A stretch of DNA of 64,000 bases from Candidatus Saccharimonadota bacterium (GTDB taxonomy: Bacteria > Patescibacteriota > Saccharimonadia > Saccharimonadales > UBA4665), in assembly GCA_028289125.1 (NCBI GenBank), contig JAQGGZ010000005.1:62001-126000 (forward strand). The letters are read 5' to 3'. The notes under the pieces were generated by a model, which saw nothing but the letters and a program-made list of their open reading frames with translations, did no database searches and had not been told where the DNA came from. Below, piece after piece: positions 1-64,000 of the stretch; positions within the stretch are counted from its first letter, which is position 1; the number at the start of each line of letters is the position of its first letter. The translations under genes were made by a program, and so were the position numbers.

Positions 1-847
1 TCGCTTCCTGGCTGGCAAGAAATACGTACACCGGAGCAACTTCGACGGGCTGGCCGGCACGTTTGATCGGTACTTGTTTCCCGAAGTCGGGGATTGATTC
101 CGGCAACTGGCCGCCGGAGGGCTGTAACGGTGTCCATATCGGACCGGGCGCGACGGCATTGATGCGGATGCCTTTTTCAATCAGCTGAGCACCCAGGGCC
201 TGTACCATTGCCTTCTCGGCAGCTTTCGTAGCTGCATAGTCGACCAGATGCGGTGATGGCTGGTAGGCTTGAATCGATGAGGTCACGATGATGGCGGCGC
301 CTGGCGGAAGATGCGGTATGGCCTCACGGATGATCCAAAACGGCGCGTAGACGTTGGTTTTAAAGGTTGCGTCAAACTGATCCGTCGTCAAATCGGTCAG
401 GTCTTCGACGGCGGTCTGCTTGCCGGCGTTACTGACGATGATATCCAGGCCGCCCATCGCGTCGACGCTCTTATTGACCAAATCTTTACAAAAAGTCTCA
501 TCCTTCAGGTCGCCGGCGATTGCCGTTACTTTCTTACCCTCCGCCTCCAACAGCCTTATGACCTCACGGGCGTCGGCCGATTCTTCTTCCAGATAGTTCA
601 TAACAATGTCGGCGCCTTCACGAGCATACGCGATAGCAACTGCCCGCCCGATGCCGGAGTCAGCGCCGGTGATCAATGCTTTCCGACCATCAAGCCTGCC
701 TAAGCCCCTGTATGTTTCTTCGCCATGATCAGGCTTAGGGGTCATTTCTTTGGCAAGGCCTGGCGCCTCCTGCACTTGCTTGTCGAAGCTAGGCTGCGGA
801 TACTGCGTCCGCGGATCTTGCATGGTGTACTGTGTCATCTCTGCCAT
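1..847 (-). CDS. SDR-family oxidoreductase, C-terminus cut by window edge
   Basis: Reading the minus strand from the ATG at 847 gives an open frame that runs off the window start (about 282 residues visible). After a ~48-residue N-terminal extension (MAEMTQYTMQDPRTQYPQPS...) come the Rossmann motif TGADSGIGRA, the NAG motif (IIVSNAG), the catalytic S...YxxxK (SSIQAYQP...VDYAATKAA) and a PGPIWTPLQPS segment. This is the layout of YghA/YdaD-type NADP-dependent dehydrogenases, in which the extended N-terminus is normal. A purine-rich stretch (GGGGGTAG) precedes the ATG. The substrate cannot be told; sugar or aldehyde reduction in general stress is usual for the family. The only missing part is the last few residues. 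Confidence 0.88.
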   Translation of the reverse strand, partial: MAEMTQYTMQDPRTQYPQPSFDKQVQEAPGLAKEMTPKPDHGEETYRGLGRLDGRKALITGADSGIGRAVAIAYAREGADIVMNYLEEESADAREVIRLLEAEGKKVTAIAGDLKDETFCKDLVNKSVDAMGGLDIIVSNAGKQTAVEDLTDLTTDQFDATFKTNVYAPFWIIREAIPHLPPGAAIIVTSSIQAYQPSPHLVDYAATKAAEKAMVQALGAQLIEKGIRINAVAPGPIWTPLQPSGGQLPESIPDFGKQVPIKRAGQPVEVAPVYVFLASQEA

Positions 848-1155
848 AACTACCCCCATTCTTTTTCGTACAAATACTTTAGGCTAAGTTCTAATTGCTT
901 GTCGGTAAGATAACTCACCGGCAAAACCGTAACAGTATTGCAAAATCATTAATAATATTTCATAAACGTAGCCAGCATAAGTACACTTAAAAATTAATTA
1001 AAATATCATAAACGGTATAGAAAAAAATATATATTCTCACAGACCTCACTATACCGGTTGATACTATGAGGCCAGATACCCGATATCGGGGCATCAATGG
1101 CATTTCCGCAGGAGGAGGCTGCGGATGGTTAGATAGTAAATAAAGGGGGGTCACT
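848..1155 (+). promoter_or_regulatory. Structured leader upstream of the Asn-rich secreted protein
   Basis: No long gene lies here. 950-1035 is very A/T-rich. Nearer the next gene come a palindrome CCCGATATCGGG (1079-1090) and a perfect hairpin CCGCAG(1106-1111)-GAGGAGG-CTGCGG(1119-1124). The hairpin loop carries a strong Shine-Dalgarno-like GGAGGAGG, followed at 1125 by a three-codon ORF ATG GTT AGA TAG. The true gene then has its own AAAGGGGGG ribosome site (1142-1150). I see no convincing -35/-10 pair; TACTAT at 1062 is a weak candidate. An attenuator or leader mini-ORF arrangement is an inference. Confidence 0.45.
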
Positions 1156-2535
1156 ATGAATAGGAACATCAAACAGTTCGGAGCGTTCGCAACGACGTCT
1201 TTGAGCGTGCTGTCGTTCATGTTTGCTGGATCGGCATTGGCAGAATCGAGCACGGGTGTAACCGGTAACGGTTCAACAAACCAGAACGTCAGTCAGGTAG
1301 TCTCTGACTATATGAATAGAAACAATAACGATGTCGGTGCCCGGAATGACAACTCACAGGGTTCATACAGTGGGTCGTCATCTTCGAACGGCAATACGAT
1401 TGCCGGCGGGCACGGCAATAGCCTAGCAAGTTACTTCGGAGGCGGCCAGTCAGGCGACTGGAACAACCAGAACAACAACCGGAACAATAACAACTACGAC
1501 AACCAGAACTACGACAACAGCAACTACGACAACAACCGGAACAACCAGAAGAACAACTACAGCAATAGCAACCAGAACTACGACAACAACTACGATAAGT
1601 ATGGGAAAAATAGCGGCCATGGTGGCAACACCGGCACCGCTTACAACAGCAACACCACTGATACTAACGTCAGGGTGAATAACAAAGACGGTAAGGGTGG
1701 TAACTGTAGCAGCTCATACGGCGGCGGATCCGGAACGATCGGTATCACCGGCCCCTACTCTATCAATGTCATCCGCAACTTCATGAGTAACTCGTCTAGC
1801 AACGTGAACCGTAACAATCTGTTCTTGCTGAATGCGAGCAACCAAGGTGCTCGTAGCGGCGACACGTCTAACAGCGGCAACACCATCGGTGGTGGTGGCG
1901 GTTCGACTGGGAATGCGTTCAATAGGAACAACACTAACACCAACGTCAATATCACGAACAATGGTGGCGGCGGCTGTGCATACTCGAGCGGTACGGTCAG
2001 ATCTGGCAGTATCTGGGTCAGTGGACCGAACTCCACCAACCTGATCGTCAACTACTCCTCGAATAGCCATGTCAGCAGCAACACGAACAACGTCGTTACG
2101 TCTAACCGCAACTCACAAGGTGCCCGTAGCGGCGACACCAGTAGTAACTCCAACACAATCGCTGGTGGTCGCGGCGGTTCGACTGGGAATGCGGCCAACA
2201 CAGCTTCGGCCGACACCAACGTCAATATCTCCAACAACTCTTCATCCAACTCAGCTTGGAACGAACAGAAGAGAGGCAATGACGGTGGTTATGGCGGAGG
2301 AAGCACGATTGGTATCACCGGCCCTGGATCGCACAATGAGATAGTCAGCTACGTCTCGAACAGTCACGAGAGTACCAATGATAACCAGGTACTCGTCGAT
2401 AACTCCAACGACCAGGCTGCATTTAGCGGCGACAGCTCCAACGATGGCAACACCATCGGTGGCGGCGGCGGTTCGACCGGTAACGCTCGCAACGCAGCAA
2501 TGGCAAACACTGATGTCTCACTAAAAAACAACTAA
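1156..2535 (+). CDS. Secreted Asn/Gly/Ser-rich repeat protein
   Basis: 459 aa. Residues 1-29 form a signal peptide ending in SALA before ESST. The mature part contains four ~75-90 residue units, each with (I/V)(T/S)GP.S.N.I...S.S, then N.QGA.SGDTS, then (G/A)GGGGSTGNA, then a T.TNV.I.NN end. The first unit is degenerate and interrupted by a ~55-residue Asn/Tyr/Gln tract (about residues 100-155). There are only two Cys. No catalytic motif is seen. Low complexity, repeats and export suggest a surface fibre, adhesin or matrix protein; curlin-like assembly is possible but no curli partner genes are near. The start is set by AAAGGGGGG five bases upstream of the ATG. A strong terminator follows, so it is monocistronic. 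Confidence 0.85.
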   Translation: MNRNIKQFGAFATTSLSVLSFMFAGSALAESSTGVTGNGSTNQNVSQVVSDYMNRNNNDVGARNDNSQGSYSGSSSSNGNTIAGGHGNSLASYFGGGQSGDWNNQNNNRNNNNYDNQNYDNSNYDNNRNNQKNNYSNSNQNYDNNYDKYGKNSGHGGNTGTAYNSNTTDTNVRVNNKDGKGGNCSSSYGGGSGTIGITGPYSINVIRNFMSNSSSNVNRNNLFLLNASNQGARSGDTSNSGNTIGGGGGSTGNAFNRNNTNTNVNITNNGGGGCAYSSGTVRSGSIWVSGPNSTNLIVNYSSNSHVSSNTNNVVTSNRNSQGARSGDTSSNSNTIAGGRGGSTGNAANTASADTNVNISNNSSSNSAWNEQKRGNDGGYGGGSTIGITGPGSHNEIVSYVSNSHESTNDNQVLVDNSNDQAAFSGDSSNDGNTIGGGGGSTGNARNAAMANTDVSLKNN

Positions 2536-2552
2536 GCCCCCGCGGGCATGAT

Positions 2553-2581
2553 AAAAGAGAGGCGAGAGGGGCCTCTCTTTT
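2553..2581 (+). terminator. Rho-independent terminator
   Basis: Perfect 11-bp stem AAAAGAGAGGC / GCCTCTCTTTT with a 7-nt loop, 17 bp after the stop of the secreted repeat protein. Confidence 0.85.
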
Positions 2582-2624
2582 GCATGATATGTGACAATTT
2601 TCATAGGATTACGTACCTTAGGCG

Positions 2625-2996
2625 ATGTATGGTCGGGCTATGCGAACACGTCGTAACGTTCCGTTAGTAATTGGTGTATCAACCGTCATGGTGGTATTCG
2701 GAGTACATCAGCTGGTACGTCCTAAGGACTGGACGGATTACGTCCCTGACCAGCTAGACGAGGCGCTGCCACTGGAAACTGAAACCAAGATGCGTCTGCA
2801 TGGTGCCGGTAACGTATCGCTCGGGTTACTGTTCTTGCTGTTTTATAAGAAACCGGTGGTGACTTGGATGACGGCCGGTTGGTGGGGTTTTGTCACGCCC
2901 GTCTGTTGGTGGCATGGCTGGAAGGAAGGCCTCCGTGACCTTCCAATACTGTTTGCCATAGTGCAGCTCGCCACGACTCCTGACAGCAAGAATTAA
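2625..2996 (+). CDS. Small membrane protein, function unknown
   Basis: 123 aa with about four hydrophobic segments (VPLVIGVSTVMVVFGVH; NVSLGLLFLLFY; VVTWMTAGWWGFVTPVCWW; LPILFAIVQLA). The spacing resembles DoxX-like small membrane proteins but no signature is decisive. Two in-frame ATGs (2625 and 2640) are possible. Neither has a good ribosome site. A TAGGAT -10-like box lies about 17 bases upstream. The 3' end overlaps the convergent HAD gene by 4 bp. Confidence 0.6.
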   Translation: MYGRAMRTRRNVPLVIGVSTVMVVFGVHQLVRPKDWTDYVPDQLDEALPLETETKMRLHGAGNVSLGLLFLLFYKKPVVTWMTAGWWGFVTPVCWWHGWKEGLRDLPILFAIVQLATTPDSKN

Positions 2997-3661
2997 AAGG
3001 GTTTTACGTCCGTCTCGATCAGTTGCAACAGCACATTTTCCATGGCGGCGATGCTGCTGACGATATAATCCGCGCCGGCTTCTTCCAGATCGGCCAATAG
3101 CCCGAAGCCATGCGTGACAGCAATCGTGGTAAAAGCCCCGGCATTCTTGCCGGTTTCAACGTCAATCGTCGTGTCCCCTGCCATCGCGGCGTCGTGTGGT
3201 GACACGCCGCATTCTTTGGCGGCTAATAAGAAGCCTTCGGCGTTTGGTTTAGGATTCGTCAGTCGTTCGTTATGGACGATACTGCTAAAAAAGGTGTCAA
3301 AACCGTGGTGGCGCAGGATATCGTTAACTCTCGGGCCGCCACTTGTCAGGATGCCAAGCTTCAATCCGCTGTCATGTAGTTTTTGCAGCAATGATTCTAC
3401 ACCTTCGAACGCAGCTGAAGCCATCAGGTTGGCAGCGATGAAACTGCTGTTCGTGTGCAGGAGCTGCCGGATGTCCTCATTGGGATACAGCTTCTTAAAA
3501 ATCTCAGGTAATGGTTGCCCCATTTGGCTACGGATTTCATCCGCGCCCGGTGCGCGCAAGCCGTGTGTTTCAGCTACGTGACGGTAGGCCGATAATATAA
3601 GCTCGAAACTATCGAGTAGGGTTCCGTCGGCATCGAAGATGACTGCTTTGAGCTGGGACAT
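2993..3661 (-). CDS. HAD-superfamily hydrolase (phosphoglycolate phosphatase-like)
   Basis: About 222 aa. HAD motifs in order: I, FDADGTLLDS with both catalytic Asp; II, LTSGG; III, the Lys in NPKPNAEG; IV, GDTTIDVETGKNAG. An alpha-helical cap (residues ~15-85) marks subfamily IA, as in Gph, PpaX or beta-phosphoglucomutase. The substrate cannot be assigned. The open frame extends to a TTG at 3679, but ATG 3661 gives the normal family start (MSQLKAVIF). It follows the alcohol dehydrogenase by 21 bp and is probably co-transcribed with it. Confidence 0.85.
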   Translation of the reverse strand: MSQLKAVIFDADGTLLDSFELILSAYRHVAETHGLRAPGADEIRSQMGQPLPEIFKKLYPNEDIRQLLHTNSSFIAANLMASAAFEGVESLLQKLHDSGLKLGILTSGGPRVNDILRHHGFDTFFSSIVHNERLTNPKPNAEGFLLAAKECGVSPHDAAMAGDTTIDVETGKNAGAFTTIAVTHGFGLLADLEEAGADYIVSSIAAMENVLLQLIETDVKPF

Positions 3662-3682
3662 GCGATTACTATATACCAAACA

Positions 3683-4876
3683 TCATGGTTTCAAGACGAT
3701 CTTGATCGCATTGTCGGCTTTCTTCTGGAAGATATCGTAAGCGTGTGCGGCATCCCGCAGCGGCAGGCGATGTGTCGCGAAGTTCTCGACGTCAAAAGCG
3801 TTGCCTTCCGTGAGCAGAGGTAAGATTTCAGGTGTCCAGAACGGCGCATTGGCTTGGCCGAGACGCAGGGTAATCTGCTTATCGAACAAAGCGTCAAGCG
3901 AGATAGGATCGGCCTGCCCGGCGTATACGCCGGAAACAGAAATCGTACCGCCGCGTCGGACCATCTCGACGGCGCTGTTAAAGGCAAACAACCGATCAAT
4001 CCCGACCGTCGTAAATAACTTTTGGGCTGCCGCGTCCGGCAACATTCCGGTAATTGTCTGTATGGTTTTGGCTGTCGATGAGCCGTGGGCTTCCATGCCG
4101 ACGGCGTCGATGACAGAATCAGGCCCACGGCCGTTCGTCTTCTCGCGGATAGCTGCGGCGAGCGACTTCGGATCGTGTTCGAAATCACGCAGGTCAAAGA
4201 CGGTGACACCGTTAGCGGCGGCGCGCGCCAAACGTTCCGGTACAAGGTCGATACCGATGACCGTGCCCGCGCCATGATGCATGGCGACGCGGGTAGCCAT
4301 ATCGCCGATCGGACCCAGCCCCAAGACCGCGACACTCCCGCCCTCCGGAATGTTGGCGTATTTTACGCCCTGCCAGGCTGTCGGTAACACGTCAGATAAG
4401 TAAAGGAAGCGTTCGTCGGATGGCCCCTCCGGTACTTTTTTGGCCATGAAATTGGCATGAGGGACACGTATAAATTCGGCCTGACCACCCGGGATGTGGC
4501 CGTACAGTTTGGTGTACCCGAAGAAAGCGGCACCACGGTCATGACTTTTTACCTGGGTGATTTCGCACTGTGTGGTCAGGCCCTGCTTACACATCCAGCA
4601 CTCGCCGCAGGCGATGTTGAATGGGATTACCACCCGGTCCCCCGGTTTGACGTTCGTGACGGCACTCCCAACTTCCTGCACGATTCCCATCGGTTCGTGA
4701 CCCATGATATCGCCTTTTTCCATGAACGGCGTCATGACTTCATATAGGTGAAGATCTGAGCCACAGATCGCGGTCGAAGTGATTTTTATGATTGCATCGG
4801 TCGGTTGTTTGATTTGTGGGTCGGGAACCTCCTCGACGCTTACGGTTCTTTTGTCCTGCCATGTCACTGCTTTCAT
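3683..4876 (-). CDS. Zinc-dependent alcohol dehydrogenase (formaldehyde-dehydrogenase-like)
   Basis: 397 aa. Medium-chain dehydrogenase: catalytic zinc Cys in ICGSDLHLY, GHEPMG glutamate, structural zinc loop with CGECWMC and a further Cys (TTQC), and Rossmann motif GLGPIG near residue 187. The long insertion after the cofactor domain and the overall length match glutathione-independent formaldehyde dehydrogenase/threonine-dehydrogenase-like proteins, which use NAD(P) to oxidise alcohols or aldehydes. AAGGAG lies 6 bases before the ATG. It is the first gene of a probable two-gene unit with the HAD phosphatase. Confidence 0.9.
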   Translation of the reverse strand: MKAVTWQDKRTVSVEEVPDPQIKQPTDAIIKITSTAICGSDLHLYEVMTPFMEKGDIMGHEPMGIVQEVGSAVTNVKPGDRVVIPFNIACGECWMCKQGLTTQCEITQVKSHDRGAAFFGYTKLYGHIPGGQAEFIRVPHANFMAKKVPEGPSDERFLYLSDVLPTAWQGVKYANIPEGGSVAVLGLGPIGDMATRVAMHHGAGTVIGIDLVPERLARAAANGVTVFDLRDFEHDPKSLAAAIREKTNGRGPDSVIDAVGMEAHGSSTAKTIQTITGMLPDAAAQKLFTTVGIDRLFAFNSAVEMVRRGGTISVSGVYAGQADPISLDALFDKQITLRLGQANAPFWTPEILPLLTEGNAFDVENFATHRLPLRDAAHAYDIFQKKADNAIKIVLKP

Positions 4877-5104
4877 TACTGTCTCCTTGTGCCCCCGAAG
4901 TTAGTAGATATACTTCTAAGTTACGCTTAAAACAGACCGTTGCAGTGGAAATTATTACTGTGGGACAGATAAGGGGCGTGCCGGACTATGACCAGGCGGC
5001 GAACAGTCGATCGTTAACACGATGCGTCATATACGAGCGGACAACGTACGCCTTTGTGAATTGACTCGGAGTCGTCGCGAGAGTCTGCTCCAGAGGTTCA
5101 TACC

Positions 5105-5518
5105 TCACTTCTCATTTGTGTACTCTTTGTAAATTTTGGTAAAAATTATCGCGCCGACCGCACTTCCGGCGACGGCTAAGATGACGTCAATCATCGTATC
5201 GGTATTACCAAGTTGCCACTGCAAGGTAAATAATGCGTCGATAATGAACTCTTCAATTTCCCAGATCGCCTCTACACTCGTGCCGAGCAGTACGGTTATG
5301 AATACGAAAGCCAGCCGGTTGTGCATCCGTACGACGTCCCTGGTCGCCAAGTAGACAACCACAAGCGGCGCACCGGTCGCCGGCAGGATAAAGTGGCTGA
5401 ACGTATCCAGGGGCGAGGCATTGTTGAACGTACCTAACGGGATGCGTCCGAGTGAGGCGATGACAACACCGATGAAGATGGTGGCGTACAGTTTATGTGT
5501 GCTCAGTAGGTGTTTCAC
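5105..5518 (-). CDS. Polytopic membrane protein, DUF2238/YjdF-like
   Basis: 137 aa with four hydrophobic helices. Polar residues inside or between helices (TFSHFILP; SVEAIWEIEEFIID; NTDTMIDVILAVAGSAVGA) resemble the H...E...D...D pattern of the DUF2238/YjdF membrane family. Its ATG overlaps the stop of the upstream histidine kinase (ATGA at 5515-5518), so the two are translationally coupled. A role in the kinase's membrane signalling is only an inference. Confidence 0.6.
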   Translation of the reverse strand: MKHLLSTHKLYATIFIGVVIASLGRIPLGTFNNASPLDTFSHFILPATGAPLVVVYLATRDVVRMHNRLAFVFITVLLGTSVEAIWEIEEFIIDALFTLQWQLGNTDTMIDVILAVAGSAVGAIIFTKIYKEYTNEK

Positions 5519-7596
5519 GACGGCGTGACCCTGGGAAGCGATACGGTCAGCGTTGTGCCGGAACCGAGTACGCTGTCAGCCGTAATCTGCCCGTGATGCT
5601 CTTCGACGACCAGCTTGGTCAGATACAGGCCGATGCCCTCGCCTTCATAATTGAATTCCATTGTCGAAGTTCCACGGTGGAATTTCGTGAATAGTTTCGG
5701 AAGCTCATCGGCAGCGATACCGATACCAGTATCGGACACGACTATCCGGCACGTGTCATCGGTGACGTCTATCTTCATCATGATCTGACCTTTCGAGGTG
5801 AAGTGGACGGCGTTGTGTAGGATATTGCGTATAGCACCACGCAGACGGAGCGCGTTGGCGTTTACGTAGATATCATCTTGGGCCTGTACATCGGTGAAAA
5901 GGATGTCTTTCGCTTCTGCCATGGTACGTGCTTCCTTAATCAGTGGCGCGACGATGTCACCTAATTTGGTCGGCGTAAGTTTTGACTGGTCGCCGGCCTC
6001 AAGCGTAGCGATCGTAAGGAGGTCTTCAACGAATTCACCGAGTCGTTCCGTGCTGCTGGCGAGTACATTTATCATCGTCTTCTGCTGGGCGGAAGCGGAC
6101 TCATCGTTGGTAAGCATCTCGATACTTCCCCGCATGATGGTCAACGGTGTGCGCAAGTTGTGCGAGCTGAGCATGATGAATTCTGATTTCAGTTGATCGG
6201 ACGCCTTCAATTCGTCGCGGGCCTCACGCAGCTCGGCCGTACGTACTTCGACGGTGTGCTCTACGTTCTCTTTCTCATGGCGTAGCTGCTCCTGCAGGTC
6301 TTTCGATTCCTGCAGCAGTCGTTGCATGGTGATTTGGTTCTGTTGCAACATGTCGTTCTGGCTACGGATACGCGCCGTACTCGCCTCGAGCTGATGATAT
6401 GACTCGGTGATGTCACTGATGTCTGCGATGATGAAGATGTAAGCTTCGTTCTGCTTGCCTTCATCCAGCAATGAGGTGTAGACGTTCACGGGCACCTGCT
6501 CCCCCGCACCGTTGATTGCCAGCAGCTTATCGATCGGATCGTCTTTGGTGGGATCGGCGGCTGGTTTATGATGATGTGTGATCGCTGCCCACGATTCGGG
6601 CACGAAACCGTTGCTGATGTGTTGGCCGGTCAGTTCTGCAGAACTGATGCCGAACAAGCGTTCAGCTTCCTTGTTGACGAAGTCGATCTTATAATCCGAT
6701 CCGGTGACTATGACGGCTTCCTGCATGGTGCTGATGACGTTGGCGGCGAACTCAGCCGGATTGATTTGGAAGGACCGGTACTTGTGCAACCCGTAATACG
6801 CAAAGATGCTGGTGACGGTGGATAAGAATAGGCTGGACGGTACGATGCTGTTGATCCCAAACAACGGTAATATTCCATCGGTGATCGTCCCTCCGACCAG
6901 TGGAATCAGTATGGCCCAGATGTATACCCGTGACTGTCGTTTGAGTAAGTCGCTGGAAGTGCGACGATAGAAACGTATCAACGTCAGCAAGGCTACGCCC
7001 ATCAGCATCTCGATCCATATCAATAAGATAGGGAACCAATTGGTCGTCAGGGCGTTATAGCCCCAGGGCATATAGAAGGCGCTGCTTGGATCGGTGGCAA
7101 AGAACAGCCCGGTACTGCTGAAGTAAAAAATGATGATCCCGGCACTGATGAACAGGCTCGGAATCAGGAGCGGTGACTGTAGGCGCAGCGGTTTCACATA
7201 CGAAAACGCAAATAAATAGTATGCCATCGGCATGATGGCAAAACCGATACTGTTCAGATGGAACCAGAACAAGGCGCCCTCAGGCTGTACGCTCAGACGC
7301 TGTAAACCTTCACCGAGACATGCGACCGATAATGCACAGACGTACATGACGAACCAGACGGACTCTTCCGAGCGGGCCCTGAGGCGCATGATCATGACGA
7401 TGATGAATACATTGACGGCCAGGGGTAAGAACGAAAGAATGGCGAACGGATTAAAGTGGAAGTCGCTGACAGACGTTTGCTGAATGGAATATACGATGGT
7501 CGCTAAACTTACCAGCAGCAAGCTGATAGAAATAATAAACACGCTACGGGCGGAACGTTTTACTACCGCATCTTTTGTCTCTGGCACTTCGTTCAT
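5515..7596 (-). CDS. Hybrid 7TM-PAS sensor histidine kinase
   Basis: 693 aa. Seven or eight TM helices (about residues 15-250) form a HisK_7TM-like input domain. A PAS domain follows (~275-390), then a coiled coil (~395-450), a HisKA domain with phospho-acceptor His in SSHNLRTPL, and an HATPase domain with N box (AIRNILHNAVHF), G1 (DTGIGI) and G2 (GEGIGLYLT). The H box has His-Asn rather than the usual His-Glu. No response regulator is adjacent; the partner is unknown. The ATG at 7596 is preferred over the upstream GTG at 7653 because TATGCT and TATACT boxes lie directly before it. Confidence 0.9.
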   Translation of the reverse strand: MNEVPETKDAVVKRSARSVFIISISLLLVSLATIVYSIQQTSVSDFHFNPFAILSFLPLAVNVFIIVMIMRLRARSEESVWFVMYVCALSVACLGEGLQRLSVQPEGALFWFHLNSIGFAIMPMAYYLFAFSYVKPLRLQSPLLIPSLFISAGIIIFYFSSTGLFFATDPSSAFYMPWGYNALTTNWFPILLIWIEMLMGVALLTLIRFYRRTSSDLLKRQSRVYIWAILIPLVGGTITDGILPLFGINSIVPSSLFLSTVTSIFAYYGLHKYRSFQINPAEFAANVISTMQEAVIVTGSDYKIDFVNKEAERLFGISSAELTGQHISNGFVPESWAAITHHHKPAADPTKDDPIDKLLAINGAGEQVPVNVYTSLLDEGKQNEAYIFIIADISDITESYHQLEASTARIRSQNDMLQQNQITMQRLLQESKDLQEQLRHEKENVEHTVEVRTAELREARDELKASDQLKSEFIMLSSHNLRTPLTIMRGSIEMLTNDESASAQQKTMINVLASSTERLGEFVEDLLTIATLEAGDQSKLTPTKLGDIVAPLIKEARTMAEAKDILFTDVQAQDDIYVNANALRLRGAIRNILHNAVHFTSKGQIMMKIDVTDDTCRIVVSDTGIGIAADELPKLFTKFHRGTSTMEFNYEGEGIGLYLTKLVVEEHHGQITADSVLGSGTTLTVSLPRVTPS

Positions 7597-7659
7597 ATAA
7601 GTATAAGCATAACACTTTCGGGCCGTGACTACATGCTGTGTGTTCGCCCGCACCGGCTG

Positions 7660-8043
7660 CTATGGTTTGACGGTCGTACTGATCTCTTGCAGTGCCCACG
7701 AGTTGCCGTCAGGATCGCTGAAATATGCGTATTTTACGCCACCCATATCGTTGATCTCGCTTATAGCTAGGCCGCGTTTTACGAGCTGTTCGCGCGTAGT
7801 GGAAATATCGGCAACTACCAGATGAAGATTGTGTACGGTGCCGTCTTCGGGGTTGTTGTTCCCCATGCCTGTCCCGATGACGACGGAACAGGCTGACCCA
7901 GGTGGCGTTAGCTGGATGATGCGCATCCCATTACCCGGCTCGACGTCATGATCCAACTTGAAGCCGACGGTATCAACGTAAAACGACTTGCTGCGTTCAG
8001 TATCTGTTACCGGTAACGGTACGAGCTCTAATTTCATTTCCAT
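7660..8043 (-). CDS. VOC/glyoxalase-fold protein
   Basis: 127 aa. Two beta-alpha-beta-beta-beta halves of the vicinal oxygen chelate fold: start LVPLPVTDTERSKSFYVDTVGF and end GGVKYAYFSDPDGNSWALQE, the usual C-terminal metal-site region. The family includes glyoxalases, dioxygenases and resistance proteins; the specific reaction cannot be told. GGAG lies 8 bases before the ATG at 8043, and the upstream gene ends 12 bp away, so the two share a transcript. Confidence 0.82.
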   Translation of the reverse strand: MEMKLELVPLPVTDTERSKSFYVDTVGFKLDHDVEPGNGMRIIQLTPPGSACSVVIGTGMGNNNPEDGTVHNLHLVVADISTTREQLVKRGLAISEINDMGGVKYAYFSDPDGNSWALQEISTTVKP

Positions 8044-8055
8044 ACGGGCATCTCC

Positions 8056-8304
8056 TTAGCTGTTACTTTTCATTAGGTCTAATTCGACGTCCAGGTCCGA
8101 CAGCTTATCGTGTGTCAGTTGCTGGGCGTCCGCTATAGCCAAGCCGTAGATGTCTGGGCCAAGATTTCGAACGACAATATCCATGATCTCTTCGGCGGCA
8201 AGCAGGCCGAATTCACCGCCATCCTGCTCTTCGAGCCGCGCTAGTATCTCGTTGGCACAGTGGCGGCGTGTCGCATCATTGCTGATATCCCATTTGCGCT
8301 TCAT
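8056..8304 (-). CDS. DUF2164-family protein
   Basis: 82 aa. The pattern of an N-terminal helix, GEFGLLAAEEIMDIVVRNLGPDIYGLAIADA and a short acidic tail matches DUF2164, a small helical family of unknown function. A TATACT box ends 7 nt before the ATG, with no Shine-Dalgarno, so a leaderless mRNA is likely. It heads a two-gene unit with the VOC protein. Confidence 0.7.
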   Translation of the reverse strand: MKRKWDISNDATRRHCANEILARLEEQDGGEFGLLAAEEIMDIVVRNLGPDIYGLAIADAQQLTHDKLSDLDVELDLMKSNS

Positions 8305-8331
8305 GCGTATAAGTATAGCAGTGCGTGTCGG

Positions 8332-9081
8332 CTATGCTGCCAGCGGATAGATCGTGCCTGCTACATCGGTGATGCTCTTGGGCTCTAAGAAAGGCACGGC
8401 TGCGTAATCGCCATCTCGGAAACTGGCCGCCACGACAATATGGGCTACTGCCAAGCTTGCACAATGACCCTGAGCTTCCTGCATGGCCCTGACGGGTTCA
8501 CCATCGCGAGTAGCGATACTTCCCTCTTCCCTCGGATGTGCTATCGCCCATGTATGTATCTGTTTATGTAGCTGCAGGTTGTCGTCGTTTACCTGGAGTG
8601 TGCGCCCGATAATGTAGTCTAAGCGAGCCTGTTCGTCCATGCCAGTGACAGAATCGAGACTGACAGTTGTCAGTTCGGCAGCGGCCAGTTGCCCGATGTT
8701 AATTCCGGCCGGCTGCGTGTACCGCCGTTGATGGTAGTCATTTGCGTCAGCGGCCTCAAAAATGCATTGCTTACGGTAGCTGCCCGCAATCTCCATCATG
8801 CTTGCGAAAATCAATTTAGCGGCAAAGGTATCATTGCGCCTGAAGCCCTCTTCTTTATACGGAGCCACCCACTGAACTAACCGGCTGTAGTGACTCTTGG
8901 CTTTCCGAGCTAGAAAATTAGAGCTATCGTCGAAAGGTTTAAAAAGATCATTACGGCGCTTCCGGTAATCACTTAAATAAGAATTGCGCCCTTGGTCGGC
9001 ATTAACTATTTCTTGCCGTAACCAATCGGTCATGACATCAGCAATCTTTTCAGAATGAGGATTATCAGGACGGCTTAACAT
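8332..9081 (-). CDS. Hypothetical protein, helical, soluble
   Basis: 249 aa; not recognised. It is predicted soluble, mostly helical, with charged N-terminal 80 residues (MTDWLRQEIVNADQGRNSYLSDYRKRR) and a C-terminal part that ends in alternating hydrophobics (AAVPFLEPKSITDVAGTIYPLAA). There is no signal peptide and no known catalytic motif. TATGGT lies 11 nt before the ATG. The gap to the next gene is short, so it may be its own unit. Confidence 0.7.
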   Translation of the reverse strand: MLSRPDNPHSEKIADVMTDWLRQEIVNADQGRNSYLSDYRKRRNDLFKPFDDSSNFLARKAKSHYSRLVQWVAPYKEEGFRRNDTFAAKLIFASMMEIAGSYRKQCIFEAADANDYHQRRYTQPAGINIGQLAAAELTTVSLDSVTGMDEQARLDYIIGRTLQVNDDNLQLHKQIHTWAIAHPREEGSIATRDGEPVRAMQEAQGHCASLAVAHIVVAASFRDGDYAAVPFLEPKSITDVAGTIYPLAA

Positions 9082-9140
9082 AAAGCAAAAATACCATAAT
9101 AATACCTAACTGTCAAAGTCTAGCTCGTTTGATAAGTCGG

Positions 9141-9398
9141 TTAGTGACGCTCAAGAAAAATACGTTTTAACAGAGATAATGTCAGCGTCGAAAGCATAAA
9201 ACCTATTACAGGAACCAGCGCGTTTATCCAGGGATCGATGTGCACGACGAAGCGCAGATAAAAAGCTACGACGATATATGTCAGGATCATAATACTAACC
9301 CGTCGGGTCCAGCTCGTCTCCCACCGCTTGTCGCCCTCGACACGGGCATTACGTTTCTCAAGCTGTTCGACGCGGCTTTCTATGTCTGTCCCGTTCAT
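9141..9398 (-). CDS. Small coiled-coil membrane protein
   Basis: 85 aa. N-terminal Glu/Arg-rich helix (IESRVEQLEKRNARVEGDKRWETSW) followed by two TM helices (~35-52 and ~57-77) with a basic end. It overlaps the upstream sugar transferase gene by 4 bp (ATGA), so it is coupled to it. Small proteins of this type are common and unassigned; an accessory role for the membrane-bound transferase is an inference. Confidence 0.7.
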   Translation of the reverse strand: MNGTDIESRVEQLEKRNARVEGDKRWETSWTRRVSIMILTYIVVAFYLRFVVHIDPWINALVPVIGFMLSTLTLSLLKRIFLERH

Positions 9399-10066
9399 GC
9401 CGCCGTCCTCTCCTCGGTTGCTGCCATATCCACATTTTCGACGACTTCCATATTCGCGAGCAACATGTCGATTGGCGCTCTCGCCAGGATTTTCATATCT
9501 GCCGTTAAGGACGCCGTATCAAAGTAACGAAGATCAAGCTCAGCCGACTGGCGGTAAATCTCCCGGCTGATACCATTGCGGAAGTGGTGACGGTACGCCT
9601 GACTGGGCCCGGCTAAACCTGGTCGCGTCGCTTGGTAATACCCGTGCCACTCATCAAACAAGTGCGGAGCGACGTCAGCCATGAATTCTATATCAGGCGC
9701 GACCATCGGCCGCGCACCCACCAGTGACATCGAGCCGTCGATGACGTTGCGGATCTGGGGTAGCTCATCCAGCCCGGATTGACGTAGTAATTGGCCGATC
9801 CGGCTGGCCCGTGGATCGAAAGTTCCGTATGTTCTTTCACTCATGGCTGACTTCGCAATGGTACGGAACTTCAAAGCCTTGAACGGTTCACCGCCTTTTC
9901 CTAAGCGCTCTTGCTCGAAAAATGGATTGAAGTCCTTCGTGTCGACGGCGGCCACCGTTCCGATTACGGCTGCTGCGGGCAATATGCTCGCAGCGATGAT
10001 TGAGCCGCCGATAAGGTCGAGGCGTCGTTTTGTATCGCTTGTCAGGTATTCTATGCCGGTTTTCAT
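9395..10066 (-). CDS. Bacterial sugar-phosphate transferase (monotopic phosphoglycosyl transferase)
   Basis: 223 aa. Signatures of the WcaJ/PglC-type family: KRRLDLIGGSIIA membrane re-entrant start, QERLGKGGEPFKALKFRT, then LLRQSGLDELPQIRNVIDGSMSLVGARP. The Asp-Glu pair in LDELPQ is the catalytic dyad. These enzymes move a sugar phosphate onto undecaprenyl phosphate at the cytoplasmic face to start a surface glycan. It lacks the N-terminal four-helix domain of WcaJ, so it is the small form. GARP replaces the more usual GPRP. Confidence 0.88.
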   Translation of the reverse strand: MKTGIEYLTSDTKRRLDLIGGSIIAASILPAAAVIGTVAAVDTKDFNPFFEQERLGKGGEPFKALKFRTIAKSAMSERTYGTFDPRASRIGQLLRQSGLDELPQIRNVIDGSMSLVGARPMVAPDIEFMADVAPHLFDEWHGYYQATRPGLAGPSQAYRHHFRNGISREIYRQSAELDLRYFDTASLTADMKILARAPIDMLLANMEVVENVDMAATEERTAA

Positions 10067-10120
10067 TCGATTGAGCTCATTCTAAACCAGCCAGCCAGCT
10101 TACGCCACATTTTAAAAACG

Positions 10121-10564
10121 TTACTGTGCATTTACCGGCCGAGACGACCGCTTGCGGAAGTGATAGGCGTATCGATCCTTATTATGCCATTTAGGAAAAT
10201 CCAAACGCACGAAATGTATGTTGAGTTTTTCAGCCTCGCTGCTCGAGTAACCGTCTAGCTGGGCTGGCGAATAAAGGTATAGTTCGACTCCCCGTAAATT
10301 GTCTATGCCCTCGATGGCGGCGACTGATCCAAGAAGATGAGATACGACGTCTTCATGGATGAGCCTGTCTCGGTTCCAGCCCTTACATTGTACATAGCGG
10401 CGGACACCATCTTTGCTTGCGATAAGATCGATACCATGATCATTTACACCCAGACTTCCATTGTCGATGACTTCCCAGCCAGCCTGGCGCAAGGTCTGGG
10501 CCACGAAGTACTCGTACCGGCGACCGGCCTGGCGTTGTTTTATTTCTTGGTATTTTTGATACAT
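10121..10564 (-). CDS. Mrr-like PD-(D/E)XK nuclease-fold protein
   Basis: 147 aa. Residues ~10-75 carry an Mrr/restriction-endonuclease-like core: RRYEYFVAQTLRQAGWEV, then HGIDLIASKDGVRRYVQCKGW, which fits Asp...Gln-x-Lys of the fold (Gln in place of Glu, as in Mrr). No methylase is nearby, so it may be a repair or defence nuclease. TATAGT ends 6 nt before the ATG without a ribosome site, so it is probably leaderless. Confidence 0.78.
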   Translation of the reverse strand: MYQKYQEIKQRQAGRRYEYFVAQTLRQAGWEVIDNGSLGVNDHGIDLIASKDGVRRYVQCKGWNRDRLIHEDVVSHLLGSVAAIEGIDNLRGVELYLYSPAQLDGYSSSEAEKLNIHFVRLDFPKWHNKDRYAYHFRKRSSRPVNAQ

Positions 10565-10608
10565 GTCATCACTATAGCACTTGCGCTTAGATGCGGACGG
10601 AAATTACC

Positions 10609-10860
10609 TTAGCGGTGGTTGCAACCGATCCGGCAGCAAGGGCGGCGAACACCTTGTAACAATTCGGTAATCGTCCGCTCGATGTGGTTGGATCTGGTTT
10701 CTGGTCGCTTCGGGCTGAGTATCCAGCAGATCCATTCGTTCCGCGCGAGCGGGGTCAGGTCTTGCCATCGTTCGATGGCTGATTCGTCGGCTACGAGAGC
10801 TTTGCGCAAGTCAGCTGGGATCTCATGGACTACACCGTTAGCGAGCTCGGTTTGGGCCAT
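10609..10860 (-). CDS. YdeI/OmdA-like small protein
   Basis: 83 aa. The stretch VVHEIPADLRKALVADESAIERWQDLTPLARNEWICWI and the Cys-rich end RRPCCRIGCNHR match the C-terminal domain of the YdeI/OmpD-associated family. The exact role in bacteria is unknown. TATAGT ends 6 nt before the ATG. It is divergent from the 81-aa gene at 10902, and the two -10 boxes are about 20 bp apart. Confidence 0.72.
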   Translation of the reverse strand: MAQTELANGVVHEIPADLRKALVADESAIERWQDLTPLARNEWICWILSPKRPETRSNHIERTITELLQGVRRPCCRIGCNHR

Positions 10861-10901
10861 GACTTAACTATATCAAATGACATGTGGTTATAATTCTGCG
10901 T

Positions 10902-11147
10902 ATGGCATTCAATCACTATGCGAAAATCAAACGTATCTTAGAGCAACAACCGGACAGCTGGATAATACGGCGGATCGACAAGCCGACCAGGGTTAAGAAT
11001 TTCAAAGGGAAAATGGTTGAGTTCGACCATTATTACCGTCTGTATGATGGCGGTGGTGAACCGATAAAATATTGTAAGTTTCAGCAACTTGAACGTTTGG
11101 CCAGAGTACTGGGGGTACCGGCCGAAGATCTGCCGGTCGTCAATTAA
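10902..11147 (+). CDS. Hypothetical 81-aa protein
   Basis: 81 aa; not recognised. Basic N-terminal half (FNHYAKIKRILEQQPDSWIIRRIDKPTRVKNFKGKMVEFDHYYRLY, shown in part) and a C-terminal helix ending ERLARVLGVPAEDLPVV. No membrane segment. A consensus TATAAT at 10889-10894 ends 7 nt before ATG 10902, which supports this start over the in-frame GTG at 10884, because that GTG overlaps the promoter. Confidence 0.65.
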   Translation: MAFNHYAKIKRILEQQPDSWIIRRIDKPTRVKNFKGKMVEFDHYYRLYDGGGEPIKYCKFQQLERLARVLGVPAEDLPVVN

Positions 11148-11249
11148 TTCGGGTCCATGTTGGACTCACCAACGCTCAACCGTCAGTTAGGCCGTAGTTA
11201 TCCCTGACGGCCGTGCTTCGCAACTTTTATGCACTAGAGGTTGAGGAAG

Positions 11250-11435
11250 TCAGGAGTTTACTAATCGCTTAATACTATTAGCGACTTCTTGCAGTGGTTT
11301 AGTCGCGTCAATAATTACGGCAATGGACTCGTCGTACAGATCATCCATAGCGTGCTTTCGATCTAATATCCCCAGAATTTTAGCCAAGGCTGACTTGCCG
11401 CTGCCGGCTGAACCAGTTACGTAGATAAATGACAT
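11250..11435 (-). pseudogene. Remnant of a P-loop kinase (internal deletion)
   Basis: Only 61 aa. It starts with a clean Walker A (VTGSAGSGKSALAK) and a KHAMDDLYDE segment but then goes straight into a C-terminal-like end (VIIDATKPLQEVANSIKRLV). Normal proteins of this type have about 180 residues with a Walker B and lid, all absent here. An in-frame deletion is the simplest reading. A TATCAT box 7 nt upstream suggests it may still be transcribed. Confidence 0.5.
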
Positions 11436-11541
11436 GCACCTAATGATAAAACCCCTGAATGTTACAAAGTTATCAGCTGCCTACCCAAATAATTAACAGA
11501 GGATTATAACTTCTGTTAATCTTAGTTTTAGCCTTGCAAGA

Positions 11542-12456
11542 CTATTCTCCTAGAAGTTCTGCAAGCGAATTTCTCTGAGTTATAGCGAGTTGGCTATCAG
11601 GTGTTGTCAACATAGTTCCATGAAGGGCTATCCATCCTCTGACAGCAACAATATCGTAGATTCTTTCTCTTTCAAGCACAGTAAGTTTTCTAGATTGTTC
11701 GTAATTAGCTATATACTCGCTTAAATCCGAGATACCGCCCTCGTCCGACTCGAGTATGTCCCATAAAGTCCCCGCTAAACAAAATGCCAAGGGTGCATAG
11801 TTGGCGTCAGCGAAATCGATCACGCCTACAAGCGTACCGTTCGAAACAATAATGTTATTACGCTTAATATCCATGGGTACGAATCCGCTCGGTAGTTGAT
11901 CCCATAAATCCTCGAGTTCTAACAGTTTTTGACGTGATAGCTCGTCGATGGTTTTAAATTTCACATCATTTGTTTCAGGTTCATAAAAATTATAATTTTT
12001 TAGAGGGTCAAACCCACCAAAATATTCATGATCCAAGGAATATAGATGGATTCGTCCGTGCGTACGCCCTAAGTCATGCACTAGCCCACGTCCATAATTC
12101 TCTGGATGATAGCCTGCGATTGCGCGGGTCAGAGTTGTAGCGTGCTCTCCGTGATCACTGCGAATGAAGTTTACGGGCTCACTAGTAATTGACGGAATAT
12201 AATCAGGCACTGGAAGCCCGGAAATCGCGAGCTTTCCTACAAATTCCACCTCTCTTAAAACGATGTTTCGTTCATGCGTTGTCTTATAGTATTTGAGGAA
12301 GTACTCACTGCTGTCGTGATCTCTGATCTTTAGGACGGTGTTCGATATCCCCTCTGCTACCTCTTCGTGCGTATCGAGCCCAATGCCATAAGCGTCCAAT
12401 GTGGATTCTAGAAGTGGTAAGGTCAGACTCACCTGCGTATCCGGGTTTATTCTCAT
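11542..12456 (-). CDS. APH/homoserine-kinase-like phosphotransferase
   Basis: 304 aa. Kinase-like fold of the aminoglycoside phosphotransferase family: ATP-site Lys in YFLKYYK, catalytic loop VPMDIKRNNIIV (Asp and Asn kept, with Pro-Met where His-Gly is usual), and metal-binding GVIDFADANY. The substrate is unknown; family members act on aminoglycosides, homoserine, choline or nucleoside-like compounds. It lies 3 bp after the Nudix gene and is last in the low-GC nucleotide cassette, so a small metabolite linked to nucleotides is more likely than an antibiotic (inference). Confidence 0.8.
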   Translation of the reverse strand: MRINPDTQVSLTLPLLESTLDAYGIGLDTHEEVAEGISNTVLKIRDHDSSEYFLKYYKTTHERNIVLREVEFVGKLAISGLPVPDYIPSITSEPVNFIRSDHGEHATTLTRAIAGYHPENYGRGLVHDLGRTHGRIHLYSLDHEYFGGFDPLKNYNFYEPETNDVKFKTIDELSRQKLLELEDLWDQLPSGFVPMDIKRNNIIVSNGTLVGVIDFADANYAPLAFCLAGTLWDILESDEGGISDLSEYIANYEQSRKLTVLERERIYDIVAVRGWIALHGTMLTTPDSQLAITQRNSLAELLGE

Positions 12457-12459
12457 GTC

Positions 12460-12921
12460 CTAAATTCTAACGAAGTCTGACTCTGTAGCAACGCTGAGCC
12501 TGCCAAGCGCCCATGCAGCTGCTTCAACCACAGTTTCAATTTTAGGCTCAAATGAATCTAGCTGATCGATCTCTACCCAGGCATATTCGCTGTACTCTTC
12601 ATTTAGAGAGATTTCGCCGCCTTCATAAACACACGCGGCGTGTGGTAGCACCATACTATTCCCGTCTTGTTTCCTAAAAAGCAGATTATAACTTTCCTTC
12701 GGCAATACTTTTAAGCTAACTCGATCACCCACTTCTTCATTTTTCTCACGCTGCATGCCGGCGAGTAGCGTTTCATCTGTGGTTTCCATTTTGCCACCTA
12801 TAAATGAAAAAACGCCGTCAAAATCCGCCTCTCCTTTTCGTTTGGCTAATAGTACTGAATCAAGTTCTTGATTCAGTACCACCAGTTTTTGACAATATTG
12901 AAATGATAGATTTTCAGCCAT
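12460..12921 (-). CDS. Nudix hydrolase
   Basis: 153 aa. Nudix box GGKMETTDETLLAGMQREKN then EEVGD keeps the R-E...E-E-x-G core; the first Glu position is Asp. The N-terminal FSFIGGK is the usual lead-in. Substrate unknown; a nucleoside diphosphate derivative is expected. It is 13 bp from the upstream Nudix gene and 3 bp from the downstream APH-like kinase, so it is one transcript with them. Confidence 0.85.
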   Translation of the reverse strand: MAENLSFQYCQKLVVLNQELDSVLLAKRKGEADFDGVFSFIGGKMETTDETLLAGMQREKNEEVGDRVSLKVLPKESYNLLFRKQDGNSMVLPHAACVYEGGEISLNEEYSEYAWVEIDQLDSFEPKIETVVEAAAWALGRLSVATESDFVRI

Positions 12922-12934
12922 AGTAGCTTATCCT

Positions 12935-13384
12935 TTATATATTCCAGCCGAAGTTTGTGTATATATCTCCCGAAGTGACTGCACTTAATACCGATTTTAC
13001 GGCGGGAATCATGTTCTCAGGCAATTCATCAGCGGCGTACCACTCTAGTAAGTTGCACTTCTCAGGCTCCATATTGGTAATATTACCCGACCAACCCTTG
13101 GCTTCAAAATAGAAGTCTACTCTCTCGTTGGCGTTACCGGCCACATCTGATTTTCTGTGTAATACATGCACTAATTTTAATGCAGTATCCTCGATTGTAA
13201 TGCCTAGTTCCTCTTTAGCTTCACGTATGACGGCCTCACTGAGTGTTTCGCCGCCATCTACATGTCCTGCAGGTAGAGAGAAATCACCATCGTGGTATCC
13301 TGTGTTTTTTCGCTGTAGTAGTAAAATCTTATTATTGTCTCTGAGAATAACGTAGACAGCGGGTATCAAACGGAAGTGATTCAC
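12935..13384 (-). CDS. Nudix hydrolase (MutT-like)
   Basis: 149 aa. Canonical Nudix box GHVDGGETLSEAVIREAKEE then LGI. LPAGHVDGG and the surrounding layout resemble MutT/dNTP-type or ADP-ribose-type pyrophosphatases. It overlaps the upstream ribonucleotide reductase gene by 4 bp (ATGA), so it is coupled to it. A role in cleaning or processing nucleotides made by the same cassette is inferred. Confidence 0.88.
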   Translation of the reverse strand: MNHFRLIPAVYVILRDNNKILLLQRKNTGYHDGDFSLPAGHVDGGETLSEAVIREAKEELGITIEDTALKLVHVLHRKSDVAGNANERVDFYFEAKGWSGNITNMEPEKCNLLEWYAADELPENMIPAVKSVLSAVTSGDIYTNFGWNI

Positions 13385-15144
13385 TTAGAGTCGCCTAGCT
13401 TTAATGGTTGTAATGAATGCGTACCTTCTCGATATATAGTAATACCACTCATGCCGTCTTGCCATGCTTTGTAGTATATATTCTGTACGTCCGATGGGGT
13501 TGTGTCTGACGGCATATTTACTGTTTTCGAAACAGCCTCATCAATTACCTTCTGTACTCCTGCAGCCATGTTCAAATGATTAACTACAGAGATTGCTGTT
13601 GCATTTTCACACACTTCCAAAACGGCTGCTTCATGCTTAGTCGGTATAATGCGTCCACTCTTTATACCGTTAAAGCGGTCTGCGGCTATGCCCTGCATTT
13701 CAAGGTGGTCTGCCACTGGTGCAATTAATTCGCCAACCGAATTAGTAAATGAGAAATGGGGTTCTATGCCCGTAGAAGCATCGATCACTAAGCTGCTACG
13801 ACCGGTTGGTGGTAAGGCGGTTGTAGTCACATTCCTTAGATGTCTAGATGACTTGATTACCTGAGCTAATCTTGACCAGTCGTCACCGCTTACCATTTCG
13901 GTATCAATCTCGCTAAATAACTTATCAAGTAACGGACGCTCAGCGGTATGTCTATTCATAGGATTTTCATCACTTATGTTTAGTAGGTTCATTGCACCAC
14001 AAGACCCGCGCTCTTCGGCGAGATTTATGGAGGCCAATTTAGAATTATAGTTTACCCACGCTATAGCATTTTGGACACTTTGTACCGCTTCTTCACTAGA
14101 ATAGCTAACACCCATTTTTACTAGTAGATCAGCAACCCCACAAATCCCTACACCTATCTTTCGTTTGAGACGCATAATATGCGTGCTTTTCGGGGTAGTG
14201 TAGTTTTGTAAGCTTAGTTCAAGACAGTTGTCCAGTACCCGTGTCATCATGCGCGAAGTAGTCGCCAGCTTGTCATAATCAATAGTAAACTTGTCGCCGT
14301 TCTGTTTGAGGAATTTCCCAAGATTAATATATCCAAACTGACAGGTTTCGCCAGGCGCTAAGCCAACCTCAGCGCAAGGCGCAGTAGTTTGGTAAAGGCC
14401 TATTCCGGGAGTTGGATTGCGGTCATTCATACGATTTAGGAAAATCAGGCCTGGATCGGCTGACATGTGCGCCGCTTCACCTATTTGATTGAAAATGGAA
14501 CTTGCCTTAACTTTCGAGCCATCGTCGAGATCAATAACTCCATCCGACCCTACTGCTCCCATAAATTCATCATCAACGTCAACAGATATATTGAACTTCC
14601 ACGTCGACCCGTCTCTTGCCGATTCGCGCTTCGCGTCAATAAATTCTCGTATTTTAGGGTGTCGTACAGGTATGATCGCCATATTCCCTACTGGACGATC
14701 CTCCATCCCGCTTTCCGAACCTGTTACTGCAACTCGATTCAGGTAATCAAGCATTGACACTGGGTCTTCTGTATCCCCAAGATTAAAGCCGGTTCCCATA
14801 CCTTGCTGGTGTAGTGTGTCGATCATGCTTTTCACGTTCTTCAAGTCGCCCCTCAGGTCTACCGGAGGCATTGTGCAGGCAGTTAGCGGCTTCTCGGCGT
14901 ATCTTCCAGCATTCGTTAATACAGGCGTGCTCATAACCACTTCACCTTTATCACACATTTCACCAAATTCTTGTGCAAGTTTCCCACTTACATGTTGTGG
15001 AGTGCCAAATTGTTCTTCGGCTGCGAATGCAGTTTGTACGACACGTTCGATCATATTTGCCGCAGATTCATCGTTGCTAATAATGTTGCCTTGTCGTAGT
15101 ACGCTTTCAGCACCGCTAGAAGGAATAAAAGTAGATTTATACAT
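13381..15144 (-). CDS. Atypical ribonucleotide reductase catalytic subunit (class II-like)
   Basis: 587 aa. RNR barrel features: ACTMPPVD (first redox Cys ~C90), GMGTGFNL, TTAPCAEVGLAPGETCQFGYINL in part (thiyl Cys ~C257 and second redox Cys ~C268), LPPTGRSS phosphate loop, and a C-terminal ITIYREGTHSLQPL like the YRDGS segment of NrdJ. There is no ATP cone and no second subunit nearby, which points to B12-dependent class II. Odd points: the Asn normally two before the thiyl Cys (NPCxE) is Ala, and the protein stops right after the YREG segment, so the Cys-rich C-terminal tail that usually re-reduces the active site is missing. Start ATG 15144 has GGAG 10 nt upstream; the TTG at 15153 is rejected. 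Confidence 0.8.
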   Translation of the reverse strand: MYKSTFIPSSGAESVLRQGNIISNDESAANMIERVVQTAFAAEEQFGTPQHVSGKLAQEFGEMCDKGEVVMSTPVLTNAGRYAEKPLTACTMPPVDLRGDLKNVKSMIDTLHQQGMGTGFNLGDTEDPVSMLDYLNRVAVTGSESGMEDRPVGNMAIIPVRHPKIREFIDAKRESARDGSTWKFNISVDVDDEFMGAVGSDGVIDLDDGSKVKASSIFNQIGEAAHMSADPGLIFLNRMNDRNPTPGIGLYQTTAPCAEVGLAPGETCQFGYINLGKFLKQNGDKFTIDYDKLATTSRMMTRVLDNCLELSLQNYTTPKSTHIMRLKRKIGVGICGVADLLVKMGVSYSSEEAVQSVQNAIAWVNYNSKLASINLAEERGSCGAMNLLNISDENPMNRHTAERPLLDKLFSEIDTEMVSGDDWSRLAQVIKSSRHLRNVTTTALPPTGRSSLVIDASTGIEPHFSFTNSVGELIAPVADHLEMQGIAADRFNGIKSGRIIPTKHEAAVLEVCENATAISVVNHLNMAAGVQKVIDEAVSKTVNMPSDTTPSDVQNIYYKAWQDGMSGITIYREGTHSLQPLKLGDSK

Positions 15145-15703
15145 ACGGATCAATCTCCAAGCCTATTAATGTGGCTTCCACGCTGGCGCGCAGATCGTCA
15201 TAAGTGCCCTCATTAATAATGGTAGCGATTGCTAGGCGACCAACTTCAATTATTGATTGGTTACTGCTGCTTGTAGAAATCGACTCACCGCTCTCCCAGC
15301 TTTGGAAAGTTGCAAGGTCTACATCATCCCCGACCCTTCCACGCGATAATGCTCGCTCGTATCGTAGGCGCTGAGCTGCGTCGCACTTTATAATCTTTCC
15401 CCCAGCTTCGCCTGCAAAATACTCCGCTTCCGCTTTCGAATATAGTCCAGAAATGATAACTCTATCCGACTCGCATCGCATAAGCGACGCTTGGATAATT
15501 GCAGACGCGTCACTTGCTCGAAGCTCTCTAGCAACTGCTGTTAATAAAGGACGGGTCGGTTCGCCTAAGTTGTTTGCTTTAATGTGGTCTCGAATAACAT
15601 CACTACTGGTTACGGGTTCGAAACCATGAAAATCGCGCAGAATATTAGCGACTGTGTCTTTGCCGCTACACTGGAACCCTGTAACTCCTAGTAGTTCTGC
15701 CAT
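15137..15703 (-). CDS. Deoxynucleotide monophosphate kinase-like P-loop protein
   Basis: 188 aa. Walker A GVTGFQCSGKDTVANIL close to the start, then SSDVIRDHIK, VIISGLYSKAEAEYF, a basic lid-like stretch RLRYERALSRGR, and an alpha-helical end. This matches dNMP kinase/AAA_33-like kinases and, more distantly, dephospho-CoA kinase. It overlaps the ribonucleotide reductase gene by 8 bp and heads the five-gene cassette. A good minus-strand promoter (TTGACA-17-TATGAA) ends 9 nt before the ATG. Confidence 0.78.
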   Translation of the reverse strand: MAELLGVTGFQCSGKDTVANILRDFHGFEPVTSSDVIRDHIKANNLGEPTRPLLTAVARELRASDASAIIQASLMRCESDRVIISGLYSKAEAEYFAGEAGGKIIKCDAAQRLRYERALSRGRVGDDVDLATFQSWESGESISTSSSNQSIIEVGRLAIATIINEGTYDDLRASVEATLIGLEIDPYV

Positions 15704-15712
15704 GGTCAGTTA

Positions 15713-15741
15713 TTCATAACATACCCAAAGGTATATGTCAA
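15713..15741 (-). promoter_or_regulatory. Sigma70-type promoter of the nucleotide cassette
   Basis: On the minus strand: TTGACA (15741-15736), 17-bp spacer, TATGAA (15718-15713), then 9 nt to the ATG at 15703. A start site about 7 nt after the -10 box leaves almost no 5' UTR. Confidence 0.7.
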
Positions 15742-16042
15742 TAAATTTCCAGGGCGTCGTACACTGTCAAATAATGTGTGATGACTATACGTATCGAGCG
15801 CATGTCGTACGTGAATCTATGCGACTTGACCCATGCGGATAGCTGGTGAGTTATTGACCCCCACCTTCTCTTCTGCTTTTGCATTCTCTCTACTTGGTAC
15901 GCGCGCAAAATTTATTTCGTACTATAGAATTCATCCTGTGCGTTCTTAAAATGCTCGGCACTTTCATTGAGCAAAAACGGTTACTCATCAATATTGTACT
16001 TTCGAACTTACGGCTAGACGGTGAATTACTTCGGTACGAAAT
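15742..16042. other. Intergenic stretch without a supported gene
   Basis: Low-GC DNA between the nucleotide cassette and the tRNA-Asn unit. Both strands hold only short open frames without ribosome sites or recognisable motifs. It may be degraded mobile-element DNA given the tRNA-end repeat beside it, but nothing in the sequence proves that. Confidence 0.5.
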
Positions 16043-16088
16043 AGATAAGCTTTTCGATACAATCATAGATTGCACGAAAAGCTTATCT
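16043..16088 (-). terminator. Long hairpin ending the tRNA-Asn unit
   Basis: Perfect 14-bp stem AGATAAGCTTTTCG (16043-16056) / CGAAAAGCTTATCT (16075-16088). The 18-nt loop contains a further CAATC-ATA-GATTG helix. It directly follows the second copy of the tRNA-Asn 3' end, where a displaced original terminator would be expected. Confidence 0.6.
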
Positions 16089-16259
16089 TGGCTCGGGCGA
16101 CCGGATTATAGCTTCACGCCGGATACCTTTTAAATTTTTACGGATTAGCGATTCGGGCTTGGCATAGGTTTTGGTTAATCACCAAAACATCGAACGTTCG
16201 GTATAATCCGTTCACTCGAGCCAAACAAAAACACCTTCGGCGAGGAAGGTGTTTTTGTT
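16089..16259 (-). repeat. 171-bp structured tRNA-tail unit, copy A (tRNA-Asn)
   Basis: Read on the minus strand after the tRNA: a 15-bp/8-nt-loop hairpin, an inverted copy of the tRNA 3' end (19 of 22 positions pair with the final copy, plus one wobble), a conserved middle with TTCGATGTTTTG...CAAAACCTATGCC, a conserved 20-mer CCGGCGTGAAGCTATAATCC (16122-16103), and a direct copy of the tRNA-Asn 3' end including CCA (16107-16089, 18 of 19 bases identical to 16278-16260). The spacing between the two tRNA ends is 171 bp. The same unit follows tRNA-Gln at 53035-53204. No open frame is present. It is either a tiny mobile element using tRNA 3' ends or a structured RNA; see findings. Confidence 0.75.
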
Positions 16260-16260
16260 T
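16223..16260 (-). terminator. Terminator of tRNA-Asn (inside the repeat unit)
   Basis: 15-bp stem AAACAAAAACACCTT / AAGGTGTTTTTGTTT with an 8-nt loop, starting at the tRNA CCA end. The pairing continues into the tRNA end itself because the inverted copy CGAGCC lies on the far side. Confidence 0.8.
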
Positions 16261-16334
16261 GGCTCGGGCGACTGGATTCGAACCAGTGACATTTCGGTTA
16301 ACAGCCGAACGCTCTACCGCTGAGCTACGCCCGA
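16260..16334 (-). tRNA. tRNA-Asn (anticodon GTT)
   Basis: 75 nt with encoded CCA. Acceptor stem TCGGGCG/CGCCCGA, D-arm GCTCAGCGGTAGAGC, anticodon arm TTCGGCTGTTAACCGAA with GTT in the loop, T-arm CTGGTTCGAATCCAG, discriminator G. All stems pair fully, so it should be functional. Confidence 0.95.
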
Positions 16335-16474
16335 ATACTTCAACTGACTTATTCTACCTGCCGGCGTACAATCTGTAAACCTCTTTGAGAACGATTATGG
16401 CAGTCCCGTGCGTAAGTCATTACGATATGTCTAAAGCGCTTTGAAAAGTAGTAGAAATATGGTATGGTATCGTC

Positions 16475-17143
16475 ATGAAACCAGACCGAACGGTACGTCT
16501 CGTCAACAACGATCCGTACGCTACACTTGTTAGCGAGCATCCTTATATGATTGATCGCGCCCGCGCTCAGATCAACAATGCGTATTCATACCGGAACTTC
16601 CCTGTCGGTGCTGTCGCCCTGGCCGTCGGCGATGACCCCTCGGTTGGTATATTCTTCAGTGCGCCGAACGTCAAGAAAAGCGTCCACGCCAATAAGGTGT
16701 GCGCCGAAAAGCGGCTGGTGCGCAGCGCCGAGCGAGCCGGCGTACGGGCGATCGTCGGCATCGTCGTCGCCGGCACGACTGATCAGGAAAAGATTGCCGA
16801 GGTGACGCCCTTCAAGACCCCTACCCTTTACTGCTGCGAAGAATGCGTCGAAACCCTGGATGGAAGCTACGCAGCGAGCGACGACACATTGATAACCACT
16901 GTCGGCATTGAAAAAGATATCTATGAGGTCCAGCGCTTCGGAAGTCTGCGCCTGTCGTATGCCACTCGCAGCCTCGTGCCACCGCAACCGATACGGTACC
17001 GACCAGAAGAGTGGCACATGCGCGAAGCCCTGTATGCTGACGCGATGATCGCAGAACAATCCCATGACCATGCTACCCGCCGTGACCACGACCGGTCACA
17101 ACTGGCTATGTACGCTTTGGCGGCTACGCTTCTCGACCAGTAG
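16475..17143 (+). CDS. Cytidine-deaminase-like zinc protein
   Basis: 222 aa. N-terminal half follows cytidine deaminase: AYSYRNFPVGAVAL, a zinc/catalytic segment NKVCAEKRLV (Cys-Ala-Glu), and YCCEECVETL in place of PCxxC. The C-terminal ~80 residues are extra and not recognised. It is likely a nucleoside or nucleotide deaminase of the CDA fold; the substrate is unknown. TATGGT ends 6 nt before ATG 16475 with TTGAAA 16 bp upstream. The end is 2 bp from the convergent MMPL gene. Confidence 0.75.
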   Translation: MKPDRTVRLVNNDPYATLVSEHPYMIDRARAQINNAYSYRNFPVGAVALAVGDDPSVGIFFSAPNVKKSVHANKVCAEKRLVRSAERAGVRAIVGIVVAGTTDQEKIAEVTPFKTPTLYCCEECVETLDGSYAASDDTLITTVGIEKDIYEVQRFGSLRLSYATRSLVPPQPIRYRPEEWHMREALYADAMIAEQSHDHATRRDHDRSQLAMYALAATLLDQ

Positions 17144-17145
17144 TA

Positions 17146-19305
17146 CTATTCTTTTTCGATACTGACGTTCGGCAAAATCCGGTCGAGCGGCTTTGGTAAC
17201 CACCAGGCGGCCTTACCAAATAACGTCATGATGGCTGGCACGATCGTCATCCGGACGATGAAGGCATCGATAAACACGCCGATCGCCAGGCCGAAGCCTA
17301 TCATGCTGACGATGGCGTCGGGGTTGAAGATGAACCCGGAGAAGACCGCCGTCATGATAAGGGCGGCTGCCGTCACGACCGGGGCGCCACGCTCAAAACC
17401 GACCCGAACAGCTTTCTTGGCGTCCAACTTGTCGTGAGAATATGCTTCGTGCATATTTGAGACTAAGAAGAATTGATAGTCCATCGCCAGGCCGAACAGT
17501 ATCCCCACCATAAGGATGGGCAGGAAGCTAACGATAAGCGTCGGCTCGTACCAGCCGAACCAGCCCCACTGGAATATAGCCACGACCGCACCGAAGGCTG
17601 CGCCTATCGACAGCAAGAAGCCGGCGGTAGCCTTGAGCGGCACCAGTATTGAGCGGAAGACGATGACCAAGATGAGCAGCGACAGTCCGACCACCACGGC
17701 TATGTAGACAGGTAATGCGGCCGCTAACTTACTATCGACATCGATGGCTAAGGCGGTGTTGCCCGTCAGCGACAGCGCGCTGCCCTTGCCGTCCAGGATG
17801 GCCTCCCTATGTGTACGGAGCTGGTGTATCAAGGTACGGGTTGATTCGGCTGTCGGACCCTCGCGAGGAATGATCTGAACCAGACCGGTAGTGCCCGATT
17901 TATTGACCTGAGCCGGTACGGCGAGCGTCACATCGTCATAATTCTGCTTGATGTTCTGTGCGACGCTTGCCAGCCGTGCCATGCCGTCTTGTTGGCTGAC
18001 GCCCGGTAAGTCGACAACGGCAATAAGCGGGCCGTTGTATCCGGGGCCGTAGGCTTCACTTATCAGGTCGTAGGCTTTACGTTGGGTGGTGTCCGGCTTG
18101 GCGGAAGCGTCATCGGGCAAACCGAGGCGCATGCTGAAGGCCGGAATGGCGAGGACGACCAAGAGCAGCATCGGCACGATCATCGCCAGCCACGGTCGTT
18201 TCGTGACAAATGTACCCCAGCGCGTAAGGAAGCGGGACTTTGCAAGATATTTCTTGTGGGCTTTCAAAGTATTTCGCTGGCCACGGCTCAGCACTTTTTC
18301 GCCGATGAAGCCGAGCAGTGCCGGCAATAAGGTAATGGCTAAGATTGCCACGACGGCTACGGTCCCGGCGGCTGCGAAACCCATCGAGGTCAGGAACGGC
18401 ACGCCGACTACGAACAGTGCCCCGAGGGCGATCACTACTGTCAGGGCGGCGAATATGACTGCGTTACCGGCGGTGGCGATAGCGCGTGGCAATGCTTTTT
18501 CTTTACTCAGACCATCCAGTAGATACTGGCGATAGCGCGAAATGATAAACAGGGAGTAGTCGATACCTACTGCCAGACCTAACATGATGGCCAGCGTCGG
18601 CGTGGTACTGGTGATATCGACGAAACCGCCGATGGCATAGATGGCGGATGCACTCAATGCGATGCCGAGGATGGCGATAAGCAGCGGCATGCCGGCCGCG
18701 ACGAGTGACCCGAATGTCAGTACCAGCACTAACGTTGCGACCACGACACCGGCGATTTCGCCGATGCCAAGGATTTCACCTGGTGCATCATCAGACAGGC
18801 CGCCAACCTCGACTTGTAAGCCGTGCTGCCGGGCGGCACTGACGACGTTCAGAATGCCGTTCTGTGTCTCCTTGCTGATACTGCCTCGTTGTCCCTCTAA
18901 GGAGACTTGGATGGGCAGGATTCGCGGTAATTGTGATGCCTGCAGTTCACCAGCGCCGAGGAGACTTTGCAATTGTTGCGGGTCGGTGACGCCGACGACT
19001 CCGTCGACGGACCGAAGACTGAGAATGGTGGCAGTAATTTCTGTCAGATATGGCGCGATTGTCTCGCCTTCAGGAGCGGCGAAAACCAGATTGGCCGAGG
19101 CGTTGGCTGCAGCCGGGAAGTCATTTTGAATACGGTTCAGTGTCCGCTGGGCTTCGGTGCCTGGTATGTCAAACTGAGTGCTCGGCGTCCGCATGAACGC
19201 GGCAGCCAGAATGGCAGTGACGACGATGATGATGAGCCAGCTGAAGCTGACCAGGCGGCGGTGACGAAAGCAGAAGTTTCCAAGAGCGTACAGTTTGTCG
19301 GACAT
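17146..19305 (-). CDS. MMPL/RND-family membrane transporter
   Basis: 719 aa. Twelve TM helices in two halves, each half with a large outer loop after its first helix (residues ~40-180 and ~395-525), as in MmpL/HpnN/YdfJ proteins. TTPTLAIMLGLAVGIDYSLFI and LPILMVGILFGLAMDYQFFLV carry the conserved GxxxDY proton-relay motifs. The family exports lipids or hydrophobic compounds using the proton gradient. A GGGGAA ribosome site precedes the ATG. It stands alone after smpB. Confidence 0.9.
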   Translation of the reverse strand: MSDKLYALGNFCFRHRRLVSFSWLIIIVVTAILAAAFMRTPSTQFDIPGTEAQRTLNRIQNDFPAAANASANLVFAAPEGETIAPYLTEITATILSLRSVDGVVGVTDPQQLQSLLGAGELQASQLPRILPIQVSLEGQRGSISKETQNGILNVVSAARQHGLQVEVGGLSDDAPGEILGIGEIAGVVVATLVLVLTFGSLVAAGMPLLIAILGIALSASAIYAIGGFVDITSTTPTLAIMLGLAVGIDYSLFIISRYRQYLLDGLSKEKALPRAIATAGNAVIFAALTVVIALGALFVVGVPFLTSMGFAAAGTVAVVAILAITLLPALLGFIGEKVLSRGQRNTLKAHKKYLAKSRFLTRWGTFVTKRPWLAMIVPMLLLVVLAIPAFSMRLGLPDDASAKPDTTQRKAYDLISEAYGPGYNGPLIAVVDLPGVSQQDGMARLASVAQNIKQNYDDVTLAVPAQVNKSGTTGLVQIIPREGPTAESTRTLIHQLRTHREAILDGKGSALSLTGNTALAIDVDSKLAAALPVYIAVVVGLSLLILVIVFRSILVPLKATAGFLLSIGAAFGAVVAIFQWGWFGWYEPTLIVSFLPILMVGILFGLAMDYQFFLVSNMHEAYSHDKLDAKKAVRVGFERGAPVVTAAALIMTAVFSGFIFNPDAIVSMIGFGLAIGVFIDAFIVRMTIVPAIMTLFGKAAWWLPKPLDRILPNVSIEKE

Positions 19306-19345
19306 AAGTTCCCCGTATTATTGGTTATGTTTTCAGTTTATCAGA

Positions 19346-19801
19346 TTACGGCCGCAGTGCGCGTTGAATCGCGCGGCTTTCGTCGCGGGCTTTCAACGTT
19401 TGCCGTTTGTCGTAATTCTTCTTACCCTTGCCGACCGCGATGCGGAGCTTGATGTAACGACCGCGGGTGAGCAGTTCAAGCGGCACAATCGTGCGGCCCT
19501 GTTGTTTGGCCTCGACAAGCGTATCAATCTCGCGGCGCTTAGCTAAAAGGCGCCGGTCTCGTGTCTGGCCCGTCTCGTCGATCGGGATTCCGCTGCTGGG
19601 GCTGACCCGGGCATTCACGAGCCAAAGTTCCCCGCCCCTGACATTCACGTAAGCACCGCTCAGTTGGCCGTGGTTCATTCGCAGGGCTTTGGTCTCTCCC
19701 CCTGTCAGTTCAAGACCGACTACTAAGGTATCGCCCAGTTCATAATCGAAGCGGGCGCGGCGGTTGGTGATCATTCGTTCGGCTGGTTTTTTCTTTGCCA
19801 T
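19346..19801 (-). CDS. smpB: SsrA-binding protein SmpB
   Basis: 151 aa. Typical SmpB: NRRARFDYELGDTLVVGLELTGGETKALR in part, GGELWLVNARVSP, RDRRLLAKRREI, and a basic C-terminal tail KGKKNYDKRQTLKARDE. It delivers tmRNA to stalled ribosomes. ATG 19801 gives the standard length; a longer open frame upstream has no support. TATACT ends 9 nt before the ATG. No tmRNA gene was seen in the window. Confidence 0.95.
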   Translation of the reverse strand: MAKKKPAERMITNRRARFDYELGDTLVVGLELTGGETKALRMNHGQLSGAYVNVRGGELWLVNARVSPSSGIPIDETGQTRDRRLLAKRREIDTLVEAKQQGRTIVPLELLTRGRYIKLRIAVGKGKKNYDKRQTLKARDESRAIQRALRP

Positions 19802-19830
19802 TATCCCCACAGTATAACAGAGGCCGACCA

Positions 19831-19859
19831 TTGACAAACACGGAAGCCAGTAGTGTAAT
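19831..19859 (+). promoter_or_regulatory. Sigma70-type promoter of the gene at 19869
   Basis: TTGACA (19831-19836), 17-bp spacer, TGTAAT (19854-19859), then 9 nt to the ATG at 19869. It overlaps the divergent smpB promoter region. Confidence 0.75.
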
Positions 19860-19868
19860 CTACTTATT

Positions 19869-20825
19869 ATGAACACTCTCCAAACCGCTCACGAAGACGC
19901 CGCCCGATATTTACATGAGGATGACTATGGCAAAGATTATGAACTACCCGAAGTTGCGGTGACGCATGATGTCCGGTATGCCGTCGTCGGCGCAGTCGAC
20001 GCGCCGAACGTTATCCTGGAGTCAGCGCCTTACCTGACGGCTATAGACAAGCCGCACTACCTGCTTCGGCTTATGGCTCAGCAGGAAGTCCTCGGCGAAA
20101 ACTACGCCGTCGTGGGCATTGAGGCCTTCAACCCGGCGATGAATCTGACGCATCGTCAACGTAAAGCGATAGCCGCGGGATCATTCTCGGTATATGCCAC
20201 AAACGTACTGCGGGTCGCCGAGGCGGTCCACTGTGAAGATGATCAGGTGTTCAGTGCCTATGGCTACTCGCTGGGCGGAGACGTCGCAGTACAAACAGCC
20301 TATGACGTGGCAACGAACGAGAATCGCGGCGTGATTAACATACAAGGCCTCGGGGCCGTCGAAGCGGCCCGTGTTGATAATCGTGGCCTGCGAGTCGTAA
20401 AAGCTATGGCTGATTCCGGCAAGAATCTATGGCAGAACGTCCGTAATTCTGAGTCGGAAGCTCTGAATGTGGCCTGGGGCATAGACGAGAACATGACGGA
20501 CGAACAAATTAAGGAGGCAGTCAGCCATATTGACGTGCGTTTTCTGGCTGGATATATGTTACGCGGCCCCCTGCATATCCGAGCCCTTATATCCGGCTCG
20601 GGTACTAGAGAAACCGTTCACCAACTTGATCATCTGTCCTATACTGATCTGCCAGTCGTCTTGGGGCGTCAGGCTGCATCCAAAGTGTGTACGCCGGAGT
20701 TCATTGATCGCTATGCCGAAGCATTTACGGTATTCACTGAATTTGGTAATGACCATTCTGCGGATGATAATCTGATTAGAAGTGCCGGCCGCGCATTGTT
20801 CTTCGCACGGACTATCGACGCTTGA
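19869..20825 (+). CDS. Alpha/beta-hydrolase-like protein
   Basis: 318 aa. Nucleophile elbow AYGYSLGGDVAVQ (Gly-x-Ser-x-Gly-Gly, about residue 136) and a late His in FGNDHSADDN fit the alpha/beta hydrolase fold. The substrate is unknown. There is no signal peptide, so it is cytoplasmic. A strong promoter ends 9 nt before the start codon with no ribosome site, so it is probably leaderless. Confidence 0.7.
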   Translation: MNTLQTAHEDAARYLHEDDYGKDYELPEVAVTHDVRYAVVGAVDAPNVILESAPYLTAIDKPHYLLRLMAQQEVLGENYAVVGIEAFNPAMNLTHRQRKAIAAGSFSVYATNVLRVAEAVHCEDDQVFSAYGYSLGGDVAVQTAYDVATNENRGVINIQGLGAVEAARVDNRGLRVVKAMADSGKNLWQNVRNSESEALNVAWGIDENMTDEQIKEAVSHIDVRFLAGYMLRGPLHIRALISGSGTRETVHQLDHLSYTDLPVVLGRQAASKVCTPEFIDRYAEAFTVFTEFGNDHSADDNLIRSAGRALFFARTIDA

Positions 20826-20951
20826 GTGTCACGCTCACCTCTGAACAAAACATCGACAAAATAACGAAACAGTAGTATAATATGTATAAATAAGGTGTGC
20901 TCCGTCAGTTTTTGGTATTTGCGCCAATTGATTTGATAGAGTGATTGTCGT

Positions 20952-22337
20952 ATGTCAGCCGATTCCGAGAAACTCATCACTCTTAACCCGTTCAAAAACG
21001 AAGTGACTTTTGATGTGGATGGCGATCCGGACGCCCGGCAGCATCGGGCAGTCAATTATACTGTACAGTTTGGCATTGCAGAGCCGCTGGCAAGGTTGGC
21101 AGTGCTTGGTGCTGGTGAGCACTCGGCGGCAGAAATCGCGGAGCCATTGGTGCTTACTCCTGGTGCGGTGGCGGCCAAGCTCAGCACTTCTGTTGACCGT
21201 ACCCTTCCTCCGGGCTACCTGACTGTAAGGCGCAGGAAAATAGATGGCGAACCGACGGCCACGGCAGTGATCCCGGCTGATTTTGCCATTGCAACCGCCG
21301 TCCCCACTGCAGAAGAGAGAAACGGAAGAATCTTCAGGCTTATGCAGTCCGGCGCAGCCATCCGTAAACAGCTCGAAGAAAAGAAGCCTGATAACTATGA
21401 CATCGCATACGTCGCTCCACTTGGGTATCGCGATCGTCTGACGATGCGGCTCGACACGCAGGACTTTTTGATTCCTCTACAGAACCCGTACGGCAACATA
21501 GCTGCCCGTATGCTCGGTTTTCTGGCTAGCCATCCCGGCGGACGTTTTAGCGAGCGTGAGCTGTTCACTCGTACGATGCAGGCACTGACGGTGTCTGAAC
21601 GTACGCTCAACGGTAGGTACACATGGGATAACAAGCATAACTCAGGCAGCAGTGCGCCGGACCGGATGTTCCGGGACGTATTCTCGATAGTCGCCCCAGT
21701 GTTAGTGCGGCATAAGGGCATAGTGTTAAGTCGCTCAGCCAAAGAGTCGACCATAGAGGTGGCGGATACATTCTCGCCCCGGCTTTCTTTTGACCGAACT
21801 GCAGTCGAAAAAACCGCCATTGTGATGTTCGATATCGTCGCCACGTCCGACAACCAGCCTCGACCAGAAGAAGCTCGCCCTATATTCAGGCCTCCATCGC
21901 ACCGGCGGACTCGTATGCCGAAAACAATAATGGAAAGATCAGACCGGCCGCAGCCCTTAGAATTATCTGATGAACAGTATGTCCTGATAACGGATGTGCT
22001 GACCAGCGGTATACAAGGGAGAACCCAAGTTGATGCGGTCGCTTTACTCGATGTCATAATGGACCCCGCTTACGATGAAGCTTTGATCCGACATATGCGA
22101 TCTGATGTATCGGGCCGTCGCACCCTGACCGGTTGGAAGAACGCCATTCACGTCGCTGTCAGAAGTAAGCTTGGCCAGGAAGCTTATGATGAAGCGGTTT
22201 CAGCACGCACTATCGCGGCCGGTTCATGGCATGGGCGGAATCGGTCCACTTTCATTCGTCAGACGGGTGGAGCCGTTGACCATTCCCGTACGCGGCGTGT
22301 GGAGCGCGGTGAGCCTCGTGAAGCCGTTAATGAGTAG
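20952..22337 (+). CDS. Hypothetical protein with possible winged-helix segments
   Basis: 461 aa; not recognised. Residues ~35-90 (IAEPLARLAVLGAGEHSAAEIAEPLVLTPGAVAAKLSTSVDR, shown in part) and ~190-230 (ARMLGFLASHPGGRFSERELF) look like helix-turn-helix modules. The C-terminal 60 residues are basic (HGRNRSTFIRQ...RTRRVERG). A DNA-binding regulator is possible. Promoter TTGGTA-17-GATAGA ends 11 nt before the ATG. It overlaps the convergent glycoside hydrolase by 11 bp. Confidence 0.6.
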   Translation: MSADSEKLITLNPFKNEVTFDVDGDPDARQHRAVNYTVQFGIAEPLARLAVLGAGEHSAAEIAEPLVLTPGAVAAKLSTSVDRTLPPGYLTVRRRKIDGEPTATAVIPADFAIATAVPTAEERNGRIFRLMQSGAAIRKQLEEKKPDNYDIAYVAPLGYRDRLTMRLDTQDFLIPLQNPYGNIAARMLGFLASHPGGRFSERELFTRTMQALTVSERTLNGRYTWDNKHNSGSSAPDRMFRDVFSIVAPVLVRHKGIVLSRSAKESTIEVADTFSPRLSFDRTAVEKTAIVMFDIVATSDNQPRPEEARPIFRPPSHRRTRMPKTIMERSDRPQPLELSDEQYVLITDVLTSGIQGRTQVDAVALLDVIMDPAYDEALIRHMRSDVSGRRTLTGWKNAIHVAVRSKLGQEAYDEAVSARTIAAGSWHGRNRSTFIRQTGGAVDHSRTRRVERGEPREAVNE

Positions 22338-23400
22338 CAGAATCTGCTACGGCGTCTTTGGCGGCATTCCAAAGGCTCGGGTCGTTCAGCTTCTGCTTGC
22401 GCCAGTACCACCATTCCGCGCCCCAGGTATCGACCGTACGGAAACCGGTTTTCTTGGCATAGTCCACGCGTGTCGTAAGTAGCTCAGCGTTCATCGTCTT
22501 GTCCTGCTCTGCGATAGACATCTCTTTGACACCTATAGGGCCCCAGGGCTCTGTCTGCAGCTCATGCAGGACCGATTCCTTGCCGGACCGCATCTCGATT
22601 ATGCCTGCCCGTGCGGCATAGTACCAGGACGGGAACGGATATTCGAAGTATCTATGTGTGACAGTGTAGTCAAAGACACGCTTGTAGACCGAAACGCCAT
22701 AGACGTCAGGAACAGGTTCGCCGACAGGAAACGCGTAGTTATTCGATAGGCTTAGTATGATCGGTCGTGATGGATCCAGTGATTTGATCAGGTTGAATTC
22801 GGTTTGCAGGCGCTCCCGGGTCGCGCCAAACGTGTGGCACTCGCCGAAGACATCCAGAAAATACTCGTTCTCCAGCTGATAACTTTCCAAGTGCACCCGT
22901 CCCTTGTACCGGTTGACGACGGCAGTCATAAAAGCGTTGAGGTCATCTTTCCAGATATCATTTTCGGCATTGACCCAAGTCGGTGCATGACACTCCGGCC
23001 AGCGTGGCTGTCGCAGCCCGACGGCCAGGGTGACCTTGGCACCGTACTGCTCGGCCATGTCCATCTGCCAGTCCAAGTCTGAGAAGTCGTAGACACCCTT
23101 GGTCGATTCGATTTCGTCCCAGTAACTGACGAAGCGCAGATGCCGCATGCCTAAGTCGCCTAGGATGGCCTGCAGTGTCTCGTGTGGGTCGAGCTCATAG
23201 TATTCCGCGTAACCGGATATGAAAGTCGTGCCGAGCTGGAAAGGCTCGTCGTTGTGCTTATGGATGTACCATGTCGCGATGCCATATGTGACTACGCAGA
23301 CGGCGCCAAAGCCCATTAATATGTACAACGGAACCTTGATCCATTTACTGAGGTCAGTCCAGATTTTTCGAATTGTTTCGGTTGAGCTTATTTTGCGCAT
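22327..23400 (-). CDS. Membrane-anchored glycoside-hydrolase-like TIM-barrel protein
   Basis: 357 aa. One TM helix at ~23-45, then an extracytoplasmic barrel. Features of clan GH-A: LRFVSYWDEIESTKGVYDFSDLD (substrate-binding start), acid/base candidate Glu in SYQLENEYF, and nucleophile candidate in LHELQTEPWG. This layout is seen in GH5/GH39/GH42-like proteins. The glycan substrate is unknown. It is divergent from a GT2 gene, and the pair probably belongs to envelope polysaccharide handling. Confidence 0.72.
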   Translation of the reverse strand: MRKISSTETIRKIWTDLSKWIKVPLYILMGFGAVCVVTYGIATWYIHKHNDEPFQLGTTFISGYAEYYELDPHETLQAILGDLGMRHLRFVSYWDEIESTKGVYDFSDLDWQMDMAEQYGAKVTLAVGLRQPRWPECHAPTWVNAENDIWKDDLNAFMTAVVNRYKGRVHLESYQLENEYFLDVFGECHTFGATRERLQTEFNLIKSLDPSRPIILSLSNNYAFPVGEPVPDVYGVSVYKRVFDYTVTHRYFEYPFPSWYYAARAGIIEMRSGKESVLHELQTEPWGPIGVKEMSIAEQDKTMNAELLTTRVDYAKKTGFRTVDTWGAEWWYWRKQKLNDPSLWNAAKDAVADSATH

Positions 23401-23429
23401 TTGGTAAGATGATTATGTTCGATATATTT

Positions 23430-24281
23430 ATGAAAACGCTAACGGTTAGTATAGTTATACCAGTTTACAATGAAGAACTCCACCTGGAGTCGTGTCTTCA
23501 ATCCATTGCGGACCAAACGGTCTCGCCATTCGAAGTTATCGTGGTTGATAACAATTCGACAGACGCCTCAGTCGAGATTGCCCGTCGCTTCCCGTTCGTC
23601 ACCTTACTTTCAGAGTCGCGTCAGGGCCTCATTGCGACCCGCAATACCGGCTTTGCCGCCGCGAGTGGAGATATCCTGGCCCGCATCAATGCTGACGCTG
23701 AACTGTCGTCGGACTGGGTGGCGCGCCTGCAACATGATTTCCGTATCTGGCCTCAGGCCGCGGCCGTCGCCGGTGTCGGTGAAGTGCCAATATCAGACAC
23801 GAATACCGATCGACGATCAAAAATTGGCAGCCTGGTATATTTGTTGGATTGCGAAGCATACTTCGGTGTACCGATCATGTGGGGCGCAAACATGGCGATG
23901 CGCCGATCGGCTTGGGAAAAGATTAAAGATGATGCCCAGTTGGATGACAGTTTAGTACATGAAGACCAGGATTTATCGCTGTGTCTGGCAGCCCGCGGGC
24001 TTGAAGTTCGCCGCGATAGTCGCCTGCTCATGACGACCAGTGAGATCAGTTATCATTATTTACCGAAATTGGCTGAATACATGCGTCGCCGCTGGGCGAC
24101 ACGTCGTCTGCATGAGCAGCTCGGCAGTTTTGACCGGCTGACGTTCCGTGGTTTGCAACCTTGGCAATGCCACTGGCGCAGATTCGCTACCGCGATCCCG
24201 ATGGCTATCTTTTATATTTCATGCCCACTATCCTACCCGGCTGCCCGTCGCCGCGAGCGCCTAGCTTCTGAGCGCGTCTGA
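23430..24281 (+). CDS. Family 2 glycosyltransferase
   Basis: About 283 aa. GT-A fold: VSIVIPVYNEELHLESCLQS, VIVVDNNSTDAS, ATRNTGFAAASGD, metal-binding NADAE, and a late HEDQDLSLCLAARG acceptor loop. The C-terminus (~245-283) is basic with one hydrophobic patch, which suggests membrane association. Several in-frame starts exist (23409, 23415, 23430); 23430 matches the family start. TAAGAT at 23405 may be the -10. Its end overlaps the convergent nuclease gene by 21 bp. Confidence 0.85.
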   Translation: MKTLTVSIVIPVYNEELHLESCLQSIADQTVSPFEVIVVDNNSTDASVEIARRFPFVTLLSESRQGLIATRNTGFAAASGDILARINADAELSSDWVARLQHDFRIWPQAAAVAGVGEVPISDTNTDRRSKIGSLVYLLDCEAYFGVPIMWGANMAMRRSAWEKIKDDAQLDDSLVHEDQDLSLCLAARGLEVRRDSRLLMTTSEISYHYLPKLAEYMRRRWATRRLHEQLGSFDRLTFRGLQPWQCHWRRFATAIPMAIFYISCPLSYPAARRRERLASERV

Positions 24282-24821
24282 TACGTAGCCGCCGCCCGTC
24301 GGTATCGGGTGACACGCCGCCCACAATCCCCTACGCCCTAACTGAGCTTGAGTTTCGGCTTCAGCAAAGTCTGCTTTTCGGCTGAACGGAAAGTACGGAT
24401 AGTAAAACGCATAGCCCTGCTCGATGAGCCGTAGATTCAGTAAAGTGCCGTCGGCGAGATAAACATAACGTAGTAGTCGGTCATATCGGTCGCGGTCGGT
24501 ATCCAGTGGATCCGCTACCAGCCTGACTTTTTGGTTGCCGACTGTCTGTTTGGTGAACGCCGCTGCTTCCGGCCCGTAACATTGGACCGGCGTATTTGGC
24601 TTATGCGTTTCGGGCGTGTCGACACCGATGAATCGCACCTTTTCAGGGTGTCCGTTCATATCGACTTCGATGGTATCGCCGTCGACAAAAGCACTGATCT
24701 TATATAGCCCCGGTTGATGACTACTTAACATTGCCTGCCAGGTTGGCTGGAGGTATATGATCAATAGGCTGAATGATACGATGGCCCCCGCTAGCAGGCG
24801 CCAGTGGATGCGGCGCCACAC
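24261..24821 (-). CDS. Membrane-anchored thermonuclease (SNase-like)
   Basis: 186 aa. TM helix at ~8-27, then a staphylococcal-nuclease domain: DGDTIEVDMNG, KVRFIGVDTPETHK, DTDRDRYDRLLRYVYL and RRGLWAAC. Catalytic Arg, Asp and Glu positions are present, so activity is expected outside the cell, perhaps for scavenging nucleic acids, which suits a nucleotide-dependent episymbiont (inference). Start is GTG 24821: GGAG lies 7 nt before it, inside the end of the preceding gene. It is 1 bp after the kinase gene. Confidence 0.88.
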   Translation of the reverse strand: MWRRIHWRLLAGAIVSFSLLIIYLQPTWQAMLSSHQPGLYKISAFVDGDTIEVDMNGHPEKVRFIGVDTPETHKPNTPVQCYGPEAAAFTKQTVGNQKVRLVADPLDTDRDRYDRLLRYVYLADGTLLNLRLIEQGYAFYYPYFPFSRKADFAEAETQAQLGRRGLWAACHPIPTGGGYVSDALRS

Positions 24822-24822
24822 G

Positions 24823-25359
24823 TCATGGCTCCAATGCCTGTCTGACCAGGTCGAGTGTCACGTCGTGTCCGTCTATTTCGACGGTCCGTTCATCGGAGCG
24901 TGGCGGCTCGAGATTGTTGACGATACGTTCGAACGTGTCGGCCGTCATGTTGCCCAGCACCCTTGTCGGCCGGTCGCGGTCTTCGTGAACGGCTCGCTGA
25001 CGGGCCAGTTCGGCCGATGTCGTCAGGTGTATCACGATCGTCTCGACGCCATATTTATCGGCTATCGCTCGGAGAGCCTGGCGATCCTTGTAGAAGTTGA
25101 AATTGGTGTCGTAAATGACGCTTTTGCCCTGTTTCAATAATTGGTCGGTCTTGTCGTTCAGGTACTGATATAACTTGAGGTTTTCGGCGTGATCGTGGCG
25201 TGGATTTATGAACTGGTGCTTACGCTCATGGTCGGCCCATATGTGGACCGCACCAGTCAGTTCCTTGATGAGCTGAGACACAGTCGTTTTTCCGGCACCC
25301 GGGTAGCCGACAAGTAGATATAAGCGTTGCATATCTGTCAGTTTAGTCGAATCGGTCAT
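24823..25359 (-). CDS. P-loop kinase (AAA_33/zeta-like)
   Basis: 178 aa. Walker A LLVGYPGAGKTTVSQLI, then HIWADHERKHQF, VIYDTNFNFYKDRQAL (second Asp motif) and RPTRVLGNMTADTF. This is the layout of AAA_33 small-molecule or polynucleotide kinases. Start could be ATG 25359 or ATG 25332; neither has a ribosome site, so the longer one is given. It is coupled to the nuclease gene downstream. Confidence 0.75.
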   Translation of the reverse strand: MTDSTKLTDMQRLYLLVGYPGAGKTTVSQLIKELTGAVHIWADHERKHQFINPRHDHAENLKLYQYLNDKTDQLLKQGKSVIYDTNFNFYKDRQALRAIADKYGVETIVIHLTTSAELARQRAVHEDRDRPTRVLGNMTADTFERIVNNLEPPRSDERTVEIDGHDVTLDLVRQALEP

Positions 25360-25396
25360 CAGTGCCTAGTTGTCCCTGAGATGTATTAACAAAATT

Positions 25397-25966
25397 TTAA
25401 TAATCAATACCCTTGTTCGCCAAGAACTTATCGTCGAAGTGGTGTTTGATCTTAGTCATGTCGGTAGCGATGTCGACTTTACCCAGAAGTTCCTCGGGAA
25501 AATTCCGACCGGTCAGACACAGGCTGGTAGCAGGATGCTTGTCGTCAATGAGCTTAGCGACCTGTGTCATTTCGAGAAGGCCGTCGTGTAACGCATTGTT
25601 TATCTCGTCACAAATTACCAATTCGAAATCGCCGCTGGTGACCGCCCGGTATGCCTCATCGTAAGTCTCTTGGGCAGCCGCTTTGTGTTGTCTGGGTGTC
25701 ACATGCTGTTCGCTCAGATCGCCGGCGTTGTAGAAGCCTTTGCCACCTTTATAAAAGTAGAGCTGGTTTTTAAAAATTGGTTCGATGTCACGGATAAAGA
25801 TATGCTCGCTGACACCCCAGTATTTTATGAACTGGATGAATGCGACCCGCCAGCGGTTACCCAGGCCACGGCATAATAATCCGAGCCCGGCGCTGGTCTT
25901 ACCCTTGCTCTCACCGGTGTACACGATGACGACCGAGTCTTTGGTCTGGAAATCTTCGAAAGCCAT
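25397..25966 (-). CDS. cobO: Corrinoid adenosyltransferase
   Basis: 189 aa. CobO/BtuR/CobA family: P-loop YTGESKGKTSAGLGLL, FIQFIK, Walker-B-like LVICDEINNALHDGLL and the end motif LTGRNFPEEL. It puts the adenosyl group on cob(I)alamin. No other corrin genes are in the window, so it probably serves salvage; a B12-dependent ribonucleotide reductase would be a user. TATACT ends 6 nt before the ATG with no leader. Confidence 0.93.
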   Translation of the reverse strand: MAFEDFQTKDSVVIVYTGESKGKTSAGLGLLCRGLGNRWRVAFIQFIKYWGVSEHIFIRDIEPIFKNQLYFYKGGKGFYNAGDLSEQHVTPRQHKAAAQETYDEAYRAVTSGDFELVICDEINNALHDGLLEMTQVAKLIDDKHPATSLCLTGRNFPEELLGKVDIATDMTKIKHHFDDKFLANKGIDY

Positions 25967-25989
25967 GCCTGTAGTATACAGATGACGAT

Positions 25990-27951
25990 CTATTTGTACG
26001 ATACGCCGTAATGCTTGTAGCCCGACGGCAAGTACTGATTGAGTGTCGCATCAGTCGGGACGGGGCCGGTACTACTGTGTTTGGCGGCCAAGGTGCTGGT
26101 CGGGGTACCATCGGCGCTGACGTAGGTGCTGCCGGAAAGACTCGTAGCTTCGAGCCCGCTGACGCCGGTGCTTGATGCCAATGACGTGGCCCAGGCACTT
26201 GGGCTGGTGTAGCCAAGCGAAATGGCTTCAATGATCGTCGTATTGCTGTTGTTGACGTATACGTTGCCACTGATAGCGGTCTTTGGAATACCACGGCTTG
26301 TATTGGCGGCGTGAATGACCGAACTGATCGTCACGTTCGCCGTTGCGTTTTTGCCGGTGGTACAAAATGAGACGACTTTCGTGCAGTAATTGTTTCCAGT
26401 CGGGTACGCGATGATGTTGTTCTGCATCAGGTCGAGGCGTGGAATCCAGTCTATAGTTCCGATGTACGATCTGACGCTGTCGCGGTCGCTGCTATACGAA
26501 CCGCTACAGACAGGCTTGGCGGGGTTCGCACATCCTGCGATAGAGCGGGGGTCGGTGTAAATGCCCAGGGGCGCAGCGCCACCGACGATGGTATTGTTGA
26601 CCAGCTTAAGACCCGACGAACCTGACAGGCGGACGCCGTGGTTGGTCCCCGTCGACTGGACATAGTTGTTTACCAAGTACAGATTGTCGGAAATCTCAAA
26701 GAATATACCGCTCCCGACGTTGTTCTTGATGACATTGTTGGCCACCTGGACGTTGTAATTGCTCTGATCGAACCAAAGTCCCGGGCCATTGTTATTGTAA
26801 ATGTAGCTGTTAAGCACCTTCGTATTACGTGTGCGACTGGTCTTTATGGTGCCGGACTGTGGTGCATTGGCGAATTCACTGTAGGGGTTCATTCCGGTCG
26901 CTTTATACCCGTCGACAGTGAGGTTATCAGTGTATGTCGCTACGACCCCCATCCAGTTCGAGTTGGTAACGGTCACATGATCCATAGTCGAATTCTGATT
27001 TATGTCGCTATTCCCGAGGTAAGATACGGCGATGAACGCGCTGTCAGCGATTTTTACCTGACGAAGCACGGAATTATCAGCAGTAGCTGCGAATTTCACG
27101 ACGCCGTAGTCAGCCCCGCTGTTCGAGTACCGCTGGATTGATAGGCCACGGATCATCGTGTTGGCCGAATTGATCGTGATAAAAGACCGGAGCCTTGAAG
27201 TGGCAATATTAGCTTTGGCAGCGTCGGCCGCCGTCAGATAAATTTTCTTGTTGGTTTGATCGACGAAGAACTTGTTGGTCGTAACACCCGCTTTCGTGCT
27301 GACCTGCTGAATTTCGGTACCGCCGATCCATGCTTGGTCGGGGTATTTACCTACGCCGTCACCGTTAAGCCCTTGGCCGGTCGTGAACGTAATCCCGCTT
27401 CCGTCCGTAACCGGAATCGGGACATAACTCGTGTATTTATAATTGCCACTGGTCGTCCAAGCGGTGGTTACCGGCGCGGAACCGTCGAACGTGGGGGTTT
27501 CGCCGGGGTACGCGGTAATGGTCAGTGATTTGGCGGCGGGCACGATGATGTCGCCTTCGTAGTAGGTTCCTCCCCTTATCACTATGCTGTCACCGCTGGT
27601 AGCGGCTGCGATTGCTTTTGACAGTGTGGCAAATGGGGCCGCCGACGTGCCTTTTCCAGTCGTGTCACTGCCAGATGGCGCGACGTATCGTAGTGTCCCT
27701 TTCAGCCCTGTTAGGCTGGTCGATATCGGTAGACTTGCTCCGGCGCTGGCCGTTGAACTGATCGTCGGTGCGCTCGCGACCGTAGCGGCGTGCGAGCCCC
27801 GTAATAAATATGAACCGATGCCGGCGAAGACCAGTACGAATAAGCCGGCGAATAATTGTGGCGCCCATCGCCGTAGTGGGGAAAAAGTAGTTCTGTCAGA
27901 TACAAATACGGTTGGCTTTGTGAATTTTGAGTTTTTGTTTTGCAGGGCCAT
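25990..27951 (-). CDS. Secreted right-handed beta-helix surface protein
   Basis: About 653 aa. Cytoplasmic basic start, TM/signal helix (~32-52, LFAGLFVLVFAGIGSYLL), then a Ser/Thr/Ala-rich linker and a pectin-lyase-like domain: TLRYVAPSGSDTTGKGT, PFATLSKAIAAATSGDSIVIRGGTYYE (in part), and a ladder of NNxI/NNVI coils (VANNVIKNN, LVNNYVQS, LKLVNNTIVGG, LMQNNIIAY). Such proteins bind or cleave polysaccharides; no catalytic set can be named. ATG 27951 is chosen; the longer TTG frame would begin inside the regulatory hairpin. Confidence 0.82.
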   Translation of the reverse strand: MALQNKNSKFTKPTVFVSDRTTFSPLRRWAPQLFAGLFVLVFAGIGSYLLRGSHAATVASAPTISSTASAGASLPISTSLTGLKGTLRYVAPSGSDTTGKGTSAAPFATLSKAIAAATSGDSIVIRGGTYYEGDIIVPAAKSLTITAYPGETPTFDGSAPVTTAWTTSGNYKYTSYVPIPVTDGSGITFTTGQGLNGDGVGKYPDQAWIGGTEIQQVSTKAGVTTNKFFVDQTNKKIYLTAADAAKANIATSRLRSFITINSANTMIRGLSIQRYSNSGADYGVVKFAATADNSVLRQVKIADSAFIAVSYLGNSDINQNSTMDHVTVTNSNWMGVVATYTDNLTVDGYKATGMNPYSEFANAPQSGTIKTSRTRNTKVLNSYIYNNNGPGLWFDQSNYNVQVANNVIKNNVGSGIFFEISDNLYLVNNYVQSTGTNHGVRLSGSSGLKLVNNTIVGGAAPLGIYTDPRSIAGCANPAKPVCSGSYSSDRDSVRSYIGTIDWIPRLDLMQNNIIAYPTGNNYCTKVVSFCTTGKNATANVTISSVIHAANTSRGIPKTAISGNVYVNNSNTTIIEAISLGYTSPSAWATSLASSTGVSGLEATSLSGSTYVSADGTPTSTLAAKHSSTGPVPTDATLNQYLPSGYKHYGVSYK

Positions 27952-27976
27952 GAAGGTACCTTTGATTAGTACCTTC
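27952..27976 (-). promoter_or_regulatory. Hairpin covering the ribosome site of the beta-helix gene
   Basis: GAAGGTAC...GTACCTTC forms an 8-bp stem with a 9-nt loop that ends at the start codon. The AAGG that could serve as ribosome site is inside the stem, so folding should lower initiation. Confidence 0.55.
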
Positions 27977-28039
27977 AAAATAGCACGAGCGGTATATTTT
28001 ACCTAGCTTCGAGGGTTCGTCAACGTATGAACTACTGTG

Positions 28040-28279
28040 TTACTTGTTGAGAGCGGCATCGATCTTGGCACGGTCAAAGCCGACGATGATCTCGCCGTTG
28101 ATGTCGATGACGGGAATGCCCATCTGGCCGGACTTCTGGACGGACTCCTGCAGGAATGTCGGGTCGCTGTCGACATCCTTGTCGACGTAAGCGACGTGGA
28201 GCTTGTCGAAGTATTGCTTGGCGGCGTGACAAAACGCGCACCAGGTGGCTGAGTAAACGGTGATTTGAGGCGTATTCAT
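28040..28279 (-). CDS. Glutaredoxin-like protein
   Basis: 79 aa. Thioredoxin fold with CAFC redox site (VYSATWCAFCHAAKQYF), cis-Pro in GIPVIDING, and GFD near the end. This is the size and pattern of NrdH/mycoredoxin-type glutaredoxins. It could reduce a ribonucleotide reductase or peroxidase; that is inference. TATACT ends 6 nt before the ATG, and the promoter is divergent from that of the ATP synthase operon. Confidence 0.88.
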   Translation of the reverse strand: MNTPQITVYSATWCAFCHAAKQYFDKLHVAYVDKDVDSDPTFLQESVQKSGQMGIPVIDINGEIIVGFDRAKIDAALNK

Positions 28280-28297
28280 ATATAAAGTATAGCACGG

Positions 28298-28326
28298 TTG
28301 CACCTCGCTGCCACCCCTTGTATACT
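28298..28326 (+). promoter_or_regulatory. Promoter of the ATP synthase operon
   Basis: TTGCAC (28298-28303), 17-bp spacer, TATACT (28321-28326), then 10 nt to the ATG at 28337. Predicted 5' UTR is only a few nucleotides. Confidence 0.75.
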
Positions 28327-28336
28327 AAGAGCAAAC

Positions 28337-28591
28337 ATGACAAAAGATAAGGCAACCACACCACCTGCAGTTCGCAAGTCGGGCGATTTTAACGTCATGA
28401 TTGAGCTGGCTGATACCACTTGGCGGATGGCCGTACCGGTCGTCATCTTGGCGGGTATCGGTCTGGTTATCGATAAGGCAATCGGCACCGCCCCGCTAGT
28501 CACGTTGCTGGGCACGGCCATCGGCTTTTATTTTGCCGCCTTGCTTGTTCGTCAACAGCTACGGCGTGGCCGGAAAGGAACTGACAAATGA
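28337..28591 (+). CDS. atpI: AtpI/AtpZ-like ATP synthase accessory membrane protein
   Basis: 84 aa. Two TM helices (MAVPVVILAGIGLVIDKAIG; LVTLLGTAIGFYFAALLV) with a basic end, at the head of the atp operon: size and position of AtpI/AtpZ, which help c-ring assembly or Mg uptake. Start ATG 28337 sits 10 nt after a TATACT box; the longer open frame would include the promoter. Its stop overlaps atpB by 4 bp. Confidence 0.8.
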   Translation: MTKDKATTPPAVRKSGDFNVMIELADTTWRMAVPVVILAGIGLVIDKAIGTAPLVTLLGTAIGFYFAALLVRQQLRRGRKGTDK

Positions 28592-29427
28592 CCAACCTAT
28601 ACTTTGCTGCCGCTGAACCGCCACACATCAGCCTCGGGCCTGAGACCCTCGGGCACATCGGCCCACTGGCTATTACAAACAGCATGGTGCTCGGAAGCAT
28701 CGCGACGACGGCTATGTTCGCCTGGCTGTATTTCACCGCCCGTGCCATCAAACGCGGCTCCACCAGCCGAAACAGTACGTTCCTTATGATGATCTTTGAG
28801 TACTTCCACGATCTGACCGTCGATGTCATCGGGGACAAGAAGATTGCCCGCAAGGTATTGCCACTGGCGATTACCATCTTCTTTTTCTTCTTGATCAACA
28901 ACTGGGTAGCCCTGTTCCCATTCTTGAACGCGGTTACCTGGAACGGTCAATCTTTGGTCCGTGGTGCTGCCGCCGACCTGAATATGACGTTAGCAGTCGC
29001 CGTCATCTCGATCGTGACGGCGCAGGTATGGGCCTTTAAGCGTCGTGGAGTCATGGGCGCCCTGCACCGCTACTTTACGAATCCTTTCAAGGATCCGTTG
29101 CATTTCTTCATCGGTATCCTGGAAATCATTGGCGAAATCTCGCGCACGGCGGCCTTGGCGCTCCGAATGTTCGGAAACGTCTTTGGCGGTGAGGTGCTGC
29201 TGGGTGTCATCGCTTTCCTGACCAGTTATGGCGGTATAGTCGCGCTACCGGTCTTTTATGGACTGGAACTTTTCGTCGGTGCCGTCCAGGCCTACGTTTT
29301 CTACATGTTGACCATTGCTTTCATTAGTTTGGGCCTGCCGGAAGGTAAGCATCCGACAGCGGACGACCCGGAGCCGATCAGCGATGATCACTCCAAGCGT
29401 CCGGCGGTCGATGCTTACGCTCATTGA
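28588..29427 (+). CDS. atpB: ATP synthase F0 subunit a
   Basis: 279 aa. Five or six TM helices. The essential Arg lies in AALALRMFGNVFGGEVL, with VGAVQAYVFYMLTIAFISLG at the end. It forms the proton half-channels against the c-ring. Translationally coupled to atpI. Confidence 0.96.
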   Translation: MTNLYFAAAEPPHISLGPETLGHIGPLAITNSMVLGSIATTAMFAWLYFTARAIKRGSTSRNSTFLMMIFEYFHDLTVDVIGDKKIARKVLPLAITIFFFFLINNWVALFPFLNAVTWNGQSLVRGAAADLNMTLAVAVISIVTAQVWAFKRRGVMGALHRYFTNPFKDPLHFFIGILEIIGEISRTAALALRMFGNVFGGEVLLGVIAFLTSYGGIVALPVFYGLELFVGAVQAYVFYMLTIAFISLGLPEGKHPTADDPEPISDDHSKRPAVDAYAH

Positions 29428-29492
29428 CCTTCGGTCATCTTCGGTAAGTATGGTATAAAGATATAAGTTAATTATTAAGGAGTAATAGAAAA

Positions 29493-29708
29493 ATGAATGA
29501 CATCGCATTTGGTTTGACCTACGCTATCGGTGCTGGTTTATGTGGTATCGGTCTTGGTATGATCGGCGCTGGCGCCGTCCAGGCAGCTGGCCGTAACCCG
29601 GAAGCCCTCGGTGATATCCGTACCCTGATGATCCTGGCTATGGCCTTCGTCGACGCCTTGGCTATCATCGGTTTGGTCGTTGCATTAATCGTTAAGTTCG
29701 TACAGTAG
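29493..29708 (+). CDS. atpE: ATP synthase F0 subunit c
   Basis: 71 aa. Hairpin of two TM helices with the polar loop AAGRNPEALGD. The ion-binding carboxylate in helix 2 is Asp (MAFVDALAIIGLV) rather than the more common Glu, and the helix-1 Gln typical of sodium rings is absent, so proton coupling is expected. AAGGAG is 11 nt before the ATG. The 65-bp gap before it is the longest in the operon and AT-rich, perhaps with an internal promoter. Confidence 0.96.
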   Translation: MNDIAFGLTYAIGAGLCGIGLGMIGAGAVQAAGRNPEALGDIRTLMILAMAFVDALAIIGLVVALIVKFVQ

Positions 29709-29720
29709 GCGGTAATCAGC

Positions 29721-30251
29721 GTGTATTTGTTCGCAGCAGCAGAAGCAAGCAGTAATGGCGGCCTGATCGATGCCCTCGGTATCAAAGGCCAGCTTTTCCT
29801 TGTCCAAGGTATTGCCTTCCTGATCCTGGTCGGCTTGCTGGGGAAATTCGTCTGGCCGGTATTGATCAAGGCAATCGATGCTCGCCGCAGTGCCATCGAA
29901 GCTGGTTTAGAAGAAGCGAAGCAATCACGCGAAGCGCTTGATAAGGCCAACGAAAAAGCCGACAAGCTGTTAGCGGCCGCCCGCAAGGACGCCGACGCGG
30001 TTATCTCGCGTGGGCAGCAGGAAGCCGCCGGCGTCATCGCAGAAGCTGAAGCCAAGGCGAAAGTCCGGGCTGAACGCCTCGTGGCCGACGCTCACAAGCA
30101 GCTCGAGGCTGACATTGCGAAGGCCCGTCGTGACCTTAAGAAGGATACTGCCGAACTGGTCGCCAGCGCGACCGAACGCATCATCCACGAAAAACTTGAT
30201 GACAAGAAAGACGCTTCTCTGATCGAGCGCAGCCTTAGCGGAGCCAGCTGA
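29721..30251 (+). CDS. atpF: ATP synthase F0 subunit b
   Basis: 176 aa. One TM helix (~24-46) followed by a long charged coiled coil (residues ~55-165), ending ERIIHEKLDDKKDASLIERSL. It forms the peripheral stalk. The start is GTG 29721. Its stop shares a base with the atpH start (TGATG). Confidence 0.93.
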   Translation: MYLFAAAEASSNGGLIDALGIKGQLFLVQGIAFLILVGLLGKFVWPVLIKAIDARRSAIEAGLEEAKQSREALDKANEKADKLLAAARKDADAVISRGQQEAAGVIAEAEAKAKVRAERLVADAHKQLEADIAKARRDLKKDTAELVASATERIIHEKLDDKKDASLIERSLSGAS

Positions 30252-30643
30252 TGAAAGCTTCCCGTCGTCTCGTTGCAGAAACGATCGCTGCCAGGATTCT
30301 GGCTGAGCCGAAGCAGTCCGCCAAATGGATGCAGATAGCCGCCGCTTACCTGCTTGAGACCAAGCAGGCCGACCGATCGGAACTCTTCCTGAATGATCTG
30401 GCCCATGAACTAGTAGCCCAAGGCGGTCCGTTATCGGCTGAAGTGGTCAGCGCCCGGCCCTTGACCGCTGAGGTCATGTCCGACCTGGAATCGTATCTTA
30501 AAAGCGCCACTGGTGCCACAGAAATCGACGTCCAAGTCAGCCACGACCCCAGCTTATTAGGTGGCTTCGTCGCCCGCACACCCGACGGCGAGATTGACAA
30601 GAGTGTGCACCATCAACTAAGCCAATTGCGCGGTATCGCCTGA
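30251..30643 (+). CDS. atpH: ATP synthase F1 subunit delta, short form
   Basis: 130 aa, compared with about 175-180 in most bacteria. The C-terminal OSCP signature is present ([26 protein letters not shown]). The N-terminal six-helix domain appears reduced. Position between atpF and atpA confirms identity. Confidence 0.88.
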
Positions 30644-30653
30644 AAGGAATAAT

Positions 30654-32195
30654 ATGAGTGATTTAGCAGTCCACCAACTCAGTAAAGAACTACAAGACGC
30701 CATTGCCAACCTGCGCGAAGACAACGGTCTGACCGATTCAGGTATCGTTACCCGCGTTGGTGACGGTGTGGCCTGGATTTACGGCCTCCGTAACGCCGGA
30801 TTCAGTGAAGTCGTAGAAATCGAAGGTCTCGACGGTACGCCCGTCACGGCTTTCGTCCTGAACTTATTAGAAGATGAAATCGGCGCCGTCCTTCTAGGTG
30901 ACGACGCCCAGGTCCAGGCCGGCACTCGTGTTACCTTGACCGGCCGTATCCTTGACGTTCCGGTTGGTCCTGAACTGCTTGGCCGTGTCGTCGACCCGCT
31001 TGGTCGCCCGCTGGACGGCCAAGGCCCGGTCGTATCGAAAGAACGTGGTGCTATTGAGCGTAATGCTCCTGGCGTCATGGCTCGTAAATCCGTCCACGAA
31101 CCGCTTATGACCGGTATTATGGCAATCGATACCTTGATCCCTGTCGGTCGCGGTCAGCGTGAGCTGATCATCGGTGACCGCCAGACCGGTAAGACGGCTA
31201 TCGCCATCGACACCATGATTAACCAGTCCCGCCAGCAGACCGGTGTCGTCAACATCTACGTTGCTATCGGCCAGAAGTCTTCCAAAGTTGCTGCCCTGGT
31301 TGAGCGTCTGAAGCGCGAAGGTGTGCTCGAACAGTCCATCATCGTGGCTACCAGCCCGGCTGACCCGGCTGCCCTGCTATACCTGGCTCCATACGCCGGT
31401 GCTGCCATGGGTGAATACTTCCGCGACAACGGTCAGCACGGCTTGATCATTTACGATGACCTGTCCAAGCACGCTGTCGCTTACCGCCAGATGTCCCTGT
31501 TGCTCCGCCGCCCACCGGGTCGCGAAGCGTACCCTGGTGACGTCTTCTATCTGCACTCCCGTCTTCTCGAGCGGGCTGCCAAACTGAATGACGAACTCGG
31601 TGGCGGTTCTTTGACTGCCCTGCCGATCATCGAAACTCAGGCTAACGATATCTCCGCTTACATTCCGACCAACGTCATCTCGATTACCGACGGTCAGATC
31701 TTCCTTGAAACCAACCTGTTCTATCAGGGTATCCGCCCAGCTATCTCGGTCGGTACGTCCGTCTCCCGTGTCGGTGGTGCCGCCCAGACCAAAGCCGTTA
31801 AGAGCGTTGCCGGGTCGTTGAAGCTGGAACTTGCCCAGTACCGCGAACTGGCGTCATTCGCCCAGTTCGGTAGTGATCTGGACGAAGAAACCAAGTCACG
31901 TATCGACCGCGGTCAACGTCTGACTGAAATGCTGAAGCAAAAGCAGTATTCGCCACTCAGCGCGGCTGAAATGGTCGTCTCACTGACCGCTATCAACAGC
32001 GGTGCCTTCAACAAGGTTCCTGTCGAAAAAATCAAGGATGCCCAGGCCGAACTACTCAGTGACGTCGAGAAGCATCACAAGGCGCTCGTGAAGCACCTGA
32101 ACGATGGCAACAAGCCTGAAGAGAAAGACACCAAGGCCCTGACTGAATTAGCTACCAAGGTTGCCGCATCATACGCAAAGGCGGAAGGCAAATAG
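30654..32195 (+). CDS. atpA: ATP synthase F1 subunit alpha
   Basis: 513 aa. Walker [14 protein letters not shown], Walker [23 protein letters not shown] and the Arg finger segment [29 protein letters not shown] precedes the ATG. Confidence 0.98.
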
Positions 32196-32198
32196 CCG

Positions 32199-33067
32199 AT
32201 GCCATCCCGTCAACAGATTAAAAGCCGCATCCGGTCGGTGACCAGCACCAAGCAGATTACCCGGGCGATGCAACTGGTCTCGGCCAGTAAGCTCCGCCGC
32301 GCCCAGGAAGCCGTGCAAGGTCCCCGTACCTATGCCGAGGTGGCCCGCGAAATGCTGACCCACTTGCGCGAGGTAGCCAAAAGCGAGGGTGGCCACGAGC
32401 TGTTCCGTGTCCGTCCGGTCAAGTCCCGGCTGATCATCGCGATCGCCAGTGACCGGAGCCTGGCCGGCGCCTATAACGCCAACATCTTCCGGGCCGTCGT
32501 CCAGCAACTGAGCGATGACCGCAAAGCCGGCGTCAAGACTTCCGTCATCACGATCGGTCGTCAGGTCGCCCGCAGCGTGGCGCGTCTGAAAGATGTCGAA
32601 GCGGCCGGTGTTTATACCGACTTACCCGACAAGCCTGAAACGGTCAGCCTGCGACCGATACTGTTGTCTGCCTTTGAGAAGTTTACGTCGGGCGAAGTCG
32701 ATGATGTAACGATCATCTATACCCAGTTCAAATCGACGGTCACTCAGCAGGTCACCTCACAGCGTATCCTGCCGGCCGGCTTTACCGATGTTGCGCTTGA
32801 TAAAGAGGTCAAGACTGCCGAGATCGAACCGAGCGTCGAAGAGCTGATCGATGTTACCGTCGTACGTTTCCTAGAAGCTCAGCTGTATCAGGCATATCTT
32901 GAGGCTGCGGCCAGCGAACACGCCATCCGCATGCTTGCCATGAAGAACGCCACTGATAACGCCAGCGACATCATCGAAGACCTGACGCTTGAATTCAACA
33001 ACGCCCGTCAGGCTGCGATTACGCAGGAACTGTCGGAAATCAGTGCCGGTGTGGAGGCATTATCATA

Positions 33068-33068
<1 letters not shown>
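32199..33068 (+). CDS. atpG: ATP synthase F1 subunit gamma
   Basis: 289 aa. Conserved ends: QIKSRIRSVTSTKQITRAMQLVSASKLRRAQ (in part) and AIRMLAMKNATDNASDIIEDL...NNARQAAITQELSEI. It is the central rotor shaft. Its stop overlaps the next small ORF by one base (TAATG). Confidence 0.97.
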
Positions 33069-34617
<1,549 letters not shown>

Positions 34618-34686
34618 GGTACGTAACCGTTTTCCTTCAGGCCCCAGAGGGGAAACCTTCAGGAAAAGGTCACATACCTTACGCGC
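34618..34686 (+). other. Imperfect inverted repeat after atpD
   Basis: Directly after the stop: AAGGTA... and ...TACCTT at the two ends, then ACC-G-TTTTCCT pairing with AGGAAAAGGT, and CCCC-AGA-GGGG at the tip. This makes a long bulged hairpin, followed by a separate terminator. It could protect the mRNA 3' end or be a processing site. Confidence 0.4.
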
Positions 34687-34713
34687 AAAAAAACGCCCCA
34701 CGGGGCGTTTTTT
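34687..34713 (+). terminator. Terminator 1 of the atp operon
   Basis: 12-bp stem AAAAAACGCCCC / GGGGCGTTTTTT with a 2-nt loop. Confidence 0.9.
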
Positions 34714-34718
34714 ATTGC

Positions 34719-34780
34719 AGTAAAAAGACCCTGTTTCGAGAGTTTCCCTTCTGGAACTTGAGAAATAGGGTCTTTTTACT
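34719..34780. terminator. Second long hairpin after atpD
   Basis: 14-bp stem AGTAAAAAGACCCT (34719-34732) / AGGGTCTTTTTACT (34767-34780). The symmetric A and T tracts make it usable in both directions. Confidence 0.75.
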
Positions 34781-34853
34781 CAATGTGAAGTAGATTACAG
34801 CAACGTTTATAGCTACGGTATATAGTGTTTTTCATAACATAAGGAGACTAAAT

Positions 34854-35111
34854 ATGGGAATACTAGCATGGATCATAATCGGTGGTTTGGCTGGCTGGAT
34901 TGCCAGCATGATTATCGGTAACAACGCAGAACAAGGTGTCGTCGGCAACATCGTCGTCGGTATCATCGGTGCTTTGCTGGGCGGTTTCTTGTCAGGACTG
35001 ATCCTGAATCGTGACACCCTAACCGGCTTTAACTTCACGACTTTGATCGTGGCGATATTGGGTGCTACCATTTTCTTATGGGTACTCCGCAAGGTCACGC
35101 ACAAAGTCTGA
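34854..35111 (+). CDS. GlsB/YeaQ/YmgE-family membrane protein
   Basis: 85 aa with three TM helices and Gly-rich packing motifs (IIGGLAGWIASMIIG, GIIGALLGGFLSG). This is the transglycosylase-associated/GlsB family, usually induced by stress; the biochemical role is not known. AAGGAG lies 7 nt before the ATG; TATAGC/TATATAGT boxes lie upstream after the atp terminators, so it is its own unit. Confidence 0.88.
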   Translation: MGILAWIIIGGLAGWIASMIIGNNAEQGVVGNIVVGIIGALLGGFLSGLILNRDTLTGFNFTTLIVAILGATIFLWVLRKVTHKV

Positions 35112-35130
35112 AGCCGACGGACAATGTCTC

Positions 35131-35160
35131 AACAGCGCTGCTATACGCGGCGCTGTTTTG
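35131..35160. terminator. Terminator between glsB-like gene and mscL
   Basis: AACAGCGC (35131-35138) / GCGCTGTT (35150-35157) with a following T-rich tract on the plus strand; it overlaps the 3' end of the convergent mscL. Confidence 0.7.
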
Positions 35161-35581
35161 TTTTGTGGGCAGTATTGTCAAACACCACTGTACAAAACGC
35201 GCAGCGCTTCGCCGCTAGGGGCACTTCACTGAGACATTCCGGACATTTCTTCGTCGTCGGCTCGGCGGTGGGTTCGTCTTTGCGTTTGCTAAGGGCAACC
35301 AGTTTGTTGACCGGAGTTACAACTAGGAAGAAGACGATCGCGGCGACGATCAGGAAGTTAATCACTGCATTGATGAAGTCGCCGTATAAGAAGTGGCTAC
35401 CCCGGAACGTAAAGAATGCTTCGCCAAATTTGGTTTGTGAATAGAGTGCCCCGATCAAGGGCGTGATGAAGTCTTTTACTAATGATTGGACGATGGCACT
35501 AAAGGCCGCACCGATCACGACAGCGACAGCTAAATCGACGACGTTACCGCGTAAAATGAATTTCTTGAAATCTTTTAACAT
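35141..35581 (-). CDS. mscL: Large-conductance mechanosensitive channel with zinc ribbon
   Basis: 146 aa. MscL core: FILRGNVVDLAVAVVIGAAFSAIVQSLVKDFITPLIG (in part) as the pore helix, second TM FLIVAAIVFFLVVTPVNKL. The C-terminus adds a zinc ribbon CPEC...CAFC (residues ~113-132), a fusion found in many Patescibacteria. It releases solutes on osmotic downshock. TACAAT ends 7 nt before the ATG. Confidence 0.95.
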   Translation of the reverse strand: MLKDFKKFILRGNVVDLAVAVVIGAAFSAIVQSLVKDFITPLIGALYSQTKFGEAFFTFRGSHFLYGDFINAVINFLIVAAIVFFLVVTPVNKLVALSKRKDEPTAEPTTKKCPECLSEVPLAAKRCAFCTVVFDNTAHKTKQRRV

Positions 35582-35625
35582 GCGTCCTATTGTACCCTAT
35601 CCCTGTTATACGGTACAATTGACGG

Positions 35626-36054
35626 ATGAACGTGCAACTTATCACTCTTAACGGCATGGCCTATGACGATGCGGCTCACGCAGTCATCTTACCGACCATG
35701 GCTGGCGAAATCACCGTCCTCGGCCATCACGAGCCTCTTATGAGCGCTTTAAAGCCTGGTGTCATCACCATTCGCCGTGACGCTAACGATGCTGATTCCA
35801 AACTGCAACAGTACGCTACTTATGGCGGCGTGGTTGAAATCGCCCACGATACCGTACGGGTATTAGTCGATGAAGCCGATTATGGCGATGAAATCAATGA
35901 ACAAGAAGCTATCGCTGCCCGCCAAGAGGCTGAGCGGCTCAAAGCCAGCGCCAAAAATCAGCAGGAGATGGAACACGCCCAGTCGATGATGGATCGTCAT
36001 GCCGTCCGCGTCCGAGTGGCCGAAATCCGCCGTAGCAACCGCCGCCGCAGTTAG
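35626..36054 (+). CDS. atpC: ATP synthase F1 subunit epsilon (displaced)
   Basis: 142 aa. N-terminal beta sandwich (VQLITLNGMAYDDAAHAVILPTMAGEITVLGHHEPLMSALKPG, in part) and a C-terminal helical pair rich in Glu/Arg (INEQEAIAARQEAERLKAS). It lies 1.0 kb from atpD, behind two terminators, a stress protein and mscL, with its own promoter: TTGTAC-18-TACAAT ending 6 nt before the ATG. Its dose can therefore be set apart from the rest of the enzyme. Confidence 0.9.
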   Translation: MNVQLITLNGMAYDDAAHAVILPTMAGEITVLGHHEPLMSALKPGVITIRRDANDADSKLQQYATYGGVVEIAHDTVRVLVDEADYGDEINEQEAIAARQEAERLKASAKNQQEMEHAQSMMDRHAVRVRVAEIRRSNRRRS

Positions 36055-36055
36055 A

Positions 36056-36496
36056 TCAGATGTATTCGACCGATGGTATGATGTCATGCCTCAGCTGTTG
36101 AAGCTGTGCCGTACTGACTTTACGAATAATCGGCGGTGACGCCGGGCTTTCTGCCTGTAGTCGCGTCAAGGTGATGCGCTGCTCAATCGTCAGAACTGCG
36201 GTGGTTACAAACAAGCCGACTTGCTTGGTGTGCGTCAGATAACTGGTCAGCTCAGCACCTAAGTACGGTATCAAAATAGCTTCCGCTTCCGCCGCGCCTG
36301 ATTGGCTGACGATGATGCTGTCGAGCCGACCAGCCCAGTGCGAGTCGAACATGAATGCGACGAAACGGTCGGGGGTTATCGCGTAGGTATCCATAATCGG
36401 CTGGTCGTAGTTCCGAAAGGTTGCCACACCAAGATTACCGTCAAGATGGTATTCAATACCTATAGATATGGTGTCTCGCGCGATGTTCCCTGCCAT
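36056..36496 (-). CDS. Hypothetical protein
   Basis: 146 aa from ATG 36496; not recognised. Mixed alpha/beta, soluble, with a hydrophobic strand pair (IVSQSGAAEAEAILIPYLG; VGLFVTTAVLTIEQRI). ATG 36496 is preferred over the longer frame because TATACT ends 7 nt before it. It is 1 bp from the convergent atpC. Confidence 0.55.
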   Translation of the reverse strand: MAGNIARDTISIGIEYHLDGNLGVATFRNYDQPIMDTYAITPDRFVAFMFDSHWAGRLDSIIVSQSGAAEAEAILIPYLGAELTSYLTHTKQVGLFVTTAVLTIEQRITLTRLQAESPASPPIIRKVSTAQLQQLRHDIIPSVEYI

Positions 36497-36660
36497 ACTC
36501 GTAAGTATATGGAGCGTGACACAAAATAGCTGTGATATTGGATACGTGGAAAAGACTTGCACGCAGGTTTATAATAGATTGAGTTGTTAAAAATAAATTA
36601 AGTTCATAGGAATTTATTGTGATACGAGACGGATATCCAGATTCAGTGGAGGAATTTGCT

Positions 36661-37593
36661 ATGTTAGATGCAACACGCGTACAGGTCGCCGCTATGGTCG
36701 GACTTGGTGAAGGTAACAAGGGTAACATTGGGCCAAGCAACCTTGAGCCGCAGGTGGCCGAACAGGCCATCGCTGATATCGGCGATGAGAAATATGTCGC
36801 CCCACCAAGCGACACATGGATTTGTGTCGACGGCCGCACCCGGGTAGCGGGCGCTCCAACGCTTGAGGTTGTTCCTCACCAGATCGCGGGCGGAATTCCT
36901 TTTACGGACGCTGCATCACGCTTCATGCGTCCGGTTGAAAGCAACACCAAGCATAGTGCGGTTGTGGTGGACGTGACCAAGAAAGCTGTCGCTGCCGGTA
37001 AGACTGTTTTCGTGCATGGTGATGATAATGTCGGCGAAACTGACGAGGAAAGTAATAAAGCCGGTTGTGGCGCGAACAAAGAACTTCGCAACACACTGCG
37101 TGACAATGCCCGGAATGCCCACGTCGTAGCGCCATTCGCATGGGAAGTCGGCAAAGGCCTGGGCATCGGCCAGCATCTGACCGAAGCTGACGTCAACCAG
37201 CTCATCATTGACGGTAATGATAACGCCGAAAATGATAGTATCTGGGACATTACTCCCCAGGAGGCCGTCGAAATCGCCATTGAAAGCGGTGCTCAATATG
37301 AAGTCTATTCCGGTCCTCATCGTGAAGCTACCATCCGCGCTGACATGACTGACGGCGCCTTTGATAAAGACGCGTTCGTCGCTGATCACACCACGCCTGA
37401 AGGAATTGCTCAAGCCTTTGCCGCTTCGTTCGGTGCGTACAAAAAGTACAAGTACGAACAGGTTCTGGCTGCAGGCGGTACTGAGCGCGAAGCTGCCCTG
37501 GAAACCATGGGTGCCCTGCTCTACAACATCTCTGTTTGTAAGGCTCTGAATGACGACAGCACCGAAATTGCCGTCATCACCAAAGCTGCCTAA
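36661..37593 (+). CDS. Carbonic-anhydrase-like metal protein, unassigned
   Basis: 310 aa. Contains CVDGR (Cys-x-Asp-x-Arg, the zinc Cys and Asp-Arg dyad of beta-carbonic anhydrases), then VHGDDN and, after a 14-residue insertion, AGCGANK, giving a Cys/His/Cys set. Family members have His-x-x-Cys-Gly, so the spacing is unusual. CO2 hydration is a guess. GGAGG lies 8 nt before ATG 36661; the longer frame from GTG 36619 has no ribosome site. Confidence 0.5.
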   Translation: MLDATRVQVAAMVGLGEGNKGNIGPSNLEPQVAEQAIADIGDEKYVAPPSDTWICVDGRTRVAGAPTLEVVPHQIAGGIPFTDAASRFMRPVESNTKHSAVVVDVTKKAVAAGKTVFVHGDDNVGETDEESNKAGCGANKELRNTLRDNARNAHVVAPFAWEVGKGLGIGQHLTEADVNQLIIDGNDNAENDSIWDITPQEAVEIAIESGAQYEVYSGPHREATIRADMTDGAFDKDAFVADHTTPEGIAQAFAASFGAYKKYKYEQVLAAGGTEREAALETMGALLYNISVCKALNDDSTEIAVITKAA

Positions 37594-37663
37594 GCTTTAC
37601 AATTAGTTGTCAACACTGTACGCTTGAGCTATCTAATAATTCAATTCTATTTTGGAGGGTTAC

Positions 37664-38449
37664 ATGTTTAGTAGAAGACAACTTGCGGCTTACTTAGGAG
37701 AATTCCTTGGTACCGCCGGCTTGACGCTTTCCGTCTTGGCCGTCGCCAAATCTAACCTCGGCTCGCTGCCGTTCTTCGTAGCAATGGCTACGGGCCTGGC
37801 TACGACCGTCCTGGTATTCGTATTCAGCTCAGGCAACAGCTACGCCCAGCTGAACCCAGCTGTCACGCTTGGCCTCTGGACGATACGCCGGGTTAAGAGC
37901 CTCGAAGCAATCCTGAACATTGCATTGCAGCTGCTCGGTGGTTTCGCCGCCCTGTCACTGTTCACCTACTTCGTTAACACCACCATCCCGACTTCCAACC
38001 TGGAATTCACCGGCCGTGTCATGGTCGCTGAAGCTGTCGGTACGTTCATCCTGGCATTCGGCTGGGCTGCTGCACTGTACAACGGTTACCGCGGCTTGGC
38101 ACTCGGTGCCTCCGTCGGTCTTGCCACATTGGCCGGTATGGTCGTGGCTACATCGGCTTCCGCAGCATTGTTGAACCCGGCTGTCGCCCTTGGCGTCAAC
38201 CAATGGGAATGGGGTACGTACGTACTCGGCCCTGTCCTCGGTGCTCTGATTGGCTTCAACCTGTACAGCTTATTGTTCGCAGCACCTGAAAAGGTCGTTG
38301 CTGTCGCCGCCGAAACGGCTGTCGTCAGTGAAGCACCTGTCGCCACCAAGACGACGGTCGACAAAAAGCCCGTCGCCGCTAAGAAAGCTGCAAAAACACC
38401 TGCAGTCAAGAAGACTACTTCCCGCCCGAAGCGAACCACAAAGCGCTAA
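37664..38449 (+). CDS. Aquaporin/glycerol-channel (MIP) family with histone-like tail
   Basis: 261 aa. Six TM helices and both NPA boxes (QLNPAVTLG near residue 67, LLNPAVALG near 175). Channel residues are followed by a ~60-residue Ala/Val/Lys/Pro-rich cytoplasmic tail (VDKKPVAAKKAAKTPAVKK, then TTSRPKRTTKR) like histone H1. TGGAGGG is 4 nt before ATG 37664. Water or small-solute passage is expected; the tail's role is unknown. Confidence 0.85.
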   Translation: MFSRRQLAAYLGEFLGTAGLTLSVLAVAKSNLGSLPFFVAMATGLATTVLVFVFSSGNSYAQLNPAVTLGLWTIRRVKSLEAILNIALQLLGGFAALSLFTYFVNTTIPTSNLEFTGRVMVAEAVGTFILAFGWAAALYNGYRGLALGASVGLATLAGMVVATSASAALLNPAVALGVNQWEWGTYVLGPVLGALIGFNLYSLLFAAPEKVVAVAAETAVVSEAPVATKTTVDKKPVAAKKAAKTPAVKKTTSRPKRTTKR

Positions 38450-38466
38450 GTCTTATAAGACTCATC

Positions 38467-38498
38467 AAAAACCGGCTCATCACTGAGCCGGTTTTTTT
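38467..38498. terminator. Terminator between aquaporin and helicase genes
   Basis: 13-bp stem AAAAACCGGCTCA / TGAGCCGGTTTTT with a 4-nt loop; A and T tracts on both sides serve both convergent genes. Confidence 0.9.
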
Positions 38499-41400
38499 AT
38501 ATAATGCCTTCTAACAAATCGGTCTCGAACTGCTCGATGGCCGACATGTCATCGCCATACTGGCTGACATCCGGAAATGACAGGTCTTTGATGTGGCGCC
38601 AGATTACTTCTGCGAGTCGTCCGATACGTTTGCATTCGGCTTCATCGAAATCGATATGCAACTCGACAATCTTTCCGGCTTCGTTTGGTTCGACGAATTC
38701 AAGGTAAGCGTCGACAACGGTGTAATCTTTATAGGTCCGGGAATTTTCAACGAGCAGTTTATAGATGTACAGCTGCTGTTTGTAGCGGTGCAGTTTTGGT
38801 TCGCGCTTCCAGCGGTCATATGAACGTCCGGTCTTGTAGTCTACGATCCGGATCGTCTTGGCTGCTTTGTCGACGATCAGTTTGTCGATCTTACCGGTAA
38901 GATGGGCTTCGCCGCAGAAAACACCTTCATTTCGGAACTTGTGTTCGCTGACGTTATTTTCCGTGATGACGCTTACCCGTTGCTCAAGATACGCTTCCAG
39001 GCTCAACCGTCCACGATCGATCAACTGAGCCGTCAGAACCTCGCCGAGGCGCTTGCTACGCATCTGACGATCGAAGTAGTCATGGATGGCTTTGATGCCC
39101 GGGATCTGTCCCGTATGGACGGCCATGTTGTTCAACCACTCCAATGTCTCGTGGATGGCATTCCCGTATTGCCCTTCGGGCGTCGGTGCGCTCGGGAAAC
39201 GCAGGACCTTGTTCATGAAATAGCTTTGCGGGCCGGCGTACTGTAAATCGATGAAGCTATTGAGGTCAGTCGGGCTGATCTGATAATTCTCAAGGCGCGC
39301 TTTCATGGCCGATTGCAGATCGATCGTCGGCTCACTCAGGTGGCGTTGCTGCCAGTTCTTTACGAGATCCTGCGCCGACGGTACGGTCACGTCGACGTGT
39401 TTGATCAGTTGTGATTCGGTCGGCAATAACGGGCTGATCGTGACATCGGTATCGACAGGCTGCTCCTCGAGGAAGCTCAGCTCAGTCGTATGCTTGCCAG
39501 CAATGGTATTCGCATAACTTGTAAGGTACAGATGCGTCTTAGCGCGCGTCAGGGCAACGTAAAACAGGCGCAACCGTTCGTCATGTGTCTGACCGGCATA
39601 CCGGATATGTTGGAGGTTGGCGGGCAACGGTATGTTGGAGCTTTGGCTCCTAGCCTTACTTCCCCACACTTCATCGAGGCAAGCCAGAACGAACACCGCG
39701 GAGAATTCCAGACCTTTGGATTTATAGGCGGTCATGAGTTGGACGGCCGAACTCGCTTCCTGGTGAGGATTGGTGTTGAGGATCTTGATGTCGGCCTGTT
39801 GATGGGCGGCGACGAACTCGATGAAATCCGTCAGAAGGAGCGGGCGCAGCTCGTCAGAGTGATAATTGCGCAACTGTGAACGGAGGATAGTCAGATTTGA
39901 CAGCAGGTCCCAGAACGTAGCTTGGACGGCTTCGGGATTACTGTCGGCAAAATGGTACGCGTAAAACGGTGATTGGAACTCGGTGATTTCAACATCGTTG
40001 AGTGGAAGCGGTGTCACGCCGACCAGATAATCAAGCATGATCTCAAGCGGTTCGCTCGCGGCTATCTGGCTGAGGCGGATGAAGAATAAGCCGATGTTCG
40101 TCAGTGCCGAGTCCGTTAGGAGGGTATTTGTCCAGTCCTGGTGCTCATCGTAGGCATTCCACGAAGTCTGCCAAATCGTCCGCGTCGGCAATTGCCAAAA
40201 GTCATAACTGATGACCGCGGGCCATAACCCGCTGGCAGCGGCGTGATCGGCCCGTTGTAAGGCCAGGACCAGCCGGCACATCGTGATAAGCTGCGTGATA
40301 AGCGGATTGTCGAGGACATTCTCACGCTTCTCGTAATAGACGGGTATGGCGGCCTCACGCAAGTATGGTAGCAGCGGCACGAGGTAGCGGTGTTGCGGTG
40401 CCAGGACGGCGATTTCGGAGGGTGCTGTTCCCTGCTCGATCAAATGCTTGATCTTTTCGACGACACCCGCGTACTGGCTGACGTCCGTCACGTACTCCAG
40501 TCGTTCTATCGTAGCTGCCGGTATGGCTGCGTTGGCCGCCTTAAGTGTTTTGTCGATCGCCGGCAGCCGACTCTGCAAACGCTCACCTATCTGTCCCGAT
40601 ATGTTCTCAGCCGTCTTCAGGATATCAGCGGCAGACCGGTAGTTCTCGACCAGCGGTATGACCGCCACATCACGGTACATTTCTTTGAACTGAAGCATGT
40701 GTGAGTAATTAGCGCCCTGGAACGCGTAAATCGCCTGATCATCGTCGCCGACAGCCAGCACATTAGGCCGGCCTTCGTTGACGGGGCTGTCAGTGAGCAG
40801 CTCTACAAGACGGAGCTGGGCATCATTCGTGTCCTGAAATTCATCGAGGAGCATGTACAAATACTGTTCCTGCAAGGTAAAGCGTAGCTCGTCATTGTCC
40901 TCCAGCCCACGGATGGCCTTAAGGATCATATCGTCGTAATCAAACAGGTTCTGTTGCTTGAGGCGTTGGTCGTATTCTTCATAGATATGGGCGATGGCAC
41001 TGAGTTTGCGGCTGTCGGCGACGCCGCCGACAATGAAGCGCGCGGCAGCATCTTTAGCGAGCCAGCGGTTTTTCCACTGCGTGATACGGGTTGTCTTGCC
41101 GCTTTCCTCGGCATCTTTGACGGCGCTGAACAGCTCGGACTGCCAGTCGGCAGCAATCGAATGTGCCGTGCCGATGCGAATACCTTCAAAGGCGGCGGTC
41201 GCTTCCAGTAGGTGAGTAAACGCGGCTATCGATTTCTTATCTATACGGGTGACCGCCGCAAGGTGGGTGGCGACCTGCTCGTTTGCAAAAACCAAGAAGG
41301 CTTCGTTGGCTTTGTCGATGGCCCTGACGTCGGCCGGTGTCAGCAATGCCCGCTTAAAGTCACTTATGGTGCTACGGACATCACGAATATAACTATCGGC

Positions 41401-41817
41401 GTATTTCAACGGATTGCCATAGGGCAACTCAGTGATTATGGCTCGTAGGGTGCTGTCGATGCCAAGATCATCAATGGCGGTCTGTTGGGGCTGGTCGGCA
41501 AAGAATGAACCGTAGCGGCGCACAAGCTCGCTACCGAATGCATGATACGTGCTGATCGTGACGGCATATGCCTGAGCCCCGATCATGCCGGCGAGACGTT
41601 CGCGCATGTTGACGGCGGCGGCGTCGGTAAACGTCAAGCAGACGATATTCTCGGGGCCGGTATCGGTCTTTTTAAGGATGTTAGCGACCCGGGCGCTCAA
41701 CAGCTGTGTCTTACCGGTGCCGGGGCCGGCAACGACCAAAACCGGGCCTTCGATCGTGTCGACGGCCTGTTTCTGGGCGGCATTCAGATTGCGGTAGGTG
41801 TCAGTGAAACGGTCCAT
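38497..41817 (-). CDS. UvrD/RecB-type helicase fused to PD-(D/E)XK nuclease
   Basis: 1106 aa. SF1A helicase motifs: NAAQKQAVDT (Q), VAGPGTGKTQLLSARV (Walker A), LLDEFQDTND (Walker B), AVGDDDQAIYAFQGA, VENYRSAADIL, LMTAYKSKGLEF, LFYVALTRAK. The last ~250 residues carry a RecB-family nuclease (GKIDKLIVD...IRIVDYKTGR). It resembles AddA or single-chain RecB-like enzymes for double-strand break processing; no AddB/RecC is adjacent. ATG 41817 is chosen because TACAAT ends 8 nt before it; ATG 41823 would be only 2 nt away. Confidence 0.92.
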   Translation of the reverse strand: MDRFTDTYRNLNAAQKQAVDTIEGPVLVVAGPGTGKTQLLSARVANILKKTDTGPENIVCLTFTDAAAVNMRERLAGMIGAQAYAVTISTYHAFGSELVRRYGSFFADQPQQTAIDDLGIDSTLRAIITELPYGNPLKYADSYIRDVRSTISDFKRALLTPADVRAIDKANEAFLVFANEQVATHLAAVTRIDKKSIAAFTHLLEATAAFEGIRIGTAHSIAADWQSELFSAVKDAEESGKTTRITQWKNRWLAKDAAARFIVGGVADSRKLSAIAHIYEEYDQRLKQQNLFDYDDMILKAIRGLEDNDELRFTLQEQYLYMLLDEFQDTNDAQLRLVELLTDSPVNEGRPNVLAVGDDDQAIYAFQGANYSHMLQFKEMYRDVAVIPLVENYRSAADILKTAENISGQIGERLQSRLPAIDKTLKAANAAIPAATIERLEYVTDVSQYAGVVEKIKHLIEQGTAPSEIAVLAPQHRYLVPLLPYLREAAIPVYYEKRENVLDNPLITQLITMCRLVLALQRADHAAASGLWPAVISYDFWQLPTRTIWQTSWNAYDEHQDWTNTLLTDSALTNIGLFFIRLSQIAASEPLEIMLDYLVGVTPLPLNDVEITEFQSPFYAYHFADSNPEAVQATFWDLLSNLTILRSQLRNYHSDELRPLLLTDFIEFVAAHQQADIKILNTNPHQEASSAVQLMTAYKSKGLEFSAVFVLACLDEVWGSKARSQSSNIPLPANLQHIRYAGQTHDERLRLFYVALTRAKTHLYLTSYANTIAGKHTTELSFLEEQPVDTDVTISPLLPTESQLIKHVDVTVPSAQDLVKNWQQRHLSEPTIDLQSAMKARLENYQISPTDLNSFIDLQYAGPQSYFMNKVLRFPSAPTPEGQYGNAIHETLEWLNNMAVHTGQIPGIKAIHDYFDRQMRSKRLGEVLTAQLIDRGRLSLEAYLEQRVSVITENNVSEHKFRNEGVFCGEAHLTGKIDKLIVDKAAKTIRIVDYKTGRSYDRWKREPKLHRYKQQLYIYKLLVENSRTYKDYTVVDAYLEFVEPNEAGKIVELHIDFDEAECKRIGRLAEVIWRHIKDLSFPDVSQYGDDMSAIEQFETDLLEGII

Positions 41818-41845
41818 GTCCATCTATTGTACTATCATGACGCAC

Positions 41846-41886
41846 AAAAAAACTTCTGTACTCTCGCAGGATACAGAAGTTTTTTT
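41846..41886. terminator. Strong bidirectional terminator
   Basis: Perfect 15-bp stem AAAAAAACTTCTGTA / TACAGAAGTTTTTTT with an 11-nt loop, between the helicase gene start and the tiny ORF. Confidence 0.85.
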
Positions 41887-41908
41887 GGAGTCAAACGTGA
41901 GGGAAGCT

Positions 41909-41986
41909 CTAGTAAACAATGTATTGTTGCCAGAACTCGGTTTGCTTTTTGCTGACTCGGTGTCGGCGATCTTGCAATAGTTTCAT
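41909..41986 (-). CDS. 25-aa basic micro-ORF
   Basis: MKLLQDRRHRVSKKQTEFWQ followed by QYIVY. A textbook GGGAGG lies 4 nt before the ATG, and a strong terminator begins 22 bp after the stop, so it looks like a stand-alone transcription unit. Six Arg/Lys in the first 14 residues. No homology known to me. It could be a real small protein or the coding part of a regulatory RNA. Confidence 0.5.
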   Translation of the reverse strand: MKLLQDRRHRVSKKQTEFWQQYIVY

Positions 41987-42074
41987 AGTGCCTCCCTTAA
42001 GCGTTATGATACCTATATAATGCAGCATGCTTACGTTTAGCACCGTAATATTTCCCACTAACAGGCGGTGATTT

Positions 42075-43262
42075 TTAAGCGTTGGCTGCGGCGCAGATCT
42101 TACAGAGGTGATCTTCTTCGAATTCGGTGAACCACTGCCCTGGTACTTTCCACCAAGGTTGGTAATCGGCGTAACCGGCAATGTCCCCGGCTTCTCGAAG
42201 GAGCCAACCGAGCTTACCGTAAATGCGGAGCTTACCGTAATTGACCGCTGCCCACTGAGGCCCGGCAGGAATTACGGACACCGGACGTTTCGGTTGGTAG
42301 CCGCGCATGTCCTTGCCGTCCAGGGCGCGCAATATGTTTTCAGCCACAAACTTTCCGTCGTAGAGGGCGGTCTGGGCCATGCCGCTGAATGGCGTATTAG
42401 CGTTGTCGCCGATGACGAAGATGTTATCTTCGGCTTGCAAGAAAATGTCAGTCGCGACCTTGCCGCGTCCCATCATGACGAAGTTATTGGCTTTGAAGAA
42501 CGGGTGGTTGGTAACGCCGGCGGTCCAGATGACGGTGTGGCTGCTGATCGGCTTGCCGTTGACCATCAAGGCGTCGGCGGTCTGACCTTGCACGGCCTGG
42601 CCAACGTACAGTTTGACGCCGAGGCGCTTCAGCCGGCGTTTGACTGCCCGGGAGGTGTCTTTCGGCATGCGTGGCAATAACCGGGGAGCAGCTTCGATAA
42701 GATCGATATGGATGGCACGGCGTCGGACGCCATGGTTGGCCATGATCTCTTTGAGGTAGCCCGGTAGGCTACCGGCTAACTCGATACCGGTCGGACCGGC
42801 ACCGATTATGACGTAGTTGAGGTCTGGTTGTCTTTCATCTTCTATCTGGTCGTGCAGATGACGCTTCAGTTCGTCGATGTCGTCAAGTGATTTGACGCCG
42901 TATGAATATTCCTGGAGCCCTTCGATGCCGAAGTAATTGGTGACGACGCCCAGGCCGAGGACGAGCTGGTCGTAAAACAATACCTGTTTGTCCTCCGTGA
43001 TGACGGATTTGGCCTTGCGGTCGATCGTCGTGGCCGTACCTTTGACAATACGCACGTCGGTATCACCGAAAAGCGCGTCAAGGCTGAGGGCGGCGTTACT
43101 GTGGGCGCCGCCGGTCGCGGTATGGTAGGACGTCGGGTAGTACCGGAATACAGAACGGTCACTGAGCAACGTGACGGCCACCTTAGATGATCTTGATAAT
43201 TCCAACGCCGCTTTGACACCGCCAAAGCCTCCGCCAACGACGAGTATTCGTTGCTTAGCCAT
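42075..43262 (-). CDS. ndh: Type II NADH:quinone oxidoreductase (NDH-2)
   Basis: 395 aa. Two Rossmann motifs: FAD site VVGGGFGGVKAALEL at the N-terminus and NADH site VIIGAGPTGIELAGSL near residue 155; FVIGDNANTPFSGMAQTA is the flavin-binding end and a C-terminal amphipathic region (WLLREAGDIAGYADY) would attach it to the membrane. It passes electrons from NADH to quinone without pumping protons. GAGGAG is 6 nt before the ATG. It is divergent from the FAD dehydrogenase and next to the cyo operon. Confidence 0.93.
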   Translation of the reverse strand: MAKQRILVVGGGFGGVKAALELSRSSKVAVTLLSDRSVFRYYPTSYHTATGGAHSNAALSLDALFGDTDVRIVKGTATTIDRKAKSVITEDKQVLFYDQLVLGLGVVTNYFGIEGLQEYSYGVKSLDDIDELKRHLHDQIEDERQPDLNYVIIGAGPTGIELAGSLPGYLKEIMANHGVRRRAIHIDLIEAAPRLLPRMPKDTSRAVKRRLKRLGVKLYVGQAVQGQTADALMVNGKPISSHTVIWTAGVTNHPFFKANNFVMMGRGKVATDIFLQAEDNIFVIGDNANTPFSGMAQTALYDGKFVAENILRALDGKDMRGYQPKRPVSVIPAGPQWAAVNYGKLRIYGKLGWLLREAGDIAGYADYQPWWKVPGQWFTEFEEDHLCKICAAANA

Positions 43263-43340
43263 TTTGTCTCCTCAGTTTTTGTTGCGCTTTATGCATTTCC
43301 ACCTTATTATAGTAGTCATAAGCAGAATCACAAAATAGAA

Positions 43341-45005
43341 ATGGACCAATTCAAACAACTACTTCTGAAGGCCGGTTTTAAGGGTGACCTTGATGATAGT
43401 GCCAGCGCCAAGGAATTTTACAGCCATGACGCTTCCCTGTTTGAGATCAAGCCGAAACTGATCGTCATACCGAAAGACTCAGCTGACGTTCAGACGCTCG
43501 TGGCCTTGGTTCATAAGCAGAAAAAGTCGATGCCTGAACTGTCGGTTACCGCTCGCTCGGCAGGTACCGACATGGCCGGGGGGGCTATCAATGACTCGAT
43601 CATCGTTGATTTCAATAAGTACTTCCAGACGATTCATTCGGTCACGTCACGTGTCGCCAAAGCCCAGCCGGGCGTCTTTTACCGTGATTTTGAAAAAGAG
43701 ACGCTCAAGAAAAACGCCTTGATGCCGTCGTACCCGGCTTCACGTGAGCTGGCTACGATCGGCGGTATGGTTGCCAATAACTCTGGCGGTGAAAAATCGT
43801 TGGAATACGGTAAGGTTAAGGACTTCGTCAATGAGCTGCAGGTCGTGTTTGCCGACGGCAAGGAATACACCGTCAAGCCTCTGACCCGCGTCGAGCTGTT
43901 GCGCAAGATCGCCCAGAAGGATTACGAAGGCAATATTTACAAGCGTATCTTTGAACTCTGTGAAAATAATTATGATGTCATCAAGGCTGCCAAGCCACAG
44001 GTCAGCAAGAACTCGATGGGCTACACGTTATGGGAAGTCTGGGACCGCGAAACCGGCGTCTTCGATCTGACCAAACTGATCGTCGGTTCAGAAGGCACCC
44101 TCGGTTTCGTCACGGACATCACCTACCGATTAGTCGAACACCGCCCTCACTCAGGTGTGCTGGTACTCTTCTTAAAAGACCTAAATGGTCTCGGAGAGCT
44201 GATTCCTCGGGTTCTTAAGTCGAAACCGGCCACTTTTGAATCATTTGATGATCAGACTTTGCTGTTGTCCATTCGGTTCATGCCGAGCTTCTTAAAGATG
44301 CTGGGCCTGAAGCGTTTCGTACACCTCTGCTTCTCACTTATCCCTGACGGTTTGCAACTGCTCCGTGGCATACCGAAACTTATCCTCATGGTTGAATTCA
44401 ACGGCAAGACCGAACAAGAGGTGCGAGAAAAGGTCAAGGCACTGCACAGTGATTTGTCACACCTGAAAGCCCGTTACGAGATCAACGGGTTTGAAGAAGA
44501 CGCTACCGAGGCTAAGGCCGAAAAGTTCTGGGTGATGCGCCGCCAAAGTTTCCAGTTGCTTCGCAGCAAGGTCAAGGACAAGCACACGGCGCCATTCATC
44601 GACGATCTTATCGTTCAGCCGAAGTACATGCCGGAATTCCTGCCACAGCTCCGCGTTATCATCAAGAAGTACAAGTTGTTCGCTACGATTGCCGGACATA
44701 TGGGTGACGGCAACTTCCACATCATTCCGCTCATGAAGCTTGAGGATAAGAAAGAACGCCGAAAATTATTACCGGCCATGAAAGAAGTCGACGAACTCGT
44801 GCTTAAATATAAGGGTTCGCTGAGTGGTGAGCACAACGACGGCTTGGTGCGCGGGCCTTGGCTTGAGCAACAGTTCGGCAAGGAAGTCGTAGACCTTTTC
44901 CGTGAGGTCAAACATATCTTCGACCCTCAGAATATCTTCAATCCCCACAAAAAATCCGATGCTGACTGGGACTACAGTTACCAGCACATCCGCGACCATT
45001 TCTAG
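43341..45005 (+). CDS. FAD-linked 2-hydroxyacid dehydrogenase (GlcD/D-lactate type)
   Basis: About 554 aa. FAD_binding_4 domain (PKDSADVQTLVAL, SAGTDMAGGAI, GGMVANNSGGEKSLEYG) and FAD-oxidase C-terminal domain (GHMGDGNFHIIPL, SGEHNDGLVRG). The His-Gly-Asp and Glu-His-Asn-Asp-Gly motifs are the active-site set of D-lactate/glycolate dehydrogenases. It would feed quinone from a 2-hydroxyacid, probably D-lactate. It sits 3 bp before cyoA, so it is likely expressed with the oxidase. ATG 43341 gives the family start; TATAGT is ~27 nt upstream. Confidence 0.88.
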   Translation: MDQFKQLLLKAGFKGDLDDSASAKEFYSHDASLFEIKPKLIVIPKDSADVQTLVALVHKQKKSMPELSVTARSAGTDMAGGAINDSIIVDFNKYFQTIHSVTSRVAKAQPGVFYRDFEKETLKKNALMPSYPASRELATIGGMVANNSGGEKSLEYGKVKDFVNELQVVFADGKEYTVKPLTRVELLRKIAQKDYEGNIYKRIFELCENNYDVIKAAKPQVSKNSMGYTLWEVWDRETGVFDLTKLIVGSEGTLGFVTDITYRLVEHRPHSGVLVLFLKDLNGLGELIPRVLKSKPATFESFDDQTLLLSIRFMPSFLKMLGLKRFVHLCFSLIPDGLQLLRGIPKLILMVEFNGKTEQEVREKVKALHSDLSHLKARYEINGFEEDATEAKAEKFWVMRRQSFQLLRSKVKDKHTAPFIDDLIVQPKYMPEFLPQLRVIIKKYKLFATIAGHMGDGNFHIIPLMKLEDKKERRKLLPAMKEVDELVLKYKGSLSGEHNDGLVRGPWLEQQFGKEVVDLFREVKHIFDPQNIFNPHKKSDADWDYSYQHIRDHF

Positions 45006-45008
45006 ACT

Positions 45009-45899
45009 ATGAAGTATAAGAAGCTAATCTTTATCGCGCTCGCCGTGGCGGCACTCGTGGCCCTTTCGATCTGGTATCTGCACGATAAGCCTTTCGCGTT
45101 GTTTGAGTCGCGCGGAGTCATCGCCCATGAAGAACGTAAACTGATGGTTTTCACGCTGGCGCTGAGCCTGGTAGTGGTGATACCGGTTTTCGCATTACTT
45201 ATCGGTATCGTCTGGCGTTACCGGGACACCAATCAAAAGAAAGCAAGATATGATCCGACTTGGGACCACAATCGTATGGCCGAGACTATCTGGTGGTTGA
45301 TACCGACGGCTATCATTACCGTGCTCGCGATTGTCACCTGGCAAAGTACGCATCAGCTTGATCCCTACCGTCCGATCGCATCTACGGTCAAGCCTGTCAA
45401 AGTGCAAGTCGTCGCCCTGGACTGGAAGTGGCTGTTCATTTATCCTGACGAACGTATCGCGACAGTTAATTTCGTCCAGCTTCCCGTCAATACTCCCGTG
45501 GACTTTGAAATAACATCGGCTGGACCCATGAATTCATTCTGGATTCCGCAGCTTGCGGGCCAGATTTACGCTATGAGCGGGATGTCCTCGCAGCTGCACG
45601 TCATGGCCGATCAGACGGGCGACTACCGCGGTTCGTCAGCCAATCTGAGTGGCAAAGGATTCGCTGGCATGACCTTCATTACCCGCGTCAGCAGCACCAG
45701 TGAATACTATGACTGGGTACAATCCGCCAAAACGATCGAAAGCGAGCTTAACCAGGGCAGTTACGACGCGCTGGCATTGCCGAGCCAGAATAATCCGGAA
45801 ACCCTTTACGGTTACGTTGAGCAGAACCTCTATGATACGATAGTAATGAAAGATATGGGGTCAACACACACAACACATCAGCACGGAGCTGACGAATAA
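45009..45899 (+). CDS. cyoA: Cytochrome bo3 quinol oxidase subunit II
   Basis: 296 aa. Signal/TM start, two TM helices, then a cupredoxin domain ([23 protein letters not shown], in part; [16 protein letters not shown]). The CuA Cys/His ligands are absent, as expected of a quinol rather than cytochrome c oxidase. The last 20 residues are His/Thr-rich. The stop overlaps the cyoB start by one base. Confidence 0.95.
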
Positions 45900-47881
45900 T
45901 GCTCCTTGCCAACGTGCTCGGTAAACTGAATGCCGATCAGTTCCCGCACGATCCAATCGCTGCCGGTGGGGCCCTCACGGTCGTCGGCGCGATGATCGTC
46001 ATCCCGGTATTACTCACGTATTTCAAGCGGTGGGGTTGGTTATGGAATAACTGGTTGACCAGTCTTGATCATAAGAAAATCGGGATCATGTACCTGTTGG
46101 TGTCGGGCATCATGCTACTCCGTGGTGTCGCTGACGCCCTGATGATGCGTACCCAGCAGGCCGTGTCGACCGGTGCCAACAGCGGTATACTCGACGCCGA
46201 ACATTTCCAGCAGGTATTCTCGGCCCATGGATCGATCATGATTTTCTTCGTGGGTATGGGCTTTATGTTCGGCATCATCAACGTCATACTGCCGCAACAG
46301 ATCGGCTCACGCGACGTCGCCTTTCCGTTTCTGAACTCTGTCAGTTTCTGGCTGTTCGCAGCCGGCGCAATACTTATGAACGTTTCGCTCGTGGTCGGTG
46401 AATTCTCGTCTGCCGGCTGGCTGGCTTACCCGCCGCTTTCAGAACTTAAGTTCAGTCCGGGCGTCGGCGTGGACTATTGGATATGGAGCTTGCAGATCGC
46501 AGGCGTCGGCAGTCTACTGTCTGGCATCAACTTCTTCACGACCATAATAAAGATGCGCGCCGCCGGTATGACTCTCATGAAAATGCCGATGTTTGCCTGG
46601 AGTGTGCTCGGCAGCATGGCACTCGTCATAACGGCCTTCCCTATCCTGACCGTTACGCTGGCATTACTTGCGCTGGATCGAAGTCTCGGCATGCATTTCT
46701 TTACGACCGACGGCGGAGGTAATGCCATGATGTACATCAACCTGATCTGGGCCTGGGGACATCCCGAAGTGTACATTCTGATATTGCCGGCGTTCGGCAT
46801 CTTTTCTGAAATCGTGGCGACCTTCTCGCGTAAACGTCTGTTCGGCTATACCTCGATGGTTTGGGCAATCGGAGCTATCGTCTTTCTGTCATTCACCGTC
46901 TGGTTGCACCACTTCTTCACGATGGGTGCCGGGGCTGACGTCAACTCGTTCTTCGGTATTATGACGATGGTCATCTCAATACCGACCGGTGTCAAGATAT
47001 TCAACTGGTTGTTCACCATGTACCGCGGGCGCATACGACTGGCGACACCGATGCTTTGGTTCCTCGGATTCGTCGTGACCTTTACGATCGGTGGCGTCTT
47101 CGGGGTGCTGCTATCGGTCCCGCCGGCTGATTTTCAGCTGCACAACAGCCTGTTCCTGGTGGCCCACTTCCATACTATGATCATCGGCGGCGTGCTGTTC
47201 GGCTACTTCGCCGGACTGACCTACTGGTTCCCGAAGATATTCGGCTTCAAACTGAACGAACGACTCGGCAAGTATGCCTTCTGGTTCTGGCTGTCCGGCT
47301 TCGTCTTAGCGTTCGTGCCGCTCTACATTCTTGGACTGATGGGTGCGACGCGCCGACTGAACCACTACGACGCATCGCTTGGTTGGCAGGGTCTTTTCAT
47401 AGTCGCCGCGGTAGGTGTCGTGCTGGTCTGCATCGGTATATTCTTCCAGGTCCTACAATTGGTCGTCAGTTTCTTATTGCGTAAGAACCACACCGATATG
47501 ACTGGCGATCCATGGAATGCCCGCACGCTGGAATGGTCAACGGCTTCACCGTCACCGGTTTATAACTTTGCCGTGCTTCCGACGGTGCGTGACCGGGATG
47601 AGTTCTGGGAAATGAAGCAACGCAAAGAATCACTGAAACAGCCGAAGTATGAAGCGATTGAATTGCCAAAGAACAGCCCATTCGGACTATATATCGCCAT
47701 CGCGGCTGGCGTATTCGGCTTCGCGGTCATCTGGCAGATCGTCTGGTTGATTCCTATCGCTTTGCTGGCTGTCATCGCGCTTATCATCGTCCGCTCCAGT
47801 GACACCGACACCGAATATCGTATTTCAGCGGCGCAAGTCGCAGCCATTGAAGCCGCCCGGCCACGAGGACAAGTCGTATGA
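45899..47881 (+). CDS. cyoB: Cytochrome bo3 quinol oxidase subunit I
   Basis: 660 aa. Haem-copper oxidase type A: low-spin haem His in [11 protein letters not shown], CuB/Tyr ligands in [12 protein letters not shown], CuB His pair in WLHHFFTMG, and haem ligands in HFHTMIIGG. Quinol-site residues known from E. coli are kept: Arg and Asp in [12 protein letters not shown], His and Gln in [12 protein letters not shown]-channel Asp in [10 protein letters not shown] is present. It should reduce O2 and pump protons. Confidence 0.98.
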
Positions 47882-48486
47882 TGTACCAAGACACTGCCAA
47901 GGTAGTGAAGCGACATACCGCCAAAGCTGAGTCTAACGATAAGACCACTTTCGGATTCTGGGTCTATCTGATGACCGACTGCGTCCTCTTTGCCACTCTC
48001 TTCGCTGTCTACGCCGTCCTGCATAACAATACCGCCGATGGCCCGAGCAGCGACGGTCTGTTCAGCTTACCGCTCGTGCTCACCGAAACCATCATCTTGC
48101 TCACGAGCAGTTTTGTGTGCGGCTTAGCCATACTTGCCGCGCGCCAAGGCCGCAAGAAAGCGGTCATGTCGTTCCTGATCATAACCGGCCTGCTCGGCCT
48201 GGCTTTCCTCGGAATTGAGCTGACCGAATTCCGCGACCTTATACATGAGGGCCACAGCTGGCGTCAGAGCGCCTTCCTGTCGTCATTCTTCACGCTAGTC
48301 GGTACTCATGGTCTGCACATCGCCAGCGGCCTTATCTGGCTTGTAACGCTGTTATGGCAGATCAGTAAGCAAGGGCTGTCGGGAAGCAGTCTCAAGCGGC
48401 TGACATTGTTCGGTATGTTCTGGCACTTCCTCGATGTCGTCTGGATATTCATATTTACCATCGTGTACATGATAGGATCGTTATAG
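47878..48486 (+). CDS. cyoC: Cytochrome bo3 quinol oxidase subunit III
   Basis: 202 aa with five TM helices; [24 protein letters not shown] at the start, [15 protein letters not shown] and [11 protein letters not shown] are subunit III signatures. Two ATGs in tandem (47878, 47881) overlap the cyoB stop, so translation is coupled. Confidence 0.96.
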
Positions 48487-48885
48487 ATGGCTACTTCGCA
48501 TTCTACAATTGTTTCGCACCATGAGGTTGAGCCGGGTTCGCTCGCGCAGTATGTCTTCGGCTTCGTCTGGTCACTGATACTGACGGGCGTGGCTTACTGG
48601 CTCGTTTCTGAACACGTCGCCAGTCATCACAATGCACTGCCCCATCGCGTAGTACTGCCGATACTTGGAGCGTTGGCAATCGTGCAGGCGATGATTCAGC
48701 TGATATTCTTCCTGCACGTCGGCGAAGAGCGTAAGCCGCGCTGGAAATCCATGGTGCTATGGCTGACGATCGTGGTGATTCTTATTGTGGTGCTCGGTTC
48801 GTTGTGGGTGATGGACAACCTGAACCGTCACATGCGTACGCAGACCGAGATTACGAATTACATGCAGGACCAGGATAGCCTGTAA
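48487..48885 (+). CDS. cyoD: Cytochrome bo3 quinol oxidase subunit IV
   Basis: 132 aa. Three TM helices with the FFLHVGEERKPRW segment typical of CyoD between helices 2 and 3. It starts directly after the cyoC stop. Confidence 0.94.
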   Translation: MATSHSTIVSHHEVEPGSLAQYVFGFVWSLILTGVAYWLVSEHVASHHNALPHRVVLPILGALAIVQAMIQLIFFLHVGEERKPRWKSMVLWLTIVVILIVVLGSLWVMDNLNRHMRTQTEITNYMQDQDSL

Positions 48886-48887
48886 AG

Positions 48888-49745
48888 GTGTCGGTCCGAT
48901 CATACTATCAACTGACAAAGCCCGGCATCATTTATGGTAACGCGTTACCGCTGGTCGCCGGTTTCTTATTGGCTGCGGTATGGCACATAAATTACGTAAC
49001 GTTCGTCGCCGTGCTGGTCGGCCAGTCGCTCATTATCGCTTCCGCCTGCGTCGTCAATAACTATATCGATCGCTCTGTTGATGCCAAGATGAAACGTACC
49101 AGCGAACGGGCGCTTGTGACGGGTGAGATTAGAGTCCGTAACGCGCTCGTCTATGCGGCAGTTTTAGGAATAGCCGGCGCTGCAATACTAGTAGCCGGAA
49201 CGAACTGGCTGACGCTCGCAGTCGGGCTCTTCGGCTTCTTCATGTATGTCGTGGTTTATGGAATCGCCAAGCGGCGCAGTCCTTTCGGCACCATCGTGGG
49301 AAGTGTATCAGGAGCATTGCCGCCCGTCGCCGGGTATGTCGCTGTCAGTAATCAACTGGATATGATAGCTGCCCTGCTATTTCTGATTCTCACCCTATGG
49401 CAGATGCCGCACTTTTACGCCATCGCCATGTACCGTCACACGGATTATAAAGAAGCCGGCATTCCGGTGCTACCGCTGGTCCGCGGCATGAGCACGACGA
49501 AGTTCCGCATCATGGCATATATTCTGGCGATGACGCTGGCAATGGTCGCGTTGGTCACATCAAACTCGCTCGGCTACTGCTATGCGCTTGCGGCCGCTGC
49601 GCTCGGTGCCTGGTGGTTTTTGCATGGCCTCCGCACCTATCGGACGCTTGATGATACGACGTGGGCCCGACAGATATTTCTCAAATCGTTGAGCGTCTTA
49701 CTGATCGCCTCGGTCATCATCCCGCTCGGTACATTGCTGCCCTAG
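48888..49745 (+). CDS. cyoE: Protohaem IX farnesyltransferase (haem O synthase)
   Basis: 285 aa. UbiA-type prenyltransferase: first Asp-rich motif NNYIDRSVDAKMKRT, second motif MYRHTDYKEAGIPVLP, and eight to nine TM helices. It makes haem O for the oxidase from haem B and farnesyl diphosphate. The start is GTG 48888, 2 bp after cyoD. Haem synthesis genes are not in the window. Confidence 0.96.
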   Translation: MSVRSYYQLTKPGIIYGNALPLVAGFLLAAVWHINYVTFVAVLVGQSLIIASACVVNNYIDRSVDAKMKRTSERALVTGEIRVRNALVYAAVLGIAGAAILVAGTNWLTLAVGLFGFFMYVVVYGIAKRRSPFGTIVGSVSGALPPVAGYVAVSNQLDMIAALLFLILTLWQMPHFYAIAMYRHTDYKEAGIPVLPLVRGMSTTKFRIMAYILAMTLAMVALVTSNSLGYCYALAAAALGAWWFLHGLRTYRTLDDTTWARQIFLKSLSVLLIASVIIPLGTLLP

Positions 49746-50734
49746 TATTTAGGGAGAGAGACGGTAAAGGTAGCCCCGCCTTTATCCCGGTCGGAGTAGG
49801 CCTTGATGGTGCCGCCGTGTTGCTGCACGATCTTGGCAGCGATCGCAAGCCCGAGGCCGTAACCGGACGTCGACTTATTGCGGGAACTGTCCGCCCGATA
49901 AAAGCGTTCAAAAAGGTGCGGTAACGCCATGGCTGTGATGCCAGGTCCTGAGTCGGCCACCGTCAGGATGACACGGTGCTGCTGGATGTGACCGGTAATC
50001 TTGACTGTGCTTTTCTCGGGGCTGTATTTGACTGCATTATCAAGCAGGACCGATAAGAGCTCGGTCAAGGCGTCAGCATCGCCACGGACACTGGCTGCAT
50101 CATCAAGGTCGATCTCGAATGAGACATTTTTCTGCTTGGCTGCTTTGTCAAAGCGTTTCGTGGCCTCGCGGACTATGTCTGATAGTTTGACGCCGCCAAA
50201 TGTGTGCAGAGGCTCTGACTGACGAGCCAGGCGTAACAGACTGTCGGACAATCGCTGCAACTTGGCTATCTCCTCGAGATTGCTTGTCAGCTGGTTCCGT
50301 AATTCTTCGCGGGTAACGTCCGTGTCCCGCAACATGACTTCTATCTCGGCTTGCATGGCAGCGAGCGGTGTTCGCAGCTCATGAGAGGCGTCACTGGCAA
50401 ACCGCGACTGTGCTTCCAGTGCTTCACCGATCGGTTTGAACGTGCGCCGGGCTGCATAGTAACTAAGTCCACCGGCAGCGGCTAGCGTGAAAGCGTTCAA
50501 CAGCACCAGGCTGCTCTTGATGTGATCACGCCCTTCGGAAAGTCGGCGCATCCGATAGGCGTCATAATCGAGTAGCTGCTCCCAGTTAAGGAGCTGGGAT
50601 GTCGGCGGATGCTGCAGTTCCCGTTCCAGTTCACCGGTGGCGACGCTGTAAAGCAGGCAACTGAAGCCGATACTGATAGCCATGATGATCGCCAGATACA
50701 GCAAGCTCAGGCGGAGGACAGCCGATCGGATCAT
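49742..50734 (-). CDS. Sensor histidine kinase
   Basis: 330 aa. TM helices at ~10-30 and ~75-93 flank a short outer loop. HisKA has the canonical FASDASHELRTPLAAMQ, HATPase has LLDNAVKYSPEKS, DSGPGI and GYGLGLAIA. The outer loop is only ~45 residues, so it may sense a membrane or redox state. It starts 1 bp before the response regulator end and converges with cyoE (4-bp overlap), so control of respiration is plausible but unproven. Confidence 0.93.
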   Translation of the reverse strand: MIRSAVLRLSLLYLAIIMAISIGFSCLLYSVATGELERELQHPPTSQLLNWEQLLDYDAYRMRRLSEGRDHIKSSLVLLNAFTLAAAGGLSYYAARRTFKPIGEALEAQSRFASDASHELRTPLAAMQAEIEVMLRDTDVTREELRNQLTSNLEEIAKLQRLSDSLLRLARQSEPLHTFGGVKLSDIVREATKRFDKAAKQKNVSFEIDLDDAASVRGDADALTELLSVLLDNAVKYSPEKSTVKITGHIQQHRVILTVADSGPGITAMALPHLFERFYRADSSRNKSTSGYGLGLAIAAKIVQQHGGTIKAYSDRDKGGATFTVSLPKY

Positions 50735-51418
50735 CTACTGTCGTTGACCTAGCCGGTAGCCGAAGCCCCGGACGGTCTGAATAAGGTCTGCGCTATCAGG
50801 AAACGGCTTGTCAATTTTTTGACGGAGATACCCCATATAGACTTCGACGGTGTTCGGCAGGATATCGGCATCAAAGTTCCAGACATGACTGATGATGGAA
50901 TCTTTTGACACTACGATGCCGCTGTTGCGCATCAGGAACTGTAAAAGTGAGAATTCTTTGCGCGATAAGTTGATGTACTTATCACCTCGCTGGACTTCGA
51001 ACGTCACCGGATTAAGTGTCAGGTCATCAACTTTTAACGTCGTGTCCTGCGTCGCTTGTGGCCGACGCATCAAGGCATAGAGACGGGCCAACAGTTCTTC
51101 AAAGGCAAAAGGCTTTATAAGATAATCATCGGCACCGGCATTCAGGCCGGCGACACGATCGCTGACCTGATCGCGAGCTGTCAGCATGAGTATAGGCGTA
51201 TGGATCTTCTTTGCACGTATCTCCTCGCAGACGGCAATGCCGTCACGCTCACCAGGAAGCATGCGGTCGAGGATAATGGCGTCGTAGGTCTCTGTGGTGG
51301 CATAGCTCAGGCCTTCATCGCTGTCGTAGGCGACGTCCACGGCAAAAGCTTCATGCTCTAGACCGCGTTTGAGGGCGTTAGCAATTTTATGTTCGTCTTC
51401 GACGATAAGAATGCGCAT
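50735..51418 (-). CDS. OmpR/PhoB-family response regulator
   Basis: 227 aa. Receiver domain with acidic pocket (VEDEHK), phospho-acceptor Asp in AIILDRMLPG, Thr in LMLTARD and Lys in DDYLIKPF; C-terminal winged helix (LSRKEFSLLQFLM, VEVYMGYLRQKID, IQTVRGFGYRLG). Partner of the adjacent kinase. Confidence 0.95.
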   Translation of the reverse strand: MRILIVEDEHKIANALKRGLEHEAFAVDVAYDSDEGLSYATTETYDAIILDRMLPGERDGIAVCEEIRAKKIHTPILMLTARDQVSDRVAGLNAGADDYLIKPFAFEELLARLYALMRRPQATQDTTLKVDDLTLNPVTFEVQRGDKYINLSRKEFSLLQFLMRNSGIVVSKDSIISHVWNFDADILPNTVEVYMGYLRQKIDKPFPDSADLIQTVRGFGYRLGQRQ

Positions 51419-51484
51419 AAGTGGATAGTACCTTTCCAGTCTGAGTGTTTCCTGAGTATTTTCAGTGTTTAACTATAAAGAAAT

Positions 51485-51506
51485 GGTCGCTTGTAGACAA
51501 GCGACC
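51485..51506 (-). terminator. Hairpin after the 26-aa micro-ORF
   Basis: 9-bp stem GGTCGCTTG / CAAGCGACC with a 4-nt loop; on the minus strand it is followed by ATTTCTTT. The T tract is weak. Confidence 0.5.
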
Positions 51507-51531
51507 GTAGTAATTTCAGTAGTAGGTATAA

Positions 51532-51612
51532 TCAAGAATAGCGTAAACGCATCTTGTGGCTCCTAAGCTTGGAAGCGTCAAATTTGTCAATTTTTCTATA
51601 GGTTTTACTCAT
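51532..51612 (-). CDS. 26-aa basic micro-ORF
   Basis: MSKTYRKIDKFDASKLRSHK followed by MRLRYS. AAGGAGGAT lies about 8 nt before the ATG, and a TATGCT box is some 28 nt upstream. It resembles in size, charge and setting the 25-aa ORF at 41909: strong ribosome site, hairpin after it, no neighbour in the same operon. Function unknown. Confidence 0.5.
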   Translation of the reverse strand: MSKTYRKIDKFDASKLRSHKMRLRYS

Positions 51613-51751
51613 TGCGTGTCATCCTCCTTACGCACTCTCAGCATAGCGCTTACGTCTAAAGAATATCTGTGAGAATTTTTACACAAATCGGCGTGGGTAG
51701 GTGTTAAGGATTGGGTTAGCAGTATCGTCCCCGGTAACTTATTATGATTAT

Positions 51752-52918
51752 ATGAATATTTTGACGGGAGTGCTAGCGGTAGCTATCGTCTTAGCTGCAC
51801 TCCGTGGTTATCAAAAAGGCTTCAGCCAAAGTGCCTTTCCTTCACTCGGGTTGATTGCTGGAATACTGGCCGGGGCGTGGCTGGCACCGCACCTGGCTAA
51901 GGACGTATACGCGGCGACCGACCGTCTGGTCATTACCCTGCTCTGCGCTGCTTTTCTGGCTTGCATCGGTACTATTCTTGGAGAACTATTCGCGCATCGT
52001 CTCGAGGCGTTAGGAGAGCGGCTGCATCTGCACCGACTGAATGCGATCATGGGCGGCATATTCCAGACCGAGATGGTGCTGTTGATCATTTGGCTGCTGG
52101 CGCCGCTGTTCGTCAACATCGAGACTTATGGCCTTGGCCGGCAGGTGCAGCAGTCGTATATCGTCCGTGGGCTGAATGCCGCCTTGCCGGTTTCGCCCGA
52201 CATCGTGGCACGCCTTGAAAAAGTTATCACACCGAACGGCTTCCCGAACGTATTCCTTGGTGGCGAACCTCGTCAGGCGTTGGTCAATCCCGGTGAAAAG
52301 GTCACGGCGGCTCAGATCGCAGCCGCCGAGCAATCGGTCGTCCAGATCATAGGTTCAGGCTGTGGCGGTGAGGTCGAAGGCAGCGGCTTCGTCAGCGCAC
52401 CCAAGACCGTCGTCACGAATGCGCACGTGGTCGCCGGGGTCAAACACCCGTATATCGTCTATGGTGGCGAGCGGATCGGGGTAAGCGTCGTGTACTTTGA
52501 TGCGAATACCGATGTCGCAGTATTGCACGCGGAAGAGTTGCGGGCGCCGGCGTTGCTATTTGAACCCAAGCGCCAAGCGGACAACACCACCGATGCGATA
52601 CTCGGATATCCAGGCGGCGGCCCCCTGACGGTCAGTGACGCCGTCGTGTTAGACCAACTGACGGCAGTTGGCCGCGATATCTATAATCGCGGCACCGTCA
52701 GCCGCTCCATTTATGAGTTGGCGGCAAATATCGAGCCCGGTAACTCCGGCGGTCCGCTGATAACCGCCGACGGAAAGGTCAGCGGCATCGTGTTTGCGAA
52801 ATCGGCCAGCCAGGATTCTGTCGGCTATGCCCTGACTATCGCGGAACTGACTGACGCCATCAACGCTGCCGCCTCCAAGACCGCCGCCGTTTCGACCGGC
52901 GCATGCGTCCCCGACTGA
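51752..52918 (+). CDS. MarP-like membrane serine protease (CvpA + trypsin-like domain)
   Basis: 388 aa. Four TM helices (residues ~5-125) form a CvpA-like domain; then a chymotrypsin-fold protease with His225 (VVTNAHVV), Asp254 (NTDVAVLHA) and Ser332 (EPGNSGGPL). This is the layout of mycobacterial MarP, which protects against acid and oxidative stress at the envelope. ATG 51752 follows TATTAT by 6 nt. Confidence 0.92.
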   Translation: MNILTGVLAVAIVLAALRGYQKGFSQSAFPSLGLIAGILAGAWLAPHLAKDVYAATDRLVITLLCAAFLACIGTILGELFAHRLEALGERLHLHRLNAIMGGIFQTEMVLLIIWLLAPLFVNIETYGLGRQVQQSYIVRGLNAALPVSPDIVARLEKVITPNGFPNVFLGGEPRQALVNPGEKVTAAQIAAAEQSVVQIIGSGCGGEVEGSGFVSAPKTVVTNAHVVAGVKHPYIVYGGERIGVSVVYFDANTDVAVLHAEELRAPALLFEPKRQADNTTDAILGYPGGGPLTVSDAVVLDQLTAVGRDIYNRGTVSRSIYELAANIEPGNSGGPLITADGKVSGIVFAKSASQDSVGYALTIAELTDAINAAASKTAAVSTGACVPD

Positions 52919-52962
52919 CCCTTTTCAAATTAGGGGCTGACCGGTATACTTATACCGTTCAT

Positions 52963-53037
52963 TAGGGCGTCGCCAAGTGGTAAGGCATCAGTTTTTGGTA
53001 CTGACATTCGGGGGTTCGAATCCCTCCGCCCTAGCCA
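52963..53037 (+). tRNA. tRNA-Gln (anticodon TTG)
   Basis: 75 nt with CCA. Acceptor stem TAGGGCG/CGCCCTA, D-arm with AAGTGGTAAGGC, anticodon arm TCAGT-TTTTGGT-ACTGA (TTG), T-arm GGGGGTTCGAATCCCTC (closing pair imperfect), discriminator G. A TATACT box at 52945-52950 serves as -10. Confidence 0.93.
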
Positions 53038-53204
53038 AATTAAAAAGACCTGCTTCAGTAGGTCTTTTTAATTTGCTTGAACGGGATTACTAGAACGGGT
53101 TCGATGTTTTGCCGTCGTGGCAAAACCTATGCCGAACCCGATTCCGCCTACCTGTTCGAATAATATGGCGGAACCGGCGTGAAGCTATAATCCCTCCGCC
53201 CTAG
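53035..53204 (+). repeat. 170-bp structured tRNA-tail unit, copy B (tRNA-Gln)
   Basis: Same order as copy A: 15-bp hairpin with an 8-nt loop, a degenerate inverted tRNA end (GGGATTA at 53083-53089), TTCGATGTTTTG (53100-53111), CAAAACCTATGCC (53121-53133), the identical 20-mer CCGGCGTGAAGCTATAATCC (53174-53193) and a copy of the tRNA-Gln 3' end AATCCCTCCGCCCTAG (53189-53204, identical to 53019-53034). Copy-to-copy distance is 170 bp. A terminator follows at once. No coding frame. Confidence 0.78.
53037..53074 (+). terminator. Terminator of tRNA-Gln (inside the repeat unit)
   Basis: 15-bp stem AAATTAAAAAGACCT / AGGTCTTTTTAATTT, 8-nt loop: same geometry as the tRNA-Asn terminator but with different sequence. 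Confidence 0.88.
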
Positions 53205-53210
53205 ATAACT

Positions 53211-53240
53211 AAAAAGCACTACCTCTACTCGGTGCTTTTT
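53211..53240. terminator. Terminator after the tRNA-Gln tail unit
   Basis: AAAAAGCAC (53211-53219) / GTGCTTTTT (53232-53240). It also lies at the end of the minus-strand 39-aa ORF. Confidence 0.8.
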
Positions 53241-53344
53241 ACTTGCCGGCTCTTCGCCTTAAGCTTACGAGCCTTCTCGTACAATGACCGCTTCGTGGTT
53301 ATTTTCTGAAGCTGCGCTTGCTTCTTCTTGTCCCGTTTTTTCAT
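53225..53344 (-). CDS. 39-aa very basic small protein
   Basis: Starts MKKRDKKKQAQLQKITTKRS and is about one third Lys/Arg, predicted helical. Its ATG overlaps the stop of the upstream gene (ATGA at 53341-53344), so it is coupled to it; GGAG is 7 nt before. Nucleic-acid or ribosome binding is possible. Confidence 0.6.
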   Translation of the reverse strand: MKKRDKKKQAQLQKITTKRSLYEKARKLKAKSRQVKSTE

Positions 53345-53634
53345 GATAGTTCTCCGTAGCCGTGCTGGCGTATGCGACGAATCGCCGCATCCAAGGTGGG
53401 CTCACTGTTATGCTCCGCAAAGATGTACAGCGGCTTGAACGGCAGCTTAGGATCGTGACGCGACACGATCGCTTCTGCCAGTTCTTGCGCGGCGGACTGC
53501 TCGGCGGCGCTATCTGCCAGGGCCCAGACCTTTGTGCGTAACGTAAATGATAAAGCTATTTTGAACTCACCCCGTTTGGTTACGGCTAGGAATTTTGATG
53601 AATTGCCAGTGTTTGGCAGAGCGGATATATGCAT
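53341..53634 (-). CDS. Hypothetical protein
   Basis: 97 aa from ATG 53634; not recognised. It is soluble, ends in a helix (TLDAAIRRIRQHGYGELS). ATG 53634 has TATACT ending 8 nt upstream, which excludes the longer frame. It is divergent from pup, with about 115 bp between starts, and first gene of a two-gene unit. Confidence 0.58.
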   Translation of the reverse strand: MHISALPNTGNSSKFLAVTKRGEFKIALSFTLRTKVWALADSAAEQSAAQELAEAIVSRHDPKLPFKPLYIFAEHNSEPTLDAAIRRIRQHGYGELS

Positions 53635-53711
53635 ATATGTATAGTATACGGGATATTTTCTCACTGCGGATGCGTAGTTCGGTTCCTAGTCCGGCCGCAC
53701 CACGATAGCTG

Positions 53712-53720
53712 TGGTAGAAT
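53712..53720 (+). promoter_or_regulatory. Extended -10 promoter of pup
   Basis: TGGTAGAAT fits TGn-TAgaaT; no clear -35. Start site would be ~53727, giving a ~22-nt leader with AGGGAG 4-5 nt before the ATG. Confidence 0.55.
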
Positions 53721-53748
53721 GTCTACCATAACGCAAGCAGGGAGTACC

Positions 53749-53964
53749 ATGGAACGAATAACACGTAGCCGTTCACAAGCGGACCATGAAGAAGCAGATG
53801 TGATGGATGACCAGGAGCTGCAAGCGGCTCAGGAAGCTGCCCGGGCCAATTTGGATGAGATCGATCTCGATGAAGTCGACAGCCTCCTCGAGGAGATAGA
53901 TGATGTGCTCGAAAAGAATGCTACCGGCTTCATCTCTGGATTTGTCCAGGTAAACGGACAGTAA
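53749..53964 (+). CDS. pup: Prokaryotic ubiquitin-like protein Pup
   Basis: 71 aa. The acidic helical C-terminal half LLEEIDDVLEKNATGFISGF then VQVNGQ aligns with M. tuberculosis Pup LLDEIDDVLEENAEDFVRAY then VQKGGQ (16 of 26 identical by eye). N-terminal part is charged and disordered. The end is Asn-Gly-Gln instead of Gly-Gly-Gln; a terminal Gln needs deamidation by Dop before ligation to lysines. Start ATG 53749 has AGGGAG upstream; the in-frame ATG at 53719 overlaps the -10. It faces the PafA/Dop gene tail to tail with a 3-bp gap. Confidence 0.93.
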   Translation: MERITRSRSQADHEEADVMDDQELQAAQEAARANLDEIDLDEVDSLLEEIDDVLEKNATGFISGFVQVNGQ

Positions 53965-53967
53965 GGC

Positions 53968-55371
53968 CTAGCGGTTTATAGGATCACCCATTCGGCGATT
54001 CGTGTCATCGCCCTTCTGTTTATAATGAGCCCAATCAACGACTTCTAGCAAAGAATTACGCCGGCCGATGATTTTTGCCCGAAGGTCTGCCCGCCGTATG
54101 TCACTGGCTTGTGCTGCCAAACTCCGGACGTGCTGGGTGAGCGGATCTTTGTCGGCCATTACGTTCCAATATGCCATAGCATTTCCTTCCGGCAGTACCC
54201 GGTCCCACTCCATGTTGCGCTGCATTGCGACGTCGTTCTCAGTCGTCAATCGGCCAGGAGCCTTGCTGACGAATAAGTGTTTGGGAGCAAAGTTGGTGCG
54301 TACTCGTAGGAGCGAGGGATAATCAAGCTTATTAGGGTGGCTGGTGCGTAAGGCGTCGATCAGTCCCCGAAGCGCGACGATTGCTACTTTTTCGTCAGCT
54401 GGTAATTCTACTTTTTCGTCAAGTTCTTCGTAAAGGTCGATGAGTGCTTCCTGGCTGTCGACGGCGGTCATCATCCGTCCGTCAAGCGTCTGGCTGGTCT
54501 GAGACAGTGTCAGATCGCGTGCGAATAATCGGGCTGCATCGACAGGCCTGCTAAAACTTACGCAAAAAAGTCGCTCCCGTCCGAGTCGTTCCTGCTGTTC
54601 GACGGCCCTGAGACTTAGCGAAATGGCTGCAGATGCGAGAAAACGGTTGACCAGTGACCAGCCCGGATCGCCTGAACGGACTTCAAATCGAGCCCACTGT
54701 AATGAGCTGAGTGTGTCTTTTTCGTAATGCACCGGTGGGATAAGGGCCATCGGTTTTCTGTAGTGATAGGTGCGCCTATCCATCTGCATATGCTCGATAG
54801 CCGGTTCACTACAGCTCCAGATCTTTTGCGAAAACACGAAATTACCGCCATATATGGTGCCGCTGCCGGCCCATATCCTGGCCGCCATGGCAGTAGCGGG
54901 CAAATAGTCAATCAGCATATCGTCGGCAATACCACGCGAAAACAGATAACTTTCATGAAATCCCAGGCTGTAACCGTTCAAACTGGCCGGGGTATGTTCG
55001 GCTATCGGACTTTTTGGCATATACATCCCGGCGACCCGGTATAGCCCGTCATATGCATATCCGGATGCCTGAATGATCTTTGCCATCCGGCCGATTCCAC
55101 CTATGTCCTCAACGGCTGCGCTGGCGGGCCCCAGGGTTTCTTTAGTGCAGAATTCGGCCTGGCCGACGTCGTCGTATACGCGGCCGCCTCCGTAATCTTC
55201 CCCGAGATAGCCATCATGGTTGATGACGCCCCTTCTGTTCAGAACCTCAGGGTTTAGAAAATTGCCAACCAGATATTTGCCGATTGGCAGCTGCAGATTA
55301 TATTCACACTCGGTGCCGATCGGTCGTGCTGGGGGCTGCTCGCTGGCAAATTCTTCGGGACTGACACTCAT
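53968..55371 (-). CDS. Pup ligase/deamidase family enzyme (PafA/Dop)
   Basis: 467 aa. Carboxylate-amine ligase fold of PafA/Dop: GTECEYN (~19-25, nucleotide/metal Glu), GGRVYDDVGQAEFCT (~62-76, matching LY(L/V)D...PEY in PafA/Dop, with the catalytic Asp), SLGFHESYLF (~135-144, like YGSHENYL), RFEVRSGDPGW (~231) and a C-terminal domain. The first motif is Dop-like (GTExEY) while DVG is PafA-like, so the branch is unclear. A Pup that ends in Gln needs a Dop activity. TATAGT ends 8 nt before the ATG. No proteasome or Mpa gene is in the window. Confidence 0.85.
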   Translation of the reverse strand: MSVSPEEFASEQPPARPIGTECEYNLQLPIGKYLVGNFLNPEVLNRRGVINHDGYLGEDYGGGRVYDDVGQAEFCTKETLGPASAAVEDIGGIGRMAKIIQASGYAYDGLYRVAGMYMPKSPIAEHTPASLNGYSLGFHESYLFSRGIADDMLIDYLPATAMAARIWAGSGTIYGGNFVFSQKIWSCSEPAIEHMQMDRRTYHYRKPMALIPPVHYEKDTLSSLQWARFEVRSGDPGWSLVNRFLASAAISLSLRAVEQQERLGRERLFCVSFSRPVDAARLFARDLTLSQTSQTLDGRMMTAVDSQEALIDLYEELDEKVELPADEKVAIVALRGLIDALRTSHPNKLDYPSLLRVRTNFAPKHLFVSKAPGRLTTENDVAMQRNMEWDRVLPEGNAMAYWNVMADKDPLTQHVRSLAAQASDIRRADLRAKIIGRRNSLLEVVDWAHYKQKGDDTNRRMGDPINR

Positions 55372-55464
55372 GCCGTATGACTATAAACTCATATTACGCC
55401 CTAAGCAAAAGCGCGACTTTCCAGATATGAGATGATATAATATGTCCGAATAACCTCACACCCA

Positions 55465-56394
55465 ATGCCACGCCAAGCCATCAACATCACCGACTACATC
55501 GAGCCGTTACATATCAACGGTTTGTCCGGACGCGTACTTAATCTGCCGGCGCAGAAAAGCACCACAAAAAAAGAAATCCTCATGCTGTATGGGCATCACG
55601 CCAGTATCGAGCGCATGATGGGGCTGGCGGAAGATCTTCGCAAGTACGCCAAAGTCACCTTGCCTGACCTGCCGGGCCTTGGCGGCATGGATAGCTTCTA
55701 CACCATCGGCAAAAAGCCGACGCTCGACAACATGGCCGACTACCTGGCTTCGTTCGTGAAGATGCGTTACAAGAACAGACGCTTTACTATCATCGCCATG
55801 TCGTTCGGCTTCGTCGTCGCCACCCGGATGTTGCAGAAATATCCTGAACTGGCAAAGCGGGTCGACGTCGTCGTCAGCATCGTCGGATTCGCGCACAAGG
55901 ATGATTTCCGCTTCAAACGTCGCAATTGGATCCTGATGAACATCATGACGCGCGCCTTTTCTCACCGCGTTCCGGCCTGGCTGGTCCAGCATGTCGTACT
56001 GCGACCAGCATTCATTCGGATGGCCTACCACCTGGTAGAAAATACGCACGATAAGTTGAAAGACGCCGATGAGGCCGAGCGCAAGCGGCGTGTCGATTTT
56101 GAAATCGGTTTATGGCAGATGAATGATATCCGGACATACATGGACAATGCCGTCACTATGTTCAAGCTGGACCTTTGCACCCAGCAAGTCGACTTGCCGG
56201 TGTGGCATGTCACAGTCGAACCGGACCGGTACTTTGATAATCGGTTGGTCGAGCAGCATCTCCACATAATCTACAATGACGTCACGATTGCTCTTTCTAA
56301 AATGGCCGGCCACGCCCCGAGCGTCGTCGCCACCGCCAAAGAAGCGGCACCGTTCATACCGGCTTCGGCCCGTCGGATGCTCCGCCAAACGTGA
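55465..56394 (+). CDS. Alpha/beta hydrolase
   Basis: 309 aa. ILMLYGHHASIERMMGLAEDL, LPDLPGLGGMD and nucleophile elbow IIAMSFGFVVAT (Ser ~112), late His in KMAGHAPSV. Two hydrophobic patches around residues 140-180 may contact the membrane. Substrate unknown, perhaps a lipid. Extended -10 TGATATAAT (55433-55441), no ribosome site. It runs into the GT4 genes. Confidence 0.8.
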   Translation: MPRQAINITDYIEPLHINGLSGRVLNLPAQKSTTKKEILMLYGHHASIERMMGLAEDLRKYAKVTLPDLPGLGGMDSFYTIGKKPTLDNMADYLASFVKMRYKNRRFTIIAMSFGFVVATRMLQKYPELAKRVDVVVSIVGFAHKDDFRFKRRNWILMNIMTRAFSHRVPAWLVQHVVLRPAFIRMAYHLVENTHDKLKDADEAERKRRVDFEIGLWQMNDIRTYMDNAVTMFKLDLCTQQVDLPVWHVTVEPDRYFDNRLVEQHLHIIYNDVTIALSKMAGHAPSVVATAKEAAPFIPASARRMLRQT

Positions 56395-56409
56395 TATACT
56401 GTTGGCATA

Positions 56410-57561
56410 ATGAAGATCGGCATCGTTTGTCCGTATAACATTGCCCGTGGTGGTGGTGTACAAGAAGTCGTTTTGGCGCTTTGCAAGGATCTAAACCGCC
56501 GCGGTCACACCGCCAAGATAATTACTCCGCAACCACGTGAGCTCGAATCTGTCGAAGAAAACCCAAATATCATTTTTCTTGGCGGCTCCGCGGACCTCTA
56601 TTCGCCTATGCATACGCTTGCGCAAGTATCGGCCAGCATCAGCAACGAGGCGATTGATGCCGTCCTTGAAGCCGAACAGTTCGACCTGTTGCACTTTCAT
56701 GAGCCTTGGGTACCGATGCTGAGCCGCCAGATTCTGGCGCGCAGCAAATCGGTCAACGTCGCCACCTTCCACGCTAAGATTCCCGAAACCATCATGAGCC
56801 AGACGGTCATGAAAGCGGTCATGCCTTATTTGAAATCAGTCTTGAAATATCTCGACGAAATTACCGCCGTGTCCGATGCCGCCGCCGAATACATCAGTAC
56901 GATGACCGATCAGGACATCAAAATTATCCCAAACGGTATCGACCTCAAGACGTACGCACAGAAGGATGTCCGGCCGGACACACCCAACAAGAATATCCTC
57001 TACATCGGACGGCTGGAAAAACGTAAGGGTGTCAAATACCTCATCAAAGCTTTCCAGTTACTGCAGACTAAACATCCGGAAGCCAAACTCATCATTGCCG
57101 GTGACGGGCCTGATCGGGAAAAACTTGAAGACATGGTTGGCGACCTGCAGCTACCGAATGTACAGTTTCTCGGTTATATCAGCGACGAGCAGAAACACGA
57201 ACTGCTAGCGACTGCTGATTTATTCTGCTCGCCGGCGATATTCGGCGAAAGCTTCGGTATCGTCTTGCTGGAAGCCATGGCCTACGATTTGCCAGTAGTC
57301 GCTGGTAATAATGCCGGTTACAGTTCGGTCATGCAAGGCGTCGGTGGACTGTCTCTGATCAACCCTGAAGACAGTGCTGAATTCAGTCGTCGGCTTGAAA
57401 TGTTGCTCTACGAACCGGCTATCATCAAGCTTTGGAGCACATGGGCCAAACAGTACGTCAAACGCTTCAATTACCCGGCTGTCATCGATGAATATGAAGA
57501 GGCCTATAAACTTGCTATAAAGCACCACGCCGTTAATCCGCCTCTGCTACCCGTCCAATGA
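56410..57561 (+). CDS. GT4 glycosyltransferase (PimB-like)
   Basis: 383 aa. GT-B fold: GIVCPYNIARGGGVQEVVLALCKDL start, and donor-site motifs IPNGIDLKTY, ILYIGRLEKRKGVKYLIKAF, IAGDGPDREKLE, SPAIFGESFGIVLLEAMAYD (Glu-x7-Glu). It resembles phosphatidylinositol-mannoside and other lipid glycosyltransferases of actinobacteria. TGATATACT, partly within the previous stop, ends 9 nt before the ATG. Confidence 0.92.
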   Translation: MKIGIVCPYNIARGGGVQEVVLALCKDLNRRGHTAKIITPQPRELESVEENPNIIFLGGSADLYSPMHTLAQVSASISNEAIDAVLEAEQFDLLHFHEPWVPMLSRQILARSKSVNVATFHAKIPETIMSQTVMKAVMPYLKSVLKYLDEITAVSDAAAEYISTMTDQDIKIIPNGIDLKTYAQKDVRPDTPNKNILYIGRLEKRKGVKYLIKAFQLLQTKHPEAKLIIAGDGPDREKLEDMVGDLQLPNVQFLGYISDEQKHELLATADLFCSPAIFGESFGIVLLEAMAYDLPVVAGNNAGYSSVMQGVGGLSLINPEDSAEFSRRLEMLLYEPAIIKLWSTWAKQYVKRFNYPAVIDEYEEAYKLAIKHHAVNPPLLPVQ

Positions 57562-58661
57562 AAATAGGTCTCATCCTTGATGATTCGCTCGACCCGACTG
57601 ATGGTGTACAGCAATATGCGCTGACATTTGGTCGCTGGTTGACCACGCAAGGGCACGAGGTGCATTACCTCGTCGGCGAAACGACCCGGACCGATATTGC
57701 CAACGTGCATAGTTTAAGCCGTAACGTAAAAGTACGGTTCAATGGCAACCGTATGCGTATGCCCCTACCGACTTCGCGTGAGAAGCTGGGTGCATTCCTG
57801 GAGGCAGAACGGTTTGATGTATTGCATATCCAGATGCCGTATAGCCCGTGGCTTGGTGGCCGTTTGTTGGAAGCCGCCCCTGCGCATACGAAAATTGTGG
57901 CGACTTTCCATATCGTTCCTAACGGGGCGGTCGCTGATATCGCTAACAAATGCCTTGCCGTCTGGACGCGTCGGTCGGCGCGACGAATCAGCCAGGTCAT
58001 CGCCGTATCGCAGGCGGCGGCCGACTTCTGCAAAAAGACGTATGGTCTGCGCAGCGTAGTGCTTCCAAACGTGGTTGATGCCAGCCGGTATGCGGTCGCC
58101 AAACAGCCCAACCCGGTTCCTCATATCATTTTCCTCGGACGGTTAGTTCCGCGGAAGAATGCGATAACGTTACTGAAAGCCCTGGAGTCGTTAACGACTC
58201 ACGAGTATTGCGTTACTATCGCTGGTGATGGTCCGCTTCGTGGAAATTTAGAACAATATGTGAAGCAGAAGAATATAAAAAACGTATCCTTCACCGGTTA
58301 TGTTGACGAAGCTGAAAAGCCGCGACTTCTGGCAAGTGCCGACATCAGCGTTTTCCCAAGTCTGGGCGGTGAAAGCTTCGGCATAGTCCTGGTAGAAGCC
58401 ATGGCCAGCGGGGCAAGTGTCGTCCTGGCCGGCGACAATGTCGGCTACCGCGGTGTAATGGCTGATACGCCGGATGTCGTTTTCCAACCTGCCGACCACC
58501 ATGAACTAGCCATCAAGATTCAGTATTACTTGGACCATCCCGACAAGCGGAATGCTATAGCCAAGCTGCAGGCCCGACATGCCCGCCAGTACGACCCGAC
58601 GGCCGTCGGACCGGCTATAATTGACATCTATAATTCCGAATTGCAAGCCACGGAGCAGTAA
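57558..58661 (+). CDS. GT4 glycosyltransferase
   Basis: 367 aa. Related to the preceding enzyme: DGVQQYALTFGRWL, LPNVVDASRY, IIFLGRLVPRKNAITLLKAL, IAGDGPLRGNLE and SLGGESFGIVLVEAMASG. Overlaps the preceding gene by 4 bp, so both enzymes act in one pathway, probably consecutive sugar additions to a glycolipid (inference). Confidence 0.92.
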   Translation: MKIGLILDDSLDPTDGVQQYALTFGRWLTTQGHEVHYLVGETTRTDIANVHSLSRNVKVRFNGNRMRMPLPTSREKLGAFLEAERFDVLHIQMPYSPWLGGRLLEAAPAHTKIVATFHIVPNGAVADIANKCLAVWTRRSARRISQVIAVSQAAADFCKKTYGLRSVVLPNVVDASRYAVAKQPNPVPHIIFLGRLVPRKNAITLLKALESLTTHEYCVTIAGDGPLRGNLEQYVKQKNIKNVSFTGYVDEAEKPRLLASADISVFPSLGGESFGIVLVEAMASGASVVLAGDNVGYRGVMADTPDVVFQPADHHELAIKIQYYLDHPDKRNAIAKLQARHARQYDPTAVGPAIIDIYNSELQATEQ

Positions 58662-58669
58662 GTCATAAT
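58641..58669 (+). promoter_or_regulatory. Promoter of the AI-2E-family gene
   Basis: TTGCAA (58641-58646), 17-bp spacer, CATAAT (58664-58669), then 9 nt to the ATG at 58679; it lies over the end of the preceding gene. Confidence 0.6.
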
Positions 58670-58678
58670 AGGCCTATC

Positions 58679-59818
58679 ATGAAAAATTTCTTCAGTTCAG
58701 ATAAAAAAGAGCCTCAACTTATTGCCATCACCTTCACCACCGCGACTTTCTTAAAGGCTGTCGGCCTGGTTATCGGGACTACCATCTTGCTGGCCGCCTT
58801 GCATAAGGCGACACATGCCTTACTGCTCATCTTCACCGCGGTGTTCCTGGCTTTAGCGCTGAACGCGCCCGTCCACTGGTTTTCCCGGCATTTGCCAGGC
58901 AAGCTACGAGGGAATCGAACGTACGCTACCGCCCTTTCTTTCTTCCTGATTATCGCAGTCCTGGCAATCTTTATCGCCAGCCTTGTCCCACCGATAGTCA
59001 AGCAGACTGAAAGTTTTATCAGCAACGCACCGTCAATCGTCTCCAGCTTACGCGATGAAAACAGCAGTTTGGGCCGTTTTGTCCAGGAGCATAACTTAGA
59101 GGGCCAGGTTAATAAATTATCAAAAGAGCTGTCTGACAATCTGAATGATATCGGAGGCCATGCCTTCGCGACTATCAGTTCGTTCGGAAGCAGTGTGTTC
59201 GCCGTATTGACCGTCTTGGTACTGACGTTCATGATGCTGATAGAAGGACCACATTGGATCCGGTTGATGCGTAGCCTGATTCCACCGCGCCATCACAGAC
59301 GCGCCGACGATTTGGCGCGCAATATGTACCGTGTCGTCAAAGGCTTCGTCAACGGACAGGTAACGCTGGCGGTCATCGCTTCGGTGATGCTACTGCCGGG
59401 ATTGCTCGCGCTGCATATCGGTTATCCGATTGCTCTGGTCTTCGTGGTCTTCATCTGTGGCCTGATACCGATGGTCGGACACACGATCGGGGCTGTCATT
59501 GTCACGGCTGTGGCTTTGCTCACTACGTCACCTACCTCGGCCGTCCTTATACTGTTGTACTACTTCTTATATCAGCAGATCGAAAACTACGTCATCCAGC
59601 CTCGCATCCAATCTAATTCAACGGATATGTCACCGCTGCTCGTTTTCGCTTCGGTGGTCATCGGTGTAAGTTTCAGCGGTCTGCTTGGTGGTCTGGTAGC
59701 CATCCCGGTCGCCGGTTGTCTCCGTATCCTCGCCCTGGAATACCTGGGAACCCGTGGCATGATCCACGATAATGCGCTCAGAGCCGAAGTCCAAAAAGTT
59801 ACTGACGGGCCCAGATAG
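58679..59818 (+). CDS. AI-2E-family membrane transporter
   Basis: 379 aa. Seven or eight TM helices and a central amphipathic region (residues ~105-160), with AIVLVFVVFICGLIPMVGHTIGA-type and NYVIQPRIQSNSTDMSPLLVF motifs of PF01594. Members export signals, sodium/protons or other small solutes; substrate not predictable. Overlaps the convergent cysS by 20 bp. Confidence 0.9.
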   Translation: MKNFFSSDKKEPQLIAITFTTATFLKAVGLVIGTTILLAALHKATHALLLIFTAVFLALALNAPVHWFSRHLPGKLRGNRTYATALSFFLIIAVLAIFIASLVPPIVKQTESFISNAPSIVSSLRDENSSLGRFVQEHNLEGQVNKLSKELSDNLNDIGGHAFATISSFGSSVFAVLTVLVLTFMMLIEGPHWIRLMRSLIPPRHHRRADDLARNMYRVVKGFVNGQVTLAVIASVMLLPGLLALHIGYPIALVFVVFICGLIPMVGHTIGAVIVTAVALLTTSPTSAVLILLYYFLYQQIENYVIQPRIQSNSTDMSPLLVFASVVIGVSFSGLLGGLVAIPVAGCLRILALEYLGTRGMIHDNALRAEVQKVTDGPR

Positions 59819-61190
59819 TTCCATAAGCAGTATCGCGGACGGCGATACCTTGTTCAGCGAGTGCTTCGCGAATCTCATCAGAATGCCGCCAGTCCCGGTC
59901 TGCGCGGGCAGTGTCTCGTTCGCTGATCAATCGTTTCTGATCGTCCGTAATATCGGGCGTGGAGCCGAGTAAATCGATCCCGAGGCTGTCCTTGATGAGC
60001 TGTAAATACCCGGTTAGGCCGTCAGCGGCAGTATTATCTGTCAGACTGGCCTGCAGCTTCGCGAAGTCCTCATCGATTTTAGCCAGAGCCAGGGGCGTGT
60101 TCAGGTCATTTAACAGATGCCGAGCAAACTCATCCGTGAGCTGTGTGGAAACACTAGACATGTCTTTCGGCTGCCAGCGCAAGACTGCCGTAGCCCGCCA
60201 GTTCCGTAAACGGTTCTGCGCTGCCTGCAAACTATCCCAGCTGAATTTGCTCTGACTACGGTAATGGCTCTCGAGTACATGCAAGCGGAAAGCCTGCAGT
60301 TCTATGTCATGAGCCTCGATGTCTTCGAGGGTGTAGCCGTTGCCGAGGCTTTTGGAAATCTTGTCTCCTTCTATCATGATATGGTTCGAATGCATCCAGT
60401 ATTGGGCAAACCGTTGCCCGGTCGCCGCCTCGCTTTGAGCGATTTCATTGGTATGGTGCACCGGCACGTGGTCGATACCGCCGGCGTGGATATCGATGGT
60501 CGGGCCGAGGTACTTCATACTCATGGCCGAACATTCGATGTGCCAGCCAGGGAAACCTTTGCCCCACGGGCTGTCCCATTCCATGTCGCGCTGGCGATCA
60601 TCAGGACTGAATTTCCATAGGGCAAAATCAGTCGGCTGGCGCTTCTCAGTGTTGTATTCCACCCGGGCTCCGGCCTGCTGTTCGTCCAGGTCGAGGCGGG
60701 CAAAGACTGCATATGCCGGAAACTTGGACGTGTCGTAGTACACGCCGTCATTGATGACGTAGGTAAAGCCTTTGTCTTCGAGCGTCTTGATGAGCGCAAT
60801 CTGCTCTTCGATATGTTCGGTGGCTTTGGTGACATGATCCGGTCGGATAATTGATAAGCGGTCCAGGCCCTCCAGGAAGTAGTCCGTGTAATGAGCGGCG
60901 ACTTCCCAGGCGGTCTTGCCTTCGCGCCGGGCGCCTTTTTCAAGCTTGTCTTCGCCTTCATCGGCGTCGCTTACCAAGTGGCCGACATCAGTGATGTTCA
61001 TGACCCAGTCAGGGTGTAAGCCAGCAACTTTTAGAACCCGTATCAAAATATCTTCGCGGATGTACGTGAACCAGTTTCCGATATGCGGGTAATCATAGAC
61101 CGTCGGGCCACAGGTGTAGACGGTGACCTTGTCGGGATGCAGCGGTACGATGTCGTCCGCCTGCCGGGTGAGCGTGTTATACAGTTTCAT
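59799..61190 (-). CDS. cysS: Cysteine--tRNA ligase
   Basis: 463 aa. VYTCGPTVYDYPHIGNW holds the zinc Cys and HIGH-type motif; GIDHVPVHHTNEIAQSEAATG gives further zinc ligands; KMSKS appears as DKISKSLGN. C-terminal anticodon-binding helices are normal length. ATG 61190 fits the family start and overlaps the upstream gene's end by 14 bp. Confidence 0.97.
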   Translation of the reverse strand: MKLYNTLTRQADDIVPLHPDKVTVYTCGPTVYDYPHIGNWFTYIREDILIRVLKVAGLHPDWVMNITDVGHLVSDADEGEDKLEKGARREGKTAWEVAAHYTDYFLEGLDRLSIIRPDHVTKATEHIEEQIALIKTLEDKGFTYVINDGVYYDTSKFPAYAVFARLDLDEQQAGARVEYNTEKRQPTDFALWKFSPDDRQRDMEWDSPWGKGFPGWHIECSAMSMKYLGPTIDIHAGGIDHVPVHHTNEIAQSEAATGQRFAQYWMHSNHIMIEGDKISKSLGNGYTLEDIEAHDIELQAFRLHVLESHYRSQSKFSWDSLQAAQNRLRNWRATAVLRWQPKDMSSVSTQLTDEFARHLLNDLNTPLALAKIDEDFAKLQASLTDNTAADGLTGYLQLIKDSLGIDLLGSTPDITDDQKRLISERDTARADRDWRHSDEIREALAEQGIAVRDTAYGTIWARQ

Positions 61191-62190
61191 AGGGGGTGTC
61201 CTCTTCGAGTTTATCAAGTAATTCGGTGGCATACCGTATACACTCTGATTTCACCTCGTTGAACGGCCGCCCGTCTTGTATCTTAAAGCCGCTCGCATAT
61301 GGATGGCCACCGCCGCCGAAGTGCGAAGCCAGGTCATTACCGATAGCCTTGCCGTAATTACAGCGGACCTTACCGGTGATCTTGCCATCAGGATACGTCT
61401 TGAAAGCGATTGCGACGTCGACACCTGTCGTCAGGCGCATTTCGTCTAAGACGAGAACAGAAGGATTATATTCGTTACTGTATGCTTCTATCTCATCGAA
61501 CGGGATGTCGATGGTGGCGATCCGTCCATCTTCCGAGTACTGGATACGTTGTAGCAGCCGGCCCTTATACGCTACGATCGCCGGGCTTTTACGCATCATC
61601 TCACGGCGACGGTTTTCGAGTTCTGCCAGGTTGACGCCTTCTTCGACGAGTGAACCGATGATATGGATGCTTCGGGCCGTCGTGGCCTGCGTCATCAGCC
61701 CGAGACTGTCAGCCAGTATGGAGACGGCCAGCATCTCATTTGCGGTCTGATTGCGGAGCCAGTCAAACTTCCTGGCCAGCTCATAAATTATCTCACCGGT
61801 AGCGACGGCTGTTTCGTTGTGCACGATCGTCGCGTATGGAATGGAGTTTTCAACCGGGTGGTGATCGATGACGATGCACGGTTTGGCTGCCACCCAGGGC
61901 CGCTGTCCGCTGGCTGCCAGCTGTCCAAACAAGCTGTCAGCGCTGGTATCGACGATGATGCTCAGGTCAAACTGGTTCGGGATGTCCGGACTGACGCGGT
62001 CCCACCCCTCAAGGTGACGTAGGTAGGTCGGAACCTGTACGCCACAGTATAAGCTGACCTGCTTGCCCATGTCGCCCAGGATCTGTTCGAGGGCTAAGGC
62101 ACTCGCAAGGCTGTCACCGTCGGGATTGTCCGCCTGCATGACCAATATGTGGCCGGCGTCGGTAATAAGTTGGTCAATGGTCTTAGGCAT
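61177..62190 (-). CDS. nrnA: DHH-family phosphoesterase (NrnA-like)
   Basis: 337 aa. DHH domain: NPDGDSLASALAL, IIVDTSADS, IDHHPVENS, ADSLGLMTQ; DHHA1 domain: GGGGHPYASGFKI. It is a nanoRNase/pAp phosphatase type enzyme, acting on short RNAs and possibly cyclic-dinucleotide products. TATACT ends 7 nt before the ATG, so it may be transcribed apart from the upstream recR unit. Confidence 0.9.
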   Translation of the reverse strand: MPKTIDQLITDAGHILVMQADNPDGDSLASALALEQILGDMGKQVSLYCGVQVPTYLRHLEGWDRVSPDIPNQFDLSIIVDTSADSLFGQLAASGQRPWVAAKPCIVIDHHPVENSIPYATIVHNETAVATGEIIYELARKFDWLRNQTANEMLAVSILADSLGLMTQATTARSIHIIGSLVEEGVNLAELENRRREMMRKSPAIVAYKGRLLQRIQYSEDGRIATIDIPFDEIEAYSNEYNPSVLVLDEMRLTTGVDVAIAFKTYPDGKITGKVRCNYGKAIGNDLASHFGGGGHPYASGFKIQDGRPFNEVKSECIRYATELLDKLEEDTPYETV

Positions 62191-62205
62191 GTGTATCAGT
62201 ATAAA

Positions 62206-62697
62206 TCACAGACGGTCTATTTCGAACCGTAACCGTTTGTAGACCCGGTGGTACGGCCAGGCGAAGTCAGGTGTGTCCATGGTCTCGAGCGGCAACCAGA
62301 CGAGTTGTTCGACGTCGTCAGCCGCTGCTGGCTCGCCGGTCCAGTCGGTGCATAAGAAGATAGTATCGGACGTGCTGACATCTTCCATGTAATTGTTTGA
62401 TTCTGTTGCGACCGCTCGCAGCTCACCGGCTTCGAGGCCGGTTTCTTCCTGTAACTCTCGCCGGGCGGCCGTTTCGGCATCCTCACCAAAATTAGTGAAG
62501 CCACCAGGCAGATCGTACTTGCCTTTGGCCGGTTCGCGGCCGCGGACGGCGAATAATACTTTGCCGTCACGATACAACACGACGGCAGCCGCCGCTTTGG
62601 CGTTATTCCAGTATGGATGGCCATTCGCGCAGACATAATCGGTATCGTTCTGCTTGGTAAGTGGGGCAGCGCAAGTCACGCAGTAGGTCAGGCTCAT
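62206..62697 (-). CDS. Nudix hydrolase with N-terminal zinc ribbon
   Basis: 163 aa. Zinc ribbon YCVTC...YVCANGH (residues ~6-28), then Nudix box GGFTNFGEDAETAARRELQE then ETGL. The two-part layout resembles NudC (NADH pyrophosphatase) and related Nudix proteins. Overlaps recR by 4 bp. Confidence 0.88.
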   Translation of the reverse strand: MSLTYCVTCAAPLTKQNDTDYVCANGHPYWNNAKAAAAVVLYRDGKVLFAVRGREPAKGKYDLPGGFTNFGEDAETAARRELQEETGLEAGELRAVATESNNYMEDVSTSDTIFLCTDWTGEPAAADDVEQLVWLPLETMDTPDFAWPYHRVYKRLRFEIDRL

Positions 62698-63299
62698 AGC
62701 GTCTGCCTGCCTTCGAGGGCCCGACCGAGCGTAATCTGGTCGGCGTATTCAAGATCGACGCCGATCGGCAGACCACGGGCTAAGCGACTGACTTTTACTT
62801 CCCTGCCGGCGATCTGTTGCTGGATGTATAAAGCGGTTGATTCGCCTTCAACGCTGGCGTTCGTGGCGAGGATAATTTCTATGACTCCGTCTTCGTCGAC
62901 GCGGTCCATGAGTTCCTTGATGTGCAGTTGTTCCGGTCCGATACCGTCGATAGGCGATACCAGTCCCCCGAGTACGTGATACGTACCGTGATACTGGTTG
63001 GTTTTCTCAAGCGCCACGATATCGAACGGTTCCGCCACGACGGCGACGGTCGTCTTGTCGCGACGCGGGTCTGTATAGAGATCGGATAAATCCTGCCCGG
63101 CCGGCACGAGCGCATACGTTTTTTTGCAGTAGCCGATGCCGGCGTGCAGATTGTCGAGCGAACTGCTTACCTGTCGGGCGATCGTCGGATCACGCCGCAT
63201 AAGGTAATACGCGTACCGTTCGGCTGTGCGTGGGCCGACGCCCGGCAATTTGCCGAAAGCTTCAATGACCGCTTGGAGAGCCGGCGGCAGTACGTTCAT
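62694..63299 (-). CDS. recR: Recombination protein RecR
   Basis: 201 aa. Helix-hairpin-helix LPGVGPRTAERYAYYL, zinc region starting GYCKKTYALV (reduced: only one of the usual four Cys is visible, the others are replaced), TOPRIM VVAEPFDIVALEKTNQYHGTYHVLGG and LARGLPIGVDLEYAD. Loss of the zinc Cys set is notable. It follows ybaB as in many genomes. Confidence 0.95.
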   Translation of the reverse strand: MNVLPPALQAVIEAFGKLPGVGPRTAERYAYYLMRRDPTIARQVSSSLDNLHAGIGYCKKTYALVPAGQDLSDLYTDPRRDKTTVAVVAEPFDIVALEKTNQYHGTYHVLGGLVSPIDGIGPEQLHIKELMDRVDEDGVIEIILATNASVEGESTALYIQQQIAGREVKVSRLARGLPIGVDLEYADQITLGRALEGRQTL

Positions 63300-63305
63300 A
63301 AACCG

Positions 63306-63599
63306 TTATAGTCCGAGGTCGCCTAATGCACCCATCATCGGTTGCATCTTTTCAGCGGCGATCTTCTGGCTCTGCTGGATGGCTTCTTTGACGGCGTCTT
63401 CGACCCAGCGCTCTAACTGGCCGATGTCATCGAGATCGACGTACTCAGGGTTAATGTGAACCTTCTTCAGCTTCTGCTCGCCGGTAATCTCAACCTTAAC
63501 GGCACCATCACCTTTTTCCACGACGATGACCTGCTTTTGCAGCTCCTTCTGGATTTTCTTAACCTTCATCAGCATCTTAGCTTGGTCAAAACGGCTCAT
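63306..63599 (-). CDS. ybaB: YbaB/EbfC nucleoid-associated protein
   Basis: 97 aa. MLMKVKKIQKELQKQ start and VEITGEQKLKKVHINPEYVD core are family features. Binds DNA as a dimer; usually encoded with recR. AGGAG is 6 nt before ATG 63599. Confidence 0.92.
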   Translation of the reverse strand: MSRFDQAKMLMKVKKIQKELQKQVIVVEKGDGAVKVEITGEQKLKKVHINPEYVDLDDIGQLERWVEDAVKEAIQQSQKIAAEKMQPMMGALGDLGL

Positions 63600-63635
63600 C
63601 ACGAACTCCTATTCTTATCCTATAAGTATATCAGT

Positions 63636-64000
63636 TTACGGCTTGATACTGAACACCTGACGTGTTGCCGTCGAGTTCGGCCAGGCGACGAAATAGTCAC
63701 GTAAGTTCAGGATGACGGCTCCGGTAACGACGATGGCCATCAGACTGTAAGCCAGCCATTTGGCGAACGGGTTGCGCGGGAATATCTGAAACCAGCGTCG
63801 CAGCATGGCATGAATACCACCGGCCGCCAGGAAATACATGAGCGGGACGATCAGGTTCAGCGTGGCGATACCGCTTGCCCGCAGGCCGGTCAGTACGACG
63901 CAGACTATAGACAAAGCAATGATTACGATAAGTTTCGGGTGGGAGGCATGGCGTATGATGCGGATGGACCCTATGATTACCATCGCCGTGGTGAAGACAT
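63636..64000 (-). CDS. C-terminal part of a polytopic membrane protein, cut by window edge
   Basis: About 121 residues visible, open to the window end; the true N-terminus is outside. At least three TM helices (LIVIIALSIVCVVLTGL; LNLIVPLMYFLAAGGIHAML; WLAYSLMAIVVTGAVIL), then NLRDYFVAWPN. The end resembles membrane mannosyl/PMT-like glycosyltransferases but too little is visible to assign it. Confidence 0.65.
   Translation of the reverse strand, partial: VFTTAMVIIGSIRIIRHASHPKLIVIIALSIVCVVLTGLRASGIATLNLIVPLMYFLAAGGIHAMLRRWFQIFPRNPFAKWLAYSLMAIVVTGAVILNLRDYFVAWPNSTATRQVFSIKP

Follow-up and report, generated by a model that had tools for sequence, protein, structure and literature searches.

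Many genes in this Saccharimonadota genome have a −10 box directly in front of the start codon, and the same layout at the same genes across dozens of related genera is, judged from the sequences compared, real, conserved and widespread. It is very likely that these boxes are sigma-70-type promoters from which transcription starts on the AUG, or no more than about 3 nt away from it, and yields leaderless mRNAs. According to the mechanism that we propose, −10 elements of ordinary sigma-70-type promoters, often in the extended form TGnTATAnT, would abut the start codon, and the first nucleotide transcribed would be the A of this codon or one that lies at most about 3 nt from it, because the −10 element usually lies 6–9 nt from the transcription start. 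Such an mRNA would have no leader, and the ribosome would have to load on the 5'-terminal AUG. Both the transcription start at the AUG, from the box-to-start spacing, and the leaderless loading are inferred; leadered transcripts could also arise from additional promoters further upstream.

Proximal −10 boxes in the window

A sequence-only reading of the window, that is, the whole stretch of 64,000 nt analysed here, had listed 21 starts with a −10 box close upstream and no Shine-Dalgarno (SD) sequence. All 21 starts were re-measured, and the sequence and gap of 20 boxes agreed with those given by that reading (Table 1). The box assigned to the start at 15703 lacks the terminal T, is weak and was not accepted; the one before 16475 matches the consensus TATAAT at four of six positions, and the one before 19869 is devoid of the key A at the second position (A2). 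The remaining 18 boxes match TATAAT at five or six positions, with both A2 and the terminal T (T6) present. The absence of SD sequences was borne out, with no SD-like motif within 14 nt of any of the 21 starts. The assertion that several of the genes also have −35 boxes at 16–18 bp holds for six starts, with at least 4/6 matches (16475, 19869, 28279, 51752, 58679 and 62190). Pfam families are assigned to 17 of the 21 genes, all except 10902, 19869, 36496 and 53634.

Table 1 Start codons in the window with a proximal −10 box, as re-measured (gap, nucleotides between box and ATG)
Element	Positions	Strand	ATG	Gap	Gene and context
−10 TATACT	8312..8317	-	8304	7	DUF2164
−10 TATAGT	10571..10576	-	10564	6	Mrr-like nuclease gene 10121-10564, PF04471
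−10 TATAGT	10867..10872	-	10860	6	YdeI/OmdA-like gene 10609-10860, Pfam PF13376
−10 TATAAT	10889..10894	+	10902	7	No family (81 aa); start 41 bp from that of the divergent gene 10860
Claimed box TATGAA	15713..15718	-	15703	9	AAA/kinase-like gene; weak, not accepted
−10-like TATGGT	16463..16468	+	16475	6	Cytidine-deaminase-like; −35 TTGAAA at 16 bp
−10 TATACT	19811..19816	-	19801	9	smpB
−10-like TGTAAT	19854..19859	+	19869	9	Consensus −35 TTGACA at 17 bp
−10 TATACT	25973..25978	-	25966	6	CobA/CobO
−10 TATACT	28286..28291	-	28279	6	Glutaredoxin
−10 TATACT	28321..28326	+	28337	10	AtpI-like, ahead of presumed ATP synthase genes
−10 TACAAT	35589..35594	-	35581	7	mscL; half of 44-bp back-to-back pair with 35626
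−10 TACAAT	35614..35619	+	35626	6	ATP synthase epsilon; other half of pair with 35581
−10 TATACT	36504..36509	-	36496	7	No family
−10 TACAAT	41826..41831	-	41817	8	UvrD helicase with PD-(D/E)XK nuclease
−10 TATTAT	51740..51745	+	51752	6	Colicin V/trypsin-like protease
−10 TATACT	53643..53648	-	53634	8	No family (97 aa); existence of the gene uncertain
−10 TATAGT	55380..55385	-	55371	8	Pup-ligase-like
−10 TATACT	56395..56400	+	56410	9	Glycosyltransferase; directly behind upstream stop
−10 CATAAT	58664..58669	+	58679	9	AI-2E transporter
−10 TATACT	62198..62203	-	62190	7	DHH/DHHA1 gene; box at upstream gene's end

Genome-wide position and promoter architecture of the box

The genome assembly comprises 874 kb in 11 contigs and is 89% complete. 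For the genome-wide counts, 293 genes in 346 kb were called, together with their starts, from the coding score alone by a simple gene caller that is blind to the upstream sequence. Upstream of the 80 divergent leading genes so obtained, the motif TANNNT at gaps of 6–9 nt sums to 32, compared to about two per position elsewhere, which confirms the close spacing reported for the window; the commonest gap is 7. With a stricter box, 29 of the 80 genes are positive (8.8 expected, P = 5.6e-8), and when other plausible starts are allowed, 26 are (8.4 expected). The identical pipeline yielded no enrichment in Escherichia coli (3/26 vs 3.0 expected) and was positive for the plasmid MP1 of Deinococcus radiodurans, a known user of leaderless genes; for this plasmid, with its few genes, the signal was no longer significant once the box was made stricter and the starts flexible. 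A control motif with its letters reversed showed some excess at these positions too, because its content overlaps that of the −10 motif, and therefore we place the weight on position, on the TGn extension and on orthologs.

These data bear on the simplest alternative, namely, that TATAAT-like hexamers arise by chance in AT-rich intergenic DNA and that the starts were chosen to fit them. A 4/6 box at a gap of 6–11 nt does precede about 10% of random ATGs, but a 5/6 box does so at only 2.3% of the 2166 ATGs on both strands of the window, so that 18 genes with such a box or a better one are far above chance even though the starts had been chosen by a reader. Given, in addition, the position-specific excess with blind starts (P = 6e-8), the negative result in E. 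coli and the conservation among orthologs described below, this explanation is extremely improbable and, when all the genes are taken together, refuted; the single weak cases at 15703 and 53634 may be due to chance.

Alignment on the box gives the consensus TATA(A/C)T in this genome, preceded by an enrichment of T at the third and of G at the second position upstream. The TGn extension, which was not a criterion for the selection of boxes, accompanies 19 of the 40 proximal boxes and 20 of the 414 box-like hexamers within genes (P = 2e-12), and by these features the proximal boxes are predicted to be extended −10 promoters. The −35 signal is weak in the genome itself. Among 86 boxes pooled from orthologs, a −35 element is found at a spacer of 17 in 19 cases and of 18 in 14 cases, with 0–7 cases at other spacings, while the gap between box and AUG varies from 6 to 11 nt. 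Pyrimidines at position −1 were no commoner at genes with a box than at SD genes and are uninformative as a signature of the start site.

Alternatively, the TATA-like box could be a non-SD element for ribosome binding or unfolding that lies within a longer leader, a role that has been proposed for AT-rich regions in Bacteroidetes. In favour of this reading, other phyla are known to have AT-rich sequences around their starts (PMC5397173), and many leading genes in this genome have no SD sequence. However, because the −35 spacing tracks the box and not the AUG, as does the position of TGn, the box is best explained as a promoter rather than a ribosome-binding element. The strict hexamer, moreover, has the A2 and T6 typical of a −10 element; SD use is intact, as is the anti-SD sequence in relatives; and the starts that stand back to back at 41–44 bp (10860/10902 and 35581/35626) leave scant space for either gene of a pair to have a leader. 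Short spacing of divergent starts, taken as a test of its own, yielded too few pairs. We therefore regard a non-SD element as very improbable.

Conservation at orthologous start codons

Orthologs of three of the listed genes (smpB, UvrD and DHH) were collected from relatives, with starts placed by protein similarity and the genome's own copy included in the counts. For smpB, a box is found 5–11 nt before the homology-defined start in all 30 genera of the order, and an SD sequence in none (0/30). The same holds for the UvrD-type gene in 24 of 27 relatives (SD in 2) and for the DHH gene in 23 of 30 (SD in 4), against a background of 17–29% at other 7-nt windows of the same ortholog sequences. 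The nearest named matches of the UvrD gene are from Candidatus Saccharibacteria/Saccharimonadia and have the same upstream layout; by these matches, we take the host to belong to Saccharimonadia, phylum Patescibacteria.

Conservation also bears on the possibility that the boxes are real promoters but that translation actually begins at codons further downstream, in which case the mRNAs would be leadered. The choice of a start from one genome is indeed uncertain, and some of the listed genes have several possible starts. In the smpB and UvrD orthologs from 27–30 genera, however, the protein starts at the same residue adjoining the box, in most cases with similarity to residue 1, which makes downstream starts very improbable. 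The position of the box, the TGn extension, the −35 element that tracks the box and the conservation at orthologous starts together lend strong support to the claim that leaderless genes are widespread.

More broadly, across 255 ortholog pairs, the box is kept in 14/30 for leading genes with a box, compared to 7/56 for leading genes without a signal. Orthologs of internal SD genes carry the strict box in 0/49 cases and an SD sequence in 26/49; these genes served as the SD control in place of the divergent oxidoreductase at 43262, which was dropped. The latter is SD-led in this genome, and its orthologs have a proximal box in 23/30 and an SD sequence in only 2 (own copy included), so that the mode of initiation can switch.

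Enrichment of the box was detected in most relatives from the same order and family (80-kb samples, some single samples being too small for significance). It is not universal in Patescibacteria: among other members of this group, it is strong in three genomes (G053, G081 and G068) and absent in four (G049, G062, G090 and G086). In smpB from 30 other Patescibacteria, where the starts are less certain, the box is present in 23/30 and SD in 0/30. It is conceivable, and we suggest this tentatively, that Patescibacteria acquired leaderless initiation of particular genes long ago or even inherited it from their ancestor, smpB being apparently leaderless across many lineages of the phylum, and that the trait is tied to reduced ribosomes possibly without bS1.

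Leading and internal genes and the translation machinery

The rule of the sequence-only reading that first genes are leaderless and internal genes use SD sequences is too strong, the ratio of box to SD being 24:41 in leading and 12:38 in internal genes, a trend short of significance (P = 0.16). Three of the listed genes, at 25966, 56410 and 62190, sit 15–23 bp behind a same-strand gene; by position they are not first genes, and they would therefore have internal promoters within apparent operons. A proximal box is found in 32% of the divergent leading genes (10% background) and an SD sequence at some plausible start in 29%, which puts the leaderless share above background at roughly a fifth to a quarter, with a similar SD share. 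About half of the leading genes have neither at the caller-chosen start. The SD signal peaks at 5–10 nt in both leading and internal genes, and the genome is predicted to mix leaderless and SD-led initiation.

The 16S gene of this genome is cut by a contig end, and the evidence on the anti-SD sequence comes from relatives: GGATTACCTCCTTTCT, with the CCTCC core, is intact in seven members of the order. Full-length 16S matches in relatives (five loci) range from ~1376 to 1743 bases, and several matches end at model position 873, which suggests insertions or contig breaks.

A search for S1 domains in this one, 89%-complete genome detected only two genes, which read as PNPase and NusA, and no multi-domain bS1. 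Ribosomal protein bS1 thus seems to be absent from the genome or missing from the assembly, which we take as a hint; in E. coli, leaderless mRNAs need no bS1.

The advice of the sequence-only reading to use the box in choosing starts is sound. In a phylum with almost no experimental knowledge, the promoter rule settles where genes start and where units end, and it predicts for which genes translation could do without SD pairing. The host is a tiny, probably parasitic bacterium, and how translation starts in ultra-small episymbionts whose ribosomes are reduced becomes a testable question.

Other features of the window

Next to the oxidoreductase, a CATAAGC/GCTTATG element precedes the divergent FAD-oxidase/cytochrome-oxidase genes (43263-43340). 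In many relatives, this element recurs between the −10 box and the AUG of the Pyr_redox_2 gene, or just upstream, and it is possibly an operator. The region 43251-48486 encodes a cytochrome/quinol oxidase subunit I (PF00115) and its neighbours, pointing to aerobic respiration in a Saccharibacterium. A Pup-like protein (PF05639) is encoded at 53750-53964 (+), with the likely start ATG 53750 behind GGGAG, and is adjoined by the Pup-ligase-like gene (53968-55371, -), which was found in only 11 of the 60 genomes searched, including this one. A search of the 89%-complete genome for a proteasome subunit (PF00227) detected none. The stretch from ~8000 to 16400, with lower GC (0.45–0.49) and a poor coding score under the genome's own model, contains Mrr-like, APH-like and sugar-transferase genes and was possibly acquired.

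Comparison with known systems

Extended −10 sigma-70 promoters are characterized by TGnTATAAT and a weak or absent −35 element. The boxes of this genome resemble them in the TGn extension and the weak −35 signal, which is clear only in the pooled orthologs, and differ in that the element abuts the start codon. The likeness to the non-SD initiation of the Bacteroidetes type consists in the AT-rich sequence before starts without SD, whereas here SD sequences are retained and the AT-rich element has the architecture of a promoter; a genome-wide absence of SD was not found, given the SD peak at 5–10 nt and the anti-SD CCTCC in relatives from the order.

The leaderless layout itself is of a known kind, in a lineage for which we found no report: a search confined to openly readable papers yielded none on leaderless genes in Saccharibacteria, TM7, Patescibacteria or the Candidate Phyla Radiation. 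The closest systems are the TA-led leaderless genes known in Actinobacteria and Deinococcus-Thermus (Zheng et al. 2011, PMC3160421; Zhong et al. 2025, PMC12340547), and no mention of TM7, Patescibacteria or Saccharibacteria was found in these two papers. The genes described here resemble them in the TANNNT motif ~10–12 bp upstream of the start, the absence of SD and the coexistence with SD-led genes, and differ in belonging to Saccharibacteria/Patescibacteria. Their share of genes, ~11–15%, is below that in Deinococcus (30–46%) and nearer to that in Actinobacteria (~20%) (PMC3160421; PMC12340547).

Follow-up and report, generated by a model that had tools for sequence, protein, structure and literature searches.

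We analyzed a 64,000-nt stretch of a Candidatus Saccharimonadota genome (hereafter, the window) and consider, with a probability of roughly 60%, that its tRNA-Asn locus holds a small non-coding insertion unit of ~171 bp in the 3′ part of the gene. The unit would comprise a replacement tRNA 3′ end (positions 59–76), a terminator, an inverted arm, a T-arm remnant, and a structured core of ~83 nt. It would have interrupted the tRNA at the T-loop and then made the gene whole again by supplying a 3′ end and terminator of its own, leaving the original 3′ end and the native flank behind as the distal copy. Related units sit at many other tRNAs, each carrying the end of its host tRNA, and may be mobilized in trans by a further enzyme or spread by uptake and recombination of tRNA loci.

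Three copies of the tRNA-Asn 3′ end

The window locus is one case of a recurring order: a tRNA, a terminator hairpin, an inverted copy of the tRNA 3′ end (A′), a structured insert, and a second copy of the tRNA 3′ end (Table 1). The tRNA-Gln unit at 52963 has the same parts. A preliminary description had reported three copies of the tRNA-Asn 3′ end at this locus, one of them inverted, and the sequence and ARAGORN confirm all three. Its interpretation held only in part: it had overlooked the T-arm remnant, the 83-nt element, and the native flank past the distal copy, and it recognized neither that the unit had been inserted nor that the original end had been displaced to become the distal copy. 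The A at 16107 is common to the core end and the distal copy. Both window copies of the tRNA-Asn end share CGCCCGAGCC, where the tRNA-Asn of relatives differs; more than one order of events at the acceptor stem would fit this, which counts against the insertion-unit reading, as does the inverted arm, for which a simple insertion does not account.

Table 1. Features of the two units in the window; positions are counted from its first letter.
Feature	Position	Strand	Remarks and basis
tRNA-Asn(GTT)	16260–16334	−	CCA encoded; positions 59–76 are the proximal copy (ARAGORN); plus-strand 16260–16278 reads tggctcgggcgactggatt, the complement of the 3′ end including CCA (direct reading)
Terminator-like hairpin 1	16223–16259	−	Directly after CCA; sequence and fold
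Inverted copy (A′) of the tRNA 3′ end	16202–16222	−	Reads GGCTCGAGTGAACGGATTATA; after the terminator, complementary to the tRNA end and the distal copy; sequence, duplex energies
T-arm remnant GTTCGA	16190–16195	−	Left side of the split T-loop; sequence
Structured core, 83 nt	16107–16189	−	Helices P2 and P3, 3′ end GAAGCTATA; interrupts the second copy at its T-loop
Distal copy of the tRNA 3′ end (positions 58–76)	16089–16107	−	Displaced original end; plus strand reads tggctcgggcgaccggatt, 18 of 19 identical to 16260–16278 (direct reading); sequence, filled/empty comparison
Hairpin 2	16041–16087	−	Directly after the distal copy; sequence, fold
Large serine recombinase remnant	15879–16130	+	C-terminus runs into the distal copy (SWLGRPD); alignment to intact relatives
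tRNA-Gln(TTG), second unit	52963–53037	+	Sequence
Core of the tRNA-Gln unit, 85 nt	53105–53189	+	Sequence
Distal copy of the tRNA-Gln 3′ end	53190–53204	+	15 nt plus the A at 53189; sequence

We exchanged linkers and tRNA ends among 38 units, which were chosen by an exact distal match of at least 10 nt, with three own-genome tRNAs that have a downstream tRNA left out. For the Asn linker, the strongest partner was its own tRNA end (−23.4 kcal/mol), which none of the 37 other ends surpassed, and the inverted-copy score over all 38 units exceeded 20,000 of 20,000 permutations, indicating that the three copies are not a product of chance. The distal-copy statistic of the same permutation is partly due to selection, since an exact distal match was the entry criterion. 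The linker ranked its own tRNA end first or second in 24 of the 38 units; inverted and distal copies thus recur in other units, contrary to the refuting outcome named in the preliminary description, an inverted copy conserved in no other unit. Decay of the inverted copy in the tRNA-Gln unit, which it had also described, was borne out, with 20 of 37 foreign tRNA ends binding the Gln linker better than its own end. We did not retain the suggestion that the Asn copy, with its better-kept inverted copy, is the younger, as decay varies widely among units.

A count by one rule in five genomes was free of exact-match selection. It covered tRNAs with at least 240 nt of downstream DNA and, in the four genomes other than that of the window, part of the tRNAs (34, 38, 39, and 45 matches in G035, G393, G030, and G424, respectively). 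Distal copies followed 9 of 41 tRNAs in the window genome (inverted copies: 7), 6 of 18 in G035 from another family (inverted: 5), and 5 of 28 in G393 from the same class outside the order (inverted: 2). By the same rule, neither distal nor inverted copies were found at the 25 tRNAs of G030 (same family) or the 21 of G424 (same phylum, outside the class).

Filled and empty tRNA-Asn sites

The search with the window locus yielded 30 loci, 29 of them from relatives (L257–L285); ARAGORN found tRNA-Asn in 26, and 24 had downstream DNA. A unit was present at 4 of these 24 evaluable loci and absent from 20. Past the window distal copy, the flank resembled that after tRNA-Asn in L261 (score 57; best of 200 shuffles, 25). 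The comparison was likewise clear with L263, marginal with L260 (1 of 200 shuffles reached the score), and gave no match with L270 and L282, both of which have other flanks. The distal flank of L273 matched L270 (score 86; shuffle maximum, 27), and those of L275 (54 vs. 28) and G107 (67 vs. 30) also matched a unit-free tRNA-Asn flank; the flanks beside the tRNA in L273, L275, and G107, the three tested against L270, scored 14–17, below the shuffle maxima. The sequence immediately after tRNA-Asn in unit-free G151 recurs past the distal copies of G003, G272, and G107, and that after tRNA-Asn in G129 recurs past the window distal copy.

A second line of evidence comes from a recombinase gene. An open frame runs antisense into tRNA-Asn in 6 of 11 loci tried (L259, L260, L261, L263, L264, and L282), and the two of these six frames that were scanned are large serine recombinases, the zinc ribbon of one being below the cut-off. 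The alignment of the window remnant with the intact L261 protein (E = 5e-13) extends through the distal copy, although a Pfam scan of the remnant alone gave no match. The remnant enters the distal copy exactly as the intact genes enter tRNA-Asn in relatives. The native flank past the distal copy and the recombinase running into it mark this copy as the old end of the tRNA, which now bears a different one. An insertion of ~171 bp supplied a new tRNA end and terminator and displaced the old 3′ end.

The intact recombinase genes lie at 1555–3081 (minus strand) in L260 and 1580–3067 (minus strand) in L261; their 3′ ends overlap tRNA-Asn antisense, ending WLRGLDSNQRPSG. Serine recombinases share the tRNA-Asn site, and nothing links them to the other unit-bearing tRNAs.

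The structured core and its placements

A third case of the core was found at tRNA-Ser with a 19-base pattern, and a two-hairpin structure was derived from twenty core copies. Acidobacterial and viral matches to the pattern (L004 and L005) were judged to be chance, as they have no tRNA and nothing core-like beyond the pattern. Among 87 aligned copies, in an alignment that was fitted to the core model and leans towards the structure, 89.4% of pairs were standard, and covariation was 0.650 compared with 0.193 in shuffles (0 of 500 as high), falling to 0.06–0.12 when one strand was slid. A plain MAFFT alignment gave the same covariation picture, but the structure had been chosen on that alignment. 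G-U cells (45) outnumbered A-C cells (12), the cells not being independent, which points to the tRNA-sense strand as the folding strand. The core is thus constrained to fold on the sense strand and most likely acts as RNA. An early pairing, GGGUUCG with CGAACCCG, was replaced by P3, which covaries. A short peptide in the core (ATG after AAGGAG in some copies) was dropped, as its frame is not conserved while P3 covaries.

Core copies are 60–95 nt long. Homology between copies of different genomes stops abruptly at the same two borders, in unrelated contexts, and empty sites agree at base precision: alignments run continuously across the junction for c76 against L098 (72/79) and for c18 against L061 of the same genome (123/147). 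The borders were picked by a rule that favors A before and T after, which biases the count of 85 of 89 copies after an A; homology breaks and empty sites are their independent support. The core itself appears to be a mobile module with sharp ends.

With E values up to 0.01 accepted, the core model had matches in 42 of the 392 genomes from the order (29 of 316 when counting near-complete genomes only), 14 of 244 genomes drawn from the class, and 2 of 239 drawn from the phylum, all from this order; the genomes drawn for the three samples overlap. Genome G153 alone had 14 matches. We left out the two weakest matches (G034 and G372) and assigned the placement of the remaining 89 copies by scripted rules. 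A tRNA precedes and a copy of at least 9 nt of that tRNA’s 3′ end follows the core in 27 of the 89, covering 12 tRNA kinds, and in 18 of the 27 the tRNA-end copy begins within 2 nt of the core end. Where a tRNA is in reach, the match mostly starts 46–125 nt after it, tandem or nested cases excepted. Four of the 89 copies interrupt a tRNA-Met copy at its anticodon loop, an intact tRNA-Met following downstream, 10 lie inside another repeated structured motif, and 14 split a hexamer within one mismatch of TATAAT (–10 box-like). The remaining 34 match no placement rule, several being T-loop-like without a tRNA in reach. Copies c58 and c68 lie antisense downstream of a tRNA, which counts against the insertion-unit reading. 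Units are tRNA-specific yet not bound to one tRNA, and each carries the end of its own tRNA.

These placements bear on two further explanations. One is a protein-less mobile RNA, which we regard as conceivable but distinctly unlikely. Its ~85-nt sense-strand core would enter exposed single-stranded loops immediately behind an A (T-loops of tRNAs, the anticodon loop of tRNA-Met, promoter –10 boxes, and another structured RNA). Copies in tRNA genes would be fixed only if the interrupted end is copied along, which would let the core settle in any tRNA and leave specificity unchanged. The precision of insertion in T-loops, anticodon loops, and another structured RNA would also suit a small self-splicing intron in RNA loops, but the promoter concerned would not transcribe the fourteen copies that interrupt a –10 box-like hexamer, the split tRNA has an intact one beside it, and no Rfam group I intron was found in the five and six unit loci scanned, whereas the same library finds four elsewhere. 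We consider such an intron very improbable.

In the window genome, 43 tRNA genes were found and 42 distinct ones were read. Several of these tRNAs, Gln-CTG, Val-TAC, Met, and Phe among them, have inverted and distal copies with an insert other than the core, and at Pro-TGG and Glu-CTC the distal copy is accompanied by a weak inverted one. A second insert type, GCGCAG-hairpin-CGAGCA inside a variable stem, occupies the same T-loop position (own tRNA loci L178, L184, L204, and L207; also L247–L249, L273, and L275), and several G153 units have the core nested within this second insert. A third type, with TGCAAGG, was seen at the T-loop position in L235, L237, and L240 (G035). A repeated motif, AAGAGCAGCCC-hairpin-GGCGCGATGAGAAACC..GGTGTCTCAT, lies upstream of genes or tRNA-Asn (L098, L105, L123, L124, L126, and others); it is split by the core at two neighboring points and had no Rfam match in the loci scanned. 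Another conserved stretch, TTTTGAGAGGA..CATAG..CAAAACGAG..CTGACGAGG, lies directly upstream of tRNA genes in L061, L086, L091, and L150.

Spread, folding, and relation to known systems

In one pair of genomes (G001 and G107), a unit common to families f2 and f6 was 95% identical over 291 nt, while their tRNA-Asn genes were 82% identical, as expected for horizontal transfer. Units have accreted in tandem at the tRNA-Asn of G001. Unrelated core contexts, patchy presence, tandem accretion, and interfamily identity all speak for transfer. The same two genomes show the clearest order, in which the stretch from the variable loop to CCA is followed by a terminator, the inverted copy, a small hairpin, and the stretch again with the core in its T-loop. 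This A-hairpin-inverted A-hairpin-A order would fit two template switches, that is, fold-back replication at the terminator hairpin that made all the copies, with unrelated sequences entering the second copy later and no element involved. However, terminator 1 differs from the native flank, the second copy is repeatedly split at the T-loop with the tRNA-end copy so close to the core end, and the unit is common to two families at high identity; we therefore hold fold-back replication to be improbable.

The preliminary description had proposed a switch, and its claim that the two pairings of the inverted copy are mutually exclusive agrees with the fold predictions (duplex energies of −24.2 kcal/mol with the tRNA end vs. 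−27.2 kcal/mol with the distal copy); these predictions apply to a putative read-through transcript. The stem of hairpin 1 can be extended into the tRNA end in the predicted fold (CGAGCC...GGCTCG). When the first six pairs were forced, a 290-nt transcript with the inverted copy on the tRNA end folded at −122.2 kcal/mol and lost the cloverleaf, and that with the inverted copy on the distal copy folded at −114.8 kcal/mol and kept it. Pairing with the distal copy would be expected upon read-through, because the tRNA folds first and terminator 1 lies between. In such an RNA, the displaced distal copy is predicted to hold the inverted arm, leaving the cloverleaf intact.

A resident regulatory RNA would read these folds otherwise: the tRNA 3′ trailer would be a switch whose inverted copy invades the tRNA end unless it is kept in place by the distal copy, thereby tuning maturation. 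The two exclusive folds are similar in energy, the core folds on the sense strand, and most units have kept an exact or almost exact distal copy while their inverted copy drifts. Position 63, the one informative site, shows the inverted copy agreeing with the distal copy and not with the tRNA. Against this, the arrangement is patchy (4 of 24 tRNA-Asn loci and 0 of 25 tRNAs in a same-family member), the insert differs between units, the core is also found outside tRNA contexts, and filled and empty sites show insertion. We rate a resident switch as unlikely and prefer the insertion unit.

We searched for an enzyme that could move the unit. No integrase gene was found inside the element, which has no room for one between the tRNA and the core. 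Among 15 genomes, some with units and some lacking them, 13 had exactly one tyrosine recombinase and two had none. TnpB was found in 0 of 70 genomes. Y1 transposases occurred in 14 of 35 genomes with the core and 12 of 35 without it, and reverse transcriptases in 4 of 35 and 5 of 35, respectively; neither was found in the window genome (G000) or the core-rich G153. No element-specific enzyme thus emerged from these four families, to which the genome-wide counts extended. A partner gene was not found beside the 89 core copies, whose recurrent neighbors are ordinary genes, which we take from their sequences to be FtsB-like, SmpB, and others. The enzyme counts also bear on a guide RNA, in which the core would be the scaffold, the 18 nt of the distal copy would direct an RNA-guided nuclease or transposase, and the T-loop TTCGA would be the recognition motif. 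Many units do have an exact 18–19-nt copy directly 3′ of the conserved scaffold end, and the T-loop motif is common to most tRNAs, but no TnpB/Cas12f-type protein was found in the 70 genomes, and an intact self-target adjoins; a guide function is highly doubtful.

Integration at tRNA ends is a classic gene-transfer route. To our knowledge, known integrations of this kind bring an integrase with them and are for the most part confined to a single tRNA. As in tRNA-integrating islands and IMEs, a direct repeat of the tRNA 3′ end lies at both borders of the unit, with the old end distal. The units resemble tRNA 3′-end genomic islands, tycheposons, and prophages in the intact tRNA with a supplied end, the displaced far-border copy, and tandem accretion, but differ in being ~170 bp, gene-free, without an integrase found, spread over many tRNAs, and equipped with an inverted arm and a structured core. 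Like MITE/REPIN mini-transposons, they are short, non-coding, and multi-copy, with hairpins near their ends; unlike these, the core has no visible terminal inverted repeats or target duplication of its own, the unit arms are copied from the local tRNA, and a matching transposase was not found. They share with group I introns in tRNA genes, which are present in the tRNA-Asn of four relatives, a structured RNA at a tRNA loop, but the core is 60–95 nt, has no Rfam match, and the tRNA is restored by a second copy.

Over the units, Rfam gave only tRNA above the gathering threshold (window; five unit loci at E up to 5 and six at E up to 1), and a search of unit and motif loci for known RNA families gave only tRNA, tmRNA, and chance matches. 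The group I intron model RF00028 matched neither the window at the gathering threshold nor the scanned unit loci at these E limits. In the portions consulted, the literature on mobile RNA, Patescibacteria repeats, tRNA integration, mini-elements, serine recombinases, and group I introns did not describe the units; the family thus appears undescribed in Rfam and in that literature. The bacterial genomes concerned are among the smallest, in which little non-coding ballast is found, and a gene-free family using many tRNAs there would point either to a mobilizing enzyme beyond those known or to RNA-level insertion. Filled and empty sites, a conserved core, and many independent targets make it a testable system. 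The tRNA 3′ flanks of Saccharibacteria hold undescribed structured RNAs, which is a warning.

The tRNA-Asn genes of L286–L289 (G253, G225, G203, and G186) are split by a group I intron of ~230–245 nt (Rfam, 84–99 bits). In L084 (G009:C8), the core follows an intact smpB-like gene and precedes a partial, diverged copy of that gene’s 3′ end, which is the displaced-end pattern at a protein gene.

Follow-up and report, generated by a model that had tools for sequence, protein, structure and literature searches.

Structured non-coding units behind tRNA genes of Saccharibacteria-type bacteria that carry copies of the adjacent tRNA 3' end

The ssrA islands of Dehalococcoides (PMC3146451) are kilobase islands that carry an integrase and lie at one gene; the RNA gene stays intact and the islands accrete in tandem behind it, and both of these properties recur in the units described here. 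The mitochondrial repetitive hairpin-forming or double hairpin elements (PMC2800124) resemble our units in several ways: they are short, form hairpins, are dispersed and mostly intergenic, occur patchily among relatives, and have no known carrier. REP/REPIN sequences and their RAYTs (PMC3733652) are likewise comparable, being small extragenic palindromes that are dispersed and possibly transcribed, and in one genome (G040) a module of ours lies within one such palindrome. Finally, fold-back templated inverted insertions at yeast DNA breaks (PMC11724301) share with our units the presence of short inverted copies of local sequence.

The window analysed, a stretch of 64,000 nucleotides, is part of an 874-kb Candidatus Saccharimonadota genome in 11 contigs (G000). 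It contains two matching units, one behind tRNA-Gln and the other behind tRNA-Asn (Table 1), and direct reading finds every part that a preliminary description had listed at its position, including the 15-bp stems and 8-nt loops of the T1 terminators behind both tRNAs and the copy that each unit holds of its own tRNA. The hairpins GTTTTGCC/GGCAAAAC and GTTTTGGT/ACCAAAAC of the two units both have 5-nt loops. The inverted tRNA remnant is weak in the Gln copy, and is clearer in the Asn, Ser and G040 Leu copies; for Asn, the unit's own flank pairs 11.9 kcal better than a swapped flank. T2 of the Gln unit is missing from the terminator scan output because of the dimensions of its stem and loop (Table 1).

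Table 1. Features of the Gln and Asn units, in window coordinates; tRNAs were located by ARAGORN and Rfam RF00005.
Feature	Position	Strand	Basis
tRNA-Gln (ttg), host gene, intact	52963..53037	+	ARAGORN; Rfam RF00005, 60.6 bits
Terminator T1 after tRNA-Gln: 15-bp stem, 8-nt loop	53037..53074	+	direct reading; long-hairpin fold
Inverted tRNA-Gln 3' part, remnant: TGCTTGAACGGGATTACTAGAAC vs antisense TGGCTAGGGCGGAGGGATTCGAAC	53075..53096	+	direct reading
Sense T-arm 5' half GGGTTCGA, Gln unit	53097..53104	+	direct reading; frame matches other T-loop copies
R2 core match, hairpins B and C, Gln unit	53099..53191; strict insert ~53105-53189	+	R2 hit G000:C11:115099-115191, 77.3 bits
Hairpin B, Gln unit: GTTTTGCC-GTCGT-GGCAAAAC, 5-nt loop	53106..53126	+	helix covaries, 42 copies
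Hairpin C upper stem, Gln unit: TTCCGCC/GGCGGAA	53142..53173	+	helix covaries, 42 copies
20-mer CCGGCGTGAAGCTATAATCC, identical in Gln and Asn units; conserved end GGCGTGAAGCTATA	53174..53193	+	direct reading
Direct copy of tRNA-Gln 3' end from T-loop onward, AATCCCTCCGCCCTAG	53189..53204	+	16 nt exact; own-vs-swapped test
Second terminator-like hairpin T2, Gln unit, AAAAAGCAC...GTGCTTTTT	53211..53240	+	direct reading; 9-bp stem, 12-nt loop
tRNA-Asn (gtt), host gene, intact	16260..16334	-	ARAGORN; Rfam, 73.8 bits
Terminator T1 after tRNA-Asn: 15-bp stem, 8-nt loop	16223..16260	-	direct reading
Inverted tRNA-Asn 3' part, GGCTCGAGTGAACGGATTATACCG	16199..16222	-	direct reading; pairs with direct copy
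R2 core match, Asn unit	16105..16195; strict insert ~16107-16189	-	R2 hit G000:C11:78105-78195, 77.1 bits
Shared 20-mer, Asn unit	16103..16122	-	direct reading
Direct copy of tRNA-Asn 3' end, AATCCGGTCGCCCGAGCCAA	16088..16107	-	20 nt, one change; own-vs-swapped test
Second terminator-like hairpin T2, Asn unit	16043..16088	-	direct reading

An 18-mer, GGCGTGAAGCTATAATCC, has just two exact copies in the whole 874-kb genome, one in each of these units. In a public genome collection it occurs in two further Saccharibacteria, and in one of these (L006) lies behind tRNA-Ser in an identical architecture; exact matches in the unrelated Rhodoferax and Acidobacteriaceae (L005, L007) are without the structure, and were dismissed as chance. 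The covariance model finds the two units in their own genome with E=1e-28 and 8e-24, values that come from a model built from four copies, these two among them. A near-match at G000:C8:79686 (L003/L043) scores 14.6 bits with R1, falls outside the R2 hits, and was set aside as either chance or over-decayed.

The search for further copies that the preliminary description had proposed gave matches to the four-copy model in 23 of 99 relatives, behind many different tRNAs. Neither of the two outcomes that would have spoken against the preliminary description, a lack of further tRNA-linked copies or an origin of both units by one segmental duplication, was observed. The refined model, R2 (42 copies), has matches in 19 of 93 family genomes and, phylum-wide, in at least 2 of 380 genomes, both within the same order; the large scans for R2 and for R3 (below) were run with stricter filters, and their low counts are lower bounds. 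The largest number of R2 copies per genome is 14 (G040), followed by 7, 5, 5 and 4. The R2 core is approximately 90 nt long. GATAAT is followed by hairpin B (a GNNNA loop, often with tandem G.A pairs); then come ATGC and an internal loop that has GAA on each side, and hairpin C precedes the end GGCGTGAAGCTATA. Across the 42 copies, 84% of cells are paired, and covariation is 0.503; shuffled partners give 0.171 and slid partners 0.05-0.10. The non-canonical pairs (23 G.U; 33 A.C, 27 of them from one conserved column; 75 G.A; 13 T.C), whose cells are mutually dependent rather than independent observations, would fit an RNA read on the tRNA strand, and single-stranded DNA is also possible.

Two claims of the preliminary description change in the light of the family. 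The first was that helices are kept by compensatory changes, which holds family-wide for the inner helices and does not generalise to the outer one (GGGATTA/TAATCCC vs CGGATTA/TAATCCG). The outer helix can be read in the sequence, and a few copies (L040, L047) have it in a strong form, but the pairing of own flanks is no better than that of swapped ones (own lower in 30 of 59 copies, p=0.37), and we do not treat this helix as a defining feature. The second was the ~170-bp unit itself. It does contain the conserved core of ~90 nt, but the T1 terminator and the inverted tRNA piece fall outside the conserved region, because the core begins and ends in the T-loop.

Among 59 R2 copies, 22 are on the same strand as a tRNA and 58-137 nt downstream of it, 6 are upstream, one is near a tRNA on the opposite strand, and for the other 30 no tRNA is detectable within 300 nt. 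The tRNA-linked copies lie within the T-loop of a partial tRNA copy (GGTTCGA-core-ATCC). The 3' end of the local tRNA is copied at the right end of R2 in 21 of the 22 (5.6% for swapped tRNAs), and its antisense T-arm is present in 9 of the 22 (4% for swapped). R2 also avoids open reading frames, which contain 7 of 32 copies as opposed to 62% of random positions. Units without a detectable tRNA (L046, L047, L050, L057, L079, L081, L082, L101, L185, L197, L200, L203, L209) begin with a 4-8 nt acceptor-like stub, mostly ending in CCA, that lies directly before the terminator; these same units finish in a long tRNA 3' copy, and several of the stubs have a GTTCCAA-like sequence ahead.

The genome of the window also contains own-tRNA copies that lack the R2 core, behind Gly, Met, Pro and Val tRNAs. 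Most of these loci carry a module that we call R3 (GAGC-helix-GCGCAG-hairpin-CGAGCA-helix-GGCGGAG), in a frame that runs from the tRNA through T1, antisense T-arm, hairpin, sense T-arm 5' half and module to the sense T-arm 3' half and acceptor end. Since other tRNAs carry a different module in an identical frame, the 170-bp unit is one variant of a larger class-wide system. R3 has matches in 21 of 40 relatives and, phylum-wide, in at least 5 of 240 genomes, all in one class; its covariation is 0.375, compared with 0.153 for shuffled and 0.05-0.14 for slid partners. A same-strand tRNA lies 66-240 nt upstream (median 83 nt) in 55 of 63 scored copies, part of these loci having been chosen for holding tRNAs or the hairpin; among whole-genome hits in G000, which involved no such choice, 9 of 10 adjoin a same-strand tRNA. 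The local tRNA's 3' end is copied in 40 of the 55 tRNA-linked copies (2.1% for swapped tRNAs), and its antisense T-arm in 23 of the 55 (10% for swapped). Approximately 16 kinds of tRNA are involved, with one and the same module behind them. Unlike those of R2, the non-canonical pairs of R3 (117 A.C, 57 of them from one invariant column, vs 17 G.T; the cells are again mutually dependent) do not support a + strand RNA. Two further tRNA-copying units in the same genome, after tRNA-Gly(gcc) (L017) and after tRNA-Lys (L009), have modules that match neither R2 nor R3.

The sites of the R2 core extend beyond the T-loop. At L061, a partial tRNA-Met copy beside the intact tRNA-Met has R2 in its anticodon loop (CTCA-core-TAAC). 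In G040, R2 is found inside a repeat palindrome (L074; CTGA-core-GCGTAAGCGAAG) and also inside the R3 module, between CGA and GCA; the same CGAGCA site is uninterrupted in the R3 unit behind tRNA-Met in the genome of the window. Around the core, the flanks are intact, whether they belong to a T-loop, an anticodon loop or a hairpin.

Some further arrangements were seen at these loci. G040 has R2 cores in or beside a repeat palindrome of the GTCATTCTGA..GAAGAATCTGAGCC type (L073-L076, L084), and the palindrome stem also has tandem G.A mismatches. A mirror case occurs 5' of tRNAs (L195, L078, L089, L061), where a partial tRNA 5' copy, with the R3 hairpin or R2 core in its D-arm or anticodon loop, precedes the intact tRNA. 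A leader motif, AAGCTTTTGCC-n-GGCAAAACGAG, is ahead of a same-strand tRNA at five of five places (L048 517 and 1327, L059 1478, L078 159, L089 711), in a locus set that is enriched in tRNAs.

The comparison of tRNA loci with and without the unit, also proposed at the outset, reveals differing states at the tRNA-Ala locus within one genus, these being differences between species rather than between near-identical strains. One species (G502) has the tRNA and terminator only. Four (G501, G054, G001, G500) have an R3 unit alone, with the architecture kept and helix sequences that differ by compensatory changes. In G040 the locus combines R3 with R2, in the form of two units in tandem that contain R2 cores. 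R3 units are therefore inherited at their sites to some extent, and R2 cores are gained and lost. G040 also has units in tandem behind a single tRNA (L180, L186, L187), each unit ending in the 3' end of the local tRNA.

Our preferred reading, in which we have about even confidence, is that the units are small non-coding structured mobile elements of Saccharibacteria-type bacteria that target tRNA T-loops and, less often, other hairpins. It draws on the copies of the local tRNA, the covariation of both modules, the undamaged flanks of the core, the differing states at tRNA-Ala, the amplification with tandem units in G040, the tRNA linkage of the R3 hits in G000 and the scarcity of R2 in open reading frames. 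In many copies, the tRNA 3' part appears in the order sense, antisense (behind the terminator) and sense, with the tRNA itself intact. Two rounds of fold-back copying at strong hairpins, turning first at T1 and then at the T-arm, would be expected to produce this order. Judging from the order of the segments, insertion may be accompanied by copying of the tRNA 3' part in which the target is the template and the strand folds back, once at the T1 hairpin and again at the T-arm hairpin, and the module would be placed in the T-loop of the third tRNA copy. Target-templated copying would explain why each copy has its own tRNA's sequence around a shared module. Recognition, by the moving machinery or by a cell function, is probably directed at the folded form, whether RNA or single-stranded DNA. 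However, over half of the copies have an antisense part that is weak or has been lost, which counts against fold-back copying. The suggestion in the preliminary description that the element brings a replacement end is just one among several readings of the duplication. We put forward more tentatively, as a possibility, a class-wide Saccharibacteria system in which interchangeable folded modules are placed in the T-loop of a templated tRNA 3' copy, unlike known transposons, integrases and retroelements, with host tRNAs gaining a sense-antisense-sense unit.

The search for a carrier covered two families and found neither in the copy-rich genome, which counts against the mobile-element reading. 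The Y1 transposase (PF01797) is absent from G040, G000 and G028, and the reverse transcriptase (PF00078) is absent from these three and from 10 of 12 other R2-bearing family genomes tested; the incompleteness of metagenome-assembled genomes limits such absences, yet copy-rich G040 is ~98% complete. We rejected RAYT/IS200-type mobilisation and a retroelement origin (group II intron, retron, DGR) because the respective genes are missing from G040. An omega-RNA with a guide (scaffold plus a 16-20 nt guide corresponding to the tRNA end), as would go with TnpB, appears improbable, since it fits badly with a perfect self-target being kept. Rfam has nothing above the gathering threshold except tRNA, and permissive scans gave no credible core match. 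No description of such units was found in the literature searched, which was made up of published papers with a minority of the subscription ones.

The next most likely reading, which we consider possible though on balance improbable, is that of an inherited functional RNA: a tRNA-linked structured RNA, perhaps a switch or a tRNA-maturation trailer. As a switch, the antisense T-arm would possibly pair alternately with the tRNA 3' part or the sense copy. The preliminary description had offered both a tRNA-linked structured RNA and an element, and each of the two gains support here. The fixed distance and strand behind the tRNA, the covarying helices, and the occurrence of R3 through the class all suit an inherited RNA, and the tRNA-Ala units, kept in place with the same architecture in four species, fit such a function as well and are a counterpoint to mobility. 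Against it, a strong terminator lies between tRNA and unit, and no promoter was recognised in that interval by a scan that constitutes weak evidence. The patchy occurrence, the 14 copies in one genome and the R2 copies without a tRNA (30 of 59) are also difficult for this reading, as is an outer closing helix that is not maintained across copies.

We regard it as unlikely that the units are what is left of site-specific integrative elements, or minimal versions of them (mini-islands or attachment-site scars). In that reading, a recombinase crossover in the T-loop duplicates the tRNA 3' end as a direct repeat, and elements accumulate in tandem. The direct repeat at the far boundary of 21 of the 22 tRNA-linked R2 copies and the G040 tandem units that each finish in the local tRNA end are as such elements would have it, and the PMC3146451 islands provide a precedent. 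But no integrase or other gene is present within the ~170-bp units, phage, plasmid and viral collections have no match to them, and one module serves ~16 tRNAs rather than one attachment site or tRNA kind. The module is common and both flanking copies match each local tRNA, and therefore a fixed attachment site cannot account for the units. Antisense copies are not predicted by an attachment-site model, nor would random decay be expected to give shared modules. The presence of two copies within one 64-kb window might suggest chance or a single, ordinary segmental duplication of a tRNA locus, but this reading is already refuted and extremely improbable given different tRNAs that are each copied by their own unit, dozens of copies in many genomes, and the swapped-tRNA and shuffling controls.

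R2 and R3 represent new conserved structured RNA candidates, with covariation that exceeds both the shuffled and the slid controls, and thus add two covarying motifs that have no Rfam entry. If the preferred reading of mobile elements is true, a tiny non-coding element would have a novel means of occupying tRNA genes while leaving them unbroken, and this in a host-dependent lineage whose reduced genome has small tolerance for clutter. If the units are transcribed, they would represent tRNA-linked RNA of a new kind. One tRNA with and without units across sister species provides a ready test set.

With respect to the known systems, the yeast insertions (PMC11724301) are random repair events, with neither a conserved module nor tRNA targeting. 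REP/REPIN sequences (PMC3733652) differ in that our modules are larger, have multiple hairpins and are accompanied by tRNA copies; REP palindromes measure 20-40 bp and have a GTAG or CGTC tag, and in the R3 hairpin (~22-40 nt) no such tag was noticed by eye; the copy-rich genome lacks the Y1 transposase. Compared with the ssrA islands (PMC3146451), our units are geneless and only ~170 bp long, involve ~16 kinds of tRNA, share a folded module, and carry antisense copies of the T-arm. With the double hairpin elements (PMC2800124) they have in common dispersed hairpins, intact flanks and patchy presence, a likeness of form that does not imply descent; the present units are bacterial, their covarying modules are common to many genera, and they are linked to tRNAs at a fixed distance and strand, with copies of each tRNA's own sequence.
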